Shown here: piece after piece, positions 1 through 64,000 of the stretch
How positions within the stretch are numbered: the first letter of the stretch is position 1
How the letters are laid out: the number at the start of each line of letters is the position of its first letter
Program-made: the position numbers and the translations under genes
Assembly (NCBI GenBank): GCA_014925825.1
Contig: JACGCK010000088.1
Coordinates: 62,001 to 126,000 of the forward strand
Length of the DNA: 64,000 bases
Direction: 5' to 3'
Origin: Pholiota molesta
Taxonomy: Eukaryota > Basidiomycota > Agaricomycetes > Agaricales > Strophariaceae
Notes under the pieces: generated by a model
The model's database searches: none
What the model saw: the letters and a program-made list of their open reading frames with translations, nothing else
What the model was told of the DNA's origin: nothing

Positions 1-259
1 TTCAGATAGTACGTGAGGCGCGTGAGGAGGTAAAGAATACGAGAATTCGAGGCATGGTGGTCGGGGAAGGTTGAACAGGCTCGCTGAGCGTATTCACCCA
101 ACAAATTCTCCGCACACGTGATACGTGACCTTCGGAGATCACCGACGTGGACTTAGAGCGTCGCGTCTACCATTGAAGTTTACCATTATCGGCCAACCTT
201 ATTAGACCATCGATTCAACAAAATCGTTGTCTGACGGAAGTACCGATCATGCGTAGCAC

Positions 260-660
260 AATTGATCAACACGCAGTTCTGTCAACTCTAGAATTCACCT
301 CTGCTAAGTGAGCCTGCCCATCAGGACATCGTTGAAATGAAACTGTTCCGACAGCATATACCTCAGCCCATTGGTTCTCTCATGTCTGATACTCATATCC
401 CACGTCGGTCCCTTCGAGGAATCCCTAACATCACAGCTCGAACTGCATACAACCTACTTGAAAGTATCCTTGCTGACCACATTCTCGGGTTACATCTTTC
501 AGATTTTATAAATTCGACTTCGCCCCAAGGTAGAGACTCAAGAGGTCTTTTCCAGACATGAGGCTCCGCAACGCTTGATAGATTGGGTTCTATATTTATT
601 CCTATCGGATAAGTGACTGAATTAGATCCCTTTCGGTAAAATTACAGCACTGTTATTCAT
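260..660 (+). pseudogene. Orphan 3' end of a two-motif family member
   Basis: The region contains an open frame at 337-561 with the words PQPIGSLMSDTHIPRRSL. It resembles the last exon-like frame of gene B (5453-5704: PQPITFSVADAETPRQPL). Downstream at 582-600 lies GGGTTCTATATTTATTCC, also seen near 5830 after gene B. The 12.5-13.06 kb block matches the same stretch. No two-motif coding exon lies upstream within the window, so this is either the 3' end of a member that begins left of the window or an orphaned tail. Functional status is unknown. Confidence 0.45.
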
Positions 661-864
661 ATCCTTACATTGATTAATGCCTCAATGTTCGTGCCATGCA
701 ATTGCACATGAGTGCGTTTCGCTGGATGCCAAATATATCAAGTATCAGATGTGATATCCTCGGGTGTTTGCGCTGTTCCCAATCTGCCTTCAAGGTACAT
801 ACCATATTTGCTCTTCCGTACCTCAGCTCATATGTGCGCAATTTAAATAAATCCTATATGAAAC

Positions 865-919
865 GATATGGAAAACATGTGTTAGTGTTGTGTGAGAATG
901 TATTGATAGAATTTTAGCG
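865..919 (+). promoter_or_regulatory. Shared upstream element, gene A
   Basis: GATATGGAAAACATGTG followed some 25 bp later by a TTAGCG core. Nearly the same sequence occurs at 13191-13247 (gene E) and 6963-7012 (gene C), and a shorter version at 4261-4290 (gene B). It sits about 315 bp before the ATG of gene A. It could be a regulatory site or simply flank dragged along in duplication. Confidence 0.45.
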
Positions 920-1117
920 TGCATAAATGGTTGTGTTTTCAAGTGTGGGCGTCGCTCGATCGAAATCATCGAATAAGGATGTCGTTATGTACCATTTCGA
1001 TTGAATTTGACCAAAGAACACCCTAGACACTAAGCATTATATCCCCAACAATCGGCTTACGAGGTTATACTTTTTACAGACATGCGTTCGGCCACTGGAC
1101 CGCCCTCATTTCCAAAA

Positions 1118-1126
1118 TATATATAA
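1118..1126 (+). promoter_or_regulatory. TATA box, gene A
   Basis: TATATATAA lies 55-63 bp before the ATG at 1181. All six family members have an equivalent TATATA-type box at similar distance, which supports the chosen starts. Confidence 0.55.
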
Positions 1127-1180
1127 TCTTCGCGAAACAGATGCGTCTCAACCAACTCCCTTCCGAGTTTCCTGCCCAGC

Positions 1181-1769
1181 ATGAGCGGAAACTTTACCAA
1201 CGAAGCCAAAGCGAACAAAAAACCGAATGAAGGAGTCAAATCGACGTACTTTCAAGGTGTCAAGGGCTGCAAAATTGGTTTAGGGAAATTTCGAACGATA
1301 GTCGGCAACTCGTACACTAATTATCTCCCTTCTGAGGTGGAGTCGGACAAGAAGGCGCTGAATTCGAAGTGCGACATTACGGTGACCTACTTCCCGGATG
1401 CTTCCGACGTCGACATCAAAGACGCCGACTGCGATATTGTTCTCGGCGATGCCTTCAATTTTTCTGAGCGTCGCAATGACGCTGGCAGTACCTGTATGTG
1501 CATCGCAACATCTAAATATTATTGCATTACTTAAAGCTTCAATCCACCACATAGGTAATCCTCCCGAGAAAACTAGCTCTCCGGAGGTTCTTGAACCACG
1601 AGGTTGGTATCTTAACTGGGCATTCGTTCACCCTCAGACCAGAAACGCTGAAATATCTAACCCCCACTGCATAGGTGTTCCCCCCGAGAAAATTAGCCGC
1701 CTCGATTCTATTAAACGACGACTCGGTATGTTTCTGGAATTTCATTCTCCCACAGGCCAGAAGCACTGA
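1181..1769 (+). CDS. Two-motif small protein A
   Basis: Function unknown. Exon 1 is 1181-1493 and exon 2 is 1555-1769, joined by a GT-AG intron (GTATGT...CATAG), giving 175 residues in frame. Motif 1 is at about residues 23-48 (YFQGVKGCKI...FRTIVGNSYT), motif 2 at about 69-93 (YFPDASDVDI...VLGDAFNF). No signal peptide or membrane segment is visible. The C-terminal part has PPEKTSSPE and RGWY, the latter shared with gene C. Within exon 2 the bases CCCACTGCATAG followed by GTTCC match an intron end in gene E but are read as coding here, so an old intron end may have become exon; an alternative GTATGT donor at about 1725 makes the last residues uncertain. The start is the first ATG after the TATA box. 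Confidence 0.6.
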
Positions 1770-1835
1770 AATTGCAATAGTGCCCTCTTCGAAAATCACC
1801 GTCCCAGTACAAAACCCTGAAGATTGACCCACCAA

Positions 1836-4260
1836 GACACGCGGCGTTGAGAAGGCAAGGCCCCCCTTCTTCTGAGTCCCTAGCCTAATCGGTAGGTGAA
1901 AAGTACTTCTAATTTACCAATGTTCTTACTGATAATCATTGTGCTTCCTCTTTGACTTCGCTACAGCACATTCCCTTTCCACTTACCGGCTGGTCCTGTC
2001 AGTGGAGTTGTCCCAAGTCTACGAGCACCTACGCGAAGCTTTCGTTTTAAGCTAGCCCACACAGAATAGATCGATTAAATTAGCCACGCGTCGTCATGTC
2101 TACTACACCTTGTCCTCATCTTCTTGTCCCGTGCATCTCGCTTTCAATGACATCTTCTATGTTACAGTTCAGCAGCAGAAGTTGAGGGATGTAAAGGAGA
2201 ATTGAGTCGTATAAATTCAGGGGACACAGCAAACGATGGCGAATTGCGTCCTGTGAATGCTGGTATTCTCTGTCCCTTGAATGCGAGTCTTTGGACCAGC
2301 AGCCATGAAGAAGAGCAGTCCGTGGTGTGAGGGATTCGAGACGACTCGCAGGTGGGATAGCGCTTCGACCGCGGTGCCAATGGCAATCAGTGATCAACGT
2401 TCAACTGTTATTATCACATCATCACATAACTCAGCGGGAAGTAGAACACATAACGCTGTTATAAATGAAGCAAGTCAGTGAGCGTCGTTTACAGCTGATA
2501 AATTTCTAACCCACCTTGCGTTTCCCTGACACTGCTTATTGTCGCCTTCAGCCTCATATGCCCATCCAGACGCCGTCCATGTAATTCGCTGTCATCTTAC
2601 TGAGCGAGGCTCGCATGGTCCGAACATGTGATATAACGGCGATGAAGAGGAAGGTCAAAGTCTGAAAGATTTGAGATGACTTTGGGGCATGATAGAGAAG
2701 AAGCGCCGGGGTGTGTGGTAGTGAGGAAGGTGATAGTGATATAAAGCACGGGTGTTAGAGATCAAGTTGACACGTCGCGCCGCCGGCCTTTGATAGGCAT
2801 AAACTCATAAGAGATTGAGTGAGGAGATCGCCGGCTGCAACGAAGGTTAGCAAATGATGAAAACAGAAAAACAGATGACGAACCGACGCTTGTGGGGACG
2901 TCGGCACTCTTAGTCCTATGTCCGCCTCAGTTTGGTCATATTCTCGCCTTCTTGGGGACCAACGTCGGTCTCGCGCAACAAGACATTTGCGTCGTTGGTA
3001 GGTCTACGTTGTGGATTAGCGGTTACTCACAATGACACGACATTGACAAGTAGAACACGTACAGGTTGCCACAGTGTTGAGAACCATCTTCACCATAATA
3101 TTGAGCCCAAGACATAGTCAGATAACATGAACCACAGTCTGCAGTAACGTTCATGAGCCAGAGCGACGGTTGGAAGCCGGGTACTTATATGGTTGGTTTG
3201 CGGACCTTGGCAATTGTAATGTTGACGATCAGAACTTTGATTCATCGCCCAGACAATCTTTCGGGCGCAGCATCTGTCCAAACAAGTAAGACATATTTTC
3301 CTGGTTAGAAAGAGATAGCAACATACTCGTCACGAATACACACATGGTGGACTGAGAAAGTAGAAAAAATACATGAAGCGAGGCGTTGTCAGATACTATT
3401 ACGTAACCAACATCACGCGTTTGACCCCTTTTCGCTCAATTCCACAATTTCCAGGTGATCATGAGTATAATGATGATTCCGTTACTGTCCAACCTAACCT
3501 TGGATCCGGAAAGATAACAAAACGCGTTGTCGAACGTCCTCCGATGCAGTTAAATAGTTTGAAGATCTCAGTGCTTCTAGTAGCTTATGGATATCCTCAA
3601 GGGTTTGCTGCATTTGCACACCAATTGCACACCCTCCCGGAAATAAAATATGCGGTCGAGTCGAACATCCTTCACGTCTTCCCAAATATTGTTTGTAATC
3701 CTGAGAGGTTTGACCGCTTCTTTGATCCAACTGTAATAAATTTTCGTCATGATGTATCTACGCCGAGTTCGCATGTTCGAAAATAAGCGCCCAGCATGTT
3801 TATATTGGCTGTGCCGCAATATCGGCAACCCAGTTAGCTGCCGTTATACCTGATAAGTGGTGTGTATGTGATGGCGCAAGGTCGTCTTTTCCCAATTATT
3901 ACGACAGATGATGAGGCGCGAAACGCCAAGCAGTTTCATCAGTGTCTTTCAATGCAATTACCGTGGGCCTTGGCCGTGGCCTACCACGCACAGTAGTTTG
4001 AATTAATGTTTCTTCCCCGCGAGGCAGTACCCAGCCTCATAGACTACGGTGATGAATCCTTTTTGAACGCAGTCAAAGTTTCAGGCCAGATCTCCCGAGG
4101 TGTACAGTGCAGCCCAATCTTGGTGCAAGAAATGTGTATTGCACACGAGCCTGTACTTCTGTCAGCAAACGCAAGGGCATGCGGAATATGTGCCGAATCA
4201 GCATGTTATCGCTCATGGTTTGAACAGTACTCGAAACACGTTTCGACGTTACATGCGAAT
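1836..4260. other. No supported gene
   Basis: Between the end of gene A and the upstream element of gene B, I see only short frames. The longest, at 3373-3786 (+, 137 residues), has no recognisable domain and is opposed by equally long frames on the minus strand (3494-3730, 3577-3828). The stretch to about 3360 belongs to the segmental duplication. Confidence 0.5.
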
Positions 4261-4290
4261 ACATGTTACTGTTAATAGAATTTTAGCGCT
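4261..4290 (+). promoter_or_regulatory. Shared upstream element, gene B (short form)
   Basis: ACATGTTACTGTTAATAGAA runs into TTTTAGCGC, matching the second half of the element before genes A, C and E. It lies about 350 bp before the ATG at 4613. Confidence 0.4.
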
Positions 4291-4581
4291 GGCAATATGA
4301 ATGAAGGTGTGCAGTATGTGTTTGCACACCAGATAATTCCGAACGCCATTGAACGGTATCTGGCCACATACTGGCTCAGAATTACTTAACGCAGATTGCA
4401 AAGCAAGAACAAGAAAATGTAATTCTAATAAATCTTACGATATAAGAAGACCCTCGCCTTTCATTATATGGGCAGTTTTGGCGCCAAAATATACTGACAA
4501 GTACCGGCCCACTATGATCGAGCACGAAACACATCTTTCCAACATGCCCACGCTCAACCCACGCTAAACGAAACATTGTCC

Positions 4582-4588
4582 TATATAA
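4582..4588 (+). promoter_or_regulatory. TATA box, gene B
   Basis: TATATAA 25-31 bp before the ATG at 4613, the closest of the six family TATA boxes. Confidence 0.5.
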
Positions 4589-4612
4589 GTAACATCCGCA
4601 CGATCCAAATCT

Positions 4613-5197
4613 ATGACAACTGAAGAACCAATTCCCATCCTATCTCAAATTCCCCAGATGAGCGTGAACTCTATTCCCTGCGGTGACATCGAATTCTACC
4701 CGGACGCCGAAGACTTCACCATCACGGATGGCGAATTCAATACCGTCCGAGGTAGTGTATACATCGGACCCGCTCTCCGAGAAGCGCCCCAACAGAAATC
4801 ATCACACTCCACAGGGCGAGTGACCTACTTTCCAAGAGCGAAAGGCTTCATAATTTTGGGTGGAAATTTTATGACGATAGGCGGAAACCTCTATGACACG
4901 AGGCCTCCAAAAATCCCCCCGACTAGTGCTAGTGAGGTCCCCCGCCGTGACGTACATAATACAAGTGAGCAGTACAGCATATACCACAACGTTGGTCCAT
5001 CGCCTGACACACGAACAATTTTCTATCAACAGACGCGAAATCTACTGGTGAGACTTGCTTGCCCGTATCCATGCCTAGATCGCAATGTTGAACGTAATAA
5101 CCAGGCTCCCATCATCGGCGCTGGCAAAAACAAAGTGAGCAGTCTGTTAAAAAAAAAAAGTCAGCATTCATCGAAGTCAATAATTGAATTTATATAG
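4613..5197 (+). CDS. Two-motif small protein B, divergent
   Basis: Family member with the least conserved motif 1 (FYPDAEDFTI...FNTVRGSVYI, about residues 27-52) and a clear motif 2 (YFPRAKGFII...FMTIGGNLYD, about 71-96). The unspliced frame is open for 194 residues. Donor-like GTGAGC sites at about 4967 and 5139 suggest that real introns exist and that the coding sequence continues to exons near 5200-5250 and 5453-5704, but I could not find one fully consistent splice path. Function is unknown. It lies between A and C, same strand. A longer N-terminal leader than its relatives is present, with a second ATG at residue 16. Confidence 0.5.
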   Translation: MTTEEPIPILSQIPQMSVNSIPCGDIEFYPDAEDFTITDGEFNTVRGSVYIGPALREAPQQKSSHSTGRVTYFPRAKGFIILGGNFMTIGGNLYDTRPPKIPPTSASEVPRRDVHNTSEQYSIYHNVGPSPDTRTIFYQQTRNLLVRLACPYPCLDRNVERNNQAPIIGAGKNKVSSLLKKKSQHSSKSIIEFI

Positions 5198-5452
5198 GAT
5201 CATCGCTACACGAACAGCATACTATGCCCAGTCCGAGTCGTGCAGGTATTTCAACCTTTTTAGTGACGGAATCATCGAATATTTTATCCAAATCTTATTT
5301 TGGGTTTAGCGTCTCGAAAAATGACGCAGCAATGGACAGGCCAGCAGAAAAACAACATGATAGCCTCAGATGTCAATGACATGGTGCGGCAAATAGATGT
5401 TCGACCATTTTTATTATACATATATCTATCTATCTTTAACACATTACTGCAG

Positions 5453-5704
5453 ACTGCCTGTGATTCTTCTGCTCCAGGAGAATTTCACTGTCAGAACACG
5501 GTCGAAACCAATCCGTTCCAATGTCAAGCAGATGATATCAGACGCTCTAATCCATTTCTATCGCAAATGCCTCAGCCCATTACTTTTTCTGTCGCTGATG
5601 CGGAGACTCCACGTCAACCTCTTTATGAATCCCCGACATCAGAAAATGCTTGGAATGGCTCGCACTATGCCCAGTCTACTCCGCCCGTTGCTACTTATAA
5701 GTAA
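5453..5704 (+). CDS. Possible last exon of gene B
   Basis: An AG acceptor (ATTACTGCAG) precedes an open frame that ends at TAA at 5704. It contains CDSSAPGEFHCQNTVETNPF and the PQPITFSVADAETPRQPL stretch that also appears in the orphan tail at 337-561. Its presence 3' of gene B in the same direction suggests it is part of B. Linkage to the first exon is inferred only. Confidence 0.35.
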   Translation, partial: TACDSSAPGEFHCQNTVETNPFQCQADDIRRSNPFLSQMPQPITFSVADAETPRQPLYESPTSENAWNGSHYAQSTPPVATYK

Positions 5705-6962
5705 ATCAGGAAGTATATTATATGGGGGCCATTGGTAAGTTCCGTGCCTGCCTACCATCCATTCTAATCCTCTGATATCTCCTCGCATCCACAGTTATCA
5801 GGTCGAACGATTTAATTCGGAGACTTGATGGGTTCTATATTTATTCCCACCGTTTAGAAGCTTATTACAGTTTTATCTGACGAAGGTGCTTGACTCTTGC
5901 TTTATCTATCATCCTCATATATCAATATACCAATGTTTGTAATGTATGATTATTCATAACTACACCTCGTTGGATCCAAGGAAAAATATTAGGTGCAACC
6001 ATGCAGTCTCTTCCCCAGCTTGTGTCTCTCTGTCGTGTCTTGCATTGGTTTCCAATATCTAAGGCATGAATCCTCCATTCCTCAAATTTGAAACGCACCA
6101 TTTTCAAGTATGGAACTAGCTGTCCCAGCGTGGCCGGCGGGCGTCGGCGGGCGTTTCAGGATAAGACCAACAATCCCCACTTTAGCCGCGTCTAGGTAAT
6201 TGGGGCTCCATGTTTGAAAGGGCACTTTACGGCGCCTGCGCATGCCGACGCACACTTGACAATGGACGTGCCAGCGTGTACGCTGACACGCCGACACGCT
6301 TATGCACGCCGGTGCGACGCTGGGCCATGTGAGAAAACCAACGCCCGAATCAACTCTTTTCTAGCCATATCATATAATCTCTAATTCTCCCCGTACGATA
6401 CAGCGTTGGGGCAGGTCAATTTAACTTTTCCTAGGAGCTTGGGATCTGGCGAGGCTCGGGAACGCGTCGAGCGGGTGCGCGCCGGGCAAGCACGCGATGG
6501 CAGGAGGCAAGGCAAGAGGATTTGTCACAACAACGCGCACACCTACATTCAAACATACTGCGCTACCGATGATATCTAATCTAATCCAGTCGCCATCAGC
6601 TCGGGCCAGTTGGGCCAGAGGCCACTACTATGGCATTGAACGATTTCAATTATAAATCTCAGATCACTCCTTCGTTGGTCCGACTTAAGTATGTGTATTT
6701 GGCAGATGTCTTCTCCTGGACCATTCCATAATGTCAGCATAGATGATATGTCCAGCAGTGCGAGCCGTTCTCCTGGGCCGCAGTATTCCTGAATAGAATG
6801 CTCCAGTCATATGAAGTTCTTCGAAAATCTCGATTACAAATTTCCATAGGATTCCACGGGTCAGGTAAGGCAAGAAAACAAGAACTTACATCCCTGATAT
6901 GCGCGGCATTCATAGATCATATTAAGAGGAAAAAGTAAGGTCATACACTGTGTGTATACCAA
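5705..6962. other. No supported gene
   Basis: The block near 5825-5850 (GGGTTCTATATTTATTCC) matches the 3' flank of the orphan tail at 582. The rest, including a GC-rich patch at 6110-6320 with repeated CCGGCGGGCGTCGG and CACGCCGACACGC words, has no frame I would call a gene. Confidence 0.45.
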
Positions 6963-7012
6963 GATATGGAAAACATGTGTCGAATGAATGCAACTATTAA
7001 TAGCCTTAGCGC
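6963..7012 (+). promoter_or_regulatory. Shared upstream element, gene C
   Basis: GATATGGAAAACATGTG, then ATTAATAGCCTTAGCGC, in the same order and spacing as before genes A and E, about 345 bp before the ATG of gene C. Confidence 0.45.
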
Positions 7013-7246
7013 CCAGAAATGTTTATGTGTGTGCGTCGTACAATAGAAACCCTTGGGAAACTTGAATGGGTTTGATTATATATCTCGTGCATTGCGTAAA
7101 TCTGCGCAAATAGGAAGCTTGACAATAGCTCCTGTCGCCGGCAGTCGGCTGATGATAATATCTGAGATTAGACTCATTTAGGGCAAATGTTGACAGGCTT
7201 GCTACCTCTATGCTTGCCACCTCCGAGCGGCGCTTTCGCAAAGTCC

Positions 7247-7253
7247 TATATAT
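7247..7253 (+). promoter_or_regulatory. TATA box, gene C
   Basis: TATATAT 55-61 bp before the ATG at 7308. Confidence 0.45.
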
Positions 7254-7307
7254 TGTATACGTACTCAATACCCCTCTTCAACAACGACTTTCTCCCAACC
7301 ACCCAAG

Positions 7308-7812
7308 ATGAGCAGCAACGCAACTGACGAAATTAGCACTGCGTTCTTCGGAAATGCTACAGCATTTAACATTGGCCGTGGGCGCTTCCGTACTGTCGCG
7401 GGCAACTCATACACAGGCTGCCAGCCCACCCGGCAACAATTGGACTCGAAGGCGCCGTCGCCTACCAAGTCCACAAACGTTTACTTCCATGGGGCTTCCA
7501 ACTTCGAAATCTTCGAGGGCGATTTCGATACTATTCGTGGCGATGCCATCGATTTCCCTTGGCATCACAACAAGGGTACTAGTAAGTTGTTCCGAATATT
7601 TGGGCATTTTTCCGTTACCATGTCTGACTCAATGGCTAAATATTCCTGCAGAGAAGAATAGCGAATTTCTCAAAACACGAGGTTGGTACGGCTTCGAAGA
7701 TTTATTCACCTTCAAACCAAAAACTGATTATCAAAATGGCGTAGGACTTGCTTCACGGGATAGCGTTCCCGTAAAAACGCTGGAAATGAACTCCTCAAAG
7801 CACGAGCTGTAG
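7308..7812 (+). CDS. Two-motif small protein C
   Basis: Cleanest family member. Exon 1 is 7308-7581 and exon 2 is 7652-7812 (GTAAGT donor, CCTGCAG acceptor), giving 144 residues in frame. Motif 1 covers about residues 13-38 (FFGNATAFNI...FRTVAGNSYT) and motif 2 about 59-83 (YFHGASNFEI...FDTIRGDAID); equivalent aromatic residues are 46 apart. The linker is rich in Gln, Ser, Pro and Lys. The C-terminus contains LKTRGWYGFEDLF, recalling EPRGWY in gene A. No signal peptide, membrane helix or enzyme domain is seen, so the motifs are the only obvious functional part. Function is not known to me; an assembly or oligomerisation role is inferred from the repeat form. Confidence 0.65.
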
Positions 7813-9530
7813 CGCAGGCCGCTTCGTAAGAAAACACTTCCGCTGAAGACGACACCTCTTTGCCAGACCCGGCCTTCACATGGTGCGAAGTATTCTCAAC
7901 ATACATATCTCACGGCTAACCTTATTTATTTATTCTGACTCTTGAACGTTCTTTCAACCGTTAATGATGTCAATACAGTTGACCTTCTTTAATGATTCAT
8001 GAACACCATGCGAGGATTCTATATTTGTATATGCCCGCACGGGGCGCATCGATCAGATTGAATTCACCTTCTATCACACCTCGAGCTCGTTCCTGTCGTG
8101 CTTTTGCATATGCTTCAATGTGAAATTGCACCCTGGGACTTTGCCTCGTCTCGACTTTGCCTCGTCTCGTACCGCATGTTGATTAATTTTTGAGGCATTA
8201 GAAAGCTTACGATTGGATGTTAGACCCTCAGCCTCAGCCCTTTGAAAGTTCTTCGTGATTTTCTTCCACTTCTACATCACGCCTGTCCCCAGGCAACGCA
8301 TGATGCGATAGACGGTGGCAGTGATTAACGGTGCTGTAAACAATCTCTCCAGGACGAAGTCACAATATTATGGTATTGGACAAGAATCGCTTTTCCACAT
8401 TCGACCACGGGTTTGCATACAGTTTCTAAATGCTATCAAGATACTTTGTAATAGAAATCTTGAGCGTGTTGTATGCTACGAACGTAAGTAACGCTGGCTT
8501 CCAAATTCTGCAGTGCAACTGCAGTGCGTTACCCTCTTTTCGCTCATTTTCTTGTTCACGCAGCTTATATCATTGACATGTTTCAAGTTATATACAATAG
8601 CTATAACATTAAGTATGTGTTCCAGCCCCACTTGATGTCGCCAAAACGTTTCTGTTCTTCCCGCTGGGCCCTGGCTTCGTGCGACGACGTGCACTAGGTC
8701 ATGTCGGCCAGTGACGCGGTATTAATACCGGCCGGAGTTTCGGAACCTATTTCTGTTTGTCACACGTTTCGATTCGTCTTGGTAACTTGGTTACACCTGC
8801 TTTTTCAACCCACTCTGCGGACGTCCACCATGATGACTATTTCCTCATAGCTTGTTATTGGAAAGACCTTCGAGTGCAAGAGCTTTTCGCATTGTATGCC
8901 AACCTGTGGCCGACACTTCCTGGGCCTGGATCACCTTGGCCGACTCGCTCTGCGCTTGCGATCCCTTGTTACATGGCTATCCTAGACCACCTACCTTTCT
9001 GCGCCAAACTGAACCTGTATCTCTAACTTTCGTCGCTAGAGGCCACCATACATTACCTCCACGTTGGCTGGGAATAGACCTCTTCACCGGAGTGGCTTGC
9101 GCTTACTTGGTTCGTCCAATGCTACGTGGGCATACCTGACAAAAGTAGGCGGGTTGGGGTGGGAATAATCAACGATCGACGGCCTGCCTCGAGGAGAGAG
9201 GAAACTCTGGAGTCAACTGCGCTTTGATTGGATGATCCTTCAAGCCTTCAAGGCTTCAGCTCTCGTATGGTACGAACTGATCAGTGTGCATCATGACGCC
9301 AACCGTGCTCACACCGGGCAGTCTTTCTTTCTCCATGGTGCACCACAGAAATCTGTGGCCTTCATACGGTACGCGAGGCAATCGCCCCCTGTCGATATCT
9401 CTGCTTCGGCGCATTGTAACAGCTACCTTGTTACATTTATAAAATTCAAATCACCCGTTCCCATCAAGGCGCAGTGAGCTTGTTCTATACTGACAACGAC
9501 CGCGATCTTTCTTTAAACGGTTACTCTGTA
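7813..9530. other. No firm gene; possible degenerate mobile-element relic
   Basis: Overlapping frames at 8757-9139 and 9232-9477 on the plus strand contain blocks that look like protein remains (for example LGIDLFTGVACAYLVRPMLR), interrupted by stops and frame changes. I could not assign a family. Nothing else is supported here. Confidence 0.3.
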
Positions 9531-9539
9531 GACATGTCA

Positions 9540-9547
9540 TATATAAA
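9540..9547 (+). promoter_or_regulatory. TATA box, gene D
   Basis: TATATAAA 52-59 bp before the ATG at 9599. Confidence 0.5.
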
Positions 9548-9598
9548 GTGCCATGAATCTTCATTTATTCCCATCTTCTTCCTTTTCAATGACCCGAC

Positions 9599-9896
9599 AT
9601 GGATCCATCGACTAACGTAGAATTCTTCACTGGCGCTAAAAACTTTAATATTCGGAATGGACGATTTCGCACAATAGCCGGCAACTCGTATACTGGCTAC
9701 CATCCTCCACCGGCTTCGCCTCCCCAAGAGCGGCCGCCTATGAGCAGCAGGACGTCCTTCTTTTCCAAGTCTTCCAATTTTGAGATTGGTGGTGGAGAAT
9801 TCGCCGCAATAAACGGCGATTCCTTTGACATCCCACAATCCTTCGATACACCTGGGCCTAGCTTGAATGATGGATACAACGACCCCAATCATAGTG
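9599..9896 (+). CDS. Two-motif small protein D, first exon
   Basis: Encodes MDPSTN followed at once by motif 1 (FFTGAKNFNI...FRTIAGNSYT, residues 9-33) and motif 2 (FFSKSSNFEI...FAAINGDSFD, residues 54-77), with a Pro-rich linker. A GTGAGT donor at 9897 ends the exon. Unspliced reading stops two codons later, so splicing is likely. Candidate downstream exons lie between 9989 and 10588, with frames containing NMTPARVDVAQAINV and GRGNVLQFAEP, but I could not choose one path. It is most like gene F in sequence and linker. Function unknown. Confidence 0.6.
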
Positions 9897-10101
9897 GTGA
9901 GTAGCTCTAGCATCTTGTATTTTTATGTTGCCATTACGAGCACAATTGTCTTCGACTTGCCTTACTCTAATACTACGTGGAACAAGCTTCGCGGGAGCCA
10001 CCTGAGGATATTGGGCAAATAAGGAATGTTCCTGATTACACGTGTATGACTTCAAGTTGTTCATCTATCTTGAATACCGAACCTCTAATCGAAGCCCGTG
10101 G

Positions 10102-10588
10102 CCGTTAGTTACTTCTTCTGCAGAGGGGCAGGAGATGCTCAATATGACGCCAGCTAGAGTTGATGTAGCTCAGGCCATCAATGTCTGTGTCGACGACATG
10201 CACCTCTCATCCTTCCTTAACTCAACGATGCTAGGACGCGGACAAATCCTCCAGTTCGTCTCCCGGAATAATGCATCCTGAAAACACAGATCAATGGAAC
10301 CCACCTCAAGTGCGAACGTCTCAGGCCGTTCATCCTCTTGCCGACGTAGTCGTCGAGCCAACACTTCTGACATCGCCGATGTCATATAGGACAACACCGG
10401 CGCAGTCTAACAGTTCTGGACCTCTTCCTATAGGAGACGAAGGCATTCCTGCTATACAAGGTAGGGGAAATGTTTTACAGTTCGCAGAGCCTCGTTCATA
10501 TTCCGAAAACCCAAATTATCCTGATACCTCGCCCTACACTCTCCTGAAGGTTTTCGAACACTTGAGACGGATCCTCCATCAAGGTTGA
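10102..10588 (+). CDS. Possible downstream exons of gene D
   Basis: After a TTCTTCTGCAG acceptor at about 10101, two overlapping frames continue to 10281 and 10588. Each contains a GRG(Q/N)(I/V)LQF word, a short internal repetition that suggests coding. Whether they join the gene D first exon is not settled. Confidence 0.3.
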
Positions 10589-10898
10589 CACGTCGCAAGT
10601 ACCTTGACGGCTCTCATCTCCTTTGAAAGCTAACGTTGCTGAACCTAGTCTGGAATTGGATCAAAAATATAGCAACAACTCAATGGCATCGCTTGCCTTT
10701 TGTCTCTGGTTCGAACGGAACCAGAACTTGAACGCGAGTCGCTACCTAGTCGGGAGCTTATTTATGTATCTTATAATTTTTATCATTGCTGATGTCTTGG
10801 AATCGATGAACAAGCTGGAACATGGGCTCAATCACCCTGTCAGTTTATATTTTTTTTCTTGAAAAAAGAGGGTAAAAGATGTGCGCAACGCACGATGA

Positions 10899-11888
10899 TC
10901 ATGCTGATCTGGCATCAAATGCAGTCGTTACACGGCGGTAGAAGACAAAGAGGGGGGTAGTAAACTGGAAACTATAGGTCCTCGAAGAGCTTGATGATGT
11001 TTCATCCGTCAGAGAGCCACAGTCAGAACAGTGAGCACTGCGCAGGGAAGTTGCGACAGAAGGAATGAAGAGACATGAGGCAGATCTCGTAGTAAAGCCT
11101 GGCAAATTCAAGCCACTCGATGACGCGCAGACCAGACAGCAGGACGTGTGCGTGGTGTATGCGTGCAAGTGCGAGAGGGACATGGAAAATAAAAGTCAAC
11201 GCAAGGCTAGTTTCCCGAGGGCAGAACTCCGATAAATCGACGATATCAACGAAGAGGGAAACCTGCAATCTTCAATGAATTTCAAAGGGCGCAGGAATCG
11301 ATACTTGATATCATCGTGTTGCGGGATATACGCAACTGTGTCGTGTCGTTGGCGCCAGGAAGGTCGGCTACTATCTACCGCTGCCACGTAACGTGTACGA
11401 GGTCCGCTGCGCCCACTTCGTTCTCGTCGTAGACCAATACAGCTTGGATGAAGATACGAGGGATTACATCAGCAGAGAAATTTTAGGCGAGGAAGGAAAC
11501 AACGTGAGAGAAGCTGAATGGCGAGGATATGTGTACGCCCTAGAGAGTGAGGTACGCTGAACGCGCCTGCCAAAATACTCCTGCATAGCTTCCTTGGCCT
11601 CGGCGTCCAGGTCTCAAACGGCGATGAAGGAAATATATGTTCGGGGAGAGAGCAGAAGTACGTATCAGGCAACGCATTTTCGTACACCATTACGTAGTGA
11701 GGACTGTATATCGCGTGTAGCCGAATATCATTGATCAACCAAATGATGCCAGCTGCTTCTTCCAAGTTGTCATCGATGTCATCTTCAATCATTCTTGAGT
11801 TTGAAGCTTTAATCTTCCGTGCAGCATCGAGTTTAATCGCCAATTTCTTATTGAAAATATGCGCTTTTTGATGCGCTTTTTGATACAA
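10899..11888 (-). CDS. Unidentified minus-strand coding remains
   Basis: Frames at 11469-11888 (139 residues), 11196-11387 and 11023-11268 follow each other on the minus strand and could be exons of one gene. Plausible protein blocks include DIDDNLEEAAGIIWLINDI, RFLRPLKFIEDC and LALARIHHAHVLLSGLRVIE. I recognise no family. Part of the 11.69-11.81 kb sequence is repeated near 16.2-16.3 kb, which argues that this is duplicated, possibly decaying sequence. Confidence 0.25.
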
Positions 11889-12401
11889 GATCGTCTTCCT
11901 TTCAATTATGGCGAAATACAGTCGACTCTAGATGTGAAGGTATCTGTAAAGGTCTGTGATGAGTCTCGCCAGTTCCATTGATGCGATTACCCTCAAATTC
12001 AACAGTGCTCCAATTTTACGCTACATGCGGACGCGGAGGCACCGTTTCACCATATTTCATGACTCATGCACACGAGCCATCTTCTCGGGAGTTGGCACCA
12101 TGCAAATGTGGTCGAACGTCCTCAATCGTAAAGTCGAAAAACAGGACTACAATAGAGGCAATTAGTTGATCAATGTATGTTAGTGACAGTGATTGCTGCG
12201 TTTGGCACACCGTCCTAGACTTTGACATTGGTAAGCTATTTTTAGATGTAAACGAGGTAAGATTTATTAAGTCCACATCTTCCAACGAAGTCCAAGGCCT
12301 CAGGCTTGGGACACCGGTTCAACAAAATAGTCGTCTTACGGTGCGTGCGGAACCAGCGTGTTTGCTCAGAGAATCGATTGGGGAAACATATTGGCTTCAT
12401 G

Positions 12402-12432
12402 ATACATGTTTCTGCCAACAGGACTTTAGCGC
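12402..12432 (+). promoter_or_regulatory. Orphan upstream element without a gene
   Basis: ATACATGTTTCTGCC...GACTTTAGCGCC resembles the element before gene B. Instead of a TATA box and coding exon 300-350 bp later, the sequence runs at about 12500 directly into the block that in copy 1 (259 onward) corresponds to the 3' end of a family member. This is what a deletion of a coding unit would leave. Confidence 0.35.
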
Positions 12433-13190
12433 CAACGAATATAAACGATGGTGTGCAGATGGTGTGCAGTATATATTTACACACTAGTTAATTTGTACCG
12501 CAATTGATCAGAATTGATTAACATGCAATTCTTTCAACTCTAGAATCCACCTCTCCTAAGTGAGCCTGCCCATCAGGACAACGTTGAAATGAAACTCGTC
12601 AATCCTATGTCATAGTACTTGAGGCGGCTTGAAACGCACATAACCTATTTCCATTTTTGCTAGTAAGCATATCTTCGGCTGGTATGTTCAATGAGGTATT
12701 TCGCTGAACTTATCTCCTGTCCCCAACCACTTTAGATACACGGCGGGTTCTCTGTTACCCGACCTGCCCAAAAGACTACGGCTCGCAGAACGGTATCAAT
12801 CAGATTACGCTTGAGTGTGTTGCTTCTCCTAAATTGTCTCAATCATTTCAGCCTCAATTCAGAGACCCAGAGATCTTTTCCGAGCATGAGGCTCAGCAAC
12901 GCCTGATAGACTGAGTTCTATATATATATTTCTTCCCTTCCAGTTCAACGACTGAGTTAGATCCCTATCTGAAAAATGACAGCACTGTTATTCACATCTT
13001 TACATCTATTAATGCCTCAATGTTCGGGCCCACACAGCTGCGCGTCGCTGGATCCCAAATTATTATCAGATGTGATCTCCTCGGGTGTTTGCGTTTCTCT
13101 GTTCTGCCCCATCTGGCTTGAAGATTGACCGTACTTGTTGCTCTTTTGTACATGGGCTCATACGCAGCTTATATATGCCCTGTATATAAT

Positions 13191-13247
13191 GATATGGAAA
13201 ACATGTGGTAGCGTTGTGTGAGAATGTATTGATAGAATTTTTAGCGC
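13191..13247 (+). promoter_or_regulatory. Shared upstream element, gene E
   Basis: GATATGGAAAACATGTG to TTTTTAGCGCG, nearly identical to 865-919, about 300 bp before the ATG at 13490. The following 100 bp (TGGGCGTCGCTCGATCGAA) also match copy A. Confidence 0.5.
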
Positions 13248-13425
13248 GGATGAATGGTTGTGTTTTCCAATGTGGGCGTCGCTCGATCGAACTCATCGAA
13301 GTCGACCGAACTTGAACAAAGAACACCCTAGAAGCTACGCATTATATCGCCAACAATCGGCTTACGTGGTTGTACTTTCTACAGGCATGCGTTCGGCCAA
13401 GTGTATCGGCCTCTTTCCCAAAACC

Positions 13426-13433
13426 TATATAAT
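13426..13433 (+). promoter_or_regulatory. TATA box, gene E
   Basis: TATATAAT 57-64 bp before the ATG at 13490. Confidence 0.5.
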
Positions 13434-13489
13434 GTTCGCAAATCCTATACCTCTTAACTAACAAGTCCCTTCCAATTTTTCTGCCCAGC

Positions 13490-14231
13490 ATGATCTCAAA
13501 CTTGCCCGGCGAAACCAAGGCAAACAGAAAACCGACTGAGGAATTCAAAGTGGCGTACTTTCAAGGTTCCAGTAACTGCAAGATTAATTCAGGGAAATAT
13601 CGTACGATACGGGGAGACTTACACACTAACTATCCTCCTTCTGAGGCGAAGGCGGAACAGCAGGCGCCGACTGCTTCGAAGTCGGCCCAGCAGACGCCGC
13701 CTGCTACAAAGTACGATATTACCTACTTCGCTCAGCCTTCCAAACTCGATGTCAAAGACGGCGAATTCGATACCATTTTCGGCGATGTCTACGATTCTTC
13801 CGAGCATCGCAATGAGCCTGGCAATACCGGTATGTACATCAACATTTAGATATAATTGCCGTAAAATTCTCTAACTCACTGCATAGAAGCTCCTGCCGAG
13901 AAATCTAGCTCTCCCTTATATCCTCAACAACCAGATCAGTATTTAGCTGAAAGCGGCGATTTCGATACTGTTCTCGGCGATGTCCGCAATTCTTCTGAGC
14001 AGCGCAATGGTCCTGGCAGTACCAGTATGTACATATCAAGATATTATCGCATTAAAATTTATAACCCACCGCATAGAAGTTCCTCCCGAGAAATCTATCT
14101 CTCCCTTATATCCTCCACAACCAGGTCGGTATTTAGCTGAAAATTCGTCGACTAGAAACGCTGAAAATGTCATAGCGCCTTACATCTTCCCAGCACACAA
14201 CGCTGGAGACGGAATGGTTCTTTTTCTTTGA
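13490..14231 (+). CDS. Small protein E with an extra half motif
   Basis: Paralogue of A inside the segmental duplication. Three exons: 13490-13829, 13887-14024 and 14077-14231, 210 residues in frame. Motif 1 (YFQGSSNCKI...YRTIRGDLHT) is near residues 24-48; motif 2 (YFAQPSKLDV...FDTIFGDVYD) near 79-103. Exon 2 is 138 nt, flanked by phase-1 introns, and encodes a third, half-length motif copy (GDFDTVLGDVRNSSEQRN) like the end of motif 2 (GEFDTIFGDVYDSSEHRN). Exons 2 and 3 begin alike (PAEKSSSPLYP, PPEKSISPLYP) and both introns start GTATGTACAT and end GCATAG, so an exon-intron unit was duplicated. The linker has a small AQQAP/AQQTP repeat. Function unknown. Confidence 0.65.
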
Positions 14232-17030
14232 ATCCGCAGACGTAGACTAACACGGTAGGTGCCAAGTCTTTCTTAATTTAACAATTTCTTGTTTATAATG
14301 ATTGTGCTTCGCTACAGCGTATTTTCTTATCGCTCCGGCTGGTCCTGTCGATATAGTTGTCCCAAGTCTACGAACACTACGCGATTAGCTTTAGTTGTAC
14401 GCCAGCCCATGCAGAACAGATCGATTAAATTAGCCACGCATCCTCTACTACGTCTACTATACTTTGTCTCCATGCGCCTCGCTTTCAATGAGATCTTATA
14501 TATTATCCTCTTTTAGAGACAGCGGCAGACGTTGAAGTGTGATGTTAGAGGTCATAAAGCATAAGGTATACGTATGACCGGGGCGCACTCGCATCCAAGA
14601 GCAAGCACTGTGGCTGCCAGGATTCGGAGGTGAAAGGGAGATGGACGCTGTGGATCGATTCACATTATCATAAATGATCACACCTATCGCGCACGCTAAC
14701 AGAGCGTTTTTCTCAAAAAAATTTCCCATGAACGATTCATGCCTCTAAACACCTAGAGTTGGGTTTTAGACTTCGCTGCGAACTGTCAACTAGTAGCCCA
14801 AATGTTCCCTCTGACTTACGGATCCAGACGACATTGAATCGATCAAAGCCCAGGAACGTGGTTCACGAAAAAAAAAGCAGGATCTCTGCGTCTTATACAG
14901 CGTGGAATTTGCACAGAAATAGAACGTGAACGGGCTAAAGGATGATTACATTAATAGACGTGGGGGAGACTCATAGGACACAACACCGCGCGTCATATAT
15001 CGTCCAGAACTGAAAAAGTCATGCCTAAGCTTCAGGCACAATCGGCGATCTCCCGTGCGACATACGCAGAAAAACTGTTTGTCTGCGGCGCGGGTTTGTT
15101 ACGAAAGAAGAAATTCCGAGAGAACACATGCAAGGGACTTGGAAACATGAGGGAGAGGCCGAGTAAATGGGTTAGATGACGGCGGAGGAGACGATACTCG
15201 CAGATACTTCGACATGGATACGAAGGGAAATGAGGGAAAATTTGGGTTGTCCATGCACAAGCTCTTCAAGTTGATACGATATAAAGAGAAAGCAGTATGG
15301 AGAGAAAGCAGGAGAGAGATTTAGAGGAGAACTTGCTCGTGTATAATCAGACGACAGGATTCCAGAGATGGCGAATGGTGTCCTGCGAATGCTGATATTC
15401 CCGTCGGGTCGTCCGTCACGACGTGTCCATATCGCTTCGCGTCATCCTTGCCAGCTCGCTTGTTGACCCATCGTGCATCAGCAACGAAGAAAAAGAAAAA
15501 GAACCCCGTGACGCGAAACTCGCAGGTGGGCTAACGCTTTCGCCGCTGAGTTGGGTGATGGCTTGGTGACAGTCGACGTCGAGTCACGACGCTTGATAGC
15601 GGTATGTACGCTGCTAGGGTTTCAAGTGCTATTGGCACGGCGGTGGGTGCAGAACACATAGAACTGGTATGATAGAAGTAGGTCGGTAAACATCGTTTGC
15701 CGCGGGGCTGATGGATTTCTGACCCACCTTGTGTTTTACGTCGCATACGGAGCTCATGTGGTCACTGTCAGCTCCCCTGACATTCCTGCTTATTGTTGCC
15801 CTCCATCCAATATGTCCATCCAGACACCGTCCATGCAATTCGGCGTCGTTTTCTGAACTCGCTCGATCAAGCTACTAGAGGGACGGTTGGAAGTCGGGTT
15901 TACAGTTGGTTGCTAGTTGGCTATCTAAGCTTTGATTTATCGCTTTTCAAAGGCAGCATCTGTCCAGACAAGTAAGTGACATTATCTTGGATAGAAAGCT
16001 CAAAGAAATAGCAACATACGCATGACGATACAAGCATGGTGAATTGAGAGTCCAACTGGCTGATACTTCAGCAGAAGGTCGTGTGCTTTCAGATACTTAG
16101 TATATGAAGAGATACGCTCATAAAGAATATGTGAGTTTGAAGCATAGTGAATGGGGAAGTTGACAAGGCGCGCTCATTGACAGCACATTTTCTCAAACCG
16201 TTACGTAAGCAGGGTACTTATTTCCCACGTAGCCGAATGCAAGCCGAATGTACAGCTTTCTTCTTCCCAGTTCCTCCAGAGCCCTCAGTCTTCAATCATT
16301 CTTGAAACTTGAACATTTGTTCGACCCACGTAGCAGAGGTCGGTCGTCGTATGGGTACTCGAAGGACAGCCACCATCTTGAAAATATACTAAGCGCAGAC
16401 ACTGTCTTGATGCTTTCAGCTCAGCCAACGGGCTCCTATTAACCCGTGAGCTTTATGTGGCGCCCACGCAAGTCCTTTCTGCTCCACTCCAATTGGGATG
16501 AGTCTGTAGCGGTCAACGTCGCTTGGTACCATCGATTACGATACCTCTTCTCCGGTCGTATCTTTCATTTTTATGACCTTGCTTTCACGTACACCTTGCA
16601 TCCACCATACTATAATAGGACTCATACATTTGCCTTTTGGCGTACGAAATGTTAGGTTCTATCACGAGGCTGACTTGGCATTCATCTTTCCGTCTCTCCT
16701 CCAATGTCAATGGTGTTTTCAGTAGTTCCCGTGCCGGTAGTTGTTGAGATGTCGTGAACATCCACCGTGCGACTTATGGACAATGCTCAGGCGTTGCCCG
16801 TGCGCTTAGTCGTCGCGTACAAAAGGCCAAAGCACTTAATGCATTGGCCGCCTTCATTTTCCCTCGCTAGCTCTGCCTGCGTGTTCGGACATTCGGGCCT
16901 CTGTGGCCCTGAACCAATTTGTAGAATAATAATATATATACCGTAGATATTTTCCCCCTCACCTCAGTCGTTTGTTACACGTCTGAGGTGAGCTATTTTC
17001 CCCCGTCCTCATACTCTCCTTACTTACAAG
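14232..17030. other. No supported gene
   Basis: To 16060 this is duplicated flank. Between 16060 and 16960, short plus-strand frames (16248-16442, 16446-16655) are interrupted and unassigned. The 16180-16310 stretch repeats part of 11.69-11.81 kb. Confidence 0.4.
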
Positions 17031-17126
17031 TACCTAGTATTATTCTCTCTGTCTATACAGGTACTTAATCTACAATATAGTCGTTTGTTACACGTCTGAG
17101 TATTATTCTCTCTGTTTATACAGGTA
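16967..17126. repeat. Interleaved short direct repeats
   Basis: GTCGTTTGTTACACGTCTGAG occurs at 16967 and again at 17080. TATTATTCTCTCTGT followed by TATACAGGTA occurs at 17038 and again at 17101. Together they form two nearly matching units of about 60-110 bp, likely a small local duplication. Confidence 0.6.
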
Positions 17127-17256
17127 TACATTTCTACAGTAGTTTTCAATGATTGACATACTTGATATCTGCTCGGCGACGTTTCAGGTTTGGGTTGGTT
17201 GTTAGCGCGTTAAACGCGTACTTGTCGCGAATTAGAAAATTCTTCATTCTTTTTTC

Positions 17257-17814
17257 TCACTTCAATTTCACGACCTTCCCTGTGACACACATGATAGATG
17301 CCTGGTCGATGTAGGTATTATTGACATAGCTCGGAGCATCGATATTCTTATAGTCGCATAAAGTGAGCCTCCAGTTCAAGTTTGTGTCGCAGCAGAGCTC
17401 TGCGGGAAGACGACAAGTAAGTTCGAATTCGATACTGATGTCCTCTTGTGTTACGGAGCTTAATCGATCCTTGTTATGTGATATATCGTTCAAGTTATAC
17501 CCGGCGGCTGAGACACGTTATGTGTTCCAAAGTGTTGCTCTCCAGCCAGGAAACTCATCTCCGTCGATGACGTCAATCGGAGGCACGAAGCGTAATTTCC
17601 AGATTCCCGAAAAATTGCGATTCGTCGATATGTAACTACTTAGCTGCGTCCTCCACATCTTTCCAAGACGGAGGCCGCTGACAGTCCCTCTTGAAGCTTG
17701 GAGAGCGACGACTGCGATGTACCCATACATCAGACTCAAATGACTAGTCACTACTATGCTTTCCTGATCAGAATTCCCTGATGTCCGCCCATTCCTGTAG
17801 ACCAACGACACCAC
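17257..17814 (-). pseudogene. Unidentified frame with one internal stop
   Basis: On the minus strand one reading frame is open from 17814 to 17257 except for a single TAA at about 17515. It contains LSLMYGYIAVVALQASRGTV, KLRFVPPIDVIDGDEFPGW and, after the stop, ISIEFELTCRLPAELCC. The mixture of alternating hydrophobic stretches looks like a beta-rich domain, but I know no match. A CACAG acceptor-like site precedes the frame, so an upstream exon is possible. It could be a recently broken gene, or the stop could lie in an unrecognised intron. Confidence 0.35.
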
Positions 17815-19018
17815 ACTGTGTTACGTGTCTTTACGAAATTTATTAGGCTCATCGTCGTACTTATCCTTCGCTCTAGAGCTGTCGTTCCTTCCATGAGTAT
17901 TACTGTCCCCAAGTTTCTTCGCTACACTCCACTTCTACACGTCATCAGCCGTGTTTAGACGCTAATAATTATTGTGGGACTGAGAATCATCGATCATCAA
18001 GTGGCTTGAGCATTGCAATCGACGTTGTTGGAGTCTGGAGTGCATCATCCCAGCATATAAGGGAGCACGATTCTTTGCATTCGACTGTTTACTGTTCTTT
18101 GTGCCGCACCCTAGGTGACCACAAAGAGTTTGAAAGATCGCCGATCGATGACGGCCAAGGGCCTCGAGGTCAAGGAATATGATTCTAGGTTAAATTACGT
18201 TCTACCCCATAGGAATTCGCCGATTCTATCTTGCCACGATTTGTTATCGCATTCCGCTGCCTTCCTCGCCTCTTCACATCGATTTTTACCTGGTGTTGTA
18301 CGTGAGACAGTAGCTCAGGCTTTGGTGTGTTGTGCCGCAGAGCACAGTTTCGCTAATAATTACCTGCAGCGTTTTAATTTTAGACGACACTGCGCCTAAT
18401 GGCACCTTGGGAGTATCAGTAAGTTATTCATCTTCAACCCATTGCTTAGGCCGCTCAGACACCCTCAGAATACAAGGCACTTCCACGCTCAAGCTTTCAT
18501 AGTATATATGAATTCGAAATTGAACTGAATGTTGTTCCTCGCAATCTATTCCTGTCATCCTCATTAAATTCAGTGACGGCGGTGGAAGTCATATCGGTTT
18601 TTACCGTGCTTTATCGTCTGAACGACCTGACGTAGTCAGATCCAAATACCCTTTCTACACCGCACGATACTCTTTCCTGAATCACGGAGTATTTAACTGC
18701 CATCACAGTGTATCAGCAGCTATGTGGCCACGACTTACAACTCTAGACAGCGCCCATTATGCGATGGTAGTGTGCTAAAGCTCGTATGAAGCGCAGGTAA
18801 AATTAGCTGTAATAGTAGACCGAAATGTTTCAGTCATGAATCAGGTGCCCGGATATTTTACGATTGAGTTTCGACCGATATACGTAGCAATCTACTCTTG
18901 ATACATACTCTACGTTTTGTAAAAGATCCTGCTAAAAAAAAGTGGCGCAGAAGGTGTGAACTGCACTGCTAATAGAACCTCGTTCCATCCTGGTAACACC
19001 ATATATGTAGCATGTACA

Positions 19019-19025
19019 TATATAA
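19019..19025 (+). promoter_or_regulatory. TATA box, gene F
   Basis: TATATAA 44-50 bp before the ATG at 19069. Confidence 0.5.
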
Positions 19026-19068
19026 GCTGGCGTGGAACTCTGTTCCTCTCCAACCCTCCATCCCTTGC

Positions 19069-19378
19069 ATGGAACCAATGATCACCGTGAGCTACTTCAC
19101 CGGGGCTAAAGATTTCACCATAGGAAACGGACGCTTTCGTACTATACTCGGGAACTCTTACACTGGCTGTCATCCTCAATTCGTATCCCCTGTCCGGGAG
19201 CGGCCGCCCGTCACCTGCAAAACGTCGTTTTTTGCCAAGTCTTCCAACTTCGATATTCGTGGGGGGATTTCTCGGTTATAAATGGGGACGCCGTTGATCT
19301 GGGACCCGGTTTCGATGTTCCCGGGCCCACGAATCTTGGATTGAACGGCGATTACGAAGTCAACAATAATGGTGAGTA
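19069..19378 (+). pseudogene. Two-motif protein F, frameshifted in motif 2
   Basis: The start, motif 1 (YFTGAKDFTI...FRTILGNSYT) and Pro/Val-rich linker closely follow gene D. In motif 2 the frame shifts at the run of six G at 19261-19266, so the reading frame ends a few codons later at 19281. In the neighbouring frame the family pattern resumes (DFSVINGDAVD) and continues to a GTGAGT donor at about 19373, as in gene D. One base is missing relative to the relatives. Short intron-bounded blocks continue to about 20.1 kb, but I found no consistent exon chain. It is a broken gene unless the G run is a sequencing error. Confidence 0.55.
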
Positions 19379-21320
19379 GTTCTGAATATCTGAAGTTTTG
19401 CCACGGCGAGCGTAATGGAAAGATCCTGCTCCCCAGATTGATGGGAATCAGCATCAGTATAGTCTCGATGTTCCGCAAGGTTAGCGCATTTTTTGGGCTT
19501 CGTGGATTCCTATCCTGAGTTTACGTAGAAATGCCTTCGCTTGCCCAACTCGAGGACACTGGACCGCAAACTGGCGAACATAATTCAGGTATATAACACA
19601 TTCGTCTATTAGAAAGACCCACCTCCTAATCGACCCTTGGTATTGTTAGCCGCGCCTCAAGAAGGCACCCAGGGGCTGGGGGATATGGTACATTCACGTA
19701 TCGGTATAGTTTCGCAGTCGATAAATGTTGTGTCAATCAAATTTATACGTCCGTTCACTAACCGAAAATTTCTAGGCCGCTGATGAATCCTATGATGCAC
19801 CTCCTTTGGAAAAAATCGAGCATGAGCACGCAGTTCATGCGAACCCGCGTCGTGGACCAGCTGACCTCGTTCCCGCTGGAAGCGAAGATGCGTATGCAAC
19901 CCGTAAGTGGGTTTCTCAACCGGCATTAAGGCCTCATTCTTATTCACAGCACGCCAACCGTAATAATGATAGATATCATCCCGGCCCGTCTTGCATCTCC
20001 AGAAGGTCATGAGAATGAGAATGCCTCCAAAAAAATACCAACGGATGAGAACATGACGCCTCCGCCGAAAAAAATTACGAAGACGACCTGGCGTATGTGT
20101 TCCCACCTTCTTCAACTCGCATAAAGTTCTCATGTCGTTTGATTTAGCCATGAATTGGCTCACCAGCATAGGCATAGGGAATGGGACCAGTTTATGGTCC
20201 ATCCTGCGCCCTACCTCTTGGCGTGGTGGGCTGTGTACTTGAACCCAAGTCGCATTCCAATTGGGAGATTCGTTTATTTTATCATCGCTACCGGTGGAAC
20301 TCGTCACCACTTGCACACCGTACTCCATTCATTTTTTACGACTGGTCACTGATGATATAATTGTCAGTATTTCCAGCTATTGCCGTAACGCGAGACCGCC
20401 TGGGCTTTTCGCTCCAGTGACGATGTGGTCTGGTGTGGGGTCGCGAATCGCAAGTAGTGTCTATCTGGGTGGAGTTTGGCGACATGACGCAGGCCGTGTT
20501 CTCGCTCGTGCACGAAGCTGCATGATGCATCCCTTGCTATATTTCTCTCCAATTTTTTGCTGTGTTTAGTAATTTAAGACCCAATCTACGCGACGATCCT
20601 GCTCTGCCCCACTTCACCATGCCACTTGACGTCAGAACAGTGGACAACGCCACGCGAACGAAAAGTACGAGGCGGTCTAGCCTGGCCTTGCATTTTGACA
20701 AGAATGATCAGAGAATGCTTCTGATGGGGTGCTGCCGTGCTGAAGTATTCTGAGACAGATTTGAAGAACATATGAGCCGAAGTACCCTCGCTCATATTAA
20801 TAATGAACTCCTTAGAAAGCAGGAACTATGTATAAGCAGCGTCCCATTCGCGATCCAATGTTACACTTCAAACGCAAAATATGTCAGATTTGACGTTCAC
20901 TCGACTTTTCCCCGACTTCCACCGGACATTTACCCGATTTTGCGTTTTTACTGAGCTTCACAGGTTTGTATTCACGCAATGTAGATGATTCGGTCCGACA
21001 GGATCATATGTATACTTGATTGCCTAGGCTATTGTAGACTCGTCTGGACGAGTCTGGAGTCTGGAGAATTATGGATAGGACTTCTAAGTTCTAACCGCAA
21101 AATTACGACTCAAGAGATACCAAAAGCTCGAGCTCTTGTATATTTATGGGCGATGCAAAGGACTCAATAGGCGATGAGCAGCAGCGAGCAGGGCCGGCGG
21201 CCAGGCGCCGGCAGCCCAAACGACATGCCGCAATCAAATAAGGCCAAGCGAACCTACTCGGCGCTCTCACTCTGCCCGCTTCGTCGTCCATCCATCCCAC
21301 ACCAAGTAGCAAAGCCCGAG
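19379..21320. other. No firm gene
   Basis: Splice-like blocks on the plus strand at 19.44-20.13 kb may be decayed 3' exons of gene F. A 223-residue minus-strand frame (19657-20328) crosses them but has no recognised domain. Nothing further to 21.32 kb. Confidence 0.35.
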
Positions 21321-21324
21321 CACC

Positions 21325-21743
21325 ATGGCCTCTTCCAACGTCTTCGTAGCGGACACCGACCCGCGTATCGTACGCCTCCAGACATAGGCCTCTACGGCCC
21401 CGCCTGGATACAAAACCTGCACGCGACGCAGATGACAGTCTTTCGTTCACATTCTACGGTGGGTCGTTTTTCTTGACCTGTATTTCTCTCACACCTCATG
21501 CCAATCTCCCTTCTTTTTCATTACAGATTTACACCGGGTCGGAATTCCGGGATATTCTCTAAACGACGAGCACCACGCCTGCTGCGCTCACTGGTCCGCG
21601 GTACCGAAGCCTCGCTGACGGCGTCGAGCAAACCCATCATCGACATCGTGGCCAACATGGGGCCCACAACTCAATGGGCTGCGATACCCTCGCAGACGGG
21701 CAGGTTGCATAAGTGTGCCGCGGAGAGGTGCGGAGATGAATGA
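21325..21743 (+). pseudogene. Relic of a fungal surface-protein gene, copy 1
   Basis: Begins MASSNVFVADTDPRI, a start I associate with a large Agaricomycete family of extracellular two-domain beta-sandwich proteins with one C-terminal membrane anchor. A stop follows after about 20 codons. A later block, reached only by changing frame, reads SLADGVEQT and PIIDIVANMGPTTQWA, which matches SLDGVQQTSIGIADSTGPTN of the copy at 24.7 kb. Multiple stops and frame changes mark it as dead. Family assignment is from memory. Confidence 0.45.
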
Positions 21744-22298
21744 GGGGAATGAGTGTGGGTGTAGGCCGCATTGATAATGAAAGGTGCCCGTGTGTTTCAC
21801 CACCCCAGTCTGGTTCTTCTGTTAATACATTCACAGGGCTTTCATTCCTTTCCATGAATGAACCTTTGGAAACTGGGCCTTGGGCACAAGGAAGAGGACG
21901 TACGTGCTGCCCAAACCTCACGTTACAAAACCACCAGCTATTACTGGGTTTTCTGAGAAAGAAATCGTCATAAATACATCAGGGTACTTCGCTACAGATC
22001 TACCTATTTACTTTCTAGGATGTGCTATGGGCTTTTGGTGCCGCCGATGCGCGGCCGTCCCAATACGCCTATTCTGCGTGATATCATTGCTAATATCCAT
22101 TATATCCCTCTTGGTCTCACAATCTACTACTCACACGCTCGTTGTGCATGTAGGGAAAAATACCTGGGGACATCTATAAAGCGATTAAGTGAATGGCACG
22201 TTTTCTTGATCCTTCCGTCTTCACTATCTCAGTCTGCTAGTTCTCCGCCTCCATTGTGGCCACATCTGCGTCCATTTCATCTCCTCGCGGACACGCGG

Positions 22299-22440
22299 TT
22301 GCTCTTCACCCATACCGAATAGGCAGCACATACTCACCAGTCGCCTGTCCACGTCTTCGTGGACAATGATTGCTCTTCACCCACACCGAATAGGCAGCAC
22401 ATACTCACCAGTCGCCTGTCCACGTCTTCGTGGACAATAT
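22299..22440. repeat. Two tandem copies of a 71-bp unit with a hairpin
   Basis: TTGCTCTTCACCCATACCG at 22299 is repeated as TTGCTCTTCACCCACACCG at 22370; the two 71-bp units differ at only a few positions, so the duplication is recent. Each unit ends with GTCCACGTCTTCGTGGAC, a perfect 7-bp stem with a 4-base loop. Confidence 0.85.
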
Positions 22441-24435
22441 AGCTCAACTAATATACGCTGGAACGCTGCGCCCTGCGCGCGATGGACGCGAATAGTACTC
22501 TGCCGTTTGCGTCCAAATCTTGGTCTTCCTTCTGCCTGCCCCTGCGTTTCGGGCTCCGGATGATACTTTCCCCTCGTTTTGCAGGATCGTATGGTCTGTC
22601 GCGTGTACCAACCTTGCCATTCGCGCGATGCCGGTCCTTCAGTTCGACGCCGCATCTCAGAGCATCATCAGGTATCGTCCTCTCGTCCTCCTCGTATTTT
22701 CGTGAATGCCTGTGATGTATGGTATCTTCTAACGTCAATTCAATTTGGTTTTATGCATTGCTCTCACTTACGAATGGTCCCTATTCAGCTAAATAATTGC
22801 CAGCGCCTATTTTCTACGTGCGAATCAACGTCTTCTCTTCACGCGCAACTCACTCAGATAGTTCGGTGGAGCCGTACAGTATTTGGACGATGGGAAATTC
22901 TCTTCAGCGTGGTTGTGTCGAGGCGAGTATCACCCCATTTTGATATGGATATGTAAGTAGTCTCGTTGACGTTCATGGTCAGTTCAATGCGAGCGTATTC
23001 CGCGTAAAGCTATGCTTGTATATTATCTCTGCAATGAGTATGTTCTGGTAATAATTACAGTAAGTTCCACGAACTTGGCCTCTCCAGGGGCGTGGTCGTC
23101 AGACACCATAATCTTTTCGCTACAGTCGTACAGAGTTCGGCCAGTAGACTATGAACCAACGTCTCAATGTGCTGCGCAACAAAAACCAGGGACCGAATTA
23201 TGCCTGTAATTCGTTACATTCATACGGCAACCTCGCAAAATGTCTGATCCAAATCGTCATCCTTCAAGTTAGGAAGAATTCGAAATCGAAAACGAAATGG
23301 AGTATGTGGTCGGAATAACCTTCACCTCCTCTTCCGGAGTCTGACATCGTTTTATCTAGTCCCGAGCTTCGGTCGCAAACAAAACTCCTAGATCCAGCGG
23401 TCGCTGCTTCCTAGCCGTCATACAGGGAGCCAATATCAGAGCGGAAGAGATAGGATACAGAAGAAGCCGCAAGACTCGAAGCGGAGCAATTAGTCTCAAG
23501 AGCTTTACGAAGGAATCAAGTACGAAGAGCCCAGAGTTGCAGATACCCCAATGATTACATGGAAAACGTTCATACCATGTGAAATACGAGAGAGAACGAA
23601 GGTAGGTGATCGATCGCTATGATAGTTATGTTGCGCATGTACCATCGATATCCTCAACCAATGTAGTCAAAAGAATCTTCCCTTTGTCGATTGTAGTAAC
23701 AGCACAGTAGTAAGAACAGGAAAACTCGTGAGTATATATCGCCAGATAAGAGGCAACGTGGATTCTCCGAGCGCCGGGTGGACATTGGACGCCAGCGGAA
23801 ACAAGGCCCAAGTAAGACTGGAAATGGGAGCACCAGCTGCGAGCTCCTTGATCGTCGACCGCCTTGTATAGTCGCCTTAGTTATTGTACATTATGAGTGC
23901 GGACACAGTTAGGGAAAGAGACCGCGATAGAGGGTTGTAGTCAAGTTGTAGTGGTGGAAGCAGGCAAAGCAAAGGCAAAGCTTGCGATTGATGCTGAATG
24001 TATGCTTATATAAGCAGGCTTTCGAACCGACATCGATCAGGCCTCCTCGTTCCCTTCTTCCATCCCATCCTCCAACTATCTCTTTTCCTACATGTGCATG
24101 CGTATTCACACTGTGCATCGTAGATACTCTTATCGCTTTCAATACAATCCTTTCGCGGAGATTCTTGCCTCTCAAGCCTTCGATGGACGGTCATGCACAT
24201 GCATCGCGTAGGATACAGGGCTTGCAACAACCTGGATTCGCGCTTCACAGCGCTTGTTGCTTGTACATTTCATAACGCTCTGGACCATTGCATGCTCTTG
24301 GCGGGCGCTCTGCAGTTCACCCCATCCCACTATATGAACGCTCTTGTTCCGGACCAACGAGCATCCACCTTCGCCCAGGGCCCTCTCTCATCCTCTTCCC
24401 CCGCACGCTAGTCCCTGCATGAGTAGCAAAGATTC
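22441..24435. other. No supported gene
   Basis: Only short, mutually overlapping frames on both strands; I found no domain or consistent exon chain. Confidence 0.4.
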
Positions 24436-24440
24436 GACAC

Positions 24441-26100
24441 CATGGCTACTACCTAGTACCAACGGCTTCGACGCTTCGTTGACGACAACCGACTAAACGG
24501 GCCCCGTCGCACCGCCCCGGGCCCGATGGCCGACAACGGCCAGTCTGTCGTTCACATTCCACGGTGCGTCGCCTTTCCCGGGGTCTCCATTTCTCTCTCT
24601 CGTTTCGCGCTAACGTGCCTCTCTTCCATCTCGCCGGGTCGGAACTAACAGGCTTCTGGGCCTCGCTCTGGGGTCTGCTTACACGACAAGACAAGCACCG
24701 CGCTGGCAGGGCTCAACAGCCTCCGGCCACGCTACCAATGCTCGCTCGACGGCGTCCAGCAAACCAGCATCGGCATCGCGGACAGCACTGGCCCCACGAA
24801 CCACTGCGCGACGTACGGCGACGACTCTCTCGCTGACGGCCCGCGCGTGTGCACAGTCAACATCAGACTCAGAGTGGTGAACGAGACTGGCGTGGGGGCA
24901 TTTCATTGAGTACGCACCCTCCGCCTCGCGGGTGAGCCGGGTGCTGGTCCAGCACTTCTCGCTGAATATCAACTAAGTACGGCGCAGCCTGGGCCCACTG
25001 CTGCTTCTTTCTTCTGCTGATGTGCATCCGTGGTCGCGTTCGGCGAATATCCCTGGGGTCAACATCTACTTACGCCTTCATCGGTGAGCCGCTGTTCCTT
25101 CCGCGCGACCACACCTTAACATCAACCGACGTTCAAACAGGTGGCTCAGTCGGCCGATACGCACTGGCCACGATTCAGCCCTTCCGTCCCGGATACCTCG
25201 GCGCGTGCACCTACGCCATGGACAGCGGCGCCCCGTCTTTCCACCCAGTCGGCCTGAGCAGCACGCAAAACGCGTTCTTCGTTCTTCGTTCTTCTCATCG
25301 GGACCGACCGCCTGAATCTCGGCCCACGAACGATAGCTGTCGTATACCGGCAGCGTCGACGATCCACCGCTGATCCCAGACGACCTGATCGTACAGAAGC
25401 CGCACGACGCCGTCGTTGGTAAATGGGTCGCCGATAACCGTATCTCCAACGCCCGCGATGTCGATAACGTCGGACACTACCGCCAGCACCACGAATAGCT
25501 CAACCACGCAGGCGCCTGCTTCCAATCCCGCTGCCCCAACCCAACCCAAACCAGACGACGCAGGCCGCGAACATCCCCTCCACCACGAACGAATAGTTGA
25601 ACCACGCTTCCAATCCCGCTGCAACAACCCAGCCCAGACGACGCAGGCCGCGAATATCCCCGCCCTCGTCGGCGACGCATTCCCTAGCGCGTCGCGGCGC
25701 TGTCGTCCTCCTCGCTGACCCGCCCCGCCACCTCGTGCTCTGCCTCCGCCGACGCCAAAGGCAGACGCGACGCGGCCACCACCGCCCCAGCCCATGGGGT
25801 ACGCGCCCCCGACGTCCTGCTTCGCTGGGTTCGCGGCGGAGACACGCAGTCGTTCTTCGGCCGTTTTTCGGTTACGCTGCGCACGGTATGGCGTCGTCGG
25901 TCAGATTCCAGTTTCAGAAAACCGCCCCTTGGGCTTTGGGCTCGCGCTTCGGAAGGCGCCCGACGCGCAGCAGCGCGTCGGCCTCGCATGCGCGCCTTCG
26001 TCTTTGTGTTTCACCCAGCCTCGCGGGTTGAATGGGGTGCGGAGCAGGGCGGATACGAAGGAGGCGCGGATGGGTGCGGTGGGTGGTGGTGTTTGATGTA
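24441..26100 (+). pseudogene. Relic of a fungal surface-protein gene, copy 2
   Basis: Starts ATGGCTACTACCTAG, so the second copy also carries an early stop. Recognisable remains include FVDDNR, SLDGVQQTSIGIADSTGPTN and CATYGDDSLADGPRVCTVNI near 24.73-24.87 kb, and a Ser/Thr/Pro/Asn-rich stretch near 25.42-25.63 kb such as precedes a membrane anchor in this kind of protein. Frames change several times. Same strand as, and about 3.1 kb after, the copy at 21.3 kb. GC content is higher than the surroundings. Confidence 0.45.
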
Positions 26101-26662
26101 TTGTCCATGCGCTTGATTCAGGAACTTCCTTCTTCCAACAAATCTAATTTTTTTTTTCCTTTTCCTCGCGAACTTCCTCGCGAACTTCCAGAAACTTCTG
26201 GTATGGGTCCTAGAGTGTAAGTAAGAGCATGCCGTCCAAGAATAAATCCAATTTTAAATCAGGACACTGATGAGAAGATCGACATGTACCTTGGCGAGAA
26301 GAGGTCTGCTGGCCATGGTGACGCGGTGAGATTCTCCTCGACTCGAATTCACCCAGGTCCTGCTGCATCCCTTTTTGCATGCAGGTCTTCCTTCCATTAT
26401 GCAGGTCAAATTGACCCGTCGAGAGAACAGGCATGTGGGCTGCGCCCGGAGTCCGAAACATCATCGAGCATTCCTCTGAAGATCGACGCGTTATGATGCG
26501 ACGCGCCTGCACTCGCTGGTGTATAGCTACAGCGCAAATGATAATTATCATCTCTGACTCATCCAAGCGCTCTGACTCGAACGCAGCTCTTACCGAGGTG
26601 CATCAGAGGAAGGGGGAGTTGGGATCTCGACCGCGCTGATGAGGCGGCGCAGCTGCGCGTCG

Positions 26663-26776
26663 CTGTCTTTATAATGATATGGGTGCTTGATTATATAACA
26701 TCGAACAGATAAGTAAATGCTATTGATTCTTGAATATTACTCGAAATTAGGAATTCGGACTAGCTATGTAGTCTGC
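26663..26776. repeat. Direct repeat left of the DUF1772 gene
   Basis: Shares AACAGATAAGTA, TTGAATATTACTCGAAA and TTAGGAATTCGGACTAGCTA with 28084-28196, in the same order and orientation. The two copies bracket the DUF1772 gene about 1.4 kb apart. The right copy is directly behind the stop codon, so the left copy may be the 3' flank of a lost tandem gene copy. Confidence 0.65.
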
Positions 26777-27321
26777 GCAGCCGTTGTTATCTCTGAACGA
26801 TCTAAGCGATTGTTCCAGTTCCCTCTTGCCGCTGTCCAAACCATTCCTGTAAAATTTCGGCGTGCTATCTAACGTAGGCTTCTGAGGGAGCGTACATATA
26901 TCTACAGCGGCACGGATGTGATGCGACATCACGAAATTGCAGGAAATTGATCAGGCGCCGACATATTTCAAATTCTCTGACGAATCAGTCTCGAGCTCCG
27001 TCGAGATCCATTCCACAAGGACCTGTCCGTTCAATAGGCAGGCCAGCTGACGGCGTGCTCTGTGCGAGCACGACTAAGTTATGTACGGCTTTCTGTTCAA
27101 CATCCAACCGCCTGCATCGTCTTGGAATTCAACCGAGAGCGAGCATTTCCCGTACTTATATGTAGCGCAGCTTGAGCGCAGCTGTGGCGCATCAATTGCG
27201 CATCAAAAGCGGCCGTTCTTGACCGTTCCATACATACGACGCGTGTATTACGTCATCGGATATTCTCTATGCGTGCCACCATATAAGTTGGCTCGTCGAA
27301 ATTGATAAGAACATAACCACC

Positions 27322-28035
27322 ATGTCTTCCAACCCTCTCGCGTTATTTCTCTCTAGAAGCATCGCGTCGCCGTACGCCATCACCCTCGGGCTCGGTCTGG
27401 GATCGATCTCGTTCTTCTTCTGGGGCAACCTCGCTGGACAGCCGACCGGTGCGATAGTCATTCCAGTCAACCCAGAAGTACGCAGGAAGCTGGGCATCGA
27501 TACGAGCAAGGCTGTTGAGATCTGGAAGTGGGCGTACATTCGTGGCGCAGTGAGTACACCCGTGTTACCATATCCCGTGCGTGTTTGACCTACATATCTC
27601 TCGCAACGACAGGCCTATTTCGGTGTATCTGGCGTAGCCTCGTCTCTGGCGGTGCTAGCGGCAGCCTTCCAGATACCGAAGTCGGTGCACACGGACGGAC
27701 TCAAGAGCTACCTGCTGCTTCTTTCTGGGCTGTTGCTGTCGAACGGTATATACACCGTTGCCATCAGTAAGTCTCTTTTGAGTTTCACCCTAATCAGATC
27801 AATGACGCGTGGTTTTCATGAAGTGCTCCCCACAAATAACCGCCTCAAGGCGATCGGCGATAGAATTACTCGAGAGAGGACTGCATCGGGTGATTCGGTG
27901 GCCCCGTTGACGGAAACTCAGGCGAATGAAGCGGAAGCGCTCTTCAAGAAGTGGAGGAGGATGCATCTTGTGCGCGTAACCCTTGGCGGTATCGGATGGC
28001 TCGGAACCCTTGCTGCCTATGTAACCTCGGTTTAA
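27322..28035 (+). CDS. DUF1772 family integral membrane protein
   Basis: Three exons, 27322-27549, 27613-27766 and 27824-28035, give 197 residues in frame. Hydrophobic segments lie near residues 17-36 (ITLGLGLGSISFFFWG), 80-95, 108-128 and at the C-terminus (RVTLGGIGWLGTLAAYV), fitting a four-helix membrane protein. The family signature PTNNRLKAI and the RMHLVRVTLGG block before the last helix are what I know from DUF1772, the family that includes anthrone-oxygenase-like proteins. Catalysis cannot be claimed. The start follows a TATAAG at about 27287 and has ACCATG context. No biosynthetic cluster surrounds it. It is bracketed by direct repeats. Confidence 0.75.
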
Positions 28036-28083
28036 CTAACGAGGAAGTCTTCAAGCACCTTACTTTGTAACGCTTCGTTATCG

Positions 28084-28196
28084 TTGCCTTCATATTAATA
28101 TGGCTGCTTTATTGTATACCATTAAACAGATAAGTATGTACGCTCGTGCTATTGAATATTACTCGAAAATTAGGAATTCGGACTAGCTAGTCTGAC
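28084..28196. repeat. Direct repeat right of the DUF1772 gene
   Basis: Partner of 26663-26776. Just after it, CACCTCCTTTGGTGGAAATAG is followed by a second CTTCCTTTGGTGGAAATA (about 28252-28292), a further small tandem duplication. Confidence 0.65.
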
Positions 28197-28410
28197 TGTA
28201 CAGGAATCTGGATGATAGGATCATTGCGAACACTCGTTAGACCTCCGCGGCACCTCCTTTGGTGGAAATAGCACTTCCTTTGGTGGAAATATCTGCCGCA
28301 ATCTCGAGGTTATCGCACATGGACACCTGCGTTTGCTGGACTGTTATTTTCATCTGCTGTCATCACAATCCATGGTTAGGCGCACATAGCAGAATAACTT
28401 CAACATAAGT

Positions 28411-30393
28411 TCATACCGGTATAGCGCTGTTTCTTCGTACAGAAGACCGATAACCGAAAGCATCGGGGAAGATAATGGCGACGCCCCCTCCTGAACCTGA
28501 TGCTTGGGAATGATGTCCAGTGGACTGGAGGTGTTTTCGCGTATTCAGGCTGGATAACCATGTTGCTGTAATCAGAAAATGCGGTACGTCAAGGGATATT
28601 CGGCGAAGTAGACGTACGTCGCGAGAAAAGAGTTGGCGTAGACTATCCATAAATGGCTATGAGATTTACTTGTCTTGAATTGAAATATAGAGAAGATCGC
28701 GTACGTTTGCTGATAACGAAATGCAACCCCATAAATATGAGATTGCTGGGCATTATCAACCACTAAATGAACTGGGTGAGTATAAGATAACAGCATGGAC
28801 GCTAAATTCGCTGACGCAGAGAAGTGATATAAAGGTCCCAGCGCTACAATACGATAACTACCCGTTAGCGATGGGCAATTGTAGTGAGTTTAATATTCCA
28901 CGTACCATGTTAACGAACCATTCTCGAAGGCGTATAACATCAAGGTATCAAGTATATGATTCAAACTTTAGGACACGTACGCGATCGAAAAGTTGTCAGT
29001 AAACTGTCTGCAAGAGGGATCGTCGCAGAGAGTCGGAAACGAACCTTGAATCCGCTTTGTGGCTTTTCTTCAAGTAATAGCACATGAACGTCGTTATCAG
29101 GACGTCGATGACCGCAGAGAGAGTAAGACCTATTGTGAAGGACCACTGCCCACATTGAGAACAAGATATAAGTGATCGCGCAGAGTATAGAAAGGTATCC
29201 TTCGATGTGCGCACCGTGTATTGCTGAACGAACAGAGGCAAGCTCTGCAGTTTGATCCTAAAGAAAATGAGGTGAAACGATGTCGTAGCCTGGGGAGCAG
29301 CGGATAAAGCCACTCAGTCTTCAGGCTACTTACATCGTGGCCGTTGTAACTGCATATTTCGAAGAATGGACTGAGCGGAATAACATGACTGGAAATGAAC
29401 GGGGACTTACGACAAGCGAAGCCTGATGAGGCTATTAGCAGAGTGCCATAAATGTAAAAACGATGGAATTAATGACTTACACAGGCGAGCGAAGGATAAA
29501 AATGCCTGTGGGGTTGGGTATCGATTTAAACACTGATTCAGCTTTTATAATCATCAAAAACATACTATCGATCCTGCGACGAGTAATCTCTTTTTGCTGA
29601 CTATACGAGAGCTGGGATTAGAATGTAATAAATAGCCATAATGGAGACATCATACGCCTGTAGATCCGATATACAAAGAACCTGTAGGGGAAGACGATCG
29701 CGAGAAGTTTTGAGTTTTGAAGGAAGGGGAGGTGCGGAAGTTCTGTAACTCACTGATGTACGAGGAACGTCAAAATCGCCTGCGAACACGGACGCCAACT
29801 AATCAGAAAGTGGATTCGGATAAGAAGACACGAATACTCACAGTAAAAGCTATCGTTAACTGTTGGATTGTGAACAGAGTTAATGGAAGAGATAGTATTG
29901 ATATTCACGCACCGCCATGGACCTTGATCATAAAGGCTAGATTCAGGAGGTCCAGAATATCAGGGTAGGACTTGAACGTACCATGGTATGTAGCTGATTC
30001 GGGCTACGTCGCCAAAGTGTGCTATCAAATGGTCCCAAAGCGCCGCGCTAATGAACACCATATGACAAACATCCAGAAGCCAAACGGCCGAGACCTGTTC
30101 TCCAAGACGCGCGTGCTGTTATATCCGTTATTTGCGAACATAGAAATGGCCTTGCTCACCAGTGCCTTAGTTCCTGCTGAGTCGTTGGTGTAGAATTTGA
30201 AGTACGCGAAAGTTTGAGCGGTGACGATACCAGAGAAGCTAGTGCAGATCAATATTGTCAGTGTGGAGCTGGTAGGCGCTGGTGGAGCGTATATGGATGA
30301 ACGATCGGGGCAGAAATTCGCTTACACCGCAGCAATGATCCCTCCTAGCAGCAATGCACCGAAAGTGCGCGGAACGTCGACGTGGGCAGACAT
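28411..30393 (-). CDS. DUF6534 seven-helix membrane protein, copy 1
   Basis: Fungal DUF6534 proteins are predicted seven-helix membrane proteins of unknown role. Pieces in order on the minus strand: start at 30393 (MSAHVDVPRTFGALLLGG); SGIVTAQTFAYFKFYTNDSA near 30.2 kb; VWLLDVCHMVFISAALWDH near 30.05 kb; micro-exons 29842-29859 (18 nt), 29754-29779 (26 nt) and 29656-29681 (26 nt), the last two joined reading AILTFLVHQFFVYRIY; WSFTIGLTLSAVIDVLITT near 29.1 kb; VYANSFLATLNTRK across the last intron; stop at 28411. Order and micro-exon sizes match the copy at 58-60 kb. Some mid exons between 29.2 and 29.6 kb were not resolved, so mild decay cannot be excluded. Confidence 0.65.
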
Positions 30394-30649
30394 GATAGAG
30401 ACTGAAGAAGATGCAAAGAATGTGGCGAAAGGTAGGAAGCAAAAAAGGGAAGTTGTCGAACGTGAACAACCGGCAACGGAACTAGTCGACCACTTTTTGA
30501 ATATTCGAGGCAAACAACCTGCAACCGCAGCCGAATTACGCTTAGAAAATAAACGACTTAATATCGGCGGCCTCAGCGTCGATTTGCCCGCACGGCAGCG
30601 CCCGCCGCTGCTTCTTATGGCTTGAAGGGTCGCTTGAACGTGCATATTG

Positions 30650-31450
30650 AACTAGAATGGGTAAAATAAGCTAGCGCTGAGGCTCGGCCCCATCGATGCC
30701 GTATTATTGACGTAAGAATTCCGGTTACTTCTTTCCTTCGAGTCGGTAAGTACAGTCTGAATCTTACGGCTGCTCGAAGCTGCTCGAAGGCTATGTTTTG
30801 TGCTTGAGAAGCGGGTGTTGGGAATGAGTCTAATTATCGTTAGACTATTCTGCGACAATGGCATGAAAGATTGTTGTCAACCCAGGAATACGATGCGCTG
30901 GCAAAGACAAGTGATTTTGCGGCCTTTCTGGATAGAGAAACAGTCTACACTACCTCAACCTACGACTGTTTCTTCACGGAACTCAATCTGGAAGATGTGG
31001 ATTAGTGAGCGGAGAAAGATCGGAGAAATGAGTTGGCTTGAAGATCAGCGCTAACTCAGACGACGCCCGGCTTATGTGAGGGTTCGCTTTTAGTCTCCTT
31101 GAACATCGGAATCATGTTTGTCATGGCTTCGAACAGGCTTCGAGATGCGACATGAAGAAGGAAGACCCAGATTAACCTTATGCGGAATATTATTGATAAG
31201 ATTTATGACATGAGTACATACGTTCACAATACGATTTCGATGTACAATATCAAGAACAGGCAATCAAGATCTCAATAAGAGGCGATGAAAGAGATGAAGT
31301 TGTTCACCCCCGCTCATGGATCTCGCGCCCGAGGCGCATCCTTATGGACGAGCGCATTTGAGGCGGCAAAGAAACCTCGGGGAAAGAACGGCCCCGAATC
31401 GAAGTGGTTGACGCATTCCGCATAGCGCCTGCCGTGCGTAGACTGCTGGC
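30650..31450. other. No supported gene
   Basis: Short frames only. TGCTCGAAGCTGCTCGAAG at about 30772-30790 is a small tandem repeat. Nothing recognisable. Confidence 0.4.
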
Positions 31451-31479
31451 GGAGCCGAACTTGGTCTGGGCTTGGGGTT

Positions 31480-32226
31480 ACCTGCAGCTAAATAGAGAAG
31501 ACGAATTTAGAGCGGTGGGCGCTAAGAGGCAACATAAACGTATGCAAGAGGGTAGTTCCCGAACAGAACAACACAAGTAGAGGAGAATCGGTTTCGACGC
31601 GCGAAAGGGCTTGGGCGCTTTCTCCTTCTCGACCTTTGAAGGAGCAGCACGCAGCGCACCGATTAGTTCGCTCACGTTTCCCCTTCGACAGCGACGGAAG
31701 GTTTAAGTTGAGGTTTTCTGAAGAAAGGTCAATTGGATATGGGAAAAAAAATCCGAGCTAAAAGGAAACGTACACTCGCCCCAAAATCCTCGCCTTCCCA
31801 CTGATATACGGACACATCCGTCATACAGTTGGTCAAGTTCATGGGGTTGAGATCCTAATATTCGTTGGTGAGCTTCATCGCACACTCTCTTGAATCACTA
31901 GGCAACTAAAAAGCACGAAAAAGAAGCGATCAGACCACGAAATGCTGCAGAAAAATCGACGCAGACATACTCTTTCAACGCATCCGAGTCGACGATCTTC
32001 TCCGCCTCGTGCGTCATCACCCCAACAGCGCCTCCTTATCCGCTTTCGCCGTCGCCTTGGCCTGCTGCGCCTGTCCTTTCTGGCGTCCTATCGGGGACTG
32101 CGCTCCGTATTTAATCGGAGCATGTACGCCTTCGTCGCCCGTTCCATCCGTGGTGCATGGGCTATCGTCTGCAGGTCGCTCAAGAGTGAGTGCTAAACGC
32201 TGTCGTAGAGAACGACGACAACCGCG
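31480..32226 (-). pseudogene. ISWI gene relic, larger copy
   Basis: On the minus strand this matches the 61.99-62.70 kb part of the ISWI gene, introns included. The APSKVEK block at about 31.64 kb corresponds to GPSKVEK of ISWI, followed upstream by the segment for [10 protein letters not shown] (about 31.8 kb, diverged), then the QQAKA segment at about 32.05 kb. Gene-type intron ends are kept at matching places, so this came from genomic DNA, not from an mRNA copy. The frames are full of stops. It ends in the stretch that in the parent encodes the Asp/Val-rich strand before conserved helicase motif V. Confidence 0.75.
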
Positions 32227-32270
32227 GTAGGAACCGCAAATGATACGAGATAGAGCGCAATAAAGATGGG

Positions 32271-33590
32271 CGGAGATAATGGATGGCGTCGCAGCTGAAC
32301 TCACATCGCCACCCTATTACGAGACACTAGCAAACTCGAAAGACTCTCAAAGCACAACAGCAGTGCACTCCGGAGAGATCTCTCGAGGTCGTCGTGCAAG
32401 ATTAGGGAGTGCGATGTGGGTAGAGGTAGGCTACGCGGTGACTGCAACTGGCACGAGAGAGACAGATAAGAATAGATAAAATGGGAGCGCGGGAGAGCTG
32501 GGGGGAACGGTGGATGGCATCGTAGCTGGATTCACATCGACACCACGCTTTTGGATCGTCAACGCACTCGAGACATTCTGCAAATGCAAATGCAGCAGGA
32601 ATACACTTGCGAGAAAGATCTCGAGATCGGTGGAGAATGGGGTGCGCGATGTGGGGTGGGCTAGATGGAGCGTTGCCGCAAGACGAATCAATTGCAAAAG
32701 AGGATACAAGGAGAGGACTCGAAAGTGTCCAACCGCCGAGTAAGCAGAATGGGTTGAGATGGTTTTACGAACACCAATATGGAGGCGCGAAACAGATGCG
32801 TCGCAGGCGAGTGAGATGGTATCGGTTTCATTCACGAATCAAGGACAGCACCAGTAATCGATGGAGGATCTAACCAGAGGAGAAGGGGTGGCCTGTGACC
32901 AACCGCTCGGCGGGCAAGGGCGCATCATACTTGTACTCGAAGTAATTTCCCGCTCTCTTTAATCCCTAGCCTCCAAGAAGAAAAATGGAAGCATTAGACC
33001 ACGCAACGTCCACGGAAAAATGAATGTGAGGGGGAACGTACTCCTCCGGCGAGCGCATTACCTTCGCTGCCTATGCGTCATCATCCACACACGCCCCTCC
33101 TTGATCGCCGCCGCCGTCGCATGCTGCATCTACCCTTTTTGAATATGAATCGCGGAGTGATCTTCTCTATGCCAGGCCTCTCGAGCATCATGGGCGTCGC
33201 CACTGCCCTCGTGGTAAATCGGGATACATACACCTGCTTTGCCTGTTCGATCCGGTGCTCGCGATCCATCGCCTGCAAGTCAGCCGGCGAGTTCCAGTGG
33301 TTGTGATAGAGAGCAATGATAAGAGACAGACAGTGAAAAAGATAGCGCAGCAGAGATGCGAGAAATAATGGATATCATCGTAGCTGCTTTCACGACTACC
33401 TGCAAGGGATCATATTTTCCAAGATCGAAACACTCTCGTTCGACGAAGCGTAACAGAAGCACACTCGGGAGATACGTCTCAAGCTCATGCGGCGTGCAAT
33501 TTGGAGGCGAGCTAGATGGTGTGTTTTGGCAAGACGTTTCGTGGGATCCGAGCCCTTGCAAAGAGACTACAAGGAGAGAACGGCAGAATA
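32271..33590. repeat. Local repeat in three copies around the ISWI relics
   Basis: Three similar blocks start near 32271 (GGATGGCGTCGCAGCTG), 32510 (GGATGGCATCGTAGCTG) and 33367 (GGATATCATCGTAGCTG). Each continues with CACTC-containing, GAGA-rich sequence and ends, in two of them, with a block like GCTAGATGG then a run to ACAAGGAGAG. They are 160-250 bp long and in the same orientation. The first and third directly follow an ISWI relic, so the repeat unit may have been ISWI fragment plus flank. Confidence 0.6.
33042..33300 (-). pseudogene. ISWI gene relic, smaller copy
   Basis: The minus strand reads QAMDREHRIEQAKQVYVSRF, against [20 protein letters not shown] in the ISWI gene at 62.6 kb, that is conserved helicase motif VI. 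The frame then shifts and degrades through the stretch matching [14 protein letters not shown] and the residues after it. The Gly of HRIGQ is replaced by Glu. Only about 260 bp of the parent is represented. Confidence 0.8.
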
Positions 33591-33599
33591 TCGAAGGTC

Positions 33600-34760
33600 G
33601 GTGATTGATATCGATGGATGAGTGGAAACGTCGAGCGCTGCAGAGCGCTGCGTGCTTTCAAGTCGAGTCACGCCAAAGTCACGGCGAATTCGGATGTTTC
33701 CGGATAAGTCATGTGACCAAACGCGCTCTCATTCGATCGCGTTTGCAAAATCCCCCCGTTATCTTTCTTCCTTTACCCCACCGTCTTCTCCCCCTCCCCG
33801 CTCTTTTGAATCTCTAGAGAACGTTTTTGAAGCTTATATACCACTTATCTGCGATGATGATGCCTGGCCGCGAAAAATGGTAGGATATGTGATCATGCCA
33901 ATCTTCGAGTCCCAACATCCCGACTTCAAAGCGCAATGACGGGGTTGCTATCGTGCGTCTTGGACTCTGTCAAGAGTTGAGTCTTCGTTGCGTTATTTTA
34001 TGACTTGTTGAAAGGAAATGTTCTAGAACTTATCTCGTATGCATAAGCCGGGATGATTTGTAGTTCTCAGCGGTGAGTCCAACACAAATATATGCGCATA
34101 TATTTACAATTTCCCCAATGATATGCTCGACTTATGACCGGAAGGTGCCATTTGTTTGCGGCTTGAGTCCCGCTTTTGAGCTTGAGGAGTGTGCTCGGAC
34201 CTCCCCTCCGTTCCCAAGGTATGTAACGATGTTTTTTGCACCCTCGCTTTACCGGTGACTGCTGCGTATCCCCTTGACTTCTACAGATCCAGCTAGGGTC
34301 CTCCGGACTGGCTATCTAATGGGCGACAAGCTGCGCGAATGTAGATGTCAATGAGGTACGTTCGAAGCAAAGCTGAGGTTGTCCTTATTCTCATTTTATC
34401 ACATGAAGGCTCGTTCTGCGGCGCGGTCGGTGAGAGCAGGCGTGCATTTCCATGAGTAAGATTAGGATTATGGATCGACGGACATGATGGATCATGCGTG
34501 GTGTGTAAGTGGGTATGTACGTTGGAGCAGCGACGAAGCGATGTGGGATCGACTAAAGGGTCCAAGCGGGTAACGCAAAGGGAAGGTAAAGCAAGAAGCA
34601 TGAAAGAAGATATCAGTAAAAGATGGACGAAAGCACGAAATCCACTGCGAAAAAAATACACAAAAGCAAAAACAAAATTACTAATAGATAGTCAGCACCA
34701 CCCTCACCATACCCGACGCCCAGCGTCACCCAGCTACCGGATCTCCAATGGTCGTTCATT
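33600..34760. other. No supported gene
   Basis: Short overlapping frames on both strands, none with a recognisable domain. The left part flanks the third local repeat copy. Confidence 0.4.
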
Positions 34761-34762
34761 CA

Positions 34763-36957
34763 TCAATGACTGAGACTGTCGTACTTGGCGTGGAACGGCG
34801 ACATCGGCGCATGCGTCTGCCCCGCGTTGCCGTACGGGTTGCTGCCCGCGCCTGCCGCGCCGACGTTGAGGTTCAACTGCGAGCGCTTCAGAATATCAGC
34901 CGCGACCTCCTGGCCGTACTGTTCCGCGAGTTGGCTTTGAAAAGAGAGAGCGCAGCGTCAGTGCGGCCTACGATGCAAAGCAAGACACAGAAACATACTT
35001 AGCATAATTTTCCATGATCACCGCCATCGTGCCCATGTTCAGGCGGTACGCCTCGGGCATCATGCCCTTTCCGAACCGGTACGTGATGTGGTTGCTGCAG
35101 AGCAGGCCCGCGATCATCACCGCGAGCTGCAGTGGCACCAGCGCGAACACGACCGTGTACCAGCGCTGCAGCACGAGCCGCTGGAAGGTGAGGTACGGCA
35201 GCTTGCACCCGGGCAGCACGCTCCGCGCGTAGCACGTCTGCGAGATCACGGCCTCGACGAACGGCGAGAAGTACCCGCAGCACTTGAGCGCGTCCTGGAT
35301 CAGCAGCCGGTCCGTCGTCGAGAACAGCCGACTCCACTGCAGGTTGACCTTGCCCTCGAGGTTCAGGCGGCGGCGGCGGTACGTGATGTACCCGGGGACG
35401 ACGAGGAACGCGAAGGTGATCCAGGTGAGGAAGGTGTACATGGCGAGGAAGGAGCGGTTGTTGAGCAGGATGCCGGCCCAGCCGATGACGGCGGTGAGGA
35501 TGCCCACGCACGCGGCGATGGTGGAGAGGATGAGCTCGGGGCGGTTCGCGATGCGCAGGATGTCGCTGTGCGGCCACACGTCGAACCAGGTCAGCAGCAC
35601 GACGACGAGCGCTGCGATGGAGTAGAGCGTGAGCTGTGGGAATGTTGTTTGTGAGCGCTGCGGATCGAAGGGAAGCGGTAAATGGAAGAAGATAACGAAG
35701 ACATGAACTCTTAAAAAAAAGGAGGATTCCTGGCCAGAAGATTGGATATGGATGAAGGGGGTTTTAGGGATGCAATCCCTGAAAACTGCTCAGCGTAGTA
35801 CCCCCTCTGACGCCATTGCCAACAACGGCTTCGACCACGGAGTTGCAGCACAACCCGCATCAGACACAACCAATATACACGTAGGGCCGGAGATATCAGG
35901 TGCAGCACCCGCCTCCGCCTCAACAGCCTCTACAGCAACACCAAGCCACAGCGCCTCCGCAACCGCAGAATCAGGCCCTGCCGCCGTCAAAGAGCAACAA
36001 CAGCAATCCCACAACATCGTCAACAAATACAACCGTCCGCGGCAGCTGTCCCACTCGCCAATAGCAGCAGCAGCATTCACAACCGCCTCTGCCTTCTCTG
36101 CATCAACAACAGCGCTAGTCGCACCCTCCCTAGCATCAATAGCATGGGTAGCAGCACCAAACTCACGCCCAACATCTCGACAGCCTAGCCACACGGAACA
36201 TACGCCGCAGCAGGCACCGCTACCTCCGCTCATCAGCCGCAACAGCCCATTCCCAGGTATCCAGGCCTAACACTACGAGGTGTGCGCTCATGCATTTCCC
36301 GCGGTTGGCATCCATAATCCGAGAGGTTAAATTCCTCGCATCATGAGCCGGACTCTGACGTCTGTGGCCAGACCCAGACAAAAAGCTCCGCCAAAAAAAA
36401 GAAAGAAGAAAAAAGAAAAGAAAAAGCGGTCAGACACGCACGAAGGTATTGGTGACGAAGAGGATCCATTTGAATCTGTTCCACCGCAGCCGCTTATCCG
36501 ACATCCGCGCCTCCCCGCTTTTGAACGCATCGGCGCCCCCGCCGCGCTTGGGAATGTTGATGTCGTCCACGCCCCGCTGCTTCCGTTTCCTCGCACCCCC
36601 GCCCATTGGTGCGATCGGAGAAGCCGAGAACTTGGACGGCAGGTAGTTGACGCTCAGGGAGAGGTTGCCGGTGGAGACGGCCGAGCTGAGCGAGAGGTTG
36701 TCGTGTGAGTTGCGAAAGCCGCCGGGGCTCGCGAAGGGCGCTGAGGGCGGGCTGAGGCCGCCGTAGTCGTTGTTCATGTCGGCGAGGATGTGGCGGGTCG
36801 AGCCAGCTGCTGAGTAGGCGGAGCCAGCGATGGAGGTGCGGCGGGAAGAGCGACTGCGGAGAAGAGCAAAACGTGGTCGTGAGGACAGCTCATCAAAAGG
36901 CCTCAGAAGCCCGGCAGACCGCAGACAAGGCTGTACTCACGGCGAGTTGTTATCCAT
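34763..36957 (-). CDS. Fungal tetraspanin
   Basis: Four exons on the minus strand: 36941-36957 (MDNNSP), 36442-36853, 34999-35633 and 34763-34934; 411 residues in frame. About 130 Ser/Pro/Gly-rich cytosolic residues precede helix 1 (WILFVTNTF joined to LTLYSIAALVVVLL). Further helices: LILSTIAACVGILTAVIGWA, FLAMYTFLTWITFAFLVVPG, and VVFALVPLQLAVMIAGLL. The large outer loop has the tetraspanin CCG signature (LKCCGYFSPF) and further Cys (QTCYARSVLPGC). The tail is short and Gly/Asn/Pro-rich. In fungi such proteins act in plasma-membrane organisation during infection and development. The 808-bp intron between exons 2 and 3 is exceptional here. Stop at 34763. Confidence 0.85.
35634..36441 (-). 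other. Unusually long tetraspanin intron with an internal open frame
   Basis: The intron is bounded by GTGCGT and CCCACAG and splits helix 1. It contains a plus-strand open frame at 35752-36270 (172 residues, Ala/Ser/Thr/Gln-rich, with QQQQS and repeated TAS words) and an overlapping minus-strand frame at 35790-36242. Low-complexity CAGCA/GCAACA repetition explains the long frames on both strands. No domain is visible; I do not call a gene. Confidence 0.6.
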
Positions 36958-36959
36958 CT

Positions 36960-39900
36960 GGTTAGCGCGCCCGTGTCAACGGAACAGGCAGATGTATTAG
37001 AAGTAAGGAGCGTCGATAGTACGTGTTTGTGGTGGTAGATGTCGAGGACGGTAAGGACGAGAAGAGGACCAGCAGGATGGCGGTTGCGTAAGAGATGAAA
37101 TCAAAAGCGTCAGAAAAAATACCCATGGGAAAATGAATTGATTGCACCAAATGGGGCTTTCTGCGCCTACGCGCTCGACCTGGTGGCCGTTTGAGTCGAG
37201 ATACGTCGACCACACGCGCTGCATATGCGGGGAAGGGGCGGGGGAGGTGTTAGAGTGAGTGCAAGACGCTGTTTTGTTTGATATTCCCTATCATATCCTC
37301 CGTTTCCCACTTCACATGCTACCCACCCGAACAACATTGATCTACAGAATACCGCGAACGTTCCATGTCACCTGCCCACATGCGTCCTCAACGTCTCCCT
37401 CCGAGCATAAACATCAGTCGAGCGGCCTTGTTCCCAATGCACGCCTCGCAAAACAACAGCGCGTCCCGACTCCCGAGGCGGTCCAGCAGGAACCGAAGAG
37501 AGGTAAACGAGGCTCAAGAATTTAAAGAAACCCCCTAACAACCAATTTTATTGGCACGTGATCAATGGTTTCAGGCTCCGCTAATCAGAATAGGCACAAC
37601 TGCGCAGTTTTCTGCCAGCACTCTAGCTCGTCTTTGGCCAATTAATCCCACATCTGGTGGTACATACTCGTTACCTATAGAGCAAGGATTTTTTTGGCAT
37701 CGCGGGCTGGTTCAAACGACGATAAACCCGGCGCAGAGGGACTCAACTTAGCCTGTCACCGATGCCCACTCGCCTATCACACATAGCGCCAAGCACTACC
37801 AACTAAATATTGTCCGTTATCACCCCACCATCCCCAGTCCACCATCAAAATCGCGGGAGTGTCCTGAGTGCCCACTCTTCTCTCCTCTCTACAATCTACC
37901 TCGCGTCTTCCCTAGTCTTCCCTTCACCCCCGCATCGACATGATTACCACTACCTTCCCCTTCCCAGCGAGTTGTGAATGTACTTAAATCACTCAGACGT
38001 CGCACGACACCCTCCCTGAACCTCGGGCTCAGACTGGGCTCAGATCTAATTCCTCAGACCCTCGGCAAATTCAAATGATGTGCCACGGCCCACAGCGACC
38101 GCACGATGCGATAGTCATCGGTCCGCTACCCGTGGTCTTCAGTGGTAAATAGCATCCCGAAGTTGTCCATGATTAAGCGCCTCCTGAGCTAGACAACTAT
38201 ACTAGGTCAAGAAATCTCTTAAGTAGTGCTAGAATTCCATACAATGGTCACGACTGTGAGAACTAGATTACAAGGGTATTAGAATTTGAAAGCGCTGCTG
38301 GGAATGCTCGGAATACTTCTCATGTTTGCAAGGCAATTTTCCATTAGAATTCTACGGAATTCATTAGAATCTAACTGTTTATTGGAATATAACTGTTCAT
38401 TACAATGAATCGTCAAGCTGGAATCTAATGTGAGGGATTCCAATGCGACAAGTGATTAAACCGTTGCAAAGGCCGTCTTGTCATATTCTGTCACTTTGCC
38501 CAGCTTCTGAATCCACTATATAAAGCCAAAATAATACATACGAACCAATCACTTTTGGAATACGCACGTACTTTGTTTCAAATCCTACATAACGTCGGGC
38601 ATTCTCGAAAATTATGCGTGAAATGACTAGTAAGCTCCGTCAATGATAGGTATGCGATTCCACACATTTTCCATTCCTACGAGCTCCACTTAGGTCGGCC
38701 TCTTTCGACTTTCGTCCGTTTCTTAGTAATTTTTACCTTCATTTCGACTTCACTTCGCCTTCCGAATTTAAGTTATCACACCAAGTAGGAAGAATCGTAG
38801 ACGATTGTTCGACGCTCTAGTTTTTAATATTTCTAGATGGTTCCTAAGTTGACCCAGCTGTTGCTTGAGTTGTGCTGCAGGGAAAATCCTGCTTTGAACT
38901 AGAGAATACGGTACGAAAAGATTCAAATATCCTGCGGGACATGTTATTGATTCGACTTGAGAAGGGGAGACCACAATTCCCGCTCAATCTCGCTGGATGT
39001 TGAGAAATTGGGATCTTGGCAATTGCATCATTTCTTATCTCTGCAGTTTGACTTCAAGGCGTTTGATTCCGAATCATCGAGAACTCGACAAGGACGCCGC
39101 CTCCATGGATTTAGCGTATGCAAAATAGAAATACATCATCGACAAAGGCTAAGTAAGCTTTCGCGATAAGGCATTTAAAATCTCTTGAGACGCTAGGGGT
39201 ACTATCCCAATACTATCCCGTCGTCGACTCTGTTAATACTTATAAGATGACGTGCATACCCATTCAGATCCAACTCTATGCATCGAATTGAATGCATCCT
39301 TCCTCTTGTAAGAATCGTCTGATCACTGGTGTCGCTCGCCACTCGGCCACTTTGATCTAATATAGAAGATCTCTCCTGACCGCATGTGAGTAACGCTCAC
39401 CTCAAATTCCATTCCCATGACCGTTGTGATTTCGATGAAATTTCTATTTTTATCTCTGTGGACCAGCGTGCCACTGGTATGTACAGAACCAGAAGAAGTC
39501 TAATCACCTACTTAAAACCAGCGATTATCAGCTCCTATCTCTGTCGCAGTACAACATCGATGATAACAAAATATGATTATGGCCACCGTAAATTTTCGTC
39601 AAGTAAAATCAGTAAAGGCAATTTTATTTTGGCTCAGGTATAAGCAGGTTGAACCCGTTAAAAAACACGCTCGCGCCCTGGCTGACTCAGCCCCGTCACC
39701 AGTGACTGATGCCAAGGGCGCGCCACATTTGCCGACGCCCACGCCGTTGCCGGGGGGAAGGCGGCGGTCAACAAAGGAGAAGGAAAACAAGGTCGGCGCG
39801 CATGCGCGTACGGTGCAAACGAAAAATGGTACATTGTAGATACAATAAAATAAAAATAAAACGAGAGAGAGAGAGCGAGAGAGAGAGAGAGAGAAAAAGT

Positions 39901-40730
39901 GCGCACAGTTCTAATACCGCAAGGACCACATAGGAATAGAGAACGGGCCCTAAAACGTAGGTACCCACTGCGTCGCGCCATAAAGATGGGACCAAGCATA
40001 CGGCCAGGAAAGTAGCAACGATGAACTGGTGAGTATGGAGTGCATAGATGGAACCAATGGTCGCAAAGGGGGCGAGCTCCATGGGTATTCCAGGCGGCGG
40101 CATCGGAGGGAAGGGCCATACTGTGAAGAGCTTCAGGAACGTTAGGAAAGGGCATGGCCCTATAGTAGGCGGCAACGCCAGATGGGTTTCAACCACTGGC
40201 AAGGGGGCATTGTGGATGGGGGATTCTTCAAGTGTGCTGGACGGTATAAATAATTTCTAACTGAACCTTGTCCGATGCACGCAGCACATCGTGGCAGGGT
40301 CGTGGTCAAGTCGTGGATATGGGGGTGCAGCCTGTCACACAACAGTCAAGGGACTATACGTACATTCTAAACGTCCTGCGATCGCCCAAAATCTCACCGA
40401 ACTGCCCCAAATGCCACCGACCAATTCAAATGTCACTCTTCTCATCCTGCATCAAAAGTAATAGAAATATGCTGCAGCCTGCGAAGCTAGCACCAGCCAA
40501 AAAAATGACGTTCAGAGAAATATTGAGGGGGGGAAAGGACGTTTGGATGCCAAGAAAGCAGACGTTTTGAAGGAGAGAACGTCATTTTCTTGGTCCTCCT
40601 ACCCATGCATGAATGGCAATTCAACGAATTTCCTTATTGAGAACCAGCTTTTTGAACGCCATAATAGTCCTCGCTCATATGTTGTTTTCAAACAATGATG
40701 TATTGACTATGAACTGGCTATATATGGTCG
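36960..40730. other. Gene-poor stretch
   Basis: Only short frames. Between 38.2 and 38.45 kb there is an AT-rich patch with repeated ATTAGAATTC, TTGGAATATAACTG and GGAATCTAATG words. A purine microsatellite lies at 39.86 kb. The frames at 39.66-40.26 kb on both strands are Ser/Leu or Arg/Glu runs caused by the microsatellite and GC-rich repeats. Confidence 0.4.
39863..39894. repeat. GA microsatellite
   Basis: About 16 GA units with one GC interruption at 39876. It creates the Arg/Glu-Ser/Leu frames seen on the two strands. Confidence 0.9.
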
Positions 40731-40735
40731 ACTAA

Positions 40736-41385
40736 CTAATCCCTACATACTCGTGCCTGTATAGCTGCCTTGTCAGATTCCTTGTCAGAAACGGCTGCCT
40801 TTGCGCAGTGGCTGTTCCTAATCCCTGGCCATCGCGGGCCGCGGCTCGTCCTGGCGTTACAGCCACCTGCTGCAGAGTACGAGCCGCTCTGCCCAGCGCT
40901 CGCGGCGGCGCTGCGCTCCGCAGGCTCCGCCTCCTCCCCGCCGTCCGCGCTGAACCCGTCATTTTCGTCTTCCCAAACTAGCACGCTCTCGAAACACCCT
41001 GCACCTGCTCCAGTGAGAAGAACATGTCGCCCGCGCCCGCGCCGAGGCTGCTGGAGGAGCGCTCGAGCTTGAGCGCGTGCGGTGGGGCGAGCTCGAGCAT
41101 GGCATGTGAGAGAGTCGAAGCGGGATTGCCTGATTTGTCACTACGCGCGTCGTACTCTGTAGGCTTCGTCTTCCAGAGGCAGCCGGAAGCTCTCCTTGAG
41201 CTAGCGGAGCACGGTGAGGACTTCGAGGGCACCGCGGCGGATGAAAGTGATCGGGTGATGCAAAAGGAATCTATGATGAGGTGAGCACTGTCCTTGAACT
41301 TCATGGCATACGCACCGCACTTATTTTGTCTTCCCTCTGCAGATAGCCTTCGAGCGTCAAGAAGCAACACCCATCTGGAATGCGT
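40736..41385 (-). pseudogene. Unidentified broken coding relic
   Basis: Minus-strand pieces in changing frames look protein-like: NKCGAYAMKFKD, then after an intron-like gap ITFIRRGALEVLTVLR, a TAG, LKESFRLPLEDEAY, then LSHAMLELAPPHALKLERSS, SLGAGAGDMFFSLEQVQ and VLVWEDENDGFSADGG. Two frameshifts and one stop join them. Composition is GC-rich, unlike the flanks. I do not know the family. Confidence 0.35.
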
Positions 41386-41399
41386 AGTGAGTAGGCTGT

Positions 41400-42430
41400 T
41401 GCTCGTCTCTGCAGCCGTGATATTGCTTACCGCCTCTCATAGCACCTGGAAGACCTTTCGCCGTCGCCGATTATGCGCGATACGCCGGCGCTGTGGGCCA
41501 GCGAGCCTCGTGCTGTTTAAAGCCAGGGTATGTCAGTCAACACTACTTAGTTCAAATAACCGCACTCACGAGTCACCCATATCCCGAGGAAGCAAGTACG
41601 CCATCCTCGCTTTCAATCCATCGGCACTTTGACCGCCCGTTATCGTCCTCGTCGTGGGTAATTGGAACTGTTCGAATACTGAGCCGAGTCGTTCACACCG
41701 TCGTTTATGGGCCAGGCCGAGGCGCAGTCCCGCAGGCCCTCCGCGCACTCGTTCGTATGTAGCGCAAAGGAGGCGCGTTGACTTCAAGGGGATTCCTGCA
41801 TGGTCGCATCGGCACTGCACTTACCGATGCCCTTGCACTGCGCTGCGCCCTCGCAGATCGGCCTTCCGCACCTGGTAGGCGGCCGACCTCGTCTCCAACA
41901 GCGATCGTCGCGTTGTCTCGTCCGCAACGCCCTCGCGAGTCGAATCGCTGCCGTCCAAGCCACGCTGTGAGTCGTCCATTGTGGCTCTGCTCCGATGTCC
42001 GTATATCGACCCTGTCGTCGCTGCGCCGCCTGTTTCCCTCGGCTGTGAGCATGATGCTGAGTGGAGGGGAGATGGTATGGGATCTACACACCTGGGCACT
42101 GCGCGCAGTCTGCGCTGCTTGGCTCCCTGACCACGAACCGGGCGATCTGAACATCGAATGCTCGCCCATGTCGTCCATATCTCCTGCTTGCGCGCCGTTC
42201 GTGCCCCGGCGTTGCCCAGTGCCCAGTGTTGGCCTTCGTGACGGTCGCAGGTATCGCGCATAAGCAGGGTGGTATCTTTTCTGTTCCGTGGTGATGGTGG
42301 TGGACGGAGAGACAATGCGTGGGCACGGCTGCTGCAGTGATGTCCGCGTCCTTGAAGTTGAACATCAATACTAGCCCGTGCTGCGGGCACAAAATTTCAA
42401 CTTTTAGGCCGGAGAACATATTGACAGATA
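41400..42430. other. No supported gene
   Basis: GC-rich with many overlapping frames on both strands (for example 41778-42263 plus and 41821-42390 minus) but no domain and no clear splice pattern. Confidence 0.35.
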
Positions 42431-42433
42431 CTG

Positions 42434-42560
42434 TATATAAAATGTGTGTAAAACAGTATTCCCCTGTGGTGTAGTGGGCTATGATCCAAAGGCTGTGTTC
42501 AACGCTGGTCGATTACGTCATACTACCTGAGGTCAACGGTTCGATTCTATTCCAATGCAT
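42434..42560 (+). ncRNA. tRNA-like Pol III promoter (tRNA pseudogene or SINE head)
   Basis: A box TGGTGTAGTGGG at 42467-42478 and B box GGTTCGATTCT at 42538-42548, 71 bp apart, wider than in an intronless tRNA. The arm around the B box (AACGG, TTCGATT, CTATT) pairs in four of five positions. TATATAA at 42434 precedes it by about 30 bp and T runs of 5 and 6 follow at about 42602-42632. I could not close an acceptor stem, so this is a decayed or intron-bearing tRNA gene or the head of a tRNA-derived SINE. Confidence 0.35.
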
Positions 42561-43126
42561 TCTAAAGTCTTTATTGTTGAATAGGATCTGTAGAGTAAGT
42601 GGTTTTTGCTCGTGTTTTTATTTTTTATATGTATTTTCTCTATTATTGCAAGTCAATTTCCAAGAGGTGGAAAAGTAGATATTCTCTTATTCTAATGGTA
42701 TAGAAGAATGATGGACATTGAAGCTTTGAAGTGCGAGATGCGGATTTTTGACACGATTCAAACTCCGATTGAATTATGGGGTGCACGTCTGAAAGGGCCC
42801 ACCTTAATGGAATATAGAAACAGGGAAGATGGACATTTTTCCTCCTAAAAAGCCCAAGGTATGTTCTCAATATGTCTAACTATGCATAAAAATTGTCCGC
42901 TTTGAAAAATCTTTTTATTTCATGGAGTTATTGTGGAATGACTTAAGGGAAACTTAAGGGCATTCTGCATCACATGACACATTAAGCGCCCACTTCATTT
43001 CATTGACTTGATTGCCTGAAACCTGTCTCATTTCTTCCTTCCTTCGTCCTTCCACTTAGCTGCTATCGGACAGGCAATCTACTATTCTCTGCGCCATTAT
43101 TTTCTACTCTAGTACTATTTTTTATT

Positions 43127-45362
43127 ATGGGAATCAATGACTTGTGGCTGGTATGTTCAAAAACATTTAATTATTCCAACTTGAAGCTAACTCTGTAGGT
43201 GCGGTTGACTTGCAGGCTCTTTCTCCTGCATCTCACAACCGCACATTGACACAACTTACAATCTCAGAGGGATTTGAGGTCCAACGCCGTTCAGATTGTT
43301 GCTTGCGCATCGGAGTAGATTCAAGGTTAGACTTGTTTTTCCATCATGATGTCACTATTAACTACCCTGTAAATCTCTAGCGTGTGGATGAACCAAGCCC
43401 AATTGGCCAACAACAACAAGCAATCTAAGCGTCGAATTGGCACTCGAGCTGGTGAGAATCCAGCTGTCCGAACTTTGTTTTACCGCCTTTGTCGTCTCTT
43501 GACCCTGCCCATCGTACCTATATTTGTTTTCGATGGCCCCCGTCGGCCATCAATGAAACGAAACACCGCTGTGAAGACAAAAAAACCTCATTGGCTTACA
43601 TTACCATTCCAAAAGTTTATTGAAGCCTTTGGGTTTTCGTGGTATATGGTGCGTCTTTTATTATATCATCTTTCAAAGCTATTTACTAATTGTAAACTAA
43701 CTGCTACTTTCTACTAGGCTCCAGGAGAAGCCGAAGCCGAGCTTGCAGAGCTCAATAGGAGAGATCAAATTGACGCAATCATCTCAGAGGATAGCGACGC
43801 TATGGTTTTTGGCGCTCGTTGCGTCATCCGGATGTAGGTGACTTGGAATCCATCTTATCAAAATTTCTGATAATCTCGAAACTACGTACACAGGAAAAAT
43901 GTACAGGAAGTTGGTGACCGGATCACTGTCTTTGATGTGAAGTCTATTGAAGCCCATCCTGACGTCTCATTGGATCATGGAGCGCTTTTCTTCATGGCAA
44001 TATTATGTGGTGGTGACTACCACAAGGTACGTCATATCTGATTTGTTGTGTATAATCCTCATTATCTTGAATACAGGCTGGGCTCAGTGGATGCGGATGG
44101 AAAACAGCATGTCGACTTGCTAGGACCGAGCTTGCACACTCCCTATTTGTGGTTGCCGTTTCCTCACCATCTCATGAAGCTTTACGCGCTTTTCTCCCTG
44201 AATGGCGTGAATCATTCCGAACTCTTTTAGCACAAGATCCGGATAACAAATTGGGTAAAAGGTATCCATCACTAGCCCAAAAAGTGACAGATGAATTCCC
44301 ATGCACCGACGTACTTCTGCAGTACGCCCAGCCAGTTACATCTTGGACAATAGGCCAGACTCCAGATCAGTCCTTGTGGTATTTCCGTCAGCCCTGCTTT
44401 GCCGAGATTGGAGTACTATGCGAGAAATACTTCTCATGGGGTTCCTCTGGGGATATGGCATCTCGATGCAAGGAGACATTGTGGCCAGGTATTGTGGTTC
44501 GATATCTAGTGGCGCAGGTACGTGGAATATTACTGCTCAGTACGGCATATTGATTTTACCTGTTAGCGAAACTTGAATACCAGCAATGTGCATAAAGCTG
44601 TAATGGATCACGCGGATGCTGCGAACTTCAAGGGAGAATCAAGCAGCATCATGAACGTCCATATCCTCCGCATTTTCCAATCAAGGCTCGGACCTGGACC
44701 GAGCACCACACATCCTGATGTTCATGGTTACACTATCCAGATTTCAACGCACATCCTTCTTCGGGACAACATTGCTAGGCTAGATGCTTCAATACAGTCG
44801 CTTGCGATGAAGCAAAGTAGTATCAACACTTCATTTTGGGTCCCTGCATCCATCCTTCAAGCCGCGGTTCCAGACCTGGTTAAGCGGTTCAAGGGAAAGC
44901 AGCCTAAATTACCAACTGCTTATCCTCAGGTACGTTATTTCCATTGAATCTCGACTTGAGACCTGGTATGCTAATGTACTCCGTAGCTTCTCGTCCCTTC
45001 GTTAGATAACAATTCGGAAGATGCATCAGATGTAATGTTCATCGAAGGAACCTCCCAACCAGTGCCAAAACCCAAGCATCTGGGCTTTTTCGATTTATGT
45101 ATGACGCAGCCTTCATCCCTTTTCTCCGTGAAGACTGCTCTGACCATCCTTGGCAGCTGTAGACGTTCCTCCCAGCATCCAGTGGGCCGACAACGACCCT
45201 GCCATCAAGGCAGAGTTTGTTGAGGGATCTTCTGCCATTGGCGCTACTTGTGGCAGCGACCATGATTCTGATATAGAAATCATCGAAGGGCCCTTTAAGC
45301 CCAAGCCTAAGTTTCTCGGCTTTTTGGATTTGTGCACGCCATCTCCATCCCCTAGTCTCTGA
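43127..45362 (+). CDS. XPG/GEN1-like structure-specific nuclease
   Basis: Nine exons (43127-43150, 43216-43325, 43381-43648, 43718-43833, 43894-44026, 44077-44517, 44567-44929, 44987-45098, 45163-45362) give an uninterrupted 588-residue protein. The N-terminal XPG domain starts MGINDLWL with metal-binding Asp43 (GVDSSVW). The internal domain begins APGEAEAELAEL with acidic residues 138, 140 and 142 and EDSD at 158-161; the 21-residue spacing matches FEN1 E158/D179 and E160/D181. GGDYHKAGLSGCGW at 211-224 starts the helix-hairpin part. The C-terminus has a duplicated acidic-plus-LGF(F/L)DL segment. These enzymes cut branched DNA; I recall many GEN1-like copies in Agaricomycetes. Likely active. 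Confidence 0.88.
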
Positions 45363-45385
45363 GTGTAGCACCTAAATTTTGCTAT

Positions 45386-45485
45386 GTACGTCCTCCTTGA
45401 TCTGTGTATTGTATGTTCTCCTTAATCTCTGTATTATATGTTCTCTTTGATCTGTATATTGTACGTTCTCTTTGATTTGTATATT
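45386..45485 (+). repeat. Four tandem copies of a 25-nt unit
   Basis: Units such as GTATGTTCTCC joined to TTAATCTCTGTATT repeat four times without a gap, directly behind the stop of the XPG-like gene, so probably within its 3' UTR. The units differ at 2-5 positions each. Confidence 0.85.
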
Positions 45486-45489
45486 TTAC

Positions 45490-47760
45490 GACCCTTGTAT
45501 TACTAGTTAAAGCCCCTCATATATAATATAATACTGTCCACGTAATTCCTAATCTCAACTTTCAACCCTATGCTACGTTGAACAGGTGATTTGTTGATGC
45601 TAGTGCTAGCTCAATCGAGCCTAAGAGCGCCATTATGCAGGCAGTGCACTTCCATGCTTGAAGTTTGAGGATGGTGGCTGGATAAGGCATAGATGAGCTG
45701 ATGATTGCCAAATAAAAAGAAAAGGGCGAACCTTGGTCAAGAAGAGACACCTTGGATGTCTTCCGGAGCTTGTCGCGATGGTGGTATTGAGGATGGCAGC
45801 AGACAGTGATGCCGAGCACTACACTCATGCATCATCGTAAAAGCTGCCGGGTACATTGCGACCTGTTTGGTCAATGTATGCGTTAGTAGCGCATTGTCAT
45901 GGAAGGTAGAGCACATACCAAAGCAGGACATTGTCTACTCAGCGCCTCTGGATCCACGGCGCCTTTCCCGTTTCAATGACTGGGTGGAGATGGGCCGCTT
46001 GCAACACAAGCACAAAACTCGTTCGTCGTCGTTGAGGCTCCACATGGACTTAGAGGGGGTGTAGTGAATACAGAGGATGCAGACATCAAGCAGCGCTGCA
46101 AGGAACCAAGCAGGGCGGCGAGTCATTGTTGAGGAGGACATGGAAGGAGCGTCGAAGGTGCTGGAGACTTGGGAGATGGGCAACTTGAGGTAGGAAGGAG
46201 ACAAGGGCGGTGCACGTCACAGATGGCTGAGAGGGGAGTGCCAGTGGAGCGTGTGGTTAACAGGCGAGCGTAGTGCTCCGGAGACGGAATTTGTGGTGGT
46301 CTGCATTAAAATGGCGGGGGCACGAGGTCCCGCTGTCGTTCGCAAGTGGGGCCCTATGAGTAATACCAGCGGCTGGCGGTCGGTGCGATGTATGGCAGGA
46401 GCCAGTGTCTGCCGCCGTTGTGAGCGATAGATGAGTCCCCTAGGCTCGTCTGTTCCCGCGAAAACCACACCAGCAACCCTGAAGATACCTTGGGGCTGAT
46501 GTGGGCGCTGAGTACCATACACAATGACCTGTTTGGTTGATGTGTGTGTATTAGCAGAGCACCTAAATTGGTGGGAGATGAAGTACGTACCGAAATGAGC
46601 ATATGGCCTCTTTCATGAGCAATGGAATGGGAAACAATCGGCCACTGAGAGGGCTGGCTGCATACTCGGGCCCTAGATGAGCATCTTGTTCCCGCAGTGT
46701 TGAAGGTAGATGACCGGGGGTAGATGCTGGCGAAGGCGCTGGTGGCGCTCGTGCGTCCGAAATGGTGCTGGGCAGTGGTTTCGAGATGCTTGCAGCCATT
46801 ACGAGCACTGGCTTCCGTGATGTACTACATGACTGGGCATAGAATCATAAGTATGAGCATAAGCTAGGAGAAAATGGTGACGTACTTTGGGTATGGCCAA
46901 GGTATGGCGGACGTTGGGGTGCCTTAGCTGATCAGAATCCCAACATGTAATATCTGCCAGCCCTTTGTGCATGCTTGCACTTGCTATCCGAGTTGTATAC
47001 ATTGGCATTGATACCTCCACGCAGCAGGCAGTGGGTGAGAAGAGAGAGGATGGGATGCAACGCCGCTAAGCAGTAGGGTGGGGATGGTGCTGGATGGCGG
47101 AGCAAAGACGTACACACAGCGCAGATGCTCTGCAAGTTCGGTCAAGCATGCAGAGCATGTACATCATCGCTGCCCAAGTCCGTCTACACAGAAGCACTAG
47201 ATACGAAACAAAGCAAATTGGGCGGTGGTGGGTGGGTAAACAAAAGAATGGCCTCTGGCACTTAGACTGACGATGAGGAGGGAGGATGGGTAGCCCATTC
47301 CTGGTGTAGGGCTCTGTAGGACTCCATCAGCACGATTAATATTGCTTGATCTTGGCTTGATCACTTACTTAGTCATCAACGTTGCATCAACGTCCAAACT
47401 CCAAGTCCAAGGACACGATTTGGACACGTTCAACGTTCAACTGCAAGATTCAATGAACCCGACCATTCATCCCAACCTGGTCCAGCCCCGCCTTAGCACA
47501 ACTCTTGAGCATGTCATCTGGATCTGGAGCCAATGGATGAATTTGATGGCAGGCGCAGAGATGTGTGGACGGGCATCAGGCTTAGCGCGCAGCACCTTTG
47601 TCAAATGGCAGGGTGCAAACAAATCCTACGCCATGCTGGGGCTGTCAAGCACGCAGCTCCTGCAGCCACTGGGAACCTGTCAGCAGCGGTCCGTGGCCGT
47701 CCCCCCTCGATGTTGGTGGTGGCATGTTCTGGGCCCCTGGAATCCAACCTGATTCAAACC
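45490..47760. other. Gene-poor stretch with similar minus-strand segments
   Basis: Three minus-strand frames look alike in part: NALLTHTLTKQVAMYP (about 45.87 kb), GALLIHTHQPNRSLCM (about 46.54 kb) and the frame near 46.8 kb. Each is preceded by GTACGT-type donor sequence. They may be diverged copies of one unit, but no domain is recognisable and I call no gene. Confidence 0.35.
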
Positions 47761-47761
47761 T

Positions 47762-50352
47762 GTGGACGGCGCAGCGATGACCTTGTGTATCAGACTCAAG
47801 ACGTGCAGCAGATTGCCCCTTATCAACGACCCAGAGTGCACCTCCAGACCCACCAACATTACCTCCTATCCCGCGATATCAAGCGGTGTGGTCACTAATG
47901 CTACAGAGCGTGCATGGCACGGCCGAAACGAACTGTTCACGGAGCGATTTGATGACTTCTTGAGGATAAACAGGCTTTTTACCCCTACACCAGAAAATAA
48001 TTCTGTCGTCACTCCTTCGCCCCCACAATCGCCTGCCGCCGATGCACGGGAAACAACGGCAGCTTCAACTTCCCCGCGACCTTTCTCTCGCAGTGCTCGA
48101 TCAGTGCTGTCCTCATCCAGACCCCGAAATATAACGACAAACCCTAGCCTCGGCGATCATCCGCTTCCATCACCCATCCTCAGAGACCTGCGCAGCTGGC
48201 TAGAAGAAGGCCCGTCGGCATCCCTGACAACATCGGCATCTGCTACCCAAGCAAGCTCATCGACCGCCTCGGAGTCAGCAACATCCCATCAAGACCGCCT
48301 GTCTCGCATGCTCGATCGGATACGGAGGGCAGGCTGCGTGGAAGGTTGGGCCGGACATGGGATTCGGCGGGAATGGCTATCTCCACCACCCCCAACTCCA
48401 TCCGCACCTGCACCTTCTGTCAAAACTGATAGTGCACATAGGGTGCGCGATTTGCTGCCGTGGTTCACTGGCGACCCTGCGCCGGCATTGGCGTTCGGCG
48501 CTGCTGTTCCTAGTGCGACGCTGGCAGCTTCCAGGCCAATCTCCACAACGCCAGCTCCTGGAAATTCTATGGTGGGCCGCAGCAAGGATCTTGCACTGGA
48601 TTCTTACTGGGGGCCTGTCTTTACCAATTTGCCTGAGTCTACTTTTGCAAGCACGTCAAGCACACAAAATGGGACGTCAGAACAAGGCTCTAATATGGCG
48701 GCATCTGGTTAGTAGCGTTATTTTTTTGGGGTTGTGATTTTCTGGTAATCTTTAACCGCATAACTAGATGATCAACCATCCGATAACGCTGTAACTACAG
48801 CTTCAAGACCGACATTGTCTTTGATACATGTTGAAGCAGGTTCCTCTCCTGGTTATCTTAGCCACATCATGAGGCACTCTGGAGATGCTCGTAGAACAAT
48901 CAATCCTGCAGATGCATCAAATAATGGAGATCGGTAAGTATTTATTATTTATCTGACTTGAAAATAATATGAAGCAATTGACTTTCGCTGTCGATTTAGG
49001 CATACGAATGACCCTGCTGCAGGCATGTGGCATCCTCTGGAGCCATCGGACTTGCCTCTCAGCTTGTCTTTCAATTCAACATCTACCTCAAACTCGAACA
49101 CGCGTCCTCAGCCTCCCCTCATCCACACTCCACCCAACTACTTTGATCATCCGCCCTCGCCCTCATTCGATTCTCGCTCAATACCCGACACCTCCTACCT
49201 CTATGGAACGTCCTTCTTGAACCGAAGCATGCTTGAAACATACGGTTCTGGCTGGGCATCTCCTCTGAATCCTGGAACAAATCCCATGGCCATTTAGCTA
49301 GAGAGGAAATGAGGCGTACTGTGATGGATAGGCGTGCATCGATCCTTAGGCACCACGAAACATTGGCGATGAGAGAGATGTTTGACATGACGAAGAACGC
49401 CCAGGCCCCACCAGCCTCTGTTGCCTCTGAACGATTGGATTCACGCACGCCTGCTCGCGCCTTGTCTCCCTCTCTCTCGAGTATCTTCACTTCCGCTTTT
49501 ACAGAATCTGCAGCGCTTCCTTCTCTTACTACCTTCGTCGATGGCCTAGCCCCAACTACTTGTGGTGCTGCCGCTGGAAACACTGATGAGCAACCGAGGC
49601 AATCCCAGCCTCCTACACTGACTTCCGGGCCACCAAGTTCTCCAATTCTCGATATTTGGGGACTGATGTCGGCGGAGGGAAATTCTGGCACTGATTCAAG
49701 CCAACCTCCCCATCATGATGCTCCGTCGCTACCCCCTCCCGATCTGGGAAGCTCCTTCAATGCTGGACATAATTCACAATCTATGTCTGTGCCATGGGTA
49801 TCCGCAGAAGATAATGCTTTTATGGGGGCACCTGATGCTTCGGCAAATATAGAACCGGCGCGTATTGACAATGCGAACGAGAGACCGAATAATAGGCCCC
49901 AAAGAAATTTAGGTCTCCGCCCTCTATTTCTATCATCGACAACGTCTCCAGGAGAACGCCAGCTACCAGAGCATGAGCAACAACAGAATGAGCTCCATCA
50001 AATAGATGAAAGGGCTCGTCGTTTGTAGCTTGAACGACGGCCATTGGAAGATCATAGGCGTTTTACCTCTGCCTTCCGTGCTCGCCACCCCCTTTTAAGC
50101 GATCCGAATTCCCAGAGACCTTCTGCTCCACCTAATGGCCCTGATGCCAGCACCCTGACCTCTCCGACTTCCGCTTCAACGACAGCCTCTTCTAGCGCCT
50201 CAGCCATGGGCGTATCTAGACCTTCGCTGAGTCAACTGCGACATCCATCCATGGGCGATCCTGTAGGGTTACATGCACTTTTCGACCCATCTACCTTCAC
50301 ACCAGGTCCATTCCGAAACACGCTGCAACATATTGCTAATGAAATGATATAA
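47762..50352 (+). pseudogene. Ser/Pro-rich gene with two lesions
   Basis: Exon 1 runs to about 48706, exon 2 about 48768-48932, exon 3 from about 49000. The product is long, Ser/Thr/Pro-rich and probably disordered, with a charged patch near the start (RNELFTERFDDFLRINRLF) and another (RRTVMDRRASILRHHETLAM) after 49309. The frame is lost near 49297 (the frame ending PMAI stops while the next frame continues) and a TAG at about 50026 interrupts the second part before PVGLHALFDPSTF. The layout resembles disordered regions in front of RING domains in Agaricomycete proteins, but no RING is present. The exact start is unknown. An SMC1 fragment follows on the same strand within about 60 bp. Confidence 0.45.
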
Positions 50353-50399
50353 CTGAAATGGTATGTACGGGATGCTGAGATTTGCGAAAGTGGAGCTGA

Positions 50400-51420
50400 T
50401 GCAACATTAGGACTTAGGTGCCTGGATACCGAGAGCTCCGGCACGCTTGAGCTACAGGCCAAATATGAAAAAGCCAAGGAAGCGCAGGAACGCGCAATGG
50501 AGAATGCGATCTTCAACTTCACCAAGCGGCATGGGATTTCAGGCGAAGTTATACCACATCGATTTGGGAATCGAGGATGACACGCGGTTGATTGTGACAA
50601 AGAACAAAGAACTCTCGGGTTTGCGACAGGTGCAGAAGGTGCAGGAAAAGGAGGTGGAAGCAATGCGAGCAGAGCAGGCGAAGGCCAGGACAGGAGTTAT
50701 GCAGAAGGAGAAAAGCATCTAAAAGGCAGAGAAGGTGCGTTGCAGTTCTCAAAATTTCTCACTTTCTTTCCTCAACTGGATATTCTGCCATTCAGAGACC
50801 TGAGTTATCGAAGCGGCTTCGATGGCGACCCACTTGCAAATTTGACAATGCCGCAAAATCAAAAGAGCCAATCAACAACAAGTACTGCTTCTTTGCGAAG
50901 GGCGCAAGGCTTGCGGTGGATGTTGTGCAATATGAGGGTGCAGTGGAAAGAGCGATACATTATGCACTTGGAAGTGCACTTGTGTGTGATAACATGGAGG
51001 TGGCACGGTATGTCTGCCAGGAGGTGAAAGGTACTTTTTTCTGTTGACATTTTGTTCATTTGGAAGCTCACGAATTTCATAGTTATTATCCACAAGAGCG
51101 ATCTGATCACTGGCGGATGCAGTACGCAGAATGATGCAAAGAAATGGGACGAGAAGGATGTACAGGGTATGTTTTGACCTCAAAGTTCGGACCTATCTTT
51201 CAACACTTGGAAATAATGCTCCCACATTCTCTTAGGCCTCATTCGCGCTCCTGAATCGTGATGGCCTCCTTGCAGAACAATGCGAGCTCAGCAAGCACAA
51301 ACCCCGTGGCAAGGCAGAGAAGTTGCTTATTGCAGAAATTTCGAGATTAGAGAGGCTCGTTGTCGTTGCTAATGACAATTTGGTGCGCATATACACCTGT
51401 CAATTAGCTTTCCCACTGAC
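50400..51420 (+). pseudogene. SMC1 cohesin gene fragment, broken
   Basis: Parts of the cohesin ATPase SMC1 around its hinge, without the ATP-binding ends. In order: coiled coil (YEKAKEAQERAMENAIFNF), a frameshift near 50.56 kb, coil (KNKELSGLRQVQKVQEKEVE), an in-frame TAA at about 50720 where KAEK continues, an intron-like gap, the hinge (ARLAVDVVQYEGAVERA, ALVCDNMEVARYVC), an intact-looking intron of about 57 nt, hinge end (IHKSDLITGGCSTQNDAKKW) and the next coil (ELSKHKPRGKAEKL, IAEISRLERL). A large part between coil and hinge is missing. Retained introns show it derives from genomic DNA. It cannot make a working SMC1; the functional gene must lie elsewhere. Confidence 0.75.
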
Positions 51421-51855
51421 AAACACTGTAGAATGCCACAAAACTTTGGATAACAGGTCTGAGAAGATGGGCTCAAGGTTGCACAGGAGGAGAGCCAGGC
51501 GCGGCCAGGGTTTGACGCACAAATCACTAGGTCGACGCATGCATAGGTCTGTTCAAATCCGTTCAATCTTTGATTGCTATTTTTAACCTCTTTACCTCAG
51601 AATGACCAACAGGCCTTCCACCCCGCCTTCTCTTTGATCAACGCCACGAGCGGCTTTGATGTCGCCAAATCACTGCTGATGGCAAATTTTTTGCACCTTC
51701 TCCAACCACCACCACCGCCGTCACCACCACAGTGCCGCTGCAACAAAAATCAAAGTGAGTACCGGGCCTGCGCCATTCTCTAGTTTCACACCCGGAACTG
51801 AGACTCTGGACCTTGAAAACCCACCAGCAATCGCAGCTAACTGTTCCTTTTACAG

Positions 51856-53439
51856 GCCGTCCGATGGAGTCCCATGCCAGGCGCAAGGTGAGCACACAGA
51901 TGCAACCTCCTCTGCTTTAATTGACACCACCTCTCTAGACAAGATCTGGGCGCATCTATTCTGCATACCACGTAGTTGAACTTCCTGCCGACTTCAACTA
52001 TGAGGCATTGCTGGAGAAAGCGTCCGCCCATGAACTTGCAAACCTTCCAGACGACATCGACAACATGCACCCCACCGCCATTGCCCAGCAGGACGATGTC
52101 AGCAACAAACACCCTACCATTCCCATTGCCCTGAGCTCGGGCAACCCCAACCCCATCGAACCCCCAACCCCATCGCTTCCAGCAGGGCGCCGCCCGCCGT
52201 CGATGGAAAATCCTTCAGGCCCTTCCGCCTCGTCCCCTGCAAATCAGCGACGAAAGCGACGCCGCATTGAGGTAAAATCGCAGCTCGGCCGCCTCCCTAC
52301 CTCCACTGCCGCAACTGCCTACGTTGAAACAGCAACCGCAGTGCCCTTATCACTGGATTGCAGCGAGCTTCCTGTGGCCGCAGGGGCATACAGCGCAAAG
52401 CATGCAAAGCTGGAAAATGCAGACAAAGAGCACACAAAGGACCAGCTCATCAACGAGCTTGGGTTTACTTATGTACCTTGGAAGGGCATGTGAGTAGCCG
52501 CATCTTTTTTTTACGCCCTCCAGCCTGACACCTCATTCACAGAAAGCCAATGGTGGGCGTCGACTCGCAGAAGCGCATCTGCATAGCGTTTGTTGGGCGG
52601 CCAGATGACCCAACTTACGTTGATGACTGCCGCGCTGCGTACAGCTTCATGGAACAGGAGGGCAAAAAAATCGGCTTAGCTGGGTGCACGACGCCCCATC
52701 GGCGCGGACACTTCGCTGCCCTCAACGTTGGTGCTAGCCATGGAAAGGGTACACGAGAGCCAGTCAACCTCAACAACAAGAACTACGCGCCAGTTGTTAA
52801 AAAGTTGCTGGCCACACTAGAGTTTGAGCGCATCGCTTCGTTCGCCAGCTGTAAGCCCTGCTCCAGCCCCCAATACTTCTATATACTGCCTTTCTTACAT
52901 TTCCATCCTTAGCATCCCTCAAAGCCTTTGCCCCCCGGCTTTTCCAGTACTACAAGAGCCGCCTTGACCCCCTTTTCTCCCGGATGCACAACCTTGAAAG
53001 AAACTTTCCCCCTCATATCAGCGTTTTTCCCACCGCAGCATTGAACTTTGGACCAAACGTCTGGACATATAAACACCGCGACGTGCTGAACTGCGCCTTC
53101 GGTTGGTGTGCAATCCAAGCGTTGGGGCATTTTGACCCTACCAAAGGAGGGCACCTCGTTCTTTGGGAGCCGCGCCTCGTGGTTGAATTTCCACCCGGCT
53201 CCCTGGTCCTCATCCCTTCAGCAACCATAACACATTCCAACATCCCCGTCGCCCCTGATGAAGCTCGCAGCTCCTTCACGCAATACGCACCCGGTGGCTT
53301 GTTTCGATACGTTGATTATGGTTTTCGCCTGGAGAGTGAACTGGAAAAACAAGATCCGAAGCTCTATCGAGCCACGATGCAAGCCAGACAGGGCAACTGG
53401 AGGGTTGGTTTAGATTTACTCAGTAAGGTAGATGAATAG
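51856..53439 (+). CDS. TET/JBP family 2-oxoglutarate/iron dioxygenase
   Basis: Conserved exons: about 51856-51887, 51939-52489, 52543-52850, 52913-53439 (stop). From the ATG at 52008 there are 438 residues; earlier exons exist but the true start is unresolved. A basic, probably disordered N-terminus (RRKRRRIE) precedes the double-stranded beta-helix domain. Iron ligands are His318 and Asp320 (HRD) and His371 (HSN); Arg382, followed by SSFTQY, would bind 2-oxoglutarate. GHLVLW and EFPPGSLVLIPSA are typical of the fungal branch. TET/JBP enzymes oxidise thymine or 5-methylcytosine in DNA; in Agaricomycetes they are expanded and tied to transposons. All signature residues are present, so it may be active. 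Confidence 0.85.
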
Positions 53440-53571
53440 CTGTACAAGCCCTCCAAGTATGAATTTTTTTTTAATGTACCCTTTTCCAAGCCTGTCTCCT
53501 CCATCGCCCCCTGTCTAAAATAATTATAAAAGTGAGACCTTTTTCTGAACCTTCTGCAACCACCAACCACC

Positions 53572-55239
53572 ATGACGGATTTCAAGTTTCCCGAACTCCA
53601 AGCCTTGCTCAGCAGCATGGTCTCAGAGCAAGAGGCCGTCGAGGACGATATTGAAGGTGAAATCGAAACGCTTCCCAATCTCACTGCTGAAGACCGCGCT
53701 CCTCCAAGTGGGACCTCAAGGTGGCGAGAGTCGGTTGCAGGTGCTTCGAAGGGTATAGCAGACAAGACAGATAGTGATTACCAACGGTAATTAGCTGCAA
53801 CTATTTCTCAGCTGGGTCTCAAGTTTCAACTACTCTATATAGGTTGGCGCAGCAGTGCGTCAGATATCTGCTTTCAATTGGCGTTATCTCGAGACCTGAA
53901 GAGTTTCTATCCCGCACCCCATCTGAAGATGCACCCGAGTTTATTATATTGTGCATTATGAACGAGTAAGTAGCACATTTAAGCCGTTTTCCTCATTCAA
54001 TATTCTTACATCCTGCATCCTGGGCCTGTATCGAAAAGCTGTGACATGATACAATTGGATGGAAAACCAAAGCCGTCTGGCAGCATAATTGGGACCTACT
54101 CCCAGGCCACAAAGATACGTGCTGCCATGACCCATACCTTTGGGCGTGTATATGAGCTTGGGTCTACTCCATGGCATAAGGATGAGATAACTGGCCAGAT
54201 GCGAGGGAACCCTTCCGTCTCTCACAAGGTTTCATCCTACATGGTCAGCCTTCACTCCCGAAAGGCTCGTGCAGGAGAAACACCAACCAGTGCACGAGCC
54301 ATCACGGCGGTGAGCTTCTTGCACCGTTACCTGGGCATGTGCTCATTAATTGAAAGGACATCCTCAAAAAATTGTATGATTACAATCACCGCGATGAGAA
54401 CTTTCAACTTCAGGATTACACCCCGGGAGTCCGAACAGACAAATCCAACAACTTAGTAGATTTGCATAAATGGGGTGGACCTATGGCAAGGCGCGAGCTT
54501 GGAGCAATCTATACGGTTGCCTTTCTCTGCCTCCTACGATCGGATGAGGTGCTCAAGCTTGAACGCAAACACATTGACTACGTCAAAGAGGGCCCAAAGG
54601 GTAAACCCATAGTCATCTTATCGCTTCCATACCGCAAAACGCACCAATTTGGAGGTAAGCATAATCTGGTGCATATCGACTTATTTCTAGCATTTTAATA
54701 CCTTTATTTTCCTTACAGGCATCAAACCATTTGTTCTGCATAGTTTTCCAGATGAAGATGCCCACCTTTGCCCTGTTAGAGCTATAGCAGATTGGATCGC
54801 AGATAGCCAAATTACATCTGGTTTTGTTTTTCGCAGAATGGCGTCTGGTGATAGGCCTTCTGCTGACGAAAAAACGTCATTGGTGTGTTTTATTCAATAA
54901 AATAGATCAATCCTACCGCTCATTGTTCTCTAGACATCAGAGCAGTTTCTGGAAATGTTTAGAAACAACTTGCTGGACATTGGGATTGACCCTACGCCCT
55001 ACGGAACTCATTCGTTCCGCCGTGGTGGTTGTCAATATCTTTCTGCCGACCGACGGTGGGGTATACGCCGTATTTGTGAGTGGGGAGGCTGGTCTGCAGA
55101 GTTTACGAGTTTAACAATTGTGAGATACCTTATCTCATGGAATGATGACCCAAGGGAGAAGCGTGAAGATTTTTTTGATTCAGATCGCCTTCCAGTTACA
55201 AAATGCTATTACTGTGGAAGAACATGTAACTGCAGTTAG
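53572..55239 (+). CDS. Tyrosine recombinase (Crypton-like or related)
   Basis: Six exons (53572-53786, 53843-53965, 54039-54309, 54357-54654, 54719-54882, 54934-55239) give 458 residues without interruption. The N-terminal part has a helical core-binding region (LAQQCVRYLLSIGVI, ATKIRAAMTHTFGRV). The catalytic half has Arg264 (FLCLLRSDEVLKL), His383 and Arg386 (GTHSFRRGGCQYL), Trp410 (GGW) and Tyr422 (TIVRYLISW), the expected R-H-R-W/H-Y set. The last residues form a small Cys cluster (CYYCGRTCNC). I recall this protein family as frequent in Agaricomycetes. Stop faces the stop of the SAP-domain gene 143 bp away. An intact recombinase beside a TET/JBP gene suggests a mobile unit; a domesticated role is possible. 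Confidence 0.85.
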
Positions 55240-55382
55240 ATCCTTAGGTACTTTGGCAATGATGATCGCACATGCAGATATATATATTGTGAATCAATGG
55301 ATGTAAGACGTAAGTAAAGGAATGAACAGAAACATTGAAGAATGAGCAGAAGAAAAAAATATGTAGCATGGCTCAATCCGAA

Positions 55383-57325
55383 TCAATCCTCATCCTCATC
55401 AAAGTCCTCGAACGCGATTCCCTTCAACTGACAGTAGCGCTTCGCAATATCACAGCTTTTAGTCAATGGGGTCAGTACGCCACGGTGTTGATACCTGAAA
55501 AGCTCATCGAATTGAGCTCCATATTCCTCTCTGGCACATTGCGCCCGTTCATCGTTCTTGGCAGTTCGAATATCACGAAGATCTTTGAGAATGGCCGTGC
55601 AGGTTTTGCGCTTTCCTTCAGAGTCGGAAAATCTCTGCCAAAACTCTTGGATAGAGGGTCGCATTGCCTGTACGAGGACCTGGGTATAAAATATATGAGG
55701 AAAAGGTAATGAAATACAAACATTCAAGCATACCCTAAAGTTGAAGACTTTTGCCTTTAGCGACTCCCATTGCCTTGCTTTCCACTTTTTCCCTCCTTTC
55801 GAGGTGTAGATCGCCCTCCAATAGATTATAGGGATGGGGTGCCCCTTGATGACGATGTATGAGTTACCCTTCCAATACGCCGGGTCGTAGTCCCACATCT
55901 GGTTGAGATGCTCGAGATTGCGTGAAAAGGATGGCACAGGCGGGTTGGGAACGTCACTTTCTGTGAAAGACAGCACAAAGCCATCTGCCAGAGTAATCGA
56001 GCGCGATTGCAGTGCTGCTGGAGGGGTGGAAAGAGGAGTGTGGTTTCCTAGCACAGGTGCATTGGTATCTGGGGCAGGAGAGGATGGGGAGGACGATGCA
56101 AGATATGCAGCAGACATTGGTGCGGGGCCAGTGGAGCCTATGGAAGGCATTGCAACGGTCGACTTGTGCATCAAGAGCTCCTGAAGAGCTTTATTTGCGG
56201 CGTCCAAGGTCTTTTTGATGTCGACACCAATTGGCTGTTGGATAAACACAGTCATTAGAGCAGTTCGGCAGTCTCTCAAGCCCAATTTGGCTTTAGAACG
56301 TACTGTTTCTGCCTGCAATTGTTGGCGACGGGCAGCCAACTGCATCCTTGTCTCTTCGTCGCGGTATGGGAACATCTGACGAACGGAAGCGGCCTGGATG
56401 CGAAAACAGGAGTTAGATGGCATAGGGCGGCCCATTGCCATTGATCATTTCAAAAAAGAATAGAACGAAGGACATACCCATTCGAGGTCACGTTCATGCT
56501 GTTCTTGATTCCAGCACCGGGCTGGAGCAGTAACTGGAAGAGCGGTGGGGGCAGGAGCAGTGGCGGACAAGGCCTGTGGGGTTGAAGACGAGACTGGGAG
56601 CCCAGACTTGAGCGCCTCAAGCCGCAAAGCCGACTTCTTGCTGGGGCCGGGCTTCTTCTTCAGAGCTGGTGCTCCCGTATGCGAGCCCAGGCGTGATCTG
56701 ACTGTATTCGGCTTGAGCCTAGGTTTATATTTCAGCAAACGAATGTCGAACACGGGCTTGAGATGGAAGGAATATGGATGACTTACTGCTCCCATAGCTC
56801 TTTGTCTTGGCTATACGCAATCAACGTTTTGCGAAGGTCGTCCACCTTTCCGGAGTGATCCAGGTCGTACTCCTTACACATAGTTTGCAAAGTCGGTTTG
56901 GTCACACCATGACCCTCACTAGGAAAATGTTGAGTTAGTAAAGCAACAGAGATTTTGAAAAGAGCAGCAAGACATACATTGCACGGCGCTGAATCTCAAA
57001 CTGACCATCTGGCAATTTAACTGGCAAAAGCAAATAGCGGGGGCGACTGGCAGAACGTGCGACGTTATCAGCCTCTCGGTCCATGGCCACTTGGGCTTCG
57101 ATCTCGTGTATGATTGTCCAAGCGTAGGGGACAAGGACAAAGATGGCGAAGCAGTTGAGCCCGACGACGAAGAGAAAGAGGAAGTGAAGAAGCCTCGTCC
57201 ACACGTCCTCAGGGTTGTTATCGAAAAGCCACTGGAAGTACGAGACGAGGAGTGGGCCATAGTGTTCGATCGCATAATCCAGATAATCGGCGACGAGCAC
57301 GATAGTGCGATCGAGTTGATCGTTA
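55383..57325 (-). CDS. SAP-domain protein convergent with the recombinase
   Basis: Minus-strand exons: about 56978-57325, 56787-56918, 56478-56716, 55734-56393, 55383-55679, in frame throughout. The first exon shown needs an upstream start that I could not find (a CACCCAG acceptor ends at 57326). Order: one hydrophobic, probably membrane-spanning segment (FLFLFVVGLNCFAIFVLVP); a SAP DNA-binding motif (LQTMCKEYDLDHSGKVDDLR); a basic linker (LKKKPGPSKKSALR); a helical part; and a C-terminal domain with WKGNSYIVIKGHPIPIIYW and IQEFWQRFSDSEGKR. I remember proteins of this form as widespread and uncharacterised in Agaricomycetes. Role unknown; DNA binding is inferred from SAP. Confidence 0.7.
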
Positions 57326-57329
57326 CTGG

Positions 57330-58060
57330 GTGAAAAAAATAAGAGTCAATTGAAAGCCCAAAAAAACAGGGGGGAATAACAAGAGGTCCGTTAGGTAAAA
57401 GAAGGGTTCAATAAGGTGGCGCAGAGCGAGCCTATGGGGGACAGGCGGGGCGGAGGCATCCCCCAAGGGCTGCCGACAACGGCCGTCGGCGGGAGTGATT
57501 CTGAATGGCGGCGCCAAGGGCGGCTTTTTCAACAACGATCAACGCGCGCAAAGAAAGTGACAGACTGTTTCGCGCTAGCGCAGGCCCAGCGTGAGCGAAA
57601 CGTTCGGGGCCGATCAGGTGACAGAAACTCGTTTGCGGGCGTGACGACAGGTCACTGCGCGCCCAAAGGGCACGAGGCACGTGCCCGCGAACGTCAATCT
57701 AACGGAAGAAGCTTAGGAGGAGCGACGCCACCACATATGATGATATGTCTATCAATAAACTGATAGTCTCTGAAGTCCCGGGATCTCCAGCCCAAAAATG
57801 AAATTCCGCGCTGAAGATTCCAATTTAAGGTTATTTAAGGTTGCATTCTAAAAGTGCTCCAGACGCGGTGGACACAACCTTCCTACATATAGCAATCGCG
57901 TGCATACTAGATCATCCGCTTATATTCGATCGGTCAAATTTGCTGCTCTGTGCGCAATATAAGGCGTCTCCACTCGCGACCGCTCGTGTAGTTCCCCTCT
58001 CGCTCTGTGGGTTGGCTCCCGCCTCTCCTAGAAAGTCTTACCTCGGCCACTGTCTCATAC
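57330..58060. other. No supported gene; promoter region of the DUF6534 gene
   Basis: Short frames on both strands only. The missing first exon of the SAP-domain gene should lie in the left part of this stretch. Confidence 0.4.
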
Positions 58061-58067
58061 CCCCACG

Positions 58068-60434
58068 ATGTCTACGGATATCCCCAAGTCCCTTGGCGCC
58101 CTACTTTTTGGCGGTCTCTTTTCATCTCTGTCCGTTTTCTTCCCGTTTCTCCGAGATCCATGGGGAGATAGCATGCTAATAGGGCGCGTTCGAACGATAG
58201 ATTAACTGGCCTGGTAGTCATTCAAGTTGTGTTGTACCTCAAGGTTTACCCCCGCGATTCGAATCGCCTAAAGTCACTCGTACGTCCAGTTCTTCGTTCT
58301 ACCTCTCCTATTTTCGATATGCGCCCCATGCGCGCTTGTATCGCCTCTTTATCATCCTGTATTGGCACTCATTAACGATCTGCAGGTTCTATCAATATTG
58401 CTCCTTGATTTATTCCACACCGGTTTCATTTGGGCTGCGCTCTGGAGTTATTTCGTGGAGAATCCTGGATCGGCTACAGGTGTCGATACCATTCACTGGT
58501 GCGCCCTACTTCTTTGTCGTCTTTGATGTCTCGAGATTCAATAACTTCTATTCCCCATCCATTTATGAATGATAGGAATATCGCGGTGCGTTTCTTCCTC
58601 GTCACTTTTCCGGCTCAATCAGCTGATTACATCTGAAATATTCAGCTTACGGTTGTCATAACGGTAAGCTTCCTTTCTAGGGTTTCGAAAAAAGGCTGAA
58701 GGGAGAACTCGCTATCTTAGGCAGTCCTTACATTCTTGGTTCATCTGTGAGTCATATCACCTTCTCTCAAAATGCCCGAAGGAGAAGACTGACTTACAAC
58801 CACGAAGATTCTTCGCGCATCGAATTTTCCTGCGTAAGTACTCGTAACCCGCCAAATCTGACTCGAACGCGGCTAATAGTATCACTGCCTCTCGTTTCGC
58901 CGCTCAGTAAGCAAAAAGAGCTACTATCTCGTAGCACCTATCGTACGCTCCTCGCTGATGTTTCCTATTGTACCGACTTACCATGAGTGTCTTGCAGGTG
59001 CTGCTTGCCGTTCTCCGTCTTGGTGCGTCGTTCCGTTCGCTACACTTCCGACCCCTGATCTGAACCATACATGCCCGCCGCCCCAGTCGCCGCCTCTGGT
59101 GAGTCATCTTCGTTTCCGTCGCATATTCTGCAGACTCGAAATAAATTTTGACCGCGCCATTAATCATCACTCTGAACTATCTGGATTTCCATTGTCACCA
59201 CTGATCTGTTGACCGAATATCGATGACTCTTTGGAATATAGCCTCTACCGCTGAGATGTACGTACCATCATGGCCACAGTCTACATCAATTCTAAGTCGT
59301 CTATTCAGGTTGCGCCTAAAGACATTCGCAGGATTCAGATCTGATTTCGGCGTAAGTCCCACTTGGTGTCTCACGATTCACGCGCATTGGAGATATTTTG
59401 AACGTATATCTAGTGGATATTCACCGCAGGCTTAGCGCTTTCATCCCTCATTGATATCCTCATCACCAGCTCCCTTTTCATTTTACTCCAAACAAACCGC
59501 ACCGAAGCCGCATCCCCTATGTACGTAGATATCTCTTCGTTGTCATCTTTTGAGACCAATAAGCTGATGCTGCTTTTTCCTTCGACGAATTGTTCTAGCG
59601 TAAACGCGGTGATAGACAGCTTGATGCGATATACATTTGAGACCGGTTTACTAACATGGTGCGTTTGAATTTGAATCGTCTGCCCGGATTTGCAGCCCAA
59701 GGTTCGCCCGTTCTCAACTAATCTTATCTTCTCAGTACTGGGACGGTGATATCCTTGATCTGCGTATGTATATTTGAACCCCCCATCAACGCGTAGAACT
59801 GTACACTCATCCATCTCTTTTTTTTTTTTTTTTTTTCCTTTTCGGCGTTGCTCGTGGATTCCGACATCAGTGGCTAGTGATGCCCACGAATCTTATCTTC
59901 ATGGGCTTGCATTTCGTGATTGGCAAGCGTAAGTAACCCTCTCGCCATCAGAGCACCAGATTAAGATGCTCACGACTAAACCCAGTCTACGCCAACTCAT
60001 TGCTCGTCACGTACGTCCCTCTGAAACATGAATTACAAAAGGGGTTCTTAGCAGATCACTAACAATCCCTTTCCCTCAAAGGCTGAATACGCGAGATGCA
60101 GTCCGTCGCGCTCGCTCTGAATCATCGAAGGAATTCAACGGCCCTGTCCACCTGGTCAATACACGCCGACCGCGTGTCGGCATGAACACTTCGGACGCAT
60201 CCCGGGTGAGTAGCCTCCTGCGAACCGCGCTCTTGTCATGGACATCGAAATCTGACCGTGTCTTATCGCATGATAACTAGCGCTCGGAAAGCCCAATGGA
60301 CTCCAAGGGCCAAATCATCGTACGCATTCCTCTGATATTTTGACCAAAGATTGTAGACTCTGACCAGAGCACGACTTCCGCAGACGCAGCTCGAAGTCAA
60401 TGTGGAGCGAACCGTAATTTACGAGGGAATGTGA
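58068..60434 (+). CDS. DUF6534 seven-helix membrane protein, copy 2
   Basis: Starts MSTDIPKSLGALLFGG at 58068. Ordered pieces: LVVIQVVLYLKVYPRDSNRL; VLSILLLDLFHTGFIWAALW; micro-exons 58646-58663 (18 nt), 58721-58746 and 58808-58833 (26 nt each; the last two joined read LTFLVHLFFAHRIFL); VLLAVLRLG; LALSSLIDILITSSLFILLQ; AVIDSLMRYTFETGLL; TVISLIC; MPTNLIFMGLHFVIGK; VYANSLLVTLNTRDAVRR; a Ser/Arg/Glu-rich tail ending VIYEGM at 60434. This is the usual DUF6534 order, including the YANSLL-TLNTR signature after helix 7. About 14 exons; not all junctions were checked. A T tract of about 20 lies in the intron at 59818. The protein probably sits in the plasma membrane; function unknown. Appears intact. 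Confidence 0.75.
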
Positions 60435-60773
60435 TATTCAAAAAATATCTTTCCGGTCAAGTTCGACTCTACCTACTCTGCGATGATTTCAAGCAAGCAA
60501 CCGCTCATCTATCTATGTATTTATCTGGCTTCTAATATCGTATTACATACCGTTATAACCGCTCGCGCTCATTCAAGTTCCAACACTTTGTACCCCCTGC
60601 AATCCTCACAAAAGACCATGATTAAAACTCTATGAGACATACATAGAAAGCAGAACAAATTAGAATTAAAACATGAACAGGCAAACGTGTATGGAAGGAA
60701 TCAAGAATACAAAGGGTTGGAGTATCTACAACACATAAAGGATCGTCAAGGCTGAAAGAACGACTCTATACAT

Positions 60774-63700
60774 CTACGTCTTCTTTTTCTTGCTCGATCT
60801 TTTCCCTGACGCCGTCTCAACAGGTGTAGGCGGACGCGACTCCTGCTTCTCAATCTTTTGCACCTCCTCAATCCCGCGTTTCTAAAAGACGCATCAGCAA
60901 CGGAACGAAAATTGGCACGGACGGGTTCGACGCACCTTTCCCTTGGTCGGCTTCAGCTTCGCCTCCTCCGACACACGCGTCTCCTCCTCCTTCTCAATCA
61001 TGCCCAGCAGCGTATTGCACCGCCGCTGCAGCTCCTGCGGCGAGCGGCTCTTGAAGAACCAGTCAAACCGGAACACAGGGAACTCCGTGATATCCTTCTT
61101 GATGCGCTCATACACGTCGTCCGCCTGCATCCCGTAGTGGCAGAGCCGCACGAGCAGGTACCTGTCCTCCTCCTCGGAGTACACCTTGCCCTTCGTCGTG
61201 GGGTAGTTGAGCTCGAGCTCCTGCATCGGGTAGCGCACGGAGCCGATCTTCTTGGACAGGAGGTGCTCGAGGTTCTCGCGCTTCGTGCGCTTCGCCTCGC
61301 CCTCCTCGATGCGCGTCTTGATGCGCGGGTACTCCGCGAGCGTCTTGGCTTTTTTGTGGAAGACCTTCAGGTACCGCTCGACCTCTTCTGGCGACTTGTC
61401 CTGGATCTCCGCCGCCAGAAGCTCAGGATCGGCATCCCTGGATGAGGTAGGAAGAGCAGTCAGCATTGCAAACTCGATTGTCAAGACGACGCGATATATC
61501 GCTCACCAGCCATACGTCTCCATCCCGCGAATCAGCTGCTGGAAGTCTCTGCGGCTCCAATCCGGGAAGCCCATCGTGATATAACGCTCCTTCCGATCCA
61601 TATCCTCGTCGTCCAGCGGTTCAGCTGTACAAGTACACAAAATCCGTTAGAAACGAGACAACGCCACGGATACAAGGCCAACGCACCGGTATCGATGAAC
61701 TCCTGCGCCGCGAGGCGCTCCTCCTCCAGCTTCTCGGGGGTGTCCTCTGGGCCTGCGGGCTCACGCGCGACCGCGGGGATTTCGTTCAGACGCTAGACGA
61801 AGATTTTTCGTCAGCATTTGCGCACACTAGCGCAGACATGGTCATTTGCACGTACCTTATGCACCGCAAGCTCCCGCTCCTGCAGCACCGCAAGTTCCGG
61901 AGGGAAGAACTGGAAGTCTTGACTGCAAACAATCAACCAACCATCAGTGTCCGCCCAGAATATGGAAAGCAGAAAAAGCACATACATGGCAATCTGCTTC
62001 GGCGCACGCGGCACCTTGGCCGCCTTCTCGACCTTCGACGGGCCCGCACGCAGCGTATCCTTAAAGTAATTATCGACCGAATAATTCGACTTGCGCTCCC
62101 GCTTCGACAGCGACAGCAGATTGAAGTTGAGCGTCTTTTTCTGCACGCAATTCGGGAAATGAGTATCGCGTCCGAATACGGAAAAGAAACGAGAAACGTA
62201 CCCCCGTCCGGAAGTCCTCGCCCTCCCACTGCTGCACGGACGCATCCGACTTGAAGTTGTTCAGGTCCTCGAGGTTGAGCCCCTCGTACTTGCTATTGAG
62301 CTTCATCGTGCGCTCCTCGCCGCGCGCAATGATAGCGTCGATATCCTCATTGATCACCAGCCTAACAGAAAAAAATTATTAGCCACCAACATCAACCAAA
62401 AAACGAAAACGGAACGCACTCCTCCGACGCATTGATGATCTTCTCCGCCCCATGCGTGATCATCTCCAGCAGCTCCTCCTTATTCGCCGCCGCCTTCGCC
62501 TGCTGCGTCCTTCCCTGCTGGATCACCAATTGATCCAACCTCAACTTCTGCGCCGCCCTTTCCAGCATCCGCTCCTCCACGCTGCCCTCCGTAATAAACC
62601 GGAAGACATACACCTGCTTCGTCTGCCCGATGCGGTGCGCGCGGTCCATAGCCTGCAGATCCGCCTGTGGGTTCCAGTCCGAGTCGTAGAGCACGACGAC
62701 GTCCGCGGTGGTGAGGTTGATGCCGAGCCCGCCCGCGCGCGTGGTGAGCAGGAAGATGAACTTCTCCGACCCGGGCTTGTTGTACTCGTCGATCGCCGTG
62801 ATCCGGTCCTCGTGCGCCGTGCTGCCGTCGATCCTACAATACTCTGTGCGAGGAGGGGAAGGTGAGTACACTGTAGTAGGCGGTGGAAGGAATGGGTTGA
62901 CGCACTGTATCCGCGGAACAAGCAGTAGTCCTCCAGGATATCCAGCACGCGGCTCATCTGGCTGAAGATGAGCACGCGCGAGCCCTTCTCCTTCATGCTC
63001 CCGAGCAGCTTGTCCAGGATGATCATCTTGCCCGAGTTCTGGATGAGGTGCTCGTCCGTGGTATACGGGGGCCCGGGCTCCGCGCCGTCGAACAGGTACG
63101 GGTGGCAGGTGACCTTGCGGAGCTGGACAACAAAGTCAGATATGGAGGAACATGAGTGGACGATGAGAACGCACCTGCATGACCATGTTCATCAGCCGCG
63201 TCTTGCCCTCCTTCTTGCCCGTGAGGCCGTTGACGGCGTCGATGTCCTTCTCGAGCACGGAGCGGTACCACTTCCGCTGCATATCCGTCAGCCCGACGTA
63301 GATGTTGATCTCCTTTTCTAAACATACCGTCAGAAACTGTACAGGAATCACACAGAAAACAACACGCACTTGGCAGCAGACTCTTCTCCACGTCCGCCTT
63401 GACGCGCCGCAGCAGGAACGGCCTCAGAATTTTATGCAGCGCCTCCACCACCTTCTTGCTCTTCTCCTCCTCCGCATCCGAGCCCGCCGCGTCCTTGTGC
63501 AAAAAGCTGTCCAGGTCCTTGTAATGCACGAAGATCTCCGGGCAGATAAAGTTCAGCAGCGAGAACAGCTCCTTCAGGTTGTTCTGCAGCGGCGTGCCCG
63601 TGATCAGCAGCCGCCCGCGCGACGAGAAGTCGCGCACGATCTGCGAGAGCATGCTGTCCACGTTCTTGATGCGGTGCGCCTCGTCGATGATAATGTACTC

Positions 63701-63985
63701 GAACGAGAACTTCTTCAGCGCGCCCTGCTCGATGAGGCACATCTCGTACGACGTGATGCACACGTCAAAGTCCTGCGGGATCAGCCGGCTCGCGATGATC
63801 TCCGCGCGCTCGTCCTTCGTGCCCGTCAGCGTGACGATGTTCACGTCGGGTGTCCAGGTCTGGAACTCGCGCGCCCAGTTTTGCAGCGTGGACTTGGGGA
63901 CGACGACGAGGTGCGGGCCGTTGGTGCCTTTGTAGTGCTTGAGGTAGGCGAGGAAGGAAATGGTTTGCAGTGTTTTGCCGAGGCC
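60774..63985 (-). CDS. ISWI: ISWI-type SNF2 chromatin remodeller, N-terminus outside window
   Basis: Exons on the minus strand: 63370-63985 (starts GLGKT, helicase motif I), 63175-63317, 62906-63122, 62420-62843, 62202-62361, 61986-62140, 61856-61922, 61687-61792, 61507-61624, 60936-61437, 60774-60881 (stop). Order: ATPase with [11 protein letters not shown] and [15 protein letters not shown]-terminal helicase lobe with [20 protein letters not shown] and [20 protein letters not shown]; then HAND (YFKDTLR), SANT ([20 protein letters not shown]) and SLIDE ([18 protein letters not shown]) and a basic KKKK tail. ISWI slides and spaces nucleosomes using ATP. The ATPase-HAND-SANT-SLIDE order separates it from CHD and SWI2. 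It appears intact and is the parent type of the relics at 31.5-33.3 kb. Confidence 0.92.
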
Positions 63986-64000
63986 CTGTGGGGAAAGACA

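Follow-up and report, generated by a model that had tools for sequence, protein, structure and literature searches.

We analysed a stretch of 64,000 nucleotides from Pholiota molesta (the window), in which an earlier note had described six small paralogous genes that carry one motif twice at a uniform spacing of 45-46 residues. Six mutually alignable open reading frames (g1 to g6) were confirmed at the positions noted, all on the forward strand between 1 and 20.4 kb of the window. They correspond to exon 1 of g1 (1181..1492; motifs 1241-1321 and 1382-1462), g2 (4613..5701; motifs 4688-4768 and 4820-4900), exon 1 of g3 (7308..7583; motifs 7338-7418 and 7476-7556), of g4 (9599..9898; motifs 9617-9697 and 9752-9832), of g5 (13490..13831; motifs 13550-13630 and 13718-13798) and of g6 (19069..19376; motif 1 at 19087-19167), the last with a frameshift inside motif 2. 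The motif-2 half of g5 is partially repeated downstream on the same strand (13950..14142), as seen from self-similar blocks in the comparison with haplotype C400. Behind g6, tblastn identified a weakly constrained tail block (19987..20082) and a last tail block (20150..20236), both on the forward strand and both resembling the tail of protein P0003. NCBI gene models exist for both alleles of g2 (P0009 in the window, 253 aa, two motifs followed by a disordered tail) and for three further family members located outside the window; g1, g3, g4, g5 and g6 returned no model.

Two copies of the motif, 25-27 residues long, were present in each of the six genes, and the motifs are N-terminal, starting at residues 7-26 of the family proteins. 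The spacing turned out to be less uniform than claimed, with start-to-start distances of 44 to 56 residues (g1 47, g2 44, g3 46, g4 45, g5 56; for g6, 45 in its C400 allele, whose frame is open). Mean identity between genes was 0.59 for motif 1 against motif 1 and 0.52 for motif 2 against motif 2, compared to 0.34 for motif 1 against motif 2; judged by sequence, the two motifs are separate classes. A G[DN] pair ended 19 of the 20 family motif copies. All six genes had a TATATA element 31-64 nt 5' of the ATG, against a background of 0.23 TATAWA per 150 nt in window positions 1-20000. As the note had also stated, nothing else was recognisable: none of the six exon-1 pieces reached the Pfam cut-off, no Pfam domain was precomputed for P0003, P0005, P0006, P0008 or P0009, and g4 had no match among PDB sequences up to E 10.

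The family extends beyond the window, to eight places on C613 (42237 to 137211), nine on C400 (two partial) and two on C101 (one partial). Six group-A copies (g4, the g6 allele, C101, C400:128k, C400:85k and C613:137k) were compared pairwise, and exon-1 dN/dS was 0.14-0.37 in 14 of 15 pairs, the fifteenth being saturated. Among four copies of equal length, the linker had a pN/pS of 0.79; motifs 1 and 2 had values of 0.17 and 0.23. The motif codons are under purifying selection and the linker is hardly constrained. Based on the exon-1 dN/dS, the motif pN/pS and the upstream TATATA, we regard the two-motif family as more than a product of chance.

Gene content differed between the two haplotypes, as expected from the note's description of a changeable cluster and not of an invariant one; the comparison between strains is here one between haplotypes. 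C400 alleles were found for g1 (near 7348), g2 (P0008, at 24976), g4 (at 28280, 98% identical), g5 (near 34239) and g6 (at 39578, with an open frame). The segment bearing g3 (5761..7880) is absent from C400, and its flanking window blocks, 3622-5760 and 7881-8312, abut there at C400:26120/26121. Some copies are plainly decayed, namely g6 in the window and the second copies at C400:128811 and C101:94704, and such copies would be expected if the family were debris, that is, leftover N-terminal exons of decayed NLR genes. However, the strong purifying selection on the motifs, the genes' own TATA boxes, the presence of two motifs per gene instead of the one in NLRs, and gene-model tails unlike those of NLRs make this the least probable of the explanations considered, and we disfavour it. 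An allorecognition role of such a variable family is possible.

AlphaFold predicted beta strands at low confidence (pLDDT 54 and 55) and gave no confident globular fold for the family proteins, so that a monomeric globular fold, which the note had set against its proposal, did not appear. In agreement with its expectation, searches with Pfam, PDB profiles and Foldseek (no match to the P0005 model at E 10 or below) placed the motif in no known fold or enzyme family. Nothing pointed to secretion or to a host-acting effector, and the suggestion of an effector-like secreted family is not supported.

The model of P0005 (C400:85k) contains two C-terminal helices (194-216 and 221-238) in a block of pLDDT 63-79, and this tail keeps a single reading frame in either allele. 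The family proteins might be executioners of a new type that, once their N-terminal motifs assemble as amyloid, uncover a membrane-active tail at the C-terminus. We consider this very unlikely, as the peak 19-residue hydropathy is only 1.26-1.41, tail dN/dS is mostly 0.3-0.9 (weak constraint), and g2 has a different, disordered tail. Moreover, C101, C400:128k and g6 shift frame ahead of the last helix, so splicing would be needed.

The earlier note had placed similar motifs in front of Agaricomycete signalling proteins, and this was borne out for NLRs. A related motif occurred in 14 of 20 NLR upstream stretches of the Pholiota molesta genome, on the sense strand only in a stricter scan. Among 62 public NACHT-type NLR proteins with a usable N-terminus, an [I/V]xGGxF-type pattern preceded the P-loop in 44 and followed it in one. 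With a profile built solely from NLR N-termini, g4 and g2 ranked at the top of 1,914 window ORFs (13.6 and 13.3 bits; best of 50 residue shuffles 10.3) and g6 ranked fourth, while g1, g3 and g5 were not among the matches listed up to E 10. The same profile gave only eight matches above inclusion among 4,091 ORFs of C400, five of them N-terminal exons of NLRs and the other three the alleles of g2, g6 and g4. In the reverse direction, the best five of 791 ORFs matched by the family profile in the NLR upstream stretches were sense-strand motif exons. Profile-profile comparison of the family with the NLR motif gave E 5.9e-4, and none of 100 column shuffles reached the real score, the nearest being 13.83 against 13.93. 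On these sequence comparisons the likeness between the two motif sets is modest. Many NLR motifs of this genome are without the G[DN] ending typical of family copies, and the NLR matched best by the family profile was P0110 of P. conissans, not one of those adjoining family genes.

Two places, each represented by two contigs (the first by C400:85k and C613:137k, the second by C400:128k and C101:95k), have a motif-bearing NLR preceded on its own strand by a family gene whose start is 1.6-6.3 kb upstream, yet other NLRs match the family profile better than these linked ones. The metagenome proteins P0002 (family) and P0018 (NLR) are encoded on contigs of equal length (11,949). Of the NLRs seen, the one nearest to the g1-g6 cluster itself is some 56-80 kb away. 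The weakness of the profile likeness would also suit small beta-rich proteins unrelated to NLRs that have converged on a G-x-F-x-x-I strand-turn pattern, perhaps as structural or beta-helix proteins; the best PDB profile match was a right-handed beta-helix of the alginate lyase type, which at E 0.22 is not significant and was rejected. Convergence seems unlikely to us, since it does not account for the reciprocal ranking among hundreds to thousands of ORFs, the sense-strand and positional specificity, or the physical linkage.

Taken together, the family reads best as effector-less, double-motif, amyloid-type partners of NLRs, acting as adaptor or decoy. That they are stand-alone partner proteins serving as adaptors or amplifiers of NLR immune receptors is a tentative proposal, to which we give somewhat less than an even chance. 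NLR partners of such kind usually carry a killer domain; an adaptor or amplifier role is proposed because no death domain was recognised in the family proteins. On the NLR side there is one amyloid-like motif at the N-terminus and on the family side two copies with a loose linker between them, both as read from sequence. By analogy with NWD2 and HET-S, the motif of an activated, clustered NLR may adopt a beta-arch and serve as template for a family protein, whose two motifs would become two stacked rungs; family proteins could then extend the polymer and hand it on to other motif-bearing proteins. Selection that keeps both motifs but not the linker, and holds the tails weakly, counts in favour of NLR partnership. 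Several observations count against it: the modest motif likeness, the unlisted g1, g3 and g5 and the NLR motifs without G[DN]; the linked NLRs not being the best profile matches, the low pLDDT and the 56-80 kb distance; and a missing pathway end, as no motif-bearing effector turned up.

Decoy or damper roles are common among signalling-motif copies that lack an effector, and the double-motif proteins might instead cap or absorb NLR amyloid seeds and so set a signalling threshold. The lack of a recognised effector domain, a constrained motif module with nearly free tails, and copy number and intactness that vary between haplotypes, as expected for a threshold-setting buffer, are in line with this. 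However, the pattern fits damper and amplifier alike, and we hold a damping role to be improbable, on a par with convergence.

The proposed NLR partners can be compared with HET-S/NWD2 of Podospora anserina and other HRAM systems, in which, as far as described in PMC7889193 and PMC9815663, a single NLR N-terminal motif is paired with a two-repeat partner. The earlier note's likening to the HET-s prion-forming domain holds for the layout: as in the domain described in PMC7889193, a flexible linker, here fast-changing and of Pro/Ser/Gln type, joins two repeats that are not identical. The likeness is one of layout; the PDB profile search with the family returned no HET-s structure. The pseudo-repeats are of similar length (about 21-27 residues in HET-S/HRAM, according to the same two sources), both family repeats show conserved Gly and a hydrophobic-polar pattern, and at two family loci the partner gene lies near an NLR gene. 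Unlike HET-S, the family shows no death-inducing domain in Pfam, HeLo and HeLo-like included, and its motifs are N-terminal instead of C-terminal; unlike HET-S/HRAM, it is tandem and multi-copy, and amyloid is only putative here.

The family motifs also resemble, by description only, the NLR05/08/22/29/44 meta-family, for which the survey by Wojciechowski et al. (2022, PMC9815663) gives a core of ~25 residues, three N-terminal hydrophobics and a G[DN] bigram, located at the extreme N-terminus of Agaricomycete NLRs with dozens per strain. The core length, the three hydrophobics and the bigram all recur in the family motifs. It is the largest group of that survey (689 sequences), and Table 1 there gives 0 neighbours and 0 effectors with this motif. 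In contrast to these single NLR-side copies on short NLR N-termini, the family motif is doubled, in separate genes, and the proteins have no NACHT domain. Double-motif proteins adjoining motif-bearing NLRs are now a candidate for this partner gap. More specifically, haplotype-variable, multi-copy, effector-less double-motif amyloid adaptors could be the missing partner side of the group, a tunable relay between single-motif NLRs and possibly an allorecognition determinant, which in this full form we regard as doubtful. The layout suggested is a one-motif receptor with a two-motif partner, which could do without a HeLo executioner on the same protein. Sphaerobolus and Gymnopus, in the account of PMC9815663, have HeLo proteins with a double HET-s motif, at a shortest NLR distance of 95 kb. 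The family shares with these a doubled amyloid-like motif in Agaricomycete genomes with single-motif NLRs, but differs in having no HeLo domain and in lying as close as 1.6 kb to an NLR.

The six two-motif genes in the first 20.4 kb of the window (g1–g6), with their copies elsewhere in the genome, form a family that is real, under selection and variable between haplotypes. The first exon of each of the six encodes about 92–119 residues in which the pattern [F/Y][F/Y]xxAxxFxIxxGxFxxIxG[ND] occurs twice, at a spacing of 44–56 residues across the family, and a TATATA box lies 31–64 nt 5' of the ATG in all six. In four equal-length copies, pN/pS was 0.17 for motif 1, 0.23 for motif 2 and 0.79 for the linker. 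The two motifs are distinct classes in all ten copies compared (mean identity 0.59 among first motifs, 0.52 among second motifs and 0.34 between them). No Pfam family reached its cut-off with g1–g6. When 5.8 billion proteins were searched with a family profile, 11 matched up to E 10, namely that of the window itself, five gene models of P. molesta and five proteins from JGI metagenomes; none was from P. conissans or Hypholoma, though NLRs of both are in the same database, and distant relatives could be missed because the search requires shared 5-residue words. A minus-strand ORF of 223 aa (window 19660–20328) is antisense to the tail of g6, and similar antisense ORFs overlie other family copies; we take these to arise incidentally from the coding sequence on the sense strand.

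Pholiota molesta (Strophariaceae) has a saprotrophic-type lifestyle, and its genome comprises 65.6 Mb in 625 contigs. Contig C613, which holds the window at 62001–126000, has 189,831 bases, C400 has 302,061 and C101 has 519,140. C400 matches the window in collinear blocks of about 73–99.6% identity and is taken, from sequence, as the other haplotype of this region. C400 lacks the g3 segment (window 5761–7880), and the reading frame of g6 is broken in the window, which may be a sequencing error, and open on C400. The exon-1 products of the alleles differ by 5 (g1), 4 (g2), 2 (g4) and 5 (g5) residues, with synonymous/non-synonymous counts of 0/5, 1/5, 3.5/2.5 and 5/5, respectively, differences too few for positive selection to be claimed. 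The locus is in turnover: g5 is followed downstream by a partial repeat of its own motif-2 half, and partial family copies are present at C400:128811 and C101:94704. Between the g1 and g2 alleles, C400 carries a recent DNA transposon of about 14 kb (C400:10059–23996) that the window haplotype lacks; its terminal inverted repeats measure 1.15 kb and are 99% identical, and there is an apparent 7-base target duplication.

AlphaFold2 gave the same strand pattern for both motifs of g4 (14 sequences; mean pLDDT 54, pTM 0.32). The model of full-length P0005, the family protein from the copy at C400:85k (10 sequences; mean pLDDT 55, pTM 0.27), has strands at residues 6–12, 15–19 and 22–28 and again at 57–63, 66–70 and 73–79, disorder at 79–163 and helices at 194–216 and 221–238. 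As modelled, the three-strand repeat would be compatible with a beta-arch rung and also with a hairpin meander. A fold search with the predicted structures gave no match, and the family profile found nothing significant among PDB sequences (best E 0.22).

At least 88 NACHT matches were scored among 213 first-look candidates in the genome. For 20 of these matches, the 1.2 kb on the 5' side was examined: 14 stretches (12 once two near-duplicates were removed) have an in-register GGxF motif, with the P-loop following about 300 nt later. A stricter scan yielded 14 sense-strand rows, of which one was out of register, and none on the antisense strand. A search with one linked NLR matched 1,514 proteins; among the 120 listed, 62 had a recognisable P-loop with at least 75 residues before it, and the other 58 were dropped. 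The pattern [IVFTLM]x[GSD]GxF, picked after the motif had been seen, was found before the P-loop in 44 of the 62 and after it in one. Motif-bearing NLRs among the matches listed include proteins of P. conissans and Hypholoma sublateritium.

When 12 of the NLR upstream motifs were made into an HMM, it ranked g4 first (E 0.0046) and g2 second (0.0059) among 1,914 window ORFs; g6 came fourth (0.24), after an unrelated ORF (0.23), and g1, g3 and g5 were not among the matches up to E 10. The match falls on motif 2 (in g4, 13.5 bits vs 1.8 for motif 1), and shuffling the residues of the window 50 times gave a top score of 10.3. Eight of 4,091 C400 ORFs were above inclusion: the alleles of g2, g4 and g6 and five N-terminal exons of NLRs. 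Conversely, the top five matches of the family HMM among 791 NLR-upstream ORFs were sense-strand motif exons (best E 8.9e-4). Five of the 120 listed NLR proteins matched it at E <= 1, the best being P0110 of P. conissans (1.9e-4), and no linked NLR was among these five. Profile-profile comparison gave E 5.9e-4 and a score of 13.93, which none of 100 column shuffles reached (highest 13.83, next 10.03). Based on these rankings and the shuffle-controlled comparison, the family and NLR motifs are likely, not beyond doubt, to be related.

The five NLR exons on C400 (91427, 97593 and 103847 on the plus strand; 121735 and 126806 on the minus strand) have a family copy on either side, at 85120 (+) and 128349 (-). 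The ORFs downstream of all five match NPHP3_N (PF24883) above cut-off, with NACHT at 26.0–30.7 bits, one just under the 26.7 cut-off. Start to start on the same strand, family gene and NLR exon are 6.3 kb apart at C400:85k, 5.6 kb at C613:137k, 1.6 kb at C400:128k and 2.0 kb on C101; as the first two and the last two are presumed allelic pairs, linkage is counted at two independent places. The family protein P0002 and the NLR P0018 come from metagenome contigs equal in length (11,949), a hint that another strain has this linkage too. The g1–g6 cluster is at least 56 kb from the nearest NLR observed, with ordinary genes in between.

The window also holds an anthrone-oxygenase-like ORF (27589–28032), a tetraspanin-like ORF (34971–35789, below cut-off) and SLIDE and SNF2 domains belonging to an ISWI-like remodeller (60897–64000). 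Two related minus-strand ORFs of 352 and 454 aa (C400:80263–81318 and 82783–84144), immediately upstream of the C400:85k family copy, begin MHISHGSYEV and MLITNGGSFSV, have C-terminal stretches SVNxGSxNVSxVSISNCGNxxSVI and gave no Pfam match; they may carry another amyloid-like motif. C400:133788–139998 carries two sets of ORFs in mirror-image arrangement, one of which matches DUF6589 (PF20231); it could be a palindromic repeat, a mobile element or an assembly artefact. Sub-threshold MLKL_N matches were seen in three ORFs of 902–908 aa (C612:35655, C20:124180 and C161:42404), and 2 kb of the first had no match to the family-type motif.

According to PMC9815663, the NLR05/08/22/29/44 group (689 sequences) is basidiomycete-specific bar a dozen hits, and its 25-residue core carries three hydrophobics plus a G[DN] bigram. 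The paper proposes that the group represents a form of the HET-s motif, and its Table 1 gives zero neighbour and zero effector proteins for it. The window family fits this motif as compared by published description alone. The accessible text of PMC12881547 and PMC12261475 contains no stand-alone double-motif partner. The layout of a one-motif receptor (the NLRs) and a two-motif partner (the family) would work as in HET-S (layout in PMC7889193); however, the family proteins are without a death domain and their motifs are not C-terminal, and because these two defining features fail we do not class them as HET-S-type effectors. They are likely effector-less partners of motif-bearing NLRs. A decoy role is our second choice; our first is that they would serve the NLRs as adaptor or amplifier.
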